From a virus, in IMG/VR virus record IMGVR_UViG_3300017949_002822, positions 1-30,883 of that record: 30,883 nt of DNA. The stretch is one strand, 5' to 3'. The position numbers and the translations under genes are program-made. The notes beneath the pieces are model-generated. The model saw nothing but the letters and a program-made list of their open reading frames with translations, did not search any database and was not told the DNA's origin. Positions 1-30,883 of this stretch are shown piece after piece; position 1 is the stretch's first letter; each line of letters starts with the position of its first letter.

Positions 1-437
1 ATGGCGATAATGATGATATGCCAGGTGGCGAAAAAGATATGATTGATATCAAAGCACTTGGTGATAAGGGAGATGATAACGATTACGACGATGACGGAAA
101 GTTAGACGCTCACGAAAAAGACCATGACGAAGAAGAAAAACTTCACAAGTCAGTCGATAGAGATAGCGACGGTGACCATGACATGGATGATCATGACATG
201 GAAAAAGATGATGAAGATAAAGAAGAGGCATATGCTAACGAACCCGACGAAGATGTTAGGAATGTTGATTATATGACCAAGAAAAATTCAGGCGGAATGA
301 ACCGCATGAAAGGAACTCATCCTAAGGTTGCAGGTGGAGACAATCCAATGCAGCGTGTTAAGGAAGGTGAAGATCTTCGTTCTTCAATCAAAGCAGAATT
401 AATGAGAGCATTAGCAGAAACTAAAGGAGCGAAATAA
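1..437 (+). CDS. Acidic EF-hand-like protein, 5' end outside window
   Basis: The frame is open from base 3 with no stop upstream, so the true start probably lies outside the window; the first in-window ATG is at 18. The protein is extremely rich in Asp, Glu, His and Lys. Counting from that ATG, residues 22-33 (DYDDDGKLDAHE) fit the canonical 12-residue EF-hand calcium loop exactly (D1, D3, D5, G6, hydrophobic 8, E12). Residues 47-58 (DRDSDGDHDMDD) form a second, looser loop. The C-terminus (from about residue 88) is less acidic and ends in a basic helix-like segment. The next gene overlaps by one base (TAATG), with an AAAGGAG ribosome site inside this gene's end. No family was recognised; calcium binding is inferred from the motif only. 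A scaffold or virion-associated role would fit the late-gene neighbourhood but is not shown. Confidence 0.7.
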   Translation, partial: GDNDDMPGGEKDMIDIKALGDKGDDNDYDDDGKLDAHEKDHDEEEKLHKSVDRDSDGDHDMDDHDMEKDDEDKEEAYANEPDEDVRNVDYMTKKNSGGMNRMKGTHPKVAGGDNPMQRVKEGEDLRSSIKAELMRALAETKGAK

Positions 438-865
438 TGGCAGACTTATTAACAGCAACAATCGGCGGCGGCAGCGCAGTATTAGTTGCAGAAAATCGTA
501 AACCAGCCGCAAGTGTTTCTACAATTGATTATGCTGGAAATAAAGATTTAACATTATTTGAAGTTGACTTTGGTGCAGCAGCAAACGCAGAAGTTGGTGC
601 TAACGAAGCAATTCAAGCAGTTGTTGAAATCATTGGTAAGTATGCCACTATCGTTATTAGAGGCGACTTACACTCCACTAACCAAGTAATGGCATTTGCT
701 GTGGAAATGGCAAATGATACACAAGATTGGGATGGTGCTGGTGCAGAAACTCTAGTAGAACAAATTGAAGATGAAATTATTGCATTAGGTGCTACTTATG
801 GAAATAATTCATTTGATATGACAGCAGTTACTTGCACAGTAAAAAACAGTTTCAATTTAGCATAA
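437..865 (+). CDS. Small putative structural protein (unknown family)
   Basis: This 142-aa protein starts at an ATG that overlaps the previous stop (TAATG) and has a good AAAGGAG site just upstream. It is rich in Ala, Gly, Val and Thr, with beta-type segments (for example YATIVIRGDL) and no charged low-complexity regions, transmembrane segments or signal peptide. It lies immediately before the terminator and late promoter of the terminase gene, so it closes an upstream, probably virion-related, transcription unit. The composition resembles small capsid-decoration or tail proteins, but no diagnostic motif was seen. Coding is well supported by the clean start, spacing and length; the function is not known. 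Confidence 0.75.
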   Translation: MADLLTATIGGGSAVLVAENRKPAASVSTIDYAGNKDLTLFEVDFGAAANAEVGANEAIQAVVEIIGKYATIVIRGDLHSTNQVMAFAVEMANDTQDWDGAGAETLVEQIEDEIIALGATYGNNSFDMTAVTCTVKNSFNLA

Positions 866-886
866 TAAACAATTTCATATCTATCC

Positions 887-910
887 AATAGGGCCGCAAG
901 GCCCTATTTT
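887..910 (+). terminator. Rho-independent terminator before terminase gene
   Basis: TAGGGCC (889-895), a GCAA tetraloop (896-899) and GGCCCTA (900-906) make a perfect GC-rich stem, extendable by two A-T pairs, followed directly by TTTT (907-910). It separates the upstream small genes from the late promoter at 915-922. Confidence 0.92.
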
Positions 911-914
911 CTTG

Positions 915-922
915 GGTAAATA
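915..922 (+). promoter_or_regulatory. T4-type late promoter for terL
   Basis: GGTAAATA at 915-922 is followed by CTAGT and then the ATG at 928. It matches the T4 late box TATAAATA at six of eight positions, including the TAAATA core, and is followed by CTA as at 10937. If transcription starts about 6 nt after the box, as in T4 late promoters, the first base of the mRNA is the A of the start codon. No Shine-Dalgarno sequence is present between box and ATG. Confidence 0.7.
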
Positions 923-927
923 CTAGT

Positions 928-2517
928 ATGGCAAAGAGTTTAGATGGCGTTCAGATTAAGAAGGCCCATAGCAAACAAAAATATACACTGGAAGAAGTTA
1001 AGCATCTAGAAGCATGCATGGATCCTGTTGACGGACCATTATACTTTGCCAAAAACTTTATCAAGATTCAACACCCTACCAAGGGTTCCATGAAATTTGT
1101 TCCCTATGGTTATCAGGAAGATCTTTTAAGAGCATATCACGATTATAGATATACCATTGCCATGCTACCAAGACAGATGGGCAAGACTACCTGTGCGGCA
1201 GCATACCTTCTTTGGTATTGCATGTTCACTCCAGAAGCACAGGTATTAATTGCAGCACACAAGTATACGGGTGCGCAGGACATCATGAACAGATATAGAT
1301 TCGGTTATGAGAACTTACCTGACTTCATTCGTGCTGGTATCTATACCTATAACAGAAATACTATCGAATTTGATAACGGAAGCAGAATACAGGCGACCAC
1401 AACAACAGAAGATACTGGACGAGGTAAGTCACTTTCGTTAATATACTGTGACGAGTTTGCATTCGTGCAACCACCAGAGAAAGCCAAGGAATTTTGGACT
1501 GCACTTTCACCCACACTGTCAACAGGTGGTAAGGCAATCGTAACATCAACTCCAAACTCGGATGAAGACCAGTTTGCCATGATCTGGACAGAAGCAAATA
1601 AAAAGTTTGACGAACACGGTAATGATCAAAAGGTAGGAACCAACGGATTCTATCCTTACTTTGCACACTGGGAAGAACATCCAGACCGAGATGAAGCATG
1701 GGCACAAGAGGAACGTGCTAAAATTGGAGAGGAGAGATTCCGCCGAGAATTTGATTGTGAGTTCTTGATCTTTGACGAAACATTAATTAACAGTGTTAAA
1801 CTTGCAGCACTTGAAGGAAATGAACCAATACACAATACAGGACAAACACGATGGTATAAGAAAATTAATCCTAAGGCAACATATCTTGTTTCATTAGATC
1901 CAAGTTTAGGTACGGGAGGTGACTATTCTGCAATACAAATATTTGAAATGCCATCGATGGAACAAGTCGGAGAATGGCGACACAATCTTACACCAGTTCA
2001 ACAGCAAATAAGAATTCTTAAGGACATATTAAAATACATACACGACGAAGCAGTTGAGGGAGGAAATCAAACTCCTACAATATACTATAGTTGCGAAAAT
2101 AATACAATTGGAGAAGCAGCGTTGGTTGTGATCAATGATATAGGGGAAGAAAACTTTAATGGATTATTCCTTAGCGAACCGATTAGAAAAGGACATGTTA
2201 GAAAATATAGAAAAGGATTTAACACTACACACAAAACAAAGATAACTGCATGTAGTGGACTTAAAAACGCAATTGAGCGCGACAAAATGAAGTTGCACAG
2301 TAAGCCTTTGATATCAGAATTAAAGACATTTGTAGCAACAGGACTTGGATACAGTGCCAAAACAGGCGAACACGATGATCTAGTATCAGCAACACTATTA
2401 ATAGTTCGAATGGCTAACCAATTAGCCAATTGGGATCCAAAAATATATGAAAAAATGACGGAAAGAATAACCGAGGACGAGTTTCCAATGCCAATATTCG
2501 TATCAGGAGGTTTTTGA
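928..2517 (+). CDS. terL: Terminase large subunit (gp17-like)
   Basis: This 529-aa protein is the ATP-driven DNA-packaging motor and headful nuclease, acting at the portal of the prohead. The N-terminal ATPase shows a Walker A segment RQMGKTT (residues 83-88), Walker B with catalytic Glu in IYCDEF (172-177) and a coupling motif TSTPN (206-210). The C-terminal RNase H-like nuclease shows the acidic residues D324 (VSLDPSLG), E390 (YYSCEN) and D483/D484 (EHDDLVSA). Length is slightly shorter than T4 gp17 (610 aa). The start at 928 lies 5 nt after a late promoter box with no ribosome-binding site, so its message may be leaderless. No gp16-like small subunit is visible next to it. The identification is firm. 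Confidence 0.97.
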   Translation: MAKSLDGVQIKKAHSKQKYTLEEVKHLEACMDPVDGPLYFAKNFIKIQHPTKGSMKFVPYGYQEDLLRAYHDYRYTIAMLPRQMGKTTCAAAYLLWYCMFTPEAQVLIAAHKYTGAQDIMNRYRFGYENLPDFIRAGIYTYNRNTIEFDNGSRIQATTTTEDTGRGKSLSLIYCDEFAFVQPPEKAKEFWTALSPTLSTGGKAIVTSTPNSDEDQFAMIWTEANKKFDEHGNDQKVGTNGFYPYFAHWEEHPDRDEAWAQEERAKIGEERFRREFDCEFLIFDETLINSVKLAALEGNEPIHNTGQTRWYKKINPKATYLVSLDPSLGTGGDYSAIQIFEMPSMEQVGEWRHNLTPVQQQIRILKDILKYIHDEAVEGGNQTPTIYYSCENNTIGEAALVVINDIGEENFNGLFLSEPIRKGHVRKYRKGFNTTHKTKITACSGLKNAIERDKMKLHSKPLISELKTFVATGLGYSAKTGEHDDLVSATLLIVRMANQLANWDPKIYEKMTERITEDEFPMPIFVSGGF

Positions 2518-2523
2518 TAAATA
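2516..2523 (+). promoter_or_regulatory. T4-type late promoter
   Basis: GATAAATA overlaps the terminase stop codon and ends 7 nt before the ATG at 2531. It matches the late consensus at seven of eight positions. Expected transcription would begin about 2 nt before the start codon. An AGGAGGT sequence at about 2505-2511 lies too far upstream to serve this promoter's own transcript, but could help read-through mRNA. Confidence 0.65.
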
Positions 2524-2530
2524 CTTTACT

Positions 2531-4648
2531 ATGGATGCAACCAATAATATAGCAACAGATCTATTCTATAAAATTAGAAGCAGATTTACAGGTTTAAAAC
2601 TGGGAGAGTCAACAGGGCAAATTACAATTAATCCTGAAGATGCCCGTTTCTTTGATTTTGATTATACTGAAGGCGATAAAAATATAGGCCATGTTAGCAT
2701 TAGTTTAGCAGAACCTAATTCAATGAAAGTATACTTTTCAAACGGTATTACTGAGGGAATGGATTCAGATCAAAAAAACAACTGGTATGATTTTCTTAAA
2801 GAATTAAGAATGTTTGCAAAACGTAGATTATTAGCATTTGACACTAGAGACATTGCCAAGGATAATTTAGACAAGAGAGATTATGCATTCCTTAGCCAAC
2901 ACTCTACACCACAATCAGATAGCGATACAATCACAAAACCCGTCGGAGAAACAGTAATGAATGAGAGCAACCTTTATGGAACTAAGACGCAGAGTTTCCA
3001 AAAGTTATTAGACACAAGATTAATTATTAAACACAGCAAGACACTTGCTGATGATCACGAACAAAAGCCAGGAGATAGAGCAAGAAATATTTCTGCACTG
3101 TTTGTTGAAAACCAAGATGGGGAAAGATTTAAGTATCCTTTCATTCACCTAGCAGGTGCTAGAGCAATGCAGCGTCACGTAGCAAACGGCGGTTTGCCAT
3201 ACGATGCAATTGGTGAAAGCATTATTAGAATGAGCGAAGAAATTGCTCAACTAAAAAGTTTTACAAACTACTGCGTAAGAAACGATCTAATGAACTCCGA
3301 CACAAACAATATCGTTGAACGCAGCAAGGCGCAATTGGATGGGCTGAGAGAAAGAGTTGCTAGACTATCCAAGCAGGCACACTATGAAAATTACGTGGCA
3401 GAATTCCAGGCACCCGAGGCAATGGAAGTCCCAGATGACGTAATGGAAGAATACAAAGAAAAATTCACAGTCAAAAATTTCAAAGAAGACCTAACTTCAG
3501 TATTTCCAGTATTATACAGATTAATGAAAGAAGAAGAGAGTTTAGGCTATGACGACATAGTCGGTATGACAAACGAAGTTTCATCAATGGGAATGAATAA
3601 GTATGGACTTGCTGCTAAGAAAGTTGACGGTAAGTTTTATTCATACAAGGATGGAGAAGAAACAGGCGGACCATTTGATTCAATAGAAGAACTTAAAAAG
3701 CATCAAGAAGATTTATTGAATAATGAAAGCGATGATCCAATGGCAAAATTTGAGGCTTGGGTTGATTCACTAGGTGAGGAATCACCAATTGTTTCAGCCG
3801 ATGAAGAAGAAAAGGCTGACATGATCAAAAAATTAAATGAACTAGTGGGTCAAGATTTTTCAGCAGGCGTTGATGGCACGAATGCTATTCAAAGTCTAGA
3901 AGGCATTATTGAAGATCCTAAACTAGAACAGGATATTAAGAAAAAAGCAACCGAAGATGCTAACACAGACGTTCGTCCTTTGGTCAAGGCTTGGGTTGAA
4001 GAAAACGCACCTGATGTTCTTGACCAATTGGACTTTGGCGATATGATAGATGAGCCAGCAGTGGGCGCAGACGAAGTTGAACCACAGCAAGAAGAAGAAG
4101 TTGCTAAAGAAGGCGGAATGTCAGACGTAATGATTGGTGTTGATGAATTAATTTCAGACTACACTAACGACGGTGACAAAGAAAGCGGACTTAAGATGTC
4201 CAAGCAAGAAGTTATTAATGCAATCAAGGGCGAGAAAGCAGATCCGATGGAGATCAAATTTGCTATCGATACAATTGAAAACGACTTTGATGACAAGGGC
4301 AACTACAAGTATGTAGGACAGGATGATATGCCCGAAGGCAATGAATTTAGCAAAAAGGTTCAGGACCTAAAGGCACAGGGTGCTAAGAAAGGCACCAGGT
4401 TTAAGACTTCGGACGGTGAGGAACACACACTGGAAGGACTAGCAGAATTTATCAATTCATTCTATGATAAGAATACGGGCACTTTCCCTAAAGGACCAGA
4501 AGGTGTATGCACTATGGTAGGCAAGAAGTTTGGTGAACAGGCTGAGCAGATTGCCCGTAAATTTGTTGAAAGAATGGCTCCACACCAAGAACAAGGTGCT
4601 GAAGAACTAGAAGAACTAGAACGTATCAAAAATTTAGCATTTCGATAA
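2531..4648 (+). CDS. Large conserved marine T4-like phage protein, function unknown
   Basis: This 705-aa protein resembles, from memory, an uncharacterised protein that follows the terminase region in cyanophages and pelagimyophages. The N-terminal 130 residues look like an ordered domain (FFDFDYTEGD, HVSISLAEPNSMKVYFS, FAKRRLLAFDTRDIAKDNLDKRDY). A middle part carries charged helices (ERSKAQLDGLRERVARLSKQ). From about residue 300 the chain becomes strongly acidic, with many EEE and DDD clusters. The last 110 residues are more compact (KKGTRFKTSDGEEHTLEG). There is no signal peptide or membrane segment. It sits directly under a late promoter, which favours a virion or assembly role, such as an internal head or scaffold-associated protein. 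That role is inference; no catalytic motif was found. Confidence 0.85.
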   Translation: MDATNNIATDLFYKIRSRFTGLKLGESTGQITINPEDARFFDFDYTEGDKNIGHVSISLAEPNSMKVYFSNGITEGMDSDQKNNWYDFLKELRMFAKRRLLAFDTRDIAKDNLDKRDYAFLSQHSTPQSDSDTITKPVGETVMNESNLYGTKTQSFQKLLDTRLIIKHSKTLADDHEQKPGDRARNISALFVENQDGERFKYPFIHLAGARAMQRHVANGGLPYDAIGESIIRMSEEIAQLKSFTNYCVRNDLMNSDTNNIVERSKAQLDGLRERVARLSKQAHYENYVAEFQAPEAMEVPDDVMEEYKEKFTVKNFKEDLTSVFPVLYRLMKEEESLGYDDIVGMTNEVSSMGMNKYGLAAKKVDGKFYSYKDGEETGGPFDSIEELKKHQEDLLNNESDDPMAKFEAWVDSLGEESPIVSADEEEKADMIKKLNELVGQDFSAGVDGTNAIQSLEGIIEDPKLEQDIKKKATEDANTDVRPLVKAWVEENAPDVLDQLDFGDMIDEPAVGADEVEPQQEEEVAKEGGMSDVMIGVDELISDYTNDGDKESGLKMSKQEVINAIKGEKADPMEIKFAIDTIENDFDDKGNYKYVGQDDMPEGNEFSKKVQDLKAQGAKKGTRFKTSDGEEHTLEGLAEFINSFYDKNTGTFPKGPEGVCTMVGKKFGEQAEQIARKFVERMAPHQEQGAEELEELERIKNLAFR

Positions 4649-4668
4649 AATCATAAAATAAATTAATT

Positions 4669-4706
4669 CTAAAACAATCATGTAAATATGTGCATGGTTG
4701 TTTTAG
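4669..4706. repeat. 14-bp inverted repeat enclosing late promoter and start codon
   Basis: The arm CTAAAACAATCATG (4669-4682) pairs with CATGGTTGTTTTAG (4693-4706) at all 14 positions, with one G-T wobble and a 10-base loop. The loop holds the late box core, and the right arm begins with C plus the ATG at 4694. It lacks a downstream U tract, so it is not a normal terminator. In read-through RNA it would bury the start codon; in RNA started at the late promoter the left arm is missing. Confidence 0.8.
4681..4688 (+). promoter_or_regulatory. T4-type late promoter inside inverted repeat
   Basis: TGTAAATA lies at the apex of the inverted repeat and matches the late consensus at seven of eight positions. 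Six bases after its last A comes the ATG at 4694, the same spacing as at 928 and 10950. This supports 4694, rather than the ATG at 4688, as the start codon. Confidence 0.6.
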
Positions 4707-5305
4707 ATTTCAATACATCACTTGATCCAAATTGTGGTAAAGATTATAAAGTAGAAAACGATATAATCATTACTCCTTTTTGGACTCAAGAATTTTGTAA
4801 TAATTTAATATCAGTAGCAGAAGAATATAAAAATAACTTTTCAAAAGATATTGTTTGGTATGGTAAGTCTGGAAAAAATATCGGTTGGAATGATATAAAG
4901 TTTGACGACATAGATCCTAATATATCTGAATACTTTGTTAAGCAATATAAAAAATTTGCATTGCCTATAATTTCGGAAGTATTTACAGATGCTTCGTCAG
5001 ATATCAAGGGATGGTTCTCACCATATATTATTAGATATGATAAAGTTGACCAATGTGCCGATTTGCACAACGATGCCAGTTACCTTACATTTAATATTAA
5101 ATTGAATAACGACTACGACGGTTGCGATTTAATATTTCCAAGACAAAATTTTAATAGCAGAGATGTTCCAATAGGTCATGCAATGATATGGCCTAGCACA
5201 GTTAGTCATCCTCACTATTCCACTCCGTTAAAGTCCGGTATCAAATATTCCATTATATCGTGGACATGGCCTCCAGAATGGAATAAGACAGGAATACCTG
5301 CATAA
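4694..5305 (+). CDS. 2OG-Fe(II) oxygenase (prolyl-4-hydroxylase-like)
   Basis: This 203-aa cytoplasmic protein belongs to the 2-oxoglutarate/Fe(II) dioxygenase superfamily, which hydroxylates peptide or small-molecule substrates. The iron-binding HxD is H125-N-D127 (ADLHNDAS). The distal His is H172 or H174 (VSHPHYSTP), and the 2OG-binding basic residue is probably K184 (GIKYSIISW), where many relatives have Arg. The jelly-roll strands around these motifs are recognisable (YDGCDLIFPR, IGHAMIWPS). The ATG at 4694 is preferred to the one at 4688 because the latter overlaps the promoter box. It is a stand-alone late gene, followed by an independent host-type promoter. The substrate is unknown; two more oxygenases of this type occur in the window. 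Confidence 0.85.
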   Translation: MVVLDFNTSLDPNCGKDYKVENDIIITPFWTQEFCNNLISVAEEYKNNFSKDIVWYGKSGKNIGWNDIKFDDIDPNISEYFVKQYKKFALPIISEVFTDASSDIKGWFSPYIIRYDKVDQCADLHNDASYLTFNIKLNNDYDGCDLIFPRQNFNSRDVPIGHAMIWPSTVSHPHYSTPLKSGIKYSIISWTWPPEWNKTGIPA

Positions 5306-5322
5306 ATTAATGATTTTCTTGA

Positions 5323-5350
5323 TTGACTTTTTATTTTATTAGCGTATAAT
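5323..5350 (+). promoter_or_regulatory. Sigma70-type promoter of the pqqA unit
   Basis: TTGACT (5323-5328), a 16-bp spacer and a perfect TATAAT (5345-5350) form a strong host-type promoter. Transcription should begin near 5357, giving a leader of roughly 120 nt before the pqqA-like ATG. No late box is present, so this unit is expected to be read early by host RNA polymerase. Confidence 0.85.
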
Positions 5351-5356
5351 AGATAT

Positions 5357-5475
5357 AAGTAAGAGTGTAAGAGATTCATTCTTACTTTGTAAAACTCAAG
5401 TTGGACCTTGCAGAACGAGCGCATCTCCAACGATCTGTCTTACATTATATTAACTTTATTTTAAGGAGAAATATT
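5357..5475 (+). promoter_or_regulatory. Structured 5' leader of the pqqA-like gene
   Basis: The leader has no start codon of its own. AAGTAAGA (5357-5364) can pair with TCTTACTT (5380-5387). GTAAGAG is repeated at 5359-5365 and 5367-5373, so the same TCTTAC can pair with either copy, which could give two alternative hairpins. A second hairpin is GTTGGA (5400-5405) with TCCAAC (5426-5431). The segment then becomes AT-rich and ends in AAGGAGA (5463-5469), an excellent ribosome site 6 nt before the ATG at 5476. The octamer CGATCTGT (5431-5438) recurs after the gene at 5599-5606. I do not recognise a known riboswitch class; a regulatory or stabilising RNA role is inference. Confidence 0.5.
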
Positions 5476-5547
5476 ATGTGGACAAAACCTTCATTTACAG
5501 AAATGAGATTTGGCTTCGAAGTTACGATGTATGTAATGAACAAGTAA
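5476..5547 (+). CDS. pqqA: PqqA-like coenzyme PQQ precursor peptide
   Basis: This gene encodes exactly 23 residues, beginning MWTKPSFTEM and ending FEVTMYVMNK. PqqA is the ribosomal peptide whose Glu and Tyr side chains are cross-linked by the radical-SAM enzyme PqqE (with PqqD) and then cut out to become pyrroloquinoline quinone. The invariant EVTxY core is present, with Glu15 and Tyr19 at the same positions as in the 23-aa Klebsiella PqqA. From memory about 12 of 23 residues match that peptide, including W2, K4, P5, F7, R11 and G13. The start has a strong AAGGAGA site with ideal spacing. The gene has its own sigma70 promoter and terminator, and no pqqB-E genes are in the window. The host would therefore have to supply the pathway. 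Supplying more of this consumed substrate, or acting as a decoy for PqqD/PqqE, are both possible. Confidence 0.9.
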   Translation: MWTKPSFTEMRFGFEVTMYVMNK

Positions 5548-5618
5548 TAAATCAAATTCTATTTGATTGGTTTGAACACGGACTTAGATGTACCTGTCCG
5601 ATCTGTTCAACAAAGTAG
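5478..5618 (+). other. Possible overlapping GTG-start small ORF (uncertain)
   Basis: A second frame opens at GTG 5478, 9 nt after the same AGGAG, runs through pqqA in the +2 offset and continues to TAG at 5616. It would give 46 residues ending in a Cys-rich tail (LRCTCPICSTK). Translation is possible from position and length, but the region after 5547 is also explained as a hairpin, and no homologous family is recognised. It is listed so that it is not lost, not as a firm gene. Confidence 0.2.
5550..5608 (+). other. RNA hairpins in the pqqA 3' region
   Basis: Two stems follow the pqqA stop. AATCAAA (5550-5556) pairs with TTTGATT (5562-5568). GAACACGGAC (5574-5583) pairs with GTCCG (5596-5600) and TGTTC (5604-5608), with a 3-nt bulge and a 12-nt loop. 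Neither is followed by a U tract. They could protect the short mRNA from 3' decay or be part of a stable small RNA; this is inferred from base pairing only. Confidence 0.5.
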
Positions 5619-5626
5619 TAAAGTGG

Positions 5627-5656
5627 TGCCCTGGCTTACAAAGTCAGGGCATTTTT
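5627..5656 (+). terminator. Rho-independent terminator of the pqqA unit
   Basis: TGCCCTGGC (5627-5635) pairs with GTCAGGGCA (5643-5651) with one G-U wobble and a TTACAAA loop, followed by TTTTT (5652-5656). It closes the transcription unit that starts at the 5323-5350 promoter. Confidence 0.9.
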
Positions 5657-5682
5657 GATAAACGTTCTCAAAAGGAATATGT

Positions 5683-5979
5683 ATGAAATATAGATTAGCA
5701 ATTCTTGCTACGGTAATAGGTGTGATGGCAATGTCTGGATTGGTGTATTCTGCCAAGAAAGAACATAGAAGTTATGAATTAGAAAAAGCAGTTCGCCTGC
5801 AAACTTTATCAAACATGGCATTAAATAATGAAAATTATGAACTTGCCTGCAAAGCACAACAGGAAGTAACTGATTCTCTCACTCGTGCCGGAGTAATAGA
5901 TGTAATAGAACAAGCAGATGTTGTTGAAAGCCAAATATGTTCATGGGCATGGACAACATCATTATCGGCTTCTAACTAA
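5683..5979 (+). CDS. Small membrane-anchored or secreted protein, unknown
   Basis: This 98-aa protein has a short basic N-terminus and a hydrophobic stretch at about residues 5-22 (LAILATVIGVMAMSGLVYSA). That could be a signal peptide with possible cleavage after YSA, or a signal anchor. The rest is helical and polar (YELEKAVRLQTLSNMALNN) with two Cys (residues about 56 and 86), which would fit a periplasmic protein with a disulfide. An AAAAGGA ribosome site precedes the ATG. It is the first of four tiny co-directional genes. An inner-membrane spanin-like role is conceivable, but there is no distinctive motif. Confidence 0.7.
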   Translation: MKYRLAILATVIGVMAMSGLVYSAKKEHRSYELEKAVRLQTLSNMALNNENYELACKAQQEVTDSLTRAGVIDVIEQADVVESQICSWAWTTSLSASN

Positions 5980-6194
5980 TGGCAAACTACTTTCAAACAG
6001 GGTTTACCGCATTGCAGGAGTTGGCAAAAATGAAAGAAATTAAAGTAATAGAGGTTCCCGATCCTTCCGAAGGACAGCAATCAATCAGCCAGGATGGCAG
6101 AGAGTGCGTGTTCCACAGGGGAAGATGGATAACCAAGGAAGAATATGATCGAGGAGTTTATATTAGATTGGCAGATCAAGGTGACTGCGTTTAG
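5979..6194 (+). CDS. Hypothetical 71-aa protein
   Basis: The ATG overlaps the preceding stop by one base (TAATG), so the gene is translationally coupled to its neighbour. The protein has an N-terminal amphipathic helix (FTALQELAKMKEIKVIEV) and a compact C-terminal half (RECVFHRGRWITKEEYDRG) with Cys residues at about 43 and 70. No signal peptide or membrane segment was seen and no family was recognised. Its place among small membrane genes is the only clue to its role. Confidence 0.6.
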   Translation: MANYFQTGFTALQELAKMKEIKVIEVPDPSEGQQSISQDGRECVFHRGRWITKEEYDRGVYIRLADQGDCV

Positions 6195-6203
6195 GAGATT
6201 AAG

Positions 6204-6437
6204 ATGGATAAGGCACCACAACCTAGTCCAGTAGGACTTGTAGTTGTCCTAGTTGTTTTTGCGTTTTTAATTTGGCACGGACCATTTGAAGAACGCTGGG
6301 GCAAAGAACCACAACCACATGATGCAATACAGCACGGTAGCATAGACTGCATGAAAGATTTGAAACATCTTACACCAACACAGATTGACATATGCATAGA
6401 AATACAATCATTTAGCAAAGGCTCCGATTATGAATAA
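6204..6437 (+). CDS. Small single-pass membrane protein, unknown
   Basis: This 77-aa protein has one clear transmembrane segment at about residues 10-25 (VGLVVVLVVFAFLIW), followed by a short polar domain with two Cys (IDCMKD and IDICIE). An AGGAGA site lies just upstream of the ATG. Its 3' end overlaps the start of the lipoprotein gene by 8 nt. Adjacent, overlapping genes for a membrane-anchored protein and a tiny lipoprotein are the arrangement of two-component spanins (Rz/Rz1). The soluble part is, however, short and not clearly coiled-coil, so that reading is tentative. Confidence 0.65.
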   Translation: MDKAPQPSPVGLVVVLVVFAFLIWHGPFEERWGKEPQPHDAIQHGSIDCMKDLKHLTPTQIDICIEIQSFSKGSDYE

Positions 6438-6624
6438 TTTACAAAGAGTTGGAATAATACTCTTAGTAGGATGCTTGGTGCTTTTTTTCCTATCAGGCTG
6501 TGCTGGGTATGATGTTGTTTACGAACGGGGAGAAGCATACGAACCCGTGGTACTAGCCGGAGTTTGCGGTGGTCCGGCAACAGACTGGCCCTGTTTGGAA
6601 GAAACACCCTGCTCTGTAATCTAA
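6430..6624 (+). CDS. Small lipoprotein (possible o-spanin-like)
   Basis: This 64-aa protein carries a typical type II signal peptide: basic start (MNNLQR), hydrophobic core (VGIILLVGCLVLFF) and lipobox LSGC with Cys24 as the lipidation site. The mature part would be about 40 residues, with several Pro and three further Cys. It is therefore predicted to reach the periplasm and the inner or outer membrane as a lipoprotein. The gene overlaps the upstream membrane-protein gene, a layout reminiscent of outer-membrane spanin subunits in phage lysis. A host-derived lipoprotein is the alternative. Being the last gene before the gp32 promoter, it closes this small cluster. Confidence 0.72.
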   Translation: MNNLQRVGIILLVGCLVLFFLSGCAGYDVVYERGEAYEPVVLAGVCGGPATDWPCLEETPCSVI

Positions 6625-6662
6625 TTTGGCATTAAAAACTCAGATTATTTAGAAAAATCTGC

Positions 6663-6691
6663 TTGACAATATAAATAAAAGAGCACATAAT
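6663..6691 (+). promoter_or_regulatory. Overlapping early and late promoters for gp32
   Basis: TTGACA (6663-6668), a 17-bp spacer and CATAAT (6686-6691) make a strong sigma70 promoter. A perfect T4 late box TATAAATA (6670-6677) lies within that spacer. The two would give separate start sites upstream of the AAGGAGG site of gp32. A weak hairpin, CAGATT (6641-6646) with AATCTG (6656-6661), sits just upstream. GCACA (6683-6687) can pair with TGTGC (6698-6702). Confidence 0.8.
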
Positions 6692-6751
6692 ACATATTGT
6701 GCATTAGGCATAAATGACATTTTTTATTAGGCAAACAAAGGAGGCTACAAA

Positions 6752-7738
6752 ATGGCATCATTAGCAGAAATCCGCGCAAAACTAGCGGAACAGCAAAATC
6801 GCTCATCTGGTAATTCTACTGGAGGCGGAGACAACGCAATTTACCCACATTGGAATATGCAAGAAGGCAAGGAAGCCGTGGTAAGATTCTTACCAGACGG
6901 TAACAGTGCTAACACATTCTTTTGGGTTGAACGTGCGATGATCAAATTACCTTTCGCAGGTATCAAAGGCGAATCAGACAACCGTTCTGTACAAGTACAG
7001 GTTCCATGTGTGGAAATGTATAACGACGGATCAGTATGTCCGATTCTAAGCGAAGTTCGTCCTTGGTTTAAAGATAAATCTTTAGAAGACATGGGTCGTA
7101 AATATTGGAAGAAGCGTTCGTATATTTTCCAAGGCTTTGTGGTAGATGATCCTCTTAATGAGGATTCAACTCCAGATAATCCTATCCGTAGGTTTATCAT
7201 TGGACCACAAATTTTCCAAATCATTAAGGGTGCGTTAATGGATCCTGAGTTGGAAGAATTGCCAACAGATTTTATGAAGGGTGTTGACTTCCGTATTAAG
7301 AAAACATCCAAGGGTGGTTATGCTGACTACTCAACATCACAATGGTCACGTAGAGAACGTGCTTTGAGTGATGAAGAAAAGGCAGCAGTTGACTCACACG
7401 GATTGTTTAATCTAAATGACTTCTTACCTAAGAAGCCTTCAGAAGTTGAACTTCAAGTGATGAAGGAAATGTTCGAAGCGTCAGTTGACGGAGAAGCATA
7501 CGATATGGACAAATGGGGACAATACTTTAAGCCAGCCGGTATGGGCCAGGCTACAGGTGATCCTAACAAGTCCAAATCAACTCCGGCACAATCATCAACT
7601 CCGGTAACCGAAGCGGCACCTGCTCCAGCAGCAGAGGCAGCACCTGCTCCAGCAGCAGAAGCGGCACCAGCACAAGGTGGTGACAGTGCTAACAGGGCTC
7701 AGGACATTCTAGCAATGATCCGTAGTCGACAGCAATAA
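6752..7738 (+). CDS. gp32: Single-stranded DNA-binding protein (gp32-like)
   Basis: This 328-aa protein coats ssDNA during replication, recombination and repair, and recruits UvsX/UvsY and the replisome. The N-terminal basic segment (LAEIRAKLAEQQNR) matches the cooperativity domain. The OB-fold core runs from about residue 30 to 250 (KEAVVRFLPDG, RRFIIGPQIFQ, DFRIKKTSKGGYADY). The C-terminus has an Ala-Pro-Glu repeat linker and a final helix. T4 gp32 binds zinc through one His and three Cys. Here only C86 and C96 keep the C-x9-C spacing, and the third Cys position is Leu99, so the zinc site appears incomplete. A strong AAGGAGG site precedes the ATG. The family assignment is firm. Confidence 0.95.
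   Translation: MASLAEIRAKLAEQQNRSSGNSTGGGDNAIYPHWNMQEGKEAVVRFLPDGNSANTFFWVERAMIKLPFAGIKGESDNRSVQVQVPCVEMYNDGSVCPILSEVRPWFKDKSLEDMGRKYWKKRSYIFQGFVVDDPLNEDSTPDNPIRRFIIGPQIFQIIKGALMDPELEELPTDFMKGVDFRIKKTSKGGYADYSTSQWSRRERALSDEEKAAVDSHGLFNLNDFLPKKPSEVELQVMKEMFEASVDGEAYDMDKWGQYFKPAGMGQATGDPNKSKSTPAQSSTPVTEAAPAPAAEAAPAPAAEAAPAQGGDSANRAQDILAMIRSRQQ
7610..7672 (+). repeat. 24-bp coding tandem repeat in gp32 linker
   Basis: A 24-bp unit encoding EAAPAPAA is present twice (7610-7633, 7634-7657) with a partial third copy (7658-7672). The copies differ at two silent positions. It lengthens the flexible linker before the acidic/interaction tail of gp32. Confidence 0.85.
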
Positions 7739-7748
7739 AGAGTTTGGG

Positions 7749-7771
7749 TGTGAGCCCATTATGGGCTCACA
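7749..7771 (+). terminator. Hairpin between gp32 and uvsX (partial terminator or processing site)
   Basis: TGTGAGCCCA (7749-7758) pairs perfectly with TGGGCTCACA (7762-7771) around a TTA loop. The following TTCATTT is a poor U tract, so termination may be partial. It would then raise gp32 output relative to uvsX, or mark an RNase processing site or mRNA stabiliser. The uvsX ribosome site begins about 13 nt further on. Confidence 0.65.
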
Positions 7772-7797
7772 TTCATTTCAACAAGGAAAAGGACATT

Positions 7798-8871
7798 ATG
7801 GCAAAAGCATTTGATATTTCTAAATTTAGAAAAAGTCTGACAAAGAGCATTGACGGACTAGGTATTGGATTTAACGATCCTACTGATTGGGTTTCAACTG
7901 GAAACCTTGCTCTAAACTATTTGATTAGTGGTGACTTCCACAAGGGAGTTCCGCTAGGTAAGGTTACTGTGTTCGCAGGAGAATCCGGTTCAGGTAAATC
8001 TTATTTTTGTTCAGCAAACATTGTAAAGGCAGCACAGGAACAAGGCATTTTTGTAGTATTGATTGATTCAGAAAATGCACTTGATGAAAAGTGGTTGCAG
8101 GCTTTGAATGTTGACACATCAGAAGAAAAACTACTTAAACTTAACATGTCAATGATTGATGATGTTGCTAAGACTGTATCCGAGTTTATGAAGGAATACA
8201 GAGAAATGGCAGAAGAAGAACGACCTAAAGTGTTGTTTGTTATTGACTCGTTGGGTATGTTACTAACACCAACTGATGTTGATCAGTTTCAAAAGGGTGA
8301 TATGAAGGGTGATATGGGCCGTAAGCCTAAGGCACTAACAGCACTCGTTCGTAATACGGTTAACATGATTGGTAGTTACAATGTAGGTATGGTATGTACT
8401 AACCACACTTATGCATCACAGGATATGTTTGACCCGGATGATAAGATCAGTGGTGGACAAGGATTTATCTACGCTTCATCTATCGTGGTAGCAATGCGTA
8501 AGTTGAAACTTAAAGAAGATGAAGATGGTAACAAAGTAAGCGATGTGCGTGGTATTAGAGCCGCTTGTAAGGTAATGAAAACACGTTACGCAAAACCATT
8601 TGAATCAGTCCAGGTTAAGATTCCATATGAAACAGGAATGGATCCTTACAGTGGATTGGTTGATCTTTTCGAAGCGAAGGGTTTACTCAAGAAAGATGGC
8701 AATCGACTTAAATACACTGACCTTAACGGTGAAACGCATTTGGAATATCGAAAAGCGTGGGTTGGTGAAAAGTTAGATATGATTATCAAAGATATTGCCA
8801 ACAAGCCTGACATTGCAGATGCAGAAGAATCCGTTGAGGAGGTAGAAGCAGAATCTGTCAATGGAGAGTAA
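7798..8871 (+). CDS. uvsX: UvsX RecA-like recombinase
   Basis: This 357-aa strand-exchange recombinase forms filaments on ssDNA for T4-type recombination-dependent replication. Walker A is GESGSGKSY (61-69), the catalytic Glu is E92 (DSENALD) and Walker B is VLFVID (145-150). The L2-like DNA-binding region follows (CTNHTYASQDMFDPDDKISG). An in-frame ATG at 7744 would add 18 residues but lies before the intergenic hairpin and has no ribosome site. The ATG at 7798 follows an AAGGAAAAGGA sequence and gives the usual MAKAFDISKF-type start, so 7798 was chosen. The C-terminal tail is acidic (ESVEEVEAE), as in many RecA proteins. It sits between gp32 and uvsY, its functional partners. Confidence 0.95.
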   Translation: MAKAFDISKFRKSLTKSIDGLGIGFNDPTDWVSTGNLALNYLISGDFHKGVPLGKVTVFAGESGSGKSYFCSANIVKAAQEQGIFVVLIDSENALDEKWLQALNVDTSEEKLLKLNMSMIDDVAKTVSEFMKEYREMAEEERPKVLFVIDSLGMLLTPTDVDQFQKGDMKGDMGRKPKALTALVRNTVNMIGSYNVGMVCTNHTYASQDMFDPDDKISGGQGFIYASSIVVAMRKLKLKEDEDGNKVSDVRGIRAACKVMKTRYAKPFESVQVKIPYETGMDPYSGLVDLFEAKGLLKKDGNRLKYTDLNGETHLEYRKAWVGEKLDMIIKDIANKPDIADAEESVEEVEAESVNGE

Positions 8872-8875
8872 AAAT

Positions 8876-9097
8876 ATGAATCAGGATCTACTTGCTGATA
8901 TATGGAACGTGTTAGGCGAACGCATTCTTGATAAGGATAAGCAGGAGGCCGCATCGGAGTACATAACTACATTGCTTGACTACGGAATTTCCGAATCAAC
9001 ACTCGAAGGTATGCTTGGTATTGATACGTACCTCGATACTGCAATCGAGTATGCGATAGAAGATGAACCCGGTGATAATGACGAATGGGACGAATAA
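8876..9097 (+). CDS. Hypothetical 73-aa acidic protein between uvsX and uvsY
   Basis: The ATG at 8876 follows the uvsX stop, with GGAG at 8863-8866 as ribosome site. An ATG at 8861 in the same frame overlaps uvsX and would have no such site. The protein (NQDLLADIWNVLGERIL...) is predicted helical and acidic, and ends in a cluster DEWDE. From memory a similar small ORF follows uvsX in other marine T4-like phages. It has no recognised domain. Co-transcription with uvsX and uvsY suggests a link to recombination or replication, but nothing in the sequence proves it. Confidence 0.75.
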   Translation: MNQDLLADIWNVLGERILDKDKQEAASEYITTLLDYGISESTLEGMLGIDTYLDTAIEYAIEDEPGDNDEWDE

Positions 9098-9101
9098 TTA
9101 A

Positions 9102-9557
9102 ATGAATTGGTACGATAGAGTTTCTAAGGATATTTCAACTATACCAGATGCTGTAAAGTATTTTGAAGGCGAACTAATAGAAGCCAAAAAAGAAACGAAC
9201 ATCAGAGGTAGAATTGAAATGGCGGCGGCAACAATGCCAGCAACTGTTGAAACTCGTTTTAGCCAACTTCAAGAAATTGAAGCGATCCTAGAATATCTTA
9301 ACATCGAGCTTCGTCGTTTACGAGCAAGTCACTTTAGAAAGTATGTTGAAAACTATCAACGTGCATTAAGTTCTAGAGATGCCGAGAAGTTTGTAGATGG
9401 CGAAGCAGATGTTGTTGATTTTGAAAAGATTATTAATGAATTTGCCCTATTACGTAATAAATGGTTGGGCATTATTAAGGGTCTAGACATTAAGCAATGG
9501 CAGTTATCAAATATCGTAAAATTGAGAACTGCTGGACTAGATGACGCAACACTTTAA
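9102..9557 (+). CDS. uvsY: UvsY recombination mediator
   Basis: This 151-aa protein matches the marine T4-like UvsY pattern: MNWYDRVSKDI at the start, a helical core with ETRFSQLQEIEAILEYLNIEL and HFRKYVENYQRALSSRDAEKFVDGE, and a C-terminal NEFALLRNKWLGIIKGL. UvsY loads UvsX onto gp32-coated ssDNA as a hexamer. It is slightly longer than T4 UvsY (137 aa). The gene starts 4 nt after the preceding stop, within the gp32-uvsX-uvsY recombination cluster. Confidence rests on remembered cyanophage UvsY sequence and on the gene order. Confidence 0.9.
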   Translation: MNWYDRVSKDISTIPDAVKYFEGELIEAKKETNIRGRIEMAAATMPATVETRFSQLQEIEAILEYLNIELRRLRASHFRKYVENYQRALSSRDAEKFVDGEADVVDFEKIINEFALLRNKWLGIIKGLDIKQWQLSNIVKLRTAGLDDATL

Positions 9558-9558
9558 C

Positions 9559-10326
9559 ATGTTTTGGAAGAAAAAAACAAAAGCAAGATTTGTAAATTTA
9601 CTTCCAGGTGTTGAAGTTTCTCATCCTGTAATAAAATCACAAGACTATCCTTTCGAATGGTTTAAAAAATCTGCAATTGATTATAAGACAGTTGCAAACA
9701 ACTCACAACCAGACGAATATCTTTTTGGTGGTACCAGCAGATGTCCAGGCATCGGACAACTGTTTAAAAAAGGTTTTATAATTACAGCACCTATCGACTT
9801 TGTAATCGAAACAAACAAAGAAAATAAAAAAGGATTTGACTGGTCTTGTCCAATAGATATGAAACAATATGGACTTCCTGACGTTTATGTTGGATCTCAT
9901 TCTGCGGATCAGTTATCAAAATTCTTACCATTTAGAGAAGACACTTTAGAATGTTTAGTTAAGATACAAACTGGCTGGAGAATATCAAGCACAGAGGACA
10001 TTGTTTTCTTGCAGATGCCAATACCATATCCCGATCATAATATTTTCACTGCCGCACATGGAATTATAGATTGCAATACACAGATAGAAATTAATGTTCA
10101 ATTGTTTTGGCACAAACTAAATGATAAAGTTCTAATTAAAGCAGGAACACCGTTATGCCAATTGATTCCAATTAATAGAAATCTAGATGTTGATTTAATT
10201 GTTGAAGAAGCAAATGATAAAGATAAGTATGTTTCTACAGCATGGAGTTATCTTGCACACAAGGAATTTAGGAGAGATATGAAATCTTTTCTTGAATCAA
10301 CAAAGAAATTATTGAATAGGTTATAA
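9559..10326 (+). CDS. Uncharacterised protein, possibly DUF6065-like
   Basis: This 255-aa soluble protein has no membrane segment. An ATG at 9541 overlaps uvsY; the ATG at 9559 comes just after the uvsY stop and gives MFWKKKTKARFV, so it is preferred, although neither has a clear ribosome site. The middle and end resemble the pattern I associate with DUF6065: a 'GW' segment (KIQTGWRISSTEDIVFLQMPIPYP), a 'DCNTQIEINVQLFWHKL' strand and a late 'KAGTPLCQLIPI' strand. This is only a weak resemblance from memory, and the family itself has no established function. The last base overlaps the start of the oxygenase gene that follows (TAATG). Confidence 0.75.
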   Translation: MFWKKKTKARFVNLLPGVEVSHPVIKSQDYPFEWFKKSAIDYKTVANNSQPDEYLFGGTSRCPGIGQLFKKGFIITAPIDFVIETNKENKKGFDWSCPIDMKQYGLPDVYVGSHSADQLSKFLPFREDTLECLVKIQTGWRISSTEDIVFLQMPIPYPDHNIFTAAHGIIDCNTQIEINVQLFWHKLNDKVLIKAGTPLCQLIPINRNLDVDLIVEEANDKDKYVSTAWSYLAHKEFRRDMKSFLESTKKLLNRL

Positions 10327-10901
10327 TGCAAAAGAACTTAGACAACTATGTAATGGTTTTGCAAAATCGAGTATCTTCTGATATTTGTAACGAGACCATT
10401 AACGACATTCCTAATCTTAACGCAAAAAAGGCAACCTTTCTAAATTATCAAGGCGAACAAAAGGTTAATCCCGGAGAAGAAGAACGATACGAAATACAAG
10501 GTTCAGATGCAGTTCCAATTAAAACTAGAGAAGCATTGATGCAAATTATTTGGAACGGAGTTAATGATTATTATAACCATTATAATTTTGATTGGCATAA
10601 AAGTTGGAATGGATTTACGGTTCCAAAGTATAATATCTATAACGAGTCGTCTTTAATGACTGAGCATATTGATCATATACATGCATGCTTCGACGGCGAT
10701 ATAAAAGGAATTCCTACATTAAGTGTAGTAGGATTGCTTAATGATGACTTTGACGGTGGTGATTTTGTAATGTTTACAGATACTAAGATACCACTATCCA
10801 AGGGAGACCTACTAATCTTTCCTAGTTTGTTTTTATATCCCCATCGAGTAGATACAATTACTAGAGGAACAAGATATTCTTTTGTTTCTTGGGTTTATTA
10901 A
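10326..10901 (+). CDS. 2OG-Fe(II) oxygenase
   Basis: This 191-aa protein is the second oxygenase of the window. The iron ligands are H114-x-D116 (TEHIDHIH) and H173 (YPHRV), and the 2-oxoglutarate contact is R183 (GTRYSFVSW). All four key positions are intact. The double-stranded beta-helix core is visible (LSVVGLLNDDFDGGDFVMF, KGDLLIFPS). Size and motif spacing fit small phage and bacterial prolyl-hydroxylase-like proteins. The ATG overlaps the previous stop by one base. The substrate could be a peptide, nucleobase or sugar precursor; nearby sugar genes make a glycan or virion-protein target plausible, but this is inference. Confidence 0.88.
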   Translation: MQKNLDNYVMVLQNRVSSDICNETINDIPNLNAKKATFLNYQGEQKVNPGEEERYEIQGSDAVPIKTREALMQIIWNGVNDYYNHYNFDWHKSWNGFTVPKYNIYNESSLMTEHIDHIHACFDGDIKGIPTLSVVGLLNDDFDGGDFVMFTDTKIPLSKGDLLIFPSLFLYPHRVDTITRGTRYSFVSWVY

Positions 10902-10936
10902 TTCGTCCATAATATATTTTCATAATTATCTGACCA

Positions 10937-10944
10937 TATAAATA
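10937..10944 (+). promoter_or_regulatory. Perfect T4 late promoter, leaderless spacing
   Basis: TATAAATA is followed by CTAGC and the ATG at 10950. The expected start site, about 6 nt after the box, is the A of the ATG. No Shine-Dalgarno sequence exists between the box and the gene, so the message should be leaderless. This box heads the glycosylation island. Confidence 0.85.
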
Positions 10945-10949
10945 CTAGC

Positions 10950-11717
10950 ATGAAAATAGTGTTAGTTACCGGCGGATTTGATCCTATACATTCAGGACAT
11001 ATTTCTTATTTTAAAGCCGCCAAAAATCTTGGTAATCAATTAATAGTGGGCATTAATTCAGATGAGTGGCTACGACGCAAAAAAGGCAGAGAATTTATGC
11101 CTTGGCAAGAACGTGCTGCTATCATTGAAGCACTCGGGTGCGTTGATCGTGTAATTAATTTTAACGACGATGACGGAAGTGCTACTGATGCTATACGTAA
11201 AACAAGAGAGTTATTTCCAAAAGCAGAAATTATATTTGCCAACGGCGGAGATAGACAAGCAGACAACATTCCAGAACTGTTTGACGACAATACAGGCGAA
11301 TTAACATTTGTCTACGGTGTAGGCGGAGAAGATAAAAAGAATTCAAGCAGTTGGATCCTAGAAGAATGGAAATCTCCTAAAACTATACGCAATTGGGGTT
11401 GGTATAGAGTATTAGATAATCAACCCCATAACGGATTTAAAGTTAAAGAATTAGTAATTGAACCGGGTAAGAGTTTATCAGATCAACGACATTTTAAAAG
11501 AAATGAAATGTGGTACGTATTAAAAGGAACTGTTAACATGGTTACCGAATGGGAGGGAAGATCCGAAACTCAAACTTTAAAATCATTAAACAAGGGATAT
11601 GACATTAAAGTAGGAACTTGGCATAAAGCATCAAATCCTTCCGATAATGAATATTCGCACATTCTAGAAGTTCAGTACGGCGAAGAATGTATAGAAGAGG
11701 ATATCGAAAGAAGATGA
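10950..11717 (+). CDS. Cytidylyltransferase-cupin fusion
   Basis: This 255-aa protein joins two domains. Residues 1-135 form a nucleotidyltransferase with the HxGH motif in GGFDPIHSGH (8-17), as in glycerol-3-phosphate cytidylyltransferase (TagD) and RfaE C-domains, which make CDP- or ADP-activated alcohols and sugars. Residues about 148-255 form a cupin like the C-terminal part of type II mannose-6-phosphate isomerases: WYRVLDN, FKVKELVIEPGKSLS, RHFKRNEMWYVLKG, GTWHKASNP and a closing EVQYGE...EEDI. The metal site is degenerate compared with the usual HxH. It likely prepares an activated building block for the downstream transferases. The gene ends with an ATGA overlap into the next gene. 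Domain calls are confident; the exact substrate is not. Confidence 0.85.
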   Translation: MKIVLVTGGFDPIHSGHISYFKAAKNLGNQLIVGINSDEWLRRKKGREFMPWQERAAIIEALGCVDRVINFNDDDGSATDAIRKTRELFPKAEIIFANGGDRQADNIPELFDDNTGELTFVYGVGGEDKKNSSSWILEEWKSPKTIRNWGWYRVLDNQPHNGFKVKELVIEPGKSLSDQRHFKRNEMWYVLKGTVNMVTEWEGRSETQTLKSLNKGYDIKVGTWHKASNPSDNEYSHILEVQYGEECIEEDIERR

Positions 11718-12520
11718 GTAAATGGATTTTTTTAAGTAAAGGAAAAGACGATCCTTACATGAACATGTTTGCTCGAGGCTGTGGCTGTGAACCAGTTGAC
11801 CCTGATTTATTTGATTATGATTCATCTGAAGATCCTATAGCATTGCGAGGAATATTAAAGAAAAAATTCATGTTTAAATGCTGGTCCGATCAGAGAGATT
11901 TCTATTATATGGATACAGGATACTTTGGAAACGAAAGGACACAAAGCAATCCTAATGGCTGGAAGTATTGGCATAGAATAGTTAAAAATAATCTACAACA
12001 CGGTGACGAAATAATTAAAAGACCTGCTGACAGATTTGAAGCATTTAGAAAAAAGTTTAATCCTTGGAAGAAGGACGGAAGGAAAATATTAATCGCTGCA
12101 CCCGACGAAAAACCCATGAAGTTCTATGGAATCGAATACGATGATTGGATCAATGAAACAATTACAGAAATTAAAAAACATACCGACAGGCCAGTTGAAG
12201 TTAGAAAAAGAAATAAGTTAAGATTAGACAGATTAACCACAGACACATTACAAGATGCATTGGATGATGATGTATTTGCACTCGTAACTTTTAACAGTAA
12301 TGCAGCAGTAGAGTCTATATTTCATGGCGTTCCAGTATTTGCATTAGCACCTCAATCAGCAGCGGCACCAGTTTCTTTAAAAGATCTATCAAAAATTGAA
12401 ACTCCATACTATCCGGATAGAGATAAATTATTTGAGTGGGGTTGTCACCTAGCATATGGTCAATTCCATATAAGCGAGTTACAAACAGGTAAAGCCAAAA
12501 GGATGTTGGAGGAAAGATGA
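11714..12520 (+). CDS. GT-B-like protein, paralog A of five
   Basis: This 268-aa protein belongs to a family present five times in the window. Shared landmarks are an aromatic DTGY segment (FYYMDTGYFGN), WHRIVKNNLQH, P-x-DR-F-E, a KILIAAPDEKP strand, a TDRPVEVR strand, the loop FNSNAAVESIFHGVPV and the ending LAYGQFHISELQTGKAKR. The NSNAA-x-E-x5-GxP loop resembles the donor-sugar region of GT-B transferases and of capsule-export/Kdo-transferase-type proteins. The start at 11714 gives an ATGA overlap with the fusion gene; an ATG at 11687 overlaps more and was rejected. Glycosyl- or polyol-phosphate transfer is the likely activity but the acceptor is unknown. Confidence 0.78.
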   Translation: MSKWIFLSKGKDDPYMNMFARGCGCEPVDPDLFDYDSSEDPIALRGILKKKFMFKCWSDQRDFYYMDTGYFGNERTQSNPNGWKYWHRIVKNNLQHGDEIIKRPADRFEAFRKKFNPWKKDGRKILIAAPDEKPMKFYGIEYDDWINETITEIKKHTDRPVEVRKRNKLRLDRLTTDTLQDALDDDVFALVTFNSNAAVESIFHGVPVFALAPQSAAAPVSLKDLSKIETPYYPDRDKLFEWGCHLAYGQFHISELQTGKAKRMLEER

Positions 12521-13188
12521 AAGTATTTGTAGGATACGACACAAGAGAAGATATTGCATATCAAGTATGCAAACACAGTATTATAAGTAAACAGCCAAAC
12601 GCAGATGTGCGTCCGTTAAAGCAACAAGAACTAAGAGATGCAGGATGGTATACTCGTCCCATTGATAAACTAGGATCTACCGAATTTACATTTACACGTT
12701 TTTTAATTCCAGAACTTACAAACTTTGAGGGTTGGGCATTGTTTATGGATTGTGATATGATTCTCACAACAGACATAAAAGAATTGTTTGACCAGGCAGA
12801 TGACAAGTATGCCGTAATGTGTGTTCAACATGATTACAAAGTACAGGAAGGTTTTAAGATGGATGGACAAAAACAAACTGTGTATCCACGTAAGAATTGG
12901 TCAAGCGTAGTATTATGGAACTGTGCCCATCCAAGCAATAAAGTTGTAACTACAGATTTAATTAATAATTCCGAAACAACTGGAAAATATTTACATAGAT
13001 TTGCTTGGCTTAAAGACGAAGAGATTGGCGAATTAGATCATACATGGAATTATCTAGTAGGTGTATACAACGACATCGAAAAACCCAAACTAATACACTA
13101 TACCGAAGGCGGACCTTGGTTTGAAAATTATAGAAACGGTGAGTTTTCTCGTTTGTGGAAAGAAGAATTACAGGATATGATGAAGTAA
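12517..13188 (+). CDS. Glycosyltransferase, GT8-like (GT-A fold)
   Basis: This 223-aa enzyme shows a GT-A layout: N-terminal MKVFVGYDTRED, a metal-binding DxD at D78-C-D80 (ALFMDCDMIL), a substrate strand KNWSSVVLWNC, and a late HYTEGGPW segment with the His typical of GT8 retaining transferases. It would move a sugar from a UDP- or similar donor. The gene overlaps paralog A by an ATGA and is followed 2 nt later by paralog B, so it is co-translated with them. No signal peptide is present, so it acts in the cytoplasm. The fold is well supported; donor and acceptor are unknown. Confidence 0.88.
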   Translation: MKVFVGYDTREDIAYQVCKHSIISKQPNADVRPLKQQELRDAGWYTRPIDKLGSTEFTFTRFLIPELTNFEGWALFMDCDMILTTDIKELFDQADDKYAVMCVQHDYKVQEGFKMDGQKQTVYPRKNWSSVVLWNCAHPSNKVVTTDLINNSETTGKYLHRFAWLKDEEIGELDHTWNYLVGVYNDIEKPKLIHYTEGGPWFENYRNGEFSRLWKEELQDMMK

Positions 13189-13190
13189 TT

Positions 13191-13967
13191 ATGAAGGAAT
13201 ACTCTTTAGAAGAAGCACTGGTAATAGGATCAGGAAATAGACTTACTACTGATACTAATGATACTTCCAAACCCTTGGTTGTAAGAGGAGTTATTAAAAA
13301 AGACCATGTGAATAGATGCATCGAAACTGGAAGAGATTTCTATTACATTGATACTGGATATTTGGGAAACTTTCCAAGTAAAGGAAATCCAAGCGGTAAA
13401 AAAATATGGCACAGGGTGGTTAAGAACGAAAATCAACACTCAGTTATTAGAAACGTACCAAGCGATCGATGGGAAAAATTAATTAAACAGGATCCTAGAT
13501 TACAATGGAAGGGCTGGAAAAACTATAACAAAAAAATATTATTAGTAATGCCCAATCCTAAGGCTTGTAAGTATTATAATGTAAATTATGACGAATGGGT
13601 TAAAGAAACTGAAAATAAATTAAAAGAATTTAGTAATTTACCTGTGGAAGTTCGAATAAAAGGATCACGCAGTGATCGAAATAATACATATTCGATATAC
13701 GATGCACTAGATAGTGGGACTGCTATTACTGTGGCATTTAATAGTATAGCAGCATTAGAATCAGTAGCATACGGTGTTCCGGCAATAGTAAGTGTTCCTT
13801 GCTGTGCTACACCCATTGCAGAATCCGATATCTCAAATATTTCTAATCCGTTCAAACCTGATTCTAATTTAATAGAAAAACAATGTATGAATTTAGCATA
13901 CGGACAATTTACCATGGAAGAAATTTTAAATGGCATGGCATACGAACTCACAGAGAAATATTCATGA
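13191..13967 (+). CDS. GT-B-like protein, paralog B of five
   Basis: This 258-aa protein is the closest relative of paralog A: FYYIDTGYLGNF, IWHRVVKNENQH, NVPSDRWE, KILLVMPNPKACKYY, VEVR, VAFNSIAALESVAYGVPAI and LAYGQFTMEEILNGMAYELTE align in the same order. The ATG at 13191 comes just after the GT8 gene's stop. Earlier in-frame ATGs lie inside that gene and were rejected. It lacks signal or membrane sequences. It lies in a run with the GT8-like gene and paralogs C and D, pointing to consecutive transfer steps or to diversified acceptor specificity. The activity is inferred from the shared loop only. Confidence 0.78.
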   Translation: MKEYSLEEALVIGSGNRLTTDTNDTSKPLVVRGVIKKDHVNRCIETGRDFYYIDTGYLGNFPSKGNPSGKKIWHRVVKNENQHSVIRNVPSDRWEKLIKQDPRLQWKGWKNYNKKILLVMPNPKACKYYNVNYDEWVKETENKLKEFSNLPVEVRIKGSRSDRNNTYSIYDALDSGTAITVAFNSIAALESVAYGVPAIVSVPCCATPIAESDISNISNPFKPDSNLIEKQCMNLAYGQFTMEEILNGMAYELTEKYS

Positions 13968-15097
13968 AACTACTTTTAAACGATAAAGAAATTGCAAATT
14001 TTTTACATAGCCTTGTTGATACACATCGAGATGCAAAGAAGCAACCTGTACCTGAGGATAATCTAAACTATGTAAAGCAATTATTCATAGAAAAAGAAGT
14101 TGCAAGGAAATTAGATAATAAAAAAGTTTATGTAAAGCCAAAAGACTCTTGGGATGATAACACTAAACAAAAATTCTATAACAAATTAAAAAAAGCAATA
14201 ACCAAGGACATGGAGAACTATTATTCTTACATGAGAAATTGGTTAAAGGAAAAGAAGAATAGTGACTTTAATACAATACATAAAAACCTTGAAAAAATTA
14301 TTAATAAAATAGGGTTAGAAACTATATTTGAAAATTATAAAAAAAGCAAATATAAAAATTTTGTTAAGGGAACAGGTTTAAGTTTAGACTCTAACGGAAC
14401 GTTTATAAGAAGAAAAGATTTTATTTCCTATGATCAGGATTGTTTAATTAGAAATACTGTAGGTAACGAAGAACTTTTAGTTACTAAAATAGATAACAAT
14501 TATCCGTTCTGGTTTATAGATAGTGGTTATACAAACTTTCTTGAGCCTAACAAAAAATGGCACAGGCTGGTAAGAAACCATTTACATTACGGAGAGTATT
14601 TTGATGCGCCAGTATCTAGGTTAGAAAATTTTGTCAAGTTTCCAGTTCCGTGGAGAAAGAACGGTGATACTATATACATCATAGAACCAGGTCCGTTTGC
14701 TGCAAGTATTTTTCATTGCGATTTAAAAACTTGGAAGTATGATGTAGAAGCAGAATTAAGGAAGCATACAGATAAGCCTATCAAATTTAGAGAAAAAGCA
14801 CCTTTAGATCAAAGAACTAATTTATTTAAGGAACTACTTAATGAGGATTACTATTGTGTTATAAGCATTAATTCTAATGCAGCAACTGAAGCAATTTGGG
14901 CAGGTATTCCGGCAATTACATTAGGAAAACATATTACTAATCCCATCACAAAAAACAGTCTTTCTGATATCAATGATCTATATTATGGAAAAATTACCGA
15001 CTGGCTTTGTATGTTAAGTTACAGTCAATTCACAAAAGAAGAATTAATGAACGGAACAGCAAAACGTATTATAGAGAAATATCATGTCAAAATTTAA
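13964..15097 (+). CDS. GT-B-like protein with helical N-terminal extension, paralog C
   Basis: This 377-aa protein has two parts. Residues 1 to about 170 are Lys-rich and helical with no clear domain (YNKLKKAITKDMENYYSYMR, FNTIHKNLEKIINKIG). The rest matches the family: FWFIDSGYTNF, WHRLVRNHLHYGEYF, APVSRLENF, TIYIIEPGPFAAS, TDKPIKFREK, INSNAATEAIWAGIPAI, LSYSQFTKEELMNGTAKRIIEKY. It starts at 13964 with an ATGA overlap; an ATG at 13883 lies within paralog B and was rejected. The extension is unique within the five and may bind a partner or acceptor. The product is probably a cytoplasmic glycosyltransferase-like enzyme. Confidence 0.78.
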   Translation: MKLLLNDKEIANFLHSLVDTHRDAKKQPVPEDNLNYVKQLFIEKEVARKLDNKKVYVKPKDSWDDNTKQKFYNKLKKAITKDMENYYSYMRNWLKEKKNSDFNTIHKNLEKIINKIGLETIFENYKKSKYKNFVKGTGLSLDSNGTFIRRKDFISYDQDCLIRNTVGNEELLVTKIDNNYPFWFIDSGYTNFLEPNKKWHRLVRNHLHYGEYFDAPVSRLENFVKFPVPWRKNGDTIYIIEPGPFAASIFHCDLKTWKYDVEAELRKHTDKPIKFREKAPLDQRTNLFKELLNEDYYCVISINSNAATEAIWAGIPAITLGKHITNPITKNSLSDINDLYYGKITDWLCMLSYSQFTKEELMNGTAKRIIEKYHVKI

Positions 15098-16019
15098 AGC
15101 AGTTGCATACTATGGTGGAATTCCGCCGAATAATAATAATCCAGAAAAACCTTTAATTCTAGATAACTTTCTACAGGGCGTAAGAGCCTCCGGAGATGAA
15201 GGAATTGATCACAGAGGTATGAATGCTATTCCTTGTGATGTAGCATTTATACAAGGATTCGTGCATGAGGACGGAAAGAAAGGAGTTCCGCATTTAACTC
15301 TAAGACAAAACGCAATTGATATGCAAAAACAAAACGGAAAGCGTTCTTTGATAGTCGATAGTAACTTATTTTTATTTGCAGACCCGGGAAATACAAAAAC
15401 ATATTTAAGATATAGTTTTGATGGAGTTTTCCCTACGACTGGTTTTTACTTTGATACCGATATTGATCCGTTACGATGGAAAAAAATTAGTAATAATTTA
15501 GGCCTTTCTCTTAAACCATGGAGAACACAAGGAACTCACATATTAATATGCTGCCAAAGAAACGGTGGATGGAGTATGAAAGGATTATCCGTTAATCAAT
15601 GGTTACTAGAAACTGTTGCAAAAGTAAGATCTTTTTCTGACAGACCAATTGTTATTCGAGTCCATCCTGGAGATAAAAAATGGCAGAGATGGTTTGATCA
15701 AAGCATATTTAAAAAATACAAACACGTTACATTAAGTAAAAATCATATTAGGCAAGATCTTAATAATGCTTGGGCATCAATTGTTTATAACAGTTCTCCT
15801 AGTATTGCTAGTGTGATTGATGGAATTCCAACATTTGTTACAGATCCGCAAGTTGATATAAGTCAATCGTTCGGAGTGTGTAATACAAATCTTAAAAGAC
15901 TCGAGGATCCAAAAATGTTTGAAAGACAGGAATGGATAGAAAAATTATCAATGTGCCATTGGAATTTTGATGAGTTGCGTTCCGGTGAAGCATGGCAGTT
16001 TTTTAGAAAGTTTATTTAA
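15084..16019 (+). CDS. GT-B-like protein, paralog D of five
   Basis: This 311-aa protein is a more divergent member. It has a distinct N-terminus (AVAYYGGIPPNNNN, DNFLQGVRASGDEG, DVAFIQGFVHE), then RSLIVDSNLFLF, a THILICCQRNGGWS strand, DRPIVIRVHPGD and the loop VYNSSPSIASVIDGIPTFV, ending MCHWNFDELRSGEAW. The RVHP segment resembles the RxHP motif seen in capsule-related transferases. The ATG overlaps paralog C by 14 nt. The 3' end overlaps the convergent minus-strand glycosyltransferase by 8 nt. It resembles proteins I recall from cyanophages. The molecular activity is unproven. Confidence 0.78.
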   Translation: MSKFKAVAYYGGIPPNNNNPEKPLILDNFLQGVRASGDEGIDHRGMNAIPCDVAFIQGFVHEDGKKGVPHLTLRQNAIDMQKQNGKRSLIVDSNLFLFADPGNTKTYLRYSFDGVFPTTGFYFDTDIDPLRWKKISNNLGLSLKPWRTQGTHILICCQRNGGWSMKGLSVNQWLLETVAKVRSFSDRPIVIRVHPGDKKWQRWFDQSIFKKYKHVTLSKNHIRQDLNNAWASIVYNSSPSIASVIDGIPTFVTDPQVDISQSFGVCNTNLKRLEDPKMFERQEWIEKLSMCHWNFDELRSGEAWQFFRKFI

Positions 16020-16860
16020 ACTGTTGCCAATAAGGTTCTGGTCTAGGAACTTTTAAATCATCTCTTTTACTTTTACCTAACTGCTTTCTTCCACCTTTAA
16101 GGTGATCTAAGTATGCGCCCCATTCGCAATTTATAAGAGGATGACCTTCACCGCTAGACATACCAGGTCGTGGTCTTAAATCGTGTAAAGATGCTGCCCA
16201 GTCATACTGTTTAAGATTAGGAAATCTCTGCCTGACAACATCAAATACAAAACTGTCATGCCATTCAATCATTGAGAATATTCCGCCTTGGCCTTCCGCA
16301 TCATCGTATACCCTTTGAAATTCTGTTAGAAAGTCTTTGGTGCTTTGTGATTCCATGTTCATAGCATAAAGTCCACACTCTGAATATTTTCCTTTTCTTC
16401 CTAAGTAACAAAGTTCCTGTTTGCCAGGAAGTAATCCATTTAATTGCTTTGAATTTATAGGACTATGACAAAAAGTGTCTGCATCCATCCACATTAACCA
16501 CTTTGTATTACATTCTGTTGCACATGAAAAAATGCTATATACCTTGTGTGCAAATCTTATAGCATGCCATTTAAAACCCTTGCCTGAATCTTTTCTTTTA
16601 CTTCTTATAGGATCGGAACTAACATCTCCGTTGGCCTTAGGAACATTTTTCCATCTCTCTTTAAAAGCAACAAGCTCAGGACTTGCTTGATGAAGATCCT
16701 TTACGATTAAATTAGGTGCAGATTCTTGTACCACACAATCTTCGGCATATACATAAAGTTTTACCTCTGCAGGCCAATTTCTTAAAAAGGATTCAATCAT
16801 CCTTTTTCCGTATTGTTCATATCCTTGTTTATGAAAAGTTGTTACTACAGTTATACTCAC
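16012..16860 (-). CDS. Glycosyltransferase (GT-A fold), minus strand
   Basis: This 282-aa protein begins MSITVVTTFHKQGYEQYGKR, typical of nucleotide-diphospho-sugar transferases, and has the metal-binding D126-A-D128 in WLMWMDADTFCH. Later segments CGLYAMNMES and SFVFDVVRQRFP define the acceptor half. It lies on the opposite strand with its small upstream neighbour, overlapping it by 4 nt (ATGA-type coupling on the minus strand), and converges with paralog D. This two-gene minus-strand island interrupts an otherwise plus-strand region, which suggests separate acquisition. Cytoplasmic sugar transfer is likely; the substrate is unknown. Confidence 0.87.
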   Translation of the reverse strand: MSITVVTTFHKQGYEQYGKRMIESFLRNWPAEVKLYVYAEDCVVQESAPNLIVKDLHQASPELVAFKERWKNVPKANGDVSSDPIRSKRKDSGKGFKWHAIRFAHKVYSIFSCATECNTKWLMWMDADTFCHSPINSKQLNGLLPGKQELCYLGRKGKYSECGLYAMNMESQSTKDFLTEFQRVYDDAEGQGGIFSMIEWHDSFVFDVVRQRFPNLKQYDWAASLHDLRPRPGMSSGEGHPLINCEWGAYLDHLKGGRKQLGKSKRDDLKVPRPEPYWQQFK

Positions 16861-17255
16861 TTTAATCTACTCCATTGATGACACCAACCTAGTTGTGCTA
16901 TTGCTTTATATCCTATCTGATATAACAATTTACTTTCAGTTCTAGGAATTACTTCTTCGCCTTCTATAAAAATATCTGGCTCAACTTTAGTTAATAATGG
17001 CGATAGTTGATCCATTATATGTAATTTATCTAAATCTATAAAAATGGCTGTAACGTCTCTTAAATCAAAAGTGCTTTCGATAGTTTTTCTAGAAATTAAA
17101 TTTCTTGCTTTAGTTTCTATATCAGTTTCATAAACAAATACTGTATTGAACATTCCAAGCAAATTATCAAAGTTTCCGAACCCATTACCGACTACTAGGC
17201 AGTCAATTGGAACTTTTTTTACGTTTTTTGATATTCTTTTTTTAAATTTATCCAT
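16857..17255 (-). CDS. Small Rossmann-like protein, possible methyltransferase remnant
   Basis: This 132-aa protein has a glycine-rich strand-turn (IDCLVVGNGFGNFDNLLGMF) followed by an acidic strand end (VFVYETDIETKARNL) and a TAIFIDLDKLHIMDQL strand. The pattern recalls the SAM-binding half of class I methyltransferases (motifs I, II and IV). The protein is too short for a complete enzyme and lacks an obvious catalytic motif. It is the first gene of the minus-strand pair and is read from the shared intergenic region at 17256-17294. It may partner the glycosyltransferase it overlaps. The assignment is tentative. Confidence 0.65.
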   Translation of the reverse strand: MDKFKKRISKNVKKVPIDCLVVGNGFGNFDNLLGMFNTVFVYETDIETKARNLISRKTIESTFDLRDVTAIFIDLDKLHIMDQLSPLLTKVEPDIFIEGEEVIPRTESKLLYQIGYKAIAQLGWCHQWSRLK

Positions 17256-17263
17256 TGTAAACC

Positions 17264-17285
17264 ATTAAATACTACTATATTTATT
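17264..17285. promoter_or_regulatory. Divergent pair of late-type boxes
   Basis: On the plus strand ATTAAATA (17264-17271) precedes the gene at 17295, with a GGAGAG ribosome site. On the minus strand AATAAATA (17285 to 17278) precedes the gene ending its leader at 17255. The two boxes are 6 bp apart and face opposite ways, so late transcription could start both ways from a 39-bp gap. Confidence 0.5.
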
Positions 17286-17294
17286 GGAGAGAAC

Positions 17295-18152
17295 ATGCGG
17301 TTCAAACTTTTCAGAGAGCACGGTGCATTAAACAGTCCTGACATTTTCAATGCATTTGAGCAAGGACTCAAGCACACAGGCCACGAAGTTGTTAGCGATA
17401 ATGAAGATGTAGCAGTGATCTGGTCAGTGCTATGGAACGGACGTATGCTACCTAATAAGTTAATTTTTGAAAATGCTAGAAAGAATAACAAGCCTATTGT
17501 AATTATAGAAGTAGGAAATTTAAAGAGAAACATAACATGGAGAATATGTTTAAATCATATACACGGATTAGGAACATTCGGAAACGATAGTAACCTAGAT
17601 ATCGATCGTCCTGCAGACTTAGGAATATATCTTAAAGAAGAAAACAAATATAGATCAAAAAGTATACTAATTGCAACACAGCATTCTAAGAGTTTACAAT
17701 GGGAAGGCATGCCCTCTACGGATGCTTGGGTGTATTCTGTTGTTGAAAAGATAAGAGAAAAAACTGATCAGACGATAGTTTTACGTCCACATCCCAGATC
17801 GCCAATGCCTGGAATAGAACACGAATTCAAAAATGTAATAAGACAAAATCCAATAAAGGTGAATGGTACCTATGATGACTTTGATATACGATACGATTAT
17901 CATTGTGTAATTAATCATAACAGTGGAGTTCCAATCCATGCTGCTATTGCAGGAACTCCAGTAATATGCGATTCGAGCAGTTTGGCATATCCCGTATCTG
18001 ACACGTTCGAAAATATTTTAAATCCTGTATTGCCCGATAGGCAGGAATGGCTAGTAAAGGTAGCGCATACCGAGTGGACCGTGGAAGAAATTGCCAAGGG
18101 CATCCCCATTAAAAGATTAGAAAATCATATTTTAGCACAACTAAACTCTTGA
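17295..18152 (+). CDS. GT-B-like protein, paralog E of five
   Basis: This 285-aa protein starts MRFKLFREHGALNSPDIFNA after a clear GGAGA site. Landmarks are DVAVIWSVLWNGRM, IVIIEVGNLKRNITWRI, SILIATQHSKSLQW, TIVLRPHPRSP (RxHP-type) and the loop NHNSGVPIHAAIAGTPVICD, ending AHTEWTVEEIAKGIP. It is the most divergent of the five relatives, separated from the others by the minus-strand pair. From memory very similar proteins occur widely in cyanophages. A capsule- or glycan-type transferase role fits, but no substrate can be inferred. An early promoter overlaps its stop codon and drives the next gene. Confidence 0.8.
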   Translation: MRFKLFREHGALNSPDIFNAFEQGLKHTGHEVVSDNEDVAVIWSVLWNGRMLPNKLIFENARKNNKPIVIIEVGNLKRNITWRICLNHIHGLGTFGNDSNLDIDRPADLGIYLKEENKYRSKSILIATQHSKSLQWEGMPSTDAWVYSVVEKIREKTDQTIVLRPHPRSPMPGIEHEFKNVIRQNPIKVNGTYDDFDIRYDYHCVINHNSGVPIHAAIAGTPVICDSSSLAYPVSDTFENILNPVLPDRQEWLVKVAHTEWTVEEIAKGIPIKRLENHILAQLNS

Positions 18153-18177
18153 TTTTTGTTAACAGAGAACGTATAAT
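18149..18177 (+). promoter_or_regulatory. Sigma70-type promoter, leaderless spacing
   Basis: TTGATT (18149-18154), a 17-bp spacer and TATAAT (18172-18177) lie directly before the ATG at 18184. Start of transcription about 7 nt after the -10 box coincides with the A of the ATG. There is no convincing ribosome site, so this early mRNA would also be leaderless. Confidence 0.8.
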
Positions 18178-18183
18178 AAGACA

Positions 18184-19365
18184 ATGAAAGAGCCATTCTA
18201 CATTGAAGATATATTTTTGAAATTTTTCGAAACGATGTCGACGAATAGAATTTTTATGCAGCCTAATGATAGAAGTGCTGCTGTAAGTTTCTATACCAGT
18301 CTAAACTCTAACACATTGTTAACAGAGAATCAAGCAAAGTACATACTTAGAATACTAACGAAGTACAGAAACACCTGCCAGCCATATTATGATTTTATAA
18401 TTCATTTAGAAGAGCCTCAGTGGAAAAATTCTTTTAGAGTTATAGATCAATCAAAAAAAGTTTGGGTTGAAAAGGACGGTAAGGAATTATGGTTATGTTT
18501 TAAATTTCCATTTCAACTGAAAGAGTACTTTGATAAAGAAATTGCCTTGCAACAAGGCTGGGGTTCACACACAGGCATGTGGGACAGAGAAAGAAAAATT
18601 AGAAAGTTAAAATTTTACGAATACAATCTAATGTCTATATTTGAATTCTGTAAAGAAAAAGAGTTTGAGATCGAAGAATCATTCATGGAAGCATTATCGA
18701 ACGTCGAAGAAATTTGGCAGAATCAAAAAATTCACCAGAAAAGATCAACAGTTCGAGAGGATCAAGTAATACTAAGGAATGCTCCAGAAGATGCATTAGA
18801 TTATTTTGAAAAACACAGAGCAAACAAGATATCTGCAGATTTAATATTAGCAAAGAATATGGGATATCTATATGAAGAAATTCCAAACAATATTTTTGAA
18901 AAGATTGCAAATGCCAACAGCAATCGTTTTTTTGCTAAGGATATAAAACAATTTTTAGAACTAGCATACGGTGTTCAGGGTAAAATATTAATAATTTTAG
19001 AAAGAGGAGAGCGTGCAGAAGATTGGATTAAGCATCTTGCCTATGAAATAGAAAAACACAATTATGATAAGACCGATTTCAGAGTTTGCTTTAGATCAAG
19101 CAACAAAGAAAATCCAGATTTTAATAAATGGGTCAATCAAAACGGTTTTGGTGGAAAAATAAAGGACGCAAAGTTCCTAATCTTCCAACAAAAGCCAGCA
19201 AAGTGGTTGTTCAAAGACGTAAATGATGTTATAATAGTTGCTACAAATGAATTATTACCAGGTATGAATTCTACAGCAAGGGCGATGTTTAACAATCACC
19301 CGTGTGTTGTTTTTATTGGTGAATACAAACCTGTTAAAGATAAGGAAGATATAGTTGAACTGTAA
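18184..19365 (+). CDS. Conserved protein upstream of uvsW, HARP-like N-terminal region
   Basis: This 393-aa soluble protein has an N-terminal stretch (about residues 75-165: FRVIDQSKKVWVEKDGKELW, QLKEYFDKEI, GMWDRERKIRKLKFYEYNLM). It resembles, loosely, the HARP/substrate-recognition domains that precede annealing helicases. The C-terminal third has Rossmann-like strands (KILIILERGERAEDW, DVIIVATNELLPG, PCVVFIGEY), but no Walker A motif is present. It overlaps uvsW by 11 nt and shares its promoter, so a helper role in branch migration or replication restart is plausible. The domain likeness is judged by eye. The gene is certain; the function is not. Confidence 0.82.
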   Translation: MKEPFYIEDIFLKFFETMSTNRIFMQPNDRSAAVSFYTSLNSNTLLTENQAKYILRILTKYRNTCQPYYDFIIHLEEPQWKNSFRVIDQSKKVWVEKDGKELWLCFKFPFQLKEYFDKEIALQQGWGSHTGMWDRERKIRKLKFYEYNLMSIFEFCKEKEFEIEESFMEALSNVEEIWQNQKIHQKRSTVREDQVILRNAPEDALDYFEKHRANKISADLILAKNMGYLYEEIPNNIFEKIANANSNRFFAKDIKQFLELAYGVQGKILIILERGERAEDWIKHLAYEIEKHNYDKTDFRVCFRSSNKENPDFNKWVNQNGFGGKIKDAKFLIFQQKPAKWLFKDVNDVIIVATNELLPGMNSTARAMFNNHPCVVFIGEYKPVKDKEDIVEL

Positions 19366-20806
19366 ACTTATTATAAAAGACGAAGTAAACATTAAGTTCG
19401 AAGGACTTGCTGTCGAGACTAGAAGGAAGATCGCTAATAAATTAAAATACGATCTTCCTTATGCACGACACATGCCGGCTTTTAAACTAGGCCGTTGGGA
19501 CGGAACTGTGAGTTTCTTTGGTATTGGAGGAAATGGTTTCTTAGCACACCTTGATGTTGCACTTCCTATAGTTGAAAATGATGGATATGATATCGAAGTA
19601 ATAGATCAACGAGAGCATCACAAATTTGACTTTAATAAAATCGACGAAAACTATTGGGCCGACAAAGGAAAAGTTTGGCCGAAAGGTCACCAACAAGCAG
19701 GACAACCTATAGTGCTGCGTGATTATCAATATGACGTTGTTAATCAATTTTTAGAAAATCCACAATCGTTACAGGAGGTTGCAACTGGTGCTGGTAAGAC
19801 TATTACGACTGCTACCCTTTCGCATTTATGTGAGCCTTATGGCCGCACAATGGTCATTGTACCAAACAAGAGTCTTGTTGTACAAACTGAAGAAGATTAC
19901 AAAAATTTAGGACTTGATGTAGGAGTTTACTTTGGTGATAGAAAGGAACTAGATCATACCCATACAATTTGTACATGGCAAAGTCTTAACGTTCTTGATA
20001 AGAAAAGTTATGATGGCGATAGTTTAACGCTTGCAGAATTTACGGAAGGTGTGAGAGCAATTATAATTGATGAAGTACACCAAGCAAAGGCTGATGTTCT
20101 TAAAAAACTACTCACAGTAAACTTTAGAAATGCACCCATACGTTGGGGATTAACAGGAACCGTTCCTAAGGAAAAGTGGGAATTTCAAGGCATACTAGCC
20201 AGTATCGGTCCTGTAATTAATAATGTATCAGCACACGACTTACAGGAAAAAGGCGTGTTGGCAAAATTAGATATACAAATTTTACAAACAAAAGATATTG
20301 AAGAATTTAGAAGTTACCAAGAAGAATATACTTGGCTTGTTACCGATTCAAAGAGATTAAAGTATATTAGCAATCATATTTCTAGTGTTGCAAAAAACGG
20401 TAATACACTTGTACTAGTTAATAGAATCGATACAGGTAATAAACTATTAAAAAATATTCCAGAAGCAACGTTTATCAAAGGCGATGTAAAACTAGACGAT
20501 AGAAAAGAACAATATGACGAAATTAAAACATCTGACGGAAAGATTATTATTGCTACTTATGGGGTTGCCGCTGTTGGCATTAATATTCCTCGTATTTTTA
20601 ATTTGGTTCTTATTGAACCCGGAAAAAGTTTTGTCCGTGTTATTCAAAGCATTGGGCGCGGAATAAGAAAAGCAGAAGACAAAGATTTTGTACAAATTTG
20701 GGATATTACTTCTACCTGCAAGTATGCAAAAAGGCATCTAACAGAACGAAAACGATTTTATAAAGAAGCAAAGTATCCACATACGGTAACAAAGGTAGAT
20801 ATATGA
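19355..20806 (+). CDS. uvsW: UvsW DNA/RNA helicase
   Basis: This 483-aa SF2 helicase unwinds R-loops and branched DNA in T4-type replication and recombination. After the N-terminal domain (GRWDGTVSFFG) come Walker A GAGKT (145-149), DEVH (239-242), the TGT motif III (267-269), GDVKLDDRKEQ and motif VI QSIGRGIRK (431-439). Size is close to T4 UvsW (about 500 aa). The start must be TTG at 19355, because an in-frame stop lies just before it. An AAGGA at 19342-19346 gives good spacing. Translation is coupled to the upstream gene and to the FkbM gene (ATGA). Confidence 0.95.
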   Translation: MNCKLIIKDEVNIKFEGLAVETRRKIANKLKYDLPYARHMPAFKLGRWDGTVSFFGIGGNGFLAHLDVALPIVENDGYDIEVIDQREHHKFDFNKIDENYWADKGKVWPKGHQQAGQPIVLRDYQYDVVNQFLENPQSLQEVATGAGKTITTATLSHLCEPYGRTMVIVPNKSLVVQTEEDYKNLGLDVGVYFGDRKELDHTHTICTWQSLNVLDKKSYDGDSLTLAEFTEGVRAIIIDEVHQAKADVLKKLLTVNFRNAPIRWGLTGTVPKEKWEFQGILASIGPVINNVSAHDLQEKGVLAKLDIQILQTKDIEEFRSYQEEYTWLVTDSKRLKYISNHISSVAKNGNTLVLVNRIDTGNKLLKNIPEATFIKGDVKLDDRKEQYDEIKTSDGKIIIATYGVAAVGINIPRIFNLVLIEPGKSFVRVIQSIGRGIRKAEDKDFVQIWDITSTCKYAKRHLTERKRFYKEAKYPHTVTKVDI

Positions 20807-21375
20807 GTGAAGTTAAAATAGACGATTGGGCAATGCCTAAAATAAAAAATTTTCGTACTTACATTGATATAGGTGCAAGTAACGGAAAAACATCGTTTCC
20901 TTACGTTAACAAGTTTAAAAGAATTATTTGTTTTGAACCCAATCCTAAGAGCTTTGTAGAACTTTCTAGTAATGAACGTCTGGAATGTCATAACATTGCA
21001 TTGGGTGATATTGAGGAAATTAAAACACTGATTGTAAACAGCGAAACACAAAATCCAGAACACGGATCTATTTCTGAAATAAGAAATAAAGACTGGACCG
21101 ACGGAGAAAAGTTTGAAGTTCAAGTAAAAAGATTAGATGACTATAAGTTTTTTGATGATGTTGATTTTATAAAAATTGACACAGAACAATACGAGCTTAA
21201 CGTAATTAAAGGTGCTGTAAAAACTTTAAAAAAGAACAGACCAACAATTATGTTTGAAAATAAAAGAAACGAAGCAGATGAAGCAATTATATTTTTGTTA
21301 GACTTAGGGTTTACTGTTAAAAAATATAAGAGTGATACAATTGCTTTTTATGAGGACAATAATGAAAGTAATTAA
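20803..21375 (+). CDS. FkbM-type methyltransferase
   Basis: This 190-aa protein has the FkbM landmarks: SAM-binding YIDIGASNGKT (20-30), FEPNPKSF (44-51), the HNIALGD strand, and the catalytic-region DFIKIDTEQYELNVIKGA (121-138) with the family's IDxEGxE-type motif here as IDTEQYE. FkbM enzymes O-methylate sugars or polyketides, and in phages they often lie with glycan genes. The start overlaps uvsW by an ATGA. Length fits a minimal single-domain member. Sugar methylation is inferred from the neighbours. Confidence 0.88.
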   Translation: MSEVKIDDWAMPKIKNFRTYIDIGASNGKTSFPYVNKFKRIICFEPNPKSFVELSSNERLECHNIALGDIEEIKTLIVNSETQNPEHGSISEIRNKDWTDGEKFEVQVKRLDDYKFFDDVDFIKIDTEQYELNVIKGAVKTLKKNRPTIMFENKRNEADEAIIFLLDLGFTVKKYKSDTIAFYEDNNESN

Positions 21376-21901
21376 TGACGAAAAGTTAGATCTGATAGTA
21401 AAGTATACATCAGAAACTAGCGGAACAAGAGAACATTTTCTAAGTGACATCGTTAAAAATAATAATCTTAAACTAGGTGCAGAAATTGGAGTTCGAACAG
21501 GAAAAACAACATTTCATATTCTAGACAATAATCCTATGTGCGAAATGTATGCCATAGACAAAGATATTACACAATTTTTTAATGATACGGTTAAGGAGAA
21601 ATACGGACATAGGTTAAAAACATACGAAACCGATAGTAGAGTATCTCCGGACTTTGTTGCTGATAATAGTTTAGATTTTTTCTTTATAGATGCTTCGCAT
21701 ACTTACAAAAATGTAAGAAAAGATTTAATTGCCTGGATGCCTAAACTAAAACATGATGGTTGGATGATGGGACACGACATAGATTATCCTTCCGTTGAAA
21801 AAGCGGTTATGGATGTTATTGGATTTTATGAAGTAGGACCCGATAATGTTTGGATAGCCAGACATGAAAAAACATATCCAGGATTACAGGAGAACCAATG
21901 A
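21362..21901 (+). CDS. Class I SAM-dependent methyltransferase (Methyltransf_24-like)
   Basis: This 179-aa protein carries motif I LGAEIGVRTGKT (38-49), an acidic strand end (MYAIDKD) and motif IV FFFIDASHTY (106-115), typical of the Methyltransf_24 group found in glycan clusters. The ATG at 21362 overlaps the FkbM gene by 14 nt and has GAGG just upstream. An ATG at 21332 lies deeper inside that gene and was rejected. The next gene starts with an ATGA overlap. It probably methylates a sugar or glycan precursor in the cytoplasm; the target is unknown. Confidence 0.85.
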   Translation: MKVINDEKLDLIVKYTSETSGTREHFLSDIVKNNNLKLGAEIGVRTGKTTFHILDNNPMCEMYAIDKDITQFFNDTVKEKYGHRLKTYETDSRVSPDFVADNSLDFFFIDASHTYKNVRKDLIAWMPKLKHDGWMMGHDIDYPSVEKAVMDVIGFYEVGPDNVWIARHEKTYPGLQENQ

Positions 21902-22404
21902 GAATATTAACATTAGATAACAAGGCCTTTGACCTTAACGAACTGCCGGAAGAAGTTTCTGAAGATGCTAGATTTAGTGTGTTAGATAATTCTGACCCAA
22001 AGAATCCAGACTTTTTCTTCCAGCCACTTATATTTTTAGAATCTTTTAATAGTCCGGCTATATTGATGAAGATAGGCGGACACGAAGTTCAAATGCCACT
22101 TGATTGGTGCATTCTTGTAGGGGACAGTGATTGTGGAAGCGATCCCGAAGTTCTTCCGCTAACATCTATCAACGAGCGTGGCTTTGAAGCATTTGTAATC
22201 AATCCCATAAAAGGATACAGGTGTGAATTCATGCCCGTGGAAATTATTAACATCTACCAGGACGTAAGGTGGTATTTTCCAAAAATGAAGAACGGCCAAT
22301 TATTAACCATTCCACTTCACGACGAACCTAACCCTCCGTGTGCCTATTTTGTTAAAGAGATAAGCAGACAGTCAGAAGTAGTTGAATTGGCTAACTTACT
22401 CTGA
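21898..22404 (+). CDS. Conserved hypothetical protein, 168 aa
   Basis: The protein (MRILTLDNKAFDLNELPEEV...) is compact, soluble and rich in Pro, with segments EVQMPLDWCILVGDSDCGSDPE, FEAFVINPIKGYRCEFMPVEI and PLHDEPNPPCAYFVKEI. I recall similar proteins near uvsW in marine T4-like phages, without assigned function. The start shares an ATGA with the preceding methyltransferase, preceded by CAGGAG. It ends the uvsW-headed run; a weak -10 box follows. No catalytic motif was seen. Confidence 0.78.
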   Translation: MRILTLDNKAFDLNELPEEVSEDARFSVLDNSDPKNPDFFFQPLIFLESFNSPAILMKIGGHEVQMPLDWCILVGDSDCGSDPEVLPLTSINERGFEAFVINPIKGYRCEFMPVEIINIYQDVRWYFPKMKNGQLLTIPLHDEPNPPCAYFVKEISRQSEVVELANLL

Positions 22405-22412
22405 TAATTACA

Positions 22413-22418
22413 TATAAT
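22413..22418 (+). promoter_or_regulatory. Possible early/middle promoter -10 element
   Basis: A perfect TATAAT occurs in the 39-bp gap before the cupin gene, but no good -35 is found at 16-18 bp. It might be an activator-dependent (middle-type) promoter or chance. The cupin gene has AAGGAAG and AAAGG sites further downstream. Confidence 0.4.
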
Positions 22419-22443
22419 AACGCCACAGTGCAAGGAAGAAAGG

Positions 22444-22803
22444 ATGACTATGAAAGCAGGTAAAATATGGGGTCAGACCGAACTGATCCACGCAAACGGT
22501 GTGCTAGAATTTCACCGTATCGAATTCAAAAAAGGATTTAAATGTTCAGAACACGAGCATCAATACAAATGGAATGGTTTCTTTGTAGAATCAGGAAAGA
22601 TGATTGTGCGAGTTTGGCAAAGTGGTGATCAGGATGGGTTAGTCGATGAAACTATTCTCGGACCAGGAGAGTTTACTCAGGTTAAGCCAGGCAAGATTCA
22701 CCAGTTTGAAGGTGTTGAGGACGGTGTGGCCTTTGAACTATACTGGGCAGAATTCAACCACGATGATATTGTAAGAAGAACAGTAGGTACAAAGGTAAAA
22801 TAA
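22444..22803 (+). CDS. Single-domain cupin protein
   Basis: This 119-aa protein shows cupin motif 1 as GFKCSEHEHQYKWNGFFVESG, with a metal-type HxH but Asn where Glu is usual, and motif 2 as GPGEFTQVKPGKIHQFEG with the third His. The fold fits sugar-phosphate isomerases and sugar-nucleotide modifying cupins. Start may be 22444 or the in-frame ATG at 22450; both have a nearby purine-rich site and I keep the longer one. It stands at the head of the second glycan island, so nucleotide-sugar metabolism is likely, not proven. Confidence 0.82.
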   Translation: MTMKAGKIWGQTELIHANGVLEFHRIEFKKGFKCSEHEHQYKWNGFFVESGKMIVRVWQSGDQDGLVDETILGPGEFTQVKPGKIHQFEGVEDGVAFELYWAEFNHDDIVRRTVGTKVK

Positions 22804-22806
22804 ATT

Positions 22807-23799
22807 ATGGGGAAGAAAAACATCGGTAAAAAGAGAGACAATTGGTTTAACGATTATCATGATATACCCGAATTAGGAATAACTGGTACTCGAAAAATTA
22901 ATGATAGAATTGCTTACTATGATACCGACGATTTCAAAGATGCCACAGTAATTGATTTAGGTTGTAACATGGGACAGATGGCATTCCAAGCAGAAAAATG
23001 GGGTGCTAAAAATGTAATAGGTGTCGAGTTTGATGCAACAGCAGTTGTAAACGCAAACGAGATAAAAGAAAAACTACAATCTAATGTAAATTTTGTAGTC
23101 GATGATCTTGATAGTAATTTTTTCTGGAACAGCATATCTAAAAAAGATGTTGTTATGTTTCTTGCTATCATCGATACCCACGAACTTGAAAATAGGTATG
23201 GGATTCTTTCTAGAGCATGTTCTAAAACAGAAAAAGTCATGTACTTTGAAGGGCATGGAAAGCAGCCTTCCAGTAAATATTTTCAAAACATCATCGATTA
23301 CACAGATTTTTCTCAAATAATTTACAAAGGCGATACTCCTGTTAATCGACCATTCTTCAGATGCACTAGAGATGTGTTAACAAGCGACGAAGCAAAGGAA
23401 ACGATTACAAGTTTAGGATACAAAAAAATTGCAGTTGTTGGAAAATCACTTTCTGGGAAATCTACTATGCGAACAGAAACATGGCAGCATTTAAATGACA
23501 ATGGGTACGCAGTTATCGACGATTTAAGGCATATTAAAACAGTAAAAGAAAACGATGCGGGATCACTAATACCTACTGAGATCGATAGAATTGAGATTGA
23601 ACAACTAAAAGACTTTGATAAATTTGTGTTGTTTGATTACAGAGCTTTAGAATATTATAATGAGTTTGATGCAGTTTTCTTCCTCACACCAAATGAAGAT
23701 TTAATAGGACAAACCAGAGATAGAAAACGTCCCATGCGTAGTCCTTCTGTAAAAGATTGTACTACATTAAAAGCGAGTTACGCTGTAAGGACTTACTAG
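22807..23799 (+). CDS. Methyltransferase / P-loop kinase-like fusion
   Basis: This 330-aa protein has two domains. Residues about 40-190 form a class I methyltransferase with TVIDLGCNMGQM (48-58) and VIGVEFD (70-76). Residues about 200-330 begin KKIAVVGKSLSGKSTM with a clean Walker A (GKSLSGKST, 212-220), followed by YAVIDDLRHIKT and KFVLFDYRAL strands as in small kinases or nucleotide-binding switches. The P-loop half is short and ends soon after AVFFLTP. I do not recognise the combination as a known family. It may phosphorylate and methylate one substrate. Start is 3 nt after the cupin gene's stop. Each domain is clear by motif; the combined function is unknown. Confidence 0.82.
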   Translation: MGKKNIGKKRDNWFNDYHDIPELGITGTRKINDRIAYYDTDDFKDATVIDLGCNMGQMAFQAEKWGAKNVIGVEFDATAVVNANEIKEKLQSNVNFVVDDLDSNFFWNSISKKDVVMFLAIIDTHELENRYGILSRACSKTEKVMYFEGHGKQPSSKYFQNIIDYTDFSQIIYKGDTPVNRPFFRCTRDVLTSDEAKETITSLGYKKIAVVGKSLSGKSTMRTETWQHLNDNGYAVIDDLRHIKTVKENDAGSLIPTEIDRIEIEQLKDFDKFVLFDYRALEYYNEFDAVFFLTPNEDLIGQTRDRKRPMRSPSVKDCTTLKASYAVRTY

Positions 23800-24446
23800 T
23801 GTCAAAAAAGATAAAAGATTATTCGTGTTTCCTAATTTCTAATAAACCTAATTTACACAAGGATGTAATTAGTGGATTGATTAGTGAAAGGGTTAGTTTC
23901 TTTAACGGAACTGGAGTTGAATCATTTTCACAATTAGTAAACAGGTGCGTGGAATCATCTACTACCGAAATCGTTATTCTTATGTCAGATAAGATGAGAC
24001 CGATTGATGAAAATATACAGAAAACCGTAAAACTATTAAAAGAAGGATATGCGTTTGTTGGTATGTATCGCTTTGGGTTCTTTGGATTCAAAAAAGAATT
24101 ATTTAGAAGAATAGGTCCGATGGATGAAAGATTTGTTGGAGGATGCTGGGAAGACGATGACTTTTATATTAGACTAAGAGAAGCAGATTTATCAATGTAT
24201 TTGAGCCAAGAAGTTGGCTATGTTAAAAGCCACTCATCCTGGAATCACACGCTTTCTAAAAAACATTTTTATAACAAATGGTTCCTTAATGAAACCGATA
24301 GTAAGACGTACAGAAGATTGGATGAGATTAAATTAGATTATAATTTTGGTCCTAGCATTCCTGCTCATTTCTTACCCTGGAGTTATACAAAATTACTCTG
24401 CAAAAAAATTAAAAAATACGAAGGATTGGAAATAGGATATGAGTAG
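23799..24446 (+). CDS. Glycosyltransferase-like protein (GT2-type)
   Basis: This 215-aa protein starts at GTG 23799 (overlapping the previous TAG by one base) with AAGGA at 23787-23791. A TTG upstream in the same frame lies inside the fusion gene and was rejected. Key segments are TEIVILMSDKMRP (a DxM-type place for the DxD strand), FFGFKKELFRRIGPMDERFVGGCWEDDDFYIRLREA, where the ED(D)D motif typical of GT2 family members is clear, and a C-terminal basic part. It lacks the full N-terminal half of GT2 enzymes, so it is a short member. It ends 8 nt into the next gene. Confidence 0.78.
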   Translation: MSKKIKDYSCFLISNKPNLHKDVISGLISERVSFFNGTGVESFSQLVNRCVESSTTEIVILMSDKMRPIDENIQKTVKLLKEGYAFVGMYRFGFFGFKKELFRRIGPMDERFVGGCWEDDDFYIRLREADLSMYLSQEVGYVKSHSSWNHTLSKKHFYNKWFLNETDSKTYRRLDEIKLDYNFGPSIPAHFLPWSYTKLLCKKIKKYEGLEIGYE

Positions 24447-24999
24447 TGTAATCATTAATAATTTACCCGGAATTGAAAATAAAACTTATTTAGAATTAGG
24501 TGTCAACGACGGAGTGAACTTTGATCAAATAAGATGTCATCTCAAAGAATCTGTAGACATTAACGGCAATGGTACTTTTACTGGAACTACTGATCAATTC
24601 TTTGAAAGATTGCAAAAAAAGAAGAACTATGATATTGTTTTCATTGACGCTAATCATGATTATGATTTTGTTGTTAGAGATTTTAATAACAGTGTTAAGT
24701 GTTGTAACGAATGGATATTAATGCATGACATGATACCTCCAGGAAGGAAGTATATTAAGTCATATAAGTGTTCTGACTCTTACAAAGTATTGTATCATCT
24801 TCTAACTAAAACAAATTTTGAAGTATATCCTATGGACGAAAATTTTGGATTCACTTTAGTTAAGATGCCTGCCACTGAAATTGTATTAGATGATGAAGAC
24901 AAAACTCTTATGTACACAACCTTTAGTAATTTTATTAAAGGTCGTAAACTTTACAACAACAATGAAATTATCAACATGTTAGGAGGCGTTAGTGTTTAA
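24439..24999 (+). CDS. Small SAM-dependent methyltransferase-like protein
   Basis: This 186-aa protein has YLELGVNDG (17-25) as motif I and YDIVFIDANHDYDFVVRDF (64-82) as motif IV, matching the Methyltransf_24 pattern also seen at 21362. A MHDMIPPGRKY segment resembles the post-motif loop of such enzymes. The N-terminal region between the motifs is shortened, so SAM binding may be weakened. It is translationally coupled on both sides (8-nt overlaps). Sugar or glycan methylation is the likely role given the neighbours. Confidence 0.8.
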   Translation: MSSVIINNLPGIENKTYLELGVNDGVNFDQIRCHLKESVDINGNGTFTGTTDQFFERLQKKKNYDIVFIDANHDYDFVVRDFNNSVKCCNEWILMHDMIPPGRKYIKSYKCSDSYKVLYHLLTKTNFEVYPMDENFGFTLVKMPATEIVLDDEDKTLMYTTFSNFIKGRKLYNNNEIINMLGGVSV

Positions 25000-25975
25000 T
25001 AATTCCAGAATTTTTATCTCCGGAGCAACAGGATCATGGGGACAAACTCTAACAACTATGCTGTTAGAAAAATATAGTGTGGAAGAAATTATCTGTTTCT
25101 CTCGAGGAGAATTACAACAGGTACTAATGAAAAGAAAATTCAATAATAATCCTAAATTAAAATTTATTATCGGTGATATAAGAGATTACGATGCTGTATA
25201 TAATGCAACAAAAAATGTCGATTATGTGTTTCATTTAGCAGCGTTAAAACACGTTCCTGTTTGTGAAATAAACGTTCAGGAAACAATTAAAACAAACATA
25301 GACGGAACAATTAATGTTGTAAAAGCAGCAATCGAAAACCGTGTAAAGAAAGTTATCGATGTAAGTTCAGACAAAGCAGTAGAACCAATAAACCTCTACG
25401 GAATGACCAAGAGTGTCGGAGAAAAAACGATAATTCAAGCCAACGACCTGAGCGATCACACACGATTTGTTTGTATTAGAGGTGGTAACGTAATGGGGTC
25501 TAGTGGTTCAGTTATTCCTCTTTTTATAGAACAAATTAAAAAGGGCGGACCTATTACTATTACTGATAAAAAGATGACACGATTCTTTTTAACACTAGAA
25601 GAAGCAATTAATCTATTGTTCAAGGCTTCCATCGATAGTATCGGTGGAGAAACATTTGTTATGAACATGCCGGCTTGTTATATTGAAGAATTAGCCGAAG
25701 TATTGATGGATGAATACGGAAAAGTTGATGTTATCGAAACGGGCATTCGTCCTGGTGAGAAATTAGATGAAACATTAATATCACACCACGAGTCTAAGTT
25801 AAGTTATTGTTATGATGAAAACTACTTTTTAACATTACCAGTTGGATATAATCAAAAATTAGCAATACGCTACCAAGATCTAAAACCCTTTCCATATGAT
25901 GAATTTTCATCAAAGACAAAAATTCTTAACAAGCAGGAAATCAAGGAAATGCTAGCCAAGGGTAATTTTATATGA
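24992..25975 (+). CDS. NAD(P)-dependent UDP-sugar 4,6-dehydratase-like SDR (PseB/CapD type)
   Basis: This 327-aa extended short-chain dehydrogenase has the TGxxGxxG-like dinucleotide motif ISGATGSWGQTL (9-20), HLAALKHVPVCE (81-92), the catalytic area SSDKAVEPINLYGMTK with D127, K128, Y136 and K140, and GGNVMGSSGSVIPLF followed by TRFFLTLEEA. These strings match inverting UDP-GlcNAc 4,6-dehydratases (PseB) and relatives such as FnlA/CapD, and the length fits. It starts at GTG 24992 with GGAGG upstream. It should feed a rare deoxy- or amino-sugar pathway. No PseC-like aminotransferase was found in the window, so the final sugar is uncertain. Confidence 0.88.
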   Translation: MFNNSRIFISGATGSWGQTLTTMLLEKYSVEEIICFSRGELQQVLMKRKFNNNPKLKFIIGDIRDYDAVYNATKNVDYVFHLAALKHVPVCEINVQETIKTNIDGTINVVKAAIENRVKKVIDVSSDKAVEPINLYGMTKSVGEKTIIQANDLSDHTRFVCIRGGNVMGSSGSVIPLFIEQIKKGGPITITDKKMTRFFLTLEEAINLLFKASIDSIGGETFVMNMPACYIEELAEVLMDEYGKVDVIETGIRPGEKLDETLISHHESKLSYCYDENYFLTLPVGYNQKLAIRYQDLKPFPYDEFSSKTKILNKQEIKEMLAKGNFI

Positions 25976-26790
25976 AAATTTTAGTGCTAGGATCAAATGG
26001 CATGGCTGGCCATATGATTGTAAAATACCTATCTACACATCACGATGTAACAACCGTTGCAAGATCCAATGCAGATCATTGTTTGGATATAGAAAACAAG
26101 CAACAGGTAGAAAATTTTCTAGCAGAATTACAATCTAAAAGTTTTGATTTTGTAATAAATTGCATGGGATTATTAGTGCAGGACAGTATTCAAAGACCAG
26201 ACAGAGCAACAATCATTAATTCATGGTTTCCACACGCAGTAGAAAATTCCTTAAAAAATTTACAAACTAAACTAATACATTTATCAACAGATTGTGTGTT
26301 TGATGGCAACAAGGGAAACTATTTTGAAGACGATAGTCACACAGAAACAAATTATTATGGTAAAACTAAAAGCCTTGGCGAAATTAACAACGACAAGGAT
26401 GTAACATTTAGGATGAGTATCATTGGTCCTGAAATTAAGGACTCCGGAACTGGATTATTTCATTGGTTTGTGAATAAGTCGGAAAATGAAGTTGGCGGGT
26501 ATTCTAATGCGATGTGGAATGGATTAACAACCCTTCAACTAGCGAAATGCATTGACGAATACATAAATGATCCAACACCGTCTGGCATAATTCACGTTGT
26601 AAACAACGAAGTTAACATTAGCAAGTACGATCTGCTCGTTAAAATAAACGAAATATTTAATCTTGAAAAGAAAGTTAACAAGACTGTAGGTCCTAAAACC
26701 GTTAACAAGATTCTTGTTAATACTAAAAAAGATTTCAGCATTCCTAATTACGATATTCAACTAAATGAGTTAAAAGATTTTATAAAATGA
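25972..26790 (+). CDS. RmlD-like sugar-nucleotide reductase (SDR)
   Basis: This 272-aa protein has the N-terminal nucleotide motif VLGSNGMAGHMI (5-16), the STDCVFDG strand (105-112), and YGKTK (129-133) as the YxxxK active site. It resembles dTDP-4-dehydrorhamnose reductase and the FnlB/WbjC group that reduces 4-keto sugars made by FnlA-type enzymes. It overlaps the dehydratase gene by 4 nt (ATGA), so the two probably act in sequence: dehydration/epimerisation, then reduction. Substrate identity (UDP- or dTDP-linked) cannot be decided from sequence. Confidence 0.87.
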   Translation: MKILVLGSNGMAGHMIVKYLSTHHDVTTVARSNADHCLDIENKQQVENFLAELQSKSFDFVINCMGLLVQDSIQRPDRATIINSWFPHAVENSLKNLQTKLIHLSTDCVFDGNKGNYFEDDSHTETNYYGKTKSLGEINNDKDVTFRMSIIGPEIKDSGTGLFHWFVNKSENEVGGYSNAMWNGLTTLQLAKCIDEYINDPTPSGIIHVVNNEVNISKYDLLVKINEIFNLEKKVNKTVGPKTVNKILVNTKKDFSIPNYDIQLNELKDFIK

Positions 26791-27470
26791 AGGCATATAT
26801 CATAACATTAAAGGGGAATGATATTTCTGAAACACATGCTGCCGAATGTATAGAACAAGCAAAGAAGTTTGGTATTAATGTTTCGCGATTTAATGCAATA
26901 CACGGCCATGACTATCCTGCACATCTCAAAAGATTAAAAATAAATCCAAGATATAAATTTAAAAAAGGAAGAGCAGGAGTTTTCGGGTGTTTCTTGAGCC
27001 ACTATTATCTATGGAAGCAGTGCCAAGAAGAAAATGTTCCTTACTTAATTCTGGAACATGACGGATATATCATTAGATCCTTTCCTTCCGACATAATTGA
27101 TAGATTTAGTGACGTATTAAAATTAGATAATCACGATCCTTATTCAAAAAGTTATAATTCTATGTTTTTAGATGTAACAGAGCAACAACAAATAGAAATT
27201 ACCAAGTATCATAATCATCAAGCAAAGTTTTTAGAAAAAAATCAGACAGGAAACTACATGAGAGGAGCATATGGATACATTATTAAACCTCATGCCGCCA
27301 AAAAACTTGTAGACTGGATACAAATTAACGGATTTGTTCCTGCTGATCAACAAATAGGTGATTCTATAGTTGACATAAGAGTTACGACTCCGTCAATGGT
27401 AAGATTGCACCCAAATTATTTTGGAAATATAGGTAAACTTTCACTGACAGGAAATCCTAGCCTAATATAA
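26787..27470 (+). CDS. Glycosyltransferase family 25-like (LPS-type)
   Basis: This 227-aa protein shows the GT25 pattern: MKAYIITLKGNDISETHAAECIE at the start, GCFLSHYYLWKQC (67-79), PYLILEHDGYI (85-95) with the acidic metal-binding spot as EHD, and RGAYGYIIKPHAAKKLVDW later. GT25 enzymes add galactose-type sugars to lipooligosaccharide or collagen-like chains. ATGA overlap links it to the reductase gene. It would use the activated sugar made just upstream, or decorate a virion protein; this is inference. Confidence 0.88.
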   Translation: MKAYIITLKGNDISETHAAECIEQAKKFGINVSRFNAIHGHDYPAHLKRLKINPRYKFKKGRAGVFGCFLSHYYLWKQCQEENVPYLILEHDGYIIRSFPSDIIDRFSDVLKLDNHDPYSKSYNSMFLDVTEQQQIEITKYHNHQAKFLEKNQTGNYMRGAYGYIIKPHAAKKLVDWIQINGFVPADQQIGDSIVDIRVTTPSMVRLHPNYFGNIGKLSLTGNPSLI

Positions 27471-27476
27471 ATCGAT

Positions 27477-28007
27477 ATGTTTATAAATGTACTAAGAAAT
27501 TTTAATCATCAGGAAATTAAGGACCAGTTAATCCAGGAAATTTCCGAATCTCAGGCAACAAGCCAGTTTTTAAATAACGAAAATATCACGGTAACTGATT
27601 ATCATACTAAAGTCGATGAGAAAAAATACAGAGACACATTTTTTAATGCGGTGGGGCCTAGCATTGACAAGATAAGGAATCTATATTTTTGCAAAAAATG
27701 GGAAATTCACAATTTTTGGTTCCAACAGTATCAAAAAAATGACAATCACGGTTGGCATACCCACGGAGGATGCCAATGGTCCTTGATTTATTTCGTTGAA
27801 CTTCCTAACAAGGATATTTCTACAGAATTTTATGACACTGACGCCCAACAAATAATTCAACCCGAAGTACAGGAAGGTGATATTATAATTTTTGATTCAA
27901 AAGCACCACACAGATCTCCTAAAAATACCACTGACTCTAGAAAAACTATAATTTCTGCTAATTTAAGTTTGTTTGATGTCGACACAACTAAATTGAAAAA
28001 TGGTTAA
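27477..28007 (+). CDS. Putative 2OG-Fe(II) oxygenase (HxH variant)
   Basis: This 176-aa protein resembles the small putative 2OG oxygenase group that has a HGWHTHGG-type motif followed by LIYFVELP. Metal ligands are probably H94 and H145 (KAPHRSP), with R155 (DSRKTIIS) binding 2OG. At the usual Asp position stands H96 (H94-T-H96), so the metal triad differs from the HxD standard. EVQEGDIIIFDS is the expected strand before the distal His. The gene starts 6 nt after the GT25 stop and overlaps the next small gene by 8 nt. Activity and substrate remain open. Confidence 0.78.
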   Translation: MFINVLRNFNHQEIKDQLIQEISESQATSQFLNNENITVTDYHTKVDEKKYRDTFFNAVGPSIDKIRNLYFCKKWEIHNFWFQQYQKNDNHGWHTHGGCQWSLIYFVELPNKDISTEFYDTDAQQIIQPEVQEGDIIIFDSKAPHRSPKNTTDSRKTIISANLSLFDVDTTKLKNG

Positions 28008-28227
28008 GATATACGAATCACCAGATGGCGGCGAAACAGTGTTTGAAAGAGATACTAAAACAGGTGAACGGACGATTGTTATAAAAAAAGAGTACCCCGA
28101 TTATTGGATTTACGATCACGAATGGCGAGAAATTACCGAAATTGCTGAAAGGGGAAATAAGGCCTTGCAAAAATCACTAAAAGAGCTTAAACTATTATAT
28201 AACTTATCGAGAGGCAATGATGACTAA
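28000..28227 (+). CDS. Hypothetical 75-aa protein
   Basis: The protein begins MVKIYESPDGGETVFERDTKTGERTIV, a short beta-rich part, then has a helical, charged C-terminus (EITEIAERGNKALQKSLKEL). It is co-directional and overlaps both neighbours. A similar small protein is, from memory, common in marine T4-like phages. No motif was recognised. Confidence 0.75.
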   Translation: MVKIYESPDGGETVFERDTKTGERTIVIKKEYPDYWIYDHEWREITEIAERGNKALQKSLKELKLLYNLSRGNDD

Positions 28228-28690
28228 ACAGGCAGGTTTGAGATTAAATGAAATTTTGGCAGCCGTTGATCTAAACGGAAAGGATGTATGGGACGATCTT
28301 ACAGAAGAGCAACGTAAGAGTATCGTTTTTTATACTCTTAATCGCTATATAAGCGTCGTACAAGGGTCTAGAGAAGAAAAGGAACACTTTGTACTGCTAG
28401 GAAATGAACGCTTTAATAAGAACCTATTTTTGCTCTTAAACAAGCATCCAAAATTACTCTGGCAACTGGCCTGTAGTTGTGGTCATGAGTCAAAAAATGT
28501 GTTCACGCACAAGTGGATGAAACTGAATAAGTCCAAAGATAAGAAAGTAGAGTTTTTAGGCAAGATCTTTCCGAACATGAAAACTGCTGATCTAGAAACT
28601 CTTTCAAAAATTACTACAGATAAAGAGATAAAAGAATATTGTGCTGAACTTGGTTGGGATAAAAAAGAAGTCAATGGAATTAAACTATAA
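28217..28690 (+). CDS. Conserved hypothetical protein, 157 aa
   Basis: This soluble, helical protein (RLNEILAAVDLNGKDVWDDL ... HPKLLWQLACSCG ... KKVEFLGKIFPNMKTADLETL ... CAELGWDKKEVNGIKL) overlaps its neighbours on both sides. From memory, related proteins sit next to the zinc-finger protein below in cyanophages. The C-terminal half resembles a small helical protein-interaction module. I considered the T4 clamp-loader subunit gp62 but the sequence does not match it. Function unknown. Confidence 0.78.
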   Translation: MMTKQAGLRLNEILAAVDLNGKDVWDDLTEEQRKSIVFYTLNRYISVVQGSREEKEHFVLLGNERFNKNLFLLLNKHPKLLWQLACSCGHESKNVFTHKWMKLNKSKDKKVEFLGKIFPNMKTADLETLSKITTDKEIKEYCAELGWDKKEVNGIKL

Positions 28691-29357
28691 GTGCGGATAC
28701 TGCGAAAAGTCTTTCGCTAGGGAAAAAACGCTGATGGTTCATATCTGTGAACCAAAGAGACGCCATCTTTCTCGAAACGAGAAACACGTTCAACTAGCAC
28801 TTTTAACCTATCAAAGATTTTATGAAATTAGTCAAAAGACAAGCAAGAAAAAAACATTTGACGATTTTGTAGATAGCCCTTACTATAATGCTTTCGTGAA
28901 ATTTGGCAGTTTCATGAGCAATACCAATCCCATATATCCAGAAAAATTTATCGACTTTGTTATTAAGAGTGGAGTCAAACTAGACCATTGGTGTAGAGAT
29001 GAATTATATGATACCTATCTGGAAGAACTATTAAAATTAGAACCTGCGGATGGTGCGATACAGAGATCAATACAGACCATGATGGATTGGGCCGACGATA
29101 AAGAGGCTGCTTGGAATCATTATTTTAACTATGTTAATCTAAATCGTGCGACACACGATATCAAGGAAGGAAAGATATCTCCTTGGGTGTTGCTTAATTC
29201 AAAGACTGCAAAGGAAATGCTAAAGAAATTAAACGATGAACAATTGGAAATTATAGGACCCTTTATCAATCCAACATTTTGGATGAAACGATTCAAAGCA
29301 CTACCTGCAGACACTGAATTAGTGAAAGAAGTTATAAGAGAAGCGAAGATTGATTAA
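28674..29357 (+). CDS. Zinc-finger protein, conserved in marine T4-like phages
   Basis: This 227-aa protein opens with a C2HC-type zinc finger: C7-x2-C10-x12-H23-x-C25 (YKCGYCEKSF ... MVHICEPKRRHL), followed by an all-helical domain (EKHVQLALLTYQRFYEI, FVKFGSFMS, PEKFIDFVIKSGVKLD) and a C-terminal segment (ISPWVLLNSKTAKEML). The start at 28674 overlaps the previous gene by 17 nt. A non-ATG start at 28641 was rejected because it adds residues that do not look domain-like. Zinc binding is firm by pattern; nucleic-acid binding is inference. Confidence 0.82.
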   Translation: MELNYKCGYCEKSFAREKTLMVHICEPKRRHLSRNEKHVQLALLTYQRFYEISQKTSKKKTFDDFVDSPYYNAFVKFGSFMSNTNPIYPEKFIDFVIKSGVKLDHWCRDELYDTYLEELLKLEPADGAIQRSIQTMMDWADDKEAAWNHYFNYVNLNRATHDIKEGKISPWVLLNSKTAKEMLKKLNDEQLEIIGPFINPTFWMKRFKALPADTELVKEVIREAKID

Positions 29358-29545
29358 TGAAAAAAAGAATTTTGAAAGATGGAACAGAGGTTGAAGAATT
29401 GACCAAGCCAGTAAACTTGACAATATTAACCAAATGTCCTAAGAAATGGAAAATCATTGACATGGAAACAGGTCAGTGTTATACTGCAAGTGGAGATTAT
29501 GAAATATACAAACAATGGAAACTGATAGATAAAAAAGATGCCTGA
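29357..29545 (+). CDS. Hypothetical 62-aa protein
   Basis: This short basic protein (MKKRILKDGTEVEELTKPVN ... WKIIDMETGQCYTASG) looks like a single small beta-sheet domain. Its ATG overlaps the stop of the zinc-finger gene by one base (TAATG), and its end overlaps the DnaE-like gene by 8 nt, so it is co-expressed with both. No family was recognised. Confidence 0.7.
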   Translation: MKKRILKDGTEVEELTKPVNLTILTKCPKKWKIIDMETGQCYTASGDYEIYKQWKLIDKKDA

Positions 29546-30116
29546 TATTGATATAGATTTTATTGATAGAGATGAAGCACTCAAGCATTTCAAACACGTT
29601 AGAGCAAAACGTGTGGAAGATGGCAAGAGTGTAAAACACAATACGGGTGTTTATATGCACGAAGTTCCATTTGATCCGGAAAATAATTTATGTTCTATTC
29701 CCTATGAAGATGCAGAAGAACAAGGATTGTTTAAGATAGACTTCCTAAACGTTACTTTGTATAAGGGAATAAAAAACGAAAAACATTTACATCAACTTAT
29801 GGAGACTGAACCACTATGGGACCTACTCGAACAGGACGATTTCACAGACTTGCTGTTTCACGTCAACGGACATGGAAACATACTAAGACAAATGAAACCA
29901 AAGACGATACCACAACTAGCAGCAGTACTGGCGATGATAAGACCAGCGAAGAGACATTTGATTGGTCAACCATGGGACACGGTTCTAAAAGAGGTATGGA
30001 CGAAACCAACGAATGACGAATACTTCTTTAAGAAGTCACACGCAACTGCATATGCTGTGGCTGTTGTAGTTCAAATGAATTTAATCTGCGAACAGATAAG
30101 TTATGGGTATCAATGA
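29538..30116 (+). CDS. Miniature DnaE-like (C-family DNA polymerase) core protein
   Basis: This 192-aa protein carries, in the correct order, three hallmark regions of bacterial replicative polymerase alpha subunits (DnaE, about 1,160 aa). First, PDIDIDF (2-8), equal to the PDFDVDF motif with two catalytic Asp (here D5 and D7). Second, GLFKIDFLN (63-71), equal to VKFDFLG with the third catalytic Asp (D68), preceded by the KHNTGVYM segment that matches KHAGGVVI. Third, FFKKSHATAYAVAV (163-176), equal to FNKSHSAAYALV. A segment MKPKTIPQLAAVLAMIRP matches LQPDCFEDMIALVALFRP. PHP, most finger and C-terminal domains are absent. It may be a non-canonical polymerase, a primase-like helper or a structural relic. 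The homology was judged by eye. Confidence 0.8.
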   Translation: MPDIDIDFIDRDEALKHFKHVRAKRVEDGKSVKHNTGVYMHEVPFDPENNLCSIPYEDAEEQGLFKIDFLNVTLYKGIKNEKHLHQLMETEPLWDLLEQDDFTDLLFHVNGHGNILRQMKPKTIPQLAAVLAMIRPAKRHLIGQPWDTVLKEVWTKPTNDEYFFKKSHATAYAVAVVVQMNLICEQISYGYQ

Positions 30117-30349
30117 ACTACGAAGTAAAAGATTATAGAGAACCACAAAAACCTAAACTAGGATCATGGCCGTTCTGGACCGTTCCAGAATTATATGCTC
30201 TAAGTTATCTAATAAGAATAGGAATTTTCCTATTGGGCATTCCTTGGTTATTTGGCATGGCACTAACAGCCAAGGGTCTCTTCGTTACTTTTTTATTACT
30301 TGATTATTTTACCTATGTGGGTCTTAAGAAGGTTTACGGACTAGAGTAA
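30113..30349 (+). CDS. Small two-pass membrane protein
   Basis: This 78-aa protein has a polar N-terminus (NYEVKDYREPQKPKLGSW) and two hydrophobic stretches at about residues 28-50 and 51-72 (LIRIGIFLLGIPWLFGMALTA, GLFVTFLLLDYFTYVGL). It starts with an ATGA overlap on the DnaE-like gene. Its 3' end overlaps the convergent minus-strand gene by 26 nt. Holin-like topology is possible, but nothing specific supports it. Confidence 0.72.
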   Translation: MNYEVKDYREPQKPKLGSWPFWTVPELYALSYLIRIGIFLLGIPWLFGMALTAKGLFVTFLLLDYFTYVGLKKVYGLE

Positions 30350-30695
30350 TAGATCTGCGCTTAATTCTTTTTACAATTATATTGTTTAGGCTAGTGATGG
30401 GTCCTAGCGTAACTGTAACATCTTTAGTGTTAAAATTCCTAATAGCACTTTCAAATATGTATATTTCGTTTCGTAAGAATATGTTAATGGGTATCTGCCT
30501 ATTTGATTCCCACCACCAGGCTTCTCCTAACTCTAAAAATCGCTTCTTGAGATCTTCTGTTTGTATGAGCTCGTAGTCATAGAAGCTCGTAACATTAGAA
30601 TCCTGGTTGATTATAATGCCAACGTATTCCTTATCAGCATGCGTTAATACGCTGATAAATGGACAGTTTTGTTGCAAGTTTTCTGTTATTCTCAT
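30324..30695 (-). CDS. Conserved hypothetical protein, 123 aa, minus strand
   Basis: The protein (ENLQQNCPFISVLTHADKEYVGIIINQDSNVTSFYDY ... FLELGEAWWWESNRQIPINIFL ... TLGPITSLNNIIVKR) is soluble and compact. From memory, closely similar proteins with the WWWESNRxIPINIF string are common in marine T4-like phages, with no assigned role. It is transcribed opposite to its neighbours. A possible host-type promoter precedes it at 30704-30733. The C-terminus overlaps the membrane-protein gene on the other strand. Confidence 0.8.
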   Translation of the reverse strand: MRITENLQQNCPFISVLTHADKEYVGIIINQDSNVTSFYDYELIQTEDLKKRFLELGEAWWWESNRQIPINIFLRNEIYIFESAIRNFNTKDVTVTLGPITSLNNIIVKRIKRRSITLVRKPS

Positions 30696-30696
30696 C

Positions 30697-30704
30697 GATA
30701 AATA
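30697..30704 (+). promoter_or_regulatory. T4-type late promoter for the last gene
   Basis: GATAAATA matches the late consensus at seven of eight positions. Start of transcription near 30710 would give an 18-nt leader with a purine-rich AAAGG at its very 5' end before the ATG at 30728. Confidence 0.65.
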
Positions 30705-30733
30705 GTATAAAGGTTCATGTTAAGCATATGCAA
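30704..30733 (-). promoter_or_regulatory. Possible sigma70-type promoter for the minus-strand gene
   Basis: Read on the minus strand, TTGCAT (30733-30728), an 18-bp gap and TATACT (30709-30704) lie just before the ATG at 30695. The expected start site is within about 2 nt of the start codon, again a near-leaderless layout. It overlaps the plus-strand late promoter region. Confidence 0.35.
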
Positions 30734-30883
30734 ATTAACTCAATATATTTATATCCAAACAAGTTGGATGTTTACACAAGTGACAACACGGCTTCTTGGA
30801 CTCCGGAGAGATTCAATATGGTATACAATCGTAATTTAAAGATCTATAGAGGCGTTGATAACAGGGTAGATCTACAACTTAAA
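30728..30883 (+). CDS. Probable virion structural protein, 3' part outside window
   Basis: An open frame from ATG 30728 runs to the window edge (52 codons): MQINSIYLYPNKLDVYTSD, then WTPERFNMVYNRNLKIYRG and DNRVDLQLK. From memory this start is typical of a structural protein of marine T4-like phages that continues with beta-strand repeats. An ATG at 30717 in another frame stops within the window after about 40 codons with no recognisable sense, so it was rejected. The late promoter at 30697-30704 supports late, virion-type expression. Only the N-terminus is seen, so the function is not certain. Confidence 0.75.
   Translation, partial: MQINSIYLYPNKLDVYTSDNTASWTPERFNMVYNRNLKIYRGVDNRVDLQLK

Follow-up and report, generated by a model that had tools for sequence, protein, structure and literature searches.

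The DNA analysed here, a single IMG/VR record of 30,883 bases (the window), carries a phage gene for PqqA, the precursor peptide of the cofactor PQQ, and directly before it a structured leader RNA. Judged by sequence comparison, this leader RNA and pqqA form a host-type cassette that is common to phages and to OM43-type methylotrophs. Viral PqqA itself has already been published; what is new is the leader RNA that phages and hosts have in common.

The phage pqqA gene and its lineage

The gene lies on the + strand (5476..5547), with its ATG at 5476 and a TAA stop at 5545-5547, and encodes the 23-aa PQQ precursor peptide MWTKPSFTEMRFGFEVTMYVMNK. The first-pass annotation had claimed a PqqA identity from the letters alone and had named a PqqA HMM match as the check; the identity is confirmed, as the peptide exceeds both curated models by more than twice their cut-offs, scoring 47.3 bits against PF08042 (Pfam PqqA; gathering score 21.1, E 1.8e-12) and 47.8 bits over the full length of the TIGR02107 equivalog (cut-off 20, E 8.5e-13). 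Residues W2, K4, P5, F7, R11, G13, E15, and Y19 are all present, and E15 and Y19 satisfy the ExxxY spacing, in which a Glu and a Tyr stand four positions apart; these two residues of PqqA are the pair joined by PqqE. A degenerate PqqA pattern matched once in the window and not at all in 100 dinucleotide shuffles, 30 related viral records have an orthologue at the corresponding position, and a sequence search of solved structures with the 23-aa peptide returned no match. On this evidence from profiles and orthology, the window gene is a real phage PqqA, a member of a set that is widespread and for the most part unannotated.

The pqqA of the window, in which all residues required of a substrate are intact, is a small unit of its own, made up of the leader RNA, a Shine-Dalgarno sequence, 23 codons, and a terminator-like hairpin, all on the + strand. 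The Shine-Dalgarno sequence (AAGGAG, 5463..5468) lies 7 nt 5' of the ATG and is conserved among the aligned leaders. The hairpin (5627..5656), read from the sequence, consists of TGCCCTG..CAGGGCA with an 11-nt loop, followed by TTTTT, and similar hairpins with altered stems are found 3' of pqqA in the relatives L261, L273, and L306. A sigma-70-like promoter, TTGACT-16-TATAAT (11/12 matches; 5323..5350, + strand), has its position before the leader as sole support, such sites being no more numerous in the region than in shuffles. Another hairpin (5355-5387) lies directly 5' of the leader and has upstream counterparts in L273, L306, L307, and L320; in several relatives it is terminator-like with a U-run (GTGTAGTA..TACTACAC-TTTT), and where the leader is absent the same terminator-like hairpin stands directly before pqqA.

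By its genes, the window covers part of the genome of a jumbo PA5oct-like myovirus: its terminase large subunit, the lineage marker (TerL; 928..2517, + strand; PHROG terminase), shares 55% identity with those of PA5oct-type phages, and the order of TerL, SSB, and UvsX is the same as theirs. Upstream of pqqA is a 2OG-Fe(II) oxygenase-like gene (4688..5305, + strand), whose match to PF13640 (E 0.0042) is under the curated cut-off, and downstream are four small genes (5683-6624) that look membrane- or lipoprotein-like from their sequences and have no match in PHROGs or Pfam; some of them stay beside pqqA in leader-bearing relatives. Between the UvsX region and later genes is a long sugar/surface gene block (10950-27470) with a cytidylyltransferase and cupin, epimerases, methyltransferases, and several similar ORFs of ~280-400 aa resembling glycosyl/capsule-transfer proteins. 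The window contains no pqqBCDE; no PQQ-dependent dehydrogenase was seen among its ORFs, nor was such a domain found in four related jumbo records.

Among TerL relatives gathered regardless of pqqA, 31 records including the window have pqqA between terL and ssb, and 26 related records in which this interval is assembled have none there; 23 of these 26, searched along the whole record, have no pqqA elsewhere. The gene is thus not essential to the lineage. Its presence on the TerL tree requires 7 changes compared with 17.6 when labels are shuffled, which indicates that pqqA has been gained and lost, but inherited. One could take such patchiness as the mark of a passenger, picked up by chance from hosts and drifting. 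This explanation is very improbable in view of a pN/pS of 0.20 over 20 distinct alleles with saturated synonymous sites, the same place kept in distant relatives, and the occurrence of pqqA in several unrelated phage lineages. The conservation in related phages and the selection ratio, on which the first-pass annotation had also staked its reading, come out in favour of it. In sum, a host-type gene is found in a bona fide virus with a sequence signature of purifying selection, making it a candidate auxiliary metabolic gene.

The same alleles bear on what the peptide may do. E9, R11, G13, E15, V16, T17, and Y19 are invariant in all 20 lineage alleles, and positions 6, 7, 8, and 21 vary freely. 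In a scan of IMG/VR for copies with E15 or Y19 replaced in the same frame, which covered replacement codons starting with a base other than G at E15 or other than T at Y19, there were 0 such copies versus 102 intact ones. The first-pass annotation had suggested as a competing idea that the phage peptide is a decoy tying up PqqD/PqqE; such a decoy or inhibitor would lower PQQ or stop competing phages, and a PqqA-like peptide would indeed bind PqqD and PqqE. Nothing, however, should keep a decoy from losing Glu15 or Tyr19, and neither the lineage alleles nor the IMG/VR scan reveals such a loss; moreover, a viral peptide can match a host one residue for residue (e.g., MWTTPAATEMRFGFEVTMYVMNK), and the host-type leader is retained. 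We therefore regard a decoy as unlikely, and the pN/pS of 0.20 together with the lack of E15/Y19 replacements favours a role for viral PqqA as a real PQQ precursor.

pqqA in other phages and in OM43-type hosts

A tblastn search with the peptide against 50,697 GenBank phage records matched 12 records, of which ten were true phages: the methylophages Venkman, P19250A, MEP301, MEP401, MEP402, and Melnitz (4 strains), and a spring-water podovirus. Six cultured methylophage types, which come from several lineages, carry pqqA. No gene is annotated at the pqqA site in Venkman, P19250A, MEP301, MEP401, or MEP402, and in Melnitz and the spring-water podovirus the annotated ORF at that site is on the opposite strand; standard annotation therefore misses pqqA in all six cultured types, leaving it unannotated in 5 of the 6 and placing the Melnitz ORF on the other strand. 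The metabolic genes listed for MEP401/402 do not include PqqA (PMC10580990).

Beyond cultured phages, a PqqA-pattern search of IMG/VR found at least 120 contigs, which fall by gene content into Venkman/podovirus-like, MEP402-like, T4-like, jumbo, and unplaced groups. Viral PqqA is far commoner than so far described. When flanking DNA was examined, pqqB, C, D, or E was found beside 0 of 120 viral loci versus 35 of 119 bacterial loci.

The remaining two GenBank matches, both labelled 'Acinetobacter phage MD-2021a' (CAKLQF020000010.1 and CAKLQH020000055.1; L009 and L010), were rejected because each record holds a complete pqqABCDE operon of bacterial origin; both look like pieces of a chromosome under a wrong label, and one of the two also has a polyphosphate kinase. 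Bacterial operons of this kind raise the question of whether viral pqqA contigs in general are mis-sorted bacterial DNA, an explanation to which we give almost no weight: it is refuted by the complete isolate phage genomes that carry pqqA, the window has TerL, SSB, and UvsX in phage order, and the leader-bearing viral loci outside the jumbo lineage have T4-type DNA polymerase, helicase, clamp loader, or portal genes.

Two viral contigs bearing both pqqA and the leader RNA have further genes of note. IMGVR_UViG_3300025120_009955 (72 kb; L361, L171) also encodes a PQQ-dependent methanol dehydrogenase (L361:1084-2958; 624 aa; TIGR03075, E 1.6e-182) with a WDYDG motif, which we take to be of XoxF type, adjoined by a weakly CsgB-like (curli) gene. 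In the other, an Rfam ROSE_3 heat-sensing RNA (L214:1445-1510; 54.3 bits, gathering score 43) lies directly 5' of an Hsp20 gene.

The link to methylotrophs drawn in the first-pass annotation is upheld from two sides: the GenBank phage matches are all methylophages except the one spring-water phage, and outside phages the leader RNA was found only in OM43-type genomes. From this we infer that the host of the window contig is a methylotroph. Within the Methylophilaceae, pqqA is present in 185 of 187 genomes, at 0 to 12 copies per genome, and in the flanking DNA examined many of these copies are not near pqqBCDE. PqqE was above cut-off in 17 of 19 small OM43-type genomes tested. In the complete OM43-type genome CP103437 (L369, L370, L371), the 15 kb read around pqqBCDE contain no pqqA; all three pqqA genes are orphans elsewhere, two of them in tandem behind the leader RNA; in the likely host, then, PqqA supply is uncoupled from its enzymes. 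pqqA usually adjoins pqqBCDE, which is a common feature and not a strict requirement, and because the pqqA genes of CP103437 are orphans too, the lack of pqqBCDE beside viral pqqA is not decisive against PqqA. Both observations fit the earlier proposal that a virus needs only this peptide.

A leader RNA shared by phages and hosts

Comparison of upstream regions revealed a conserved element 30-50 nt 5' of the start codon, and alignment and folding of the leaders yielded the helices P1 and P2 together with internal loops that are conserved. In the window the structured leader occupies 5386..5447 (+ strand); the first-pass annotation, working from letters alone, had missed it. P1 is formed by GUAAAAC (5389..5395; alignments A2/A3) and GUCUUAC (5437..5443), with one mismatch in the window copy (swap test 1/2000, all phages). 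Within it follow an internal loop, CUCAA/GAUCU, then P2, formed by GUUGGA (5400..5405) and UCCAAC (5426..5431), and a loop with conserved ACCUU..AUCU. P2 is a covarying helix (swap test 0/5000; 97.0-98.5% of cells paired), with two-sided changes from GUUGG/CCAAC in the window to GCGGG/CCCGU, AUCGG/CCGAU, CUAGG/CCUAG, and GCGAA/UUCGU in relatives. In an alignment of 22 leaders, which was fitted to the model and with which an 11-sequence alignment made without the model agrees, 92.1% of cells are paired, and covariation is 0.534, compared with 0.219 when shuffled and at most 0.107 when slid. The window leader scores 51.9 and 53.5 bits (E 4.5e-11 and 7.1e-12) against covariance models R1 and R2, respectively, the window being in the training set. 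Some minimum-energy folds contain a further pairing, P0, between the leader CUC and the Shine-Dalgarno GAG; it failed the swap/covariation test and was rejected.

The leader is closely tied to pqqA well beyond the window. R1, trained on the jumbo lineage only, located it immediately 5' of pqqA in phages of other groups as well as in two bacterial genomes. Against 187 Methylophilaceae genomes, R2 gave exactly one match per genome in 23 OM43-type genomes of small size (0.7-1.4 Mb), at E 1e-7 to 1e-10; two of these genomes had served to train the model, which leaves 21 as independent. Each of the 23 matches is closely followed by a tandem pair of stand-alone pqqA genes. Extending the search to 399 genomes of the order returned the same strong matches only, plus three weak ones. 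A leader pattern blind to pqqA matched 35 viral contigs, and 34 of them have a PqqA ORF starting within 60 nt; the remaining contig ends before the pqqA position, so the association holds in 34 of 34 testable cases. These viral matches, together with those found once per genome before pqqA in OM43-type bacteria, are what identify the cassette as shared by phages and hosts. The leader is absent from about half of the pqqA-bearing relatives and from most other viral pqqA loci, and the Melnitz pqqA locus has no leader match.

In hosts and non-jumbo phages a third hairpin, P4 (7-11 pairs), ends directly before the Shine-Dalgarno sequence, with a swap test of 0/5000 in hosts and other phages, and of 4/5000 when only two host representatives are kept. 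There the 5' strand of P4 is the 3' strand of P1, so that P1 and P4 would be mutually exclusive. The lineage of the window lacks P4 and has kept P1 and P2, which suggests a changed or constitutive setting.

The leader probably controls pqqA. It would act on PqqA translation, with P1 and P4 as alternatives, and possibly as a riboswitch: the leader is a conserved, covarying structure before a metabolic gene, a criterion for riboswitches, and with its pair of conserved internal loops and its two covarying helices it would resemble a binding domain. One could envision that the leader represents a novel class of riboswitch, with which marine methylotrophs adjust how much PqqA is made in response to PQQ, to an intermediate of its synthesis, or to some other signal of C1 metabolism. 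Phages would then have acquired the sensor along with its gene, and the jumbo lineage would have lost the switching hairpin, so that its gene escapes part of the control; we put this forward tentatively and would sooner doubt it than rely on it. Alternatively, the leader could be no ligand sensor but an element that binds a protein or stabilises the mRNA, and so singles out pqqA for high translation as it would in the host. No ligand is known, no switching hairpin is visible in the lineage of the window, where P4 is absent, and many phage pqqA genes manage without a leader, all of which would fit such an element; unpaired bases conserved at fixed places in distant copies and the conflict between P1 and P4 in hosts and other phages are, on the other hand, typical of switches. 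We consider a non-sensing leader a serious contender, if somewhat short of an even chance; it concerns the leader alone and leaves PqqA free to be a real precursor.

Proposed precursor supply and comparison with known systems

Taken together, we think it likely that the phage supplies precursor under a regulatory leader. Upon infection, extra PqqA would be made by the phage, host PqqD/PqqE would cross-link its Glu15 and Tyr19, host PqqB/PqqC would complete PQQ, and XoxF methanol dehydrogenase would thereby be kept supplied with PQQ. Higher PQQ and sustained methanol oxidation during infection would be the expected outcome. Since xoxF usually tops the transcripts of OM43 in abundance (PMC5120137), demand for PQQ should be high. 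One PqqA is consumed per PQQ, which makes 69 bases the cheapest lever on the pathway: a gene of this size can provide the one substrate that the cofactor pathway uses up, which allows a virus to shift PQQ, and lanthanide-dependent methanol oxidation along with it, at near-zero genome cost. The leader RNA in turn offers a direct handle on how PQQ supply is set in streamlined ocean methylotrophs, and on the reuse of the same control by unrelated phages.

The first-pass annotation knew of no established description of PqqA as a viral metabolic gene; published descriptions exist. PqqA with methanol dehydrogenase has been proposed as an auxiliary metabolic gene in the Lake Baikal T4-like phages VP_139/VP_266 (Coutinho 2020, PMC7678222), and viral pqqA has been listed among P-cycling genes (PMC13188868). 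As is proposed here for the window, the Baikal pqqA belongs to phages of Methylophilaceae and was proposed to raise methanol oxidation (PMC7678222). The window phage differs in belonging to a jumbo PA5oct-like lineage and in that no PQQ-dependent dehydrogenase was found among its ORFs or in the four related jumbo records; the leader RNA was not reported in the Baikal phages (PMC7678222).

For the leader RNA we found no published description, and the leaders of the window, L034, L194, and L214 matched no Rfam family at gathering score, nor gave a convincing weak match. Two known RNAs are comparable. A c-di-GMP riboswitch precedes pqqA in methylotroph strain GP59 (PMC12530212) and is likewise a structured leader before a methylotroph pqqA; the phage leader is a different RNA, matching no Rfam family, c-di-GMP included. 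In methylophage Melnitz, a glutamine riboswitch controls ssrA (PMC9004378), which parallels the riboswitch-type control that the window leader may exert in a phage of OM43-type hosts; the RNA and the gene are different ones. Phage PqqA in turn resembles bacterial PqqA (PF08042, TIGR02107) in its length, its E-V-T-x-Y core, and its full-length HMM match, and the motif MRFGFEVTMY is identical in phage and Methylophilaceae PqqA; unlike its bacterial counterpart with adjoining pqqBCDE, the phage gene stands alone, behind a leader RNA of its own.
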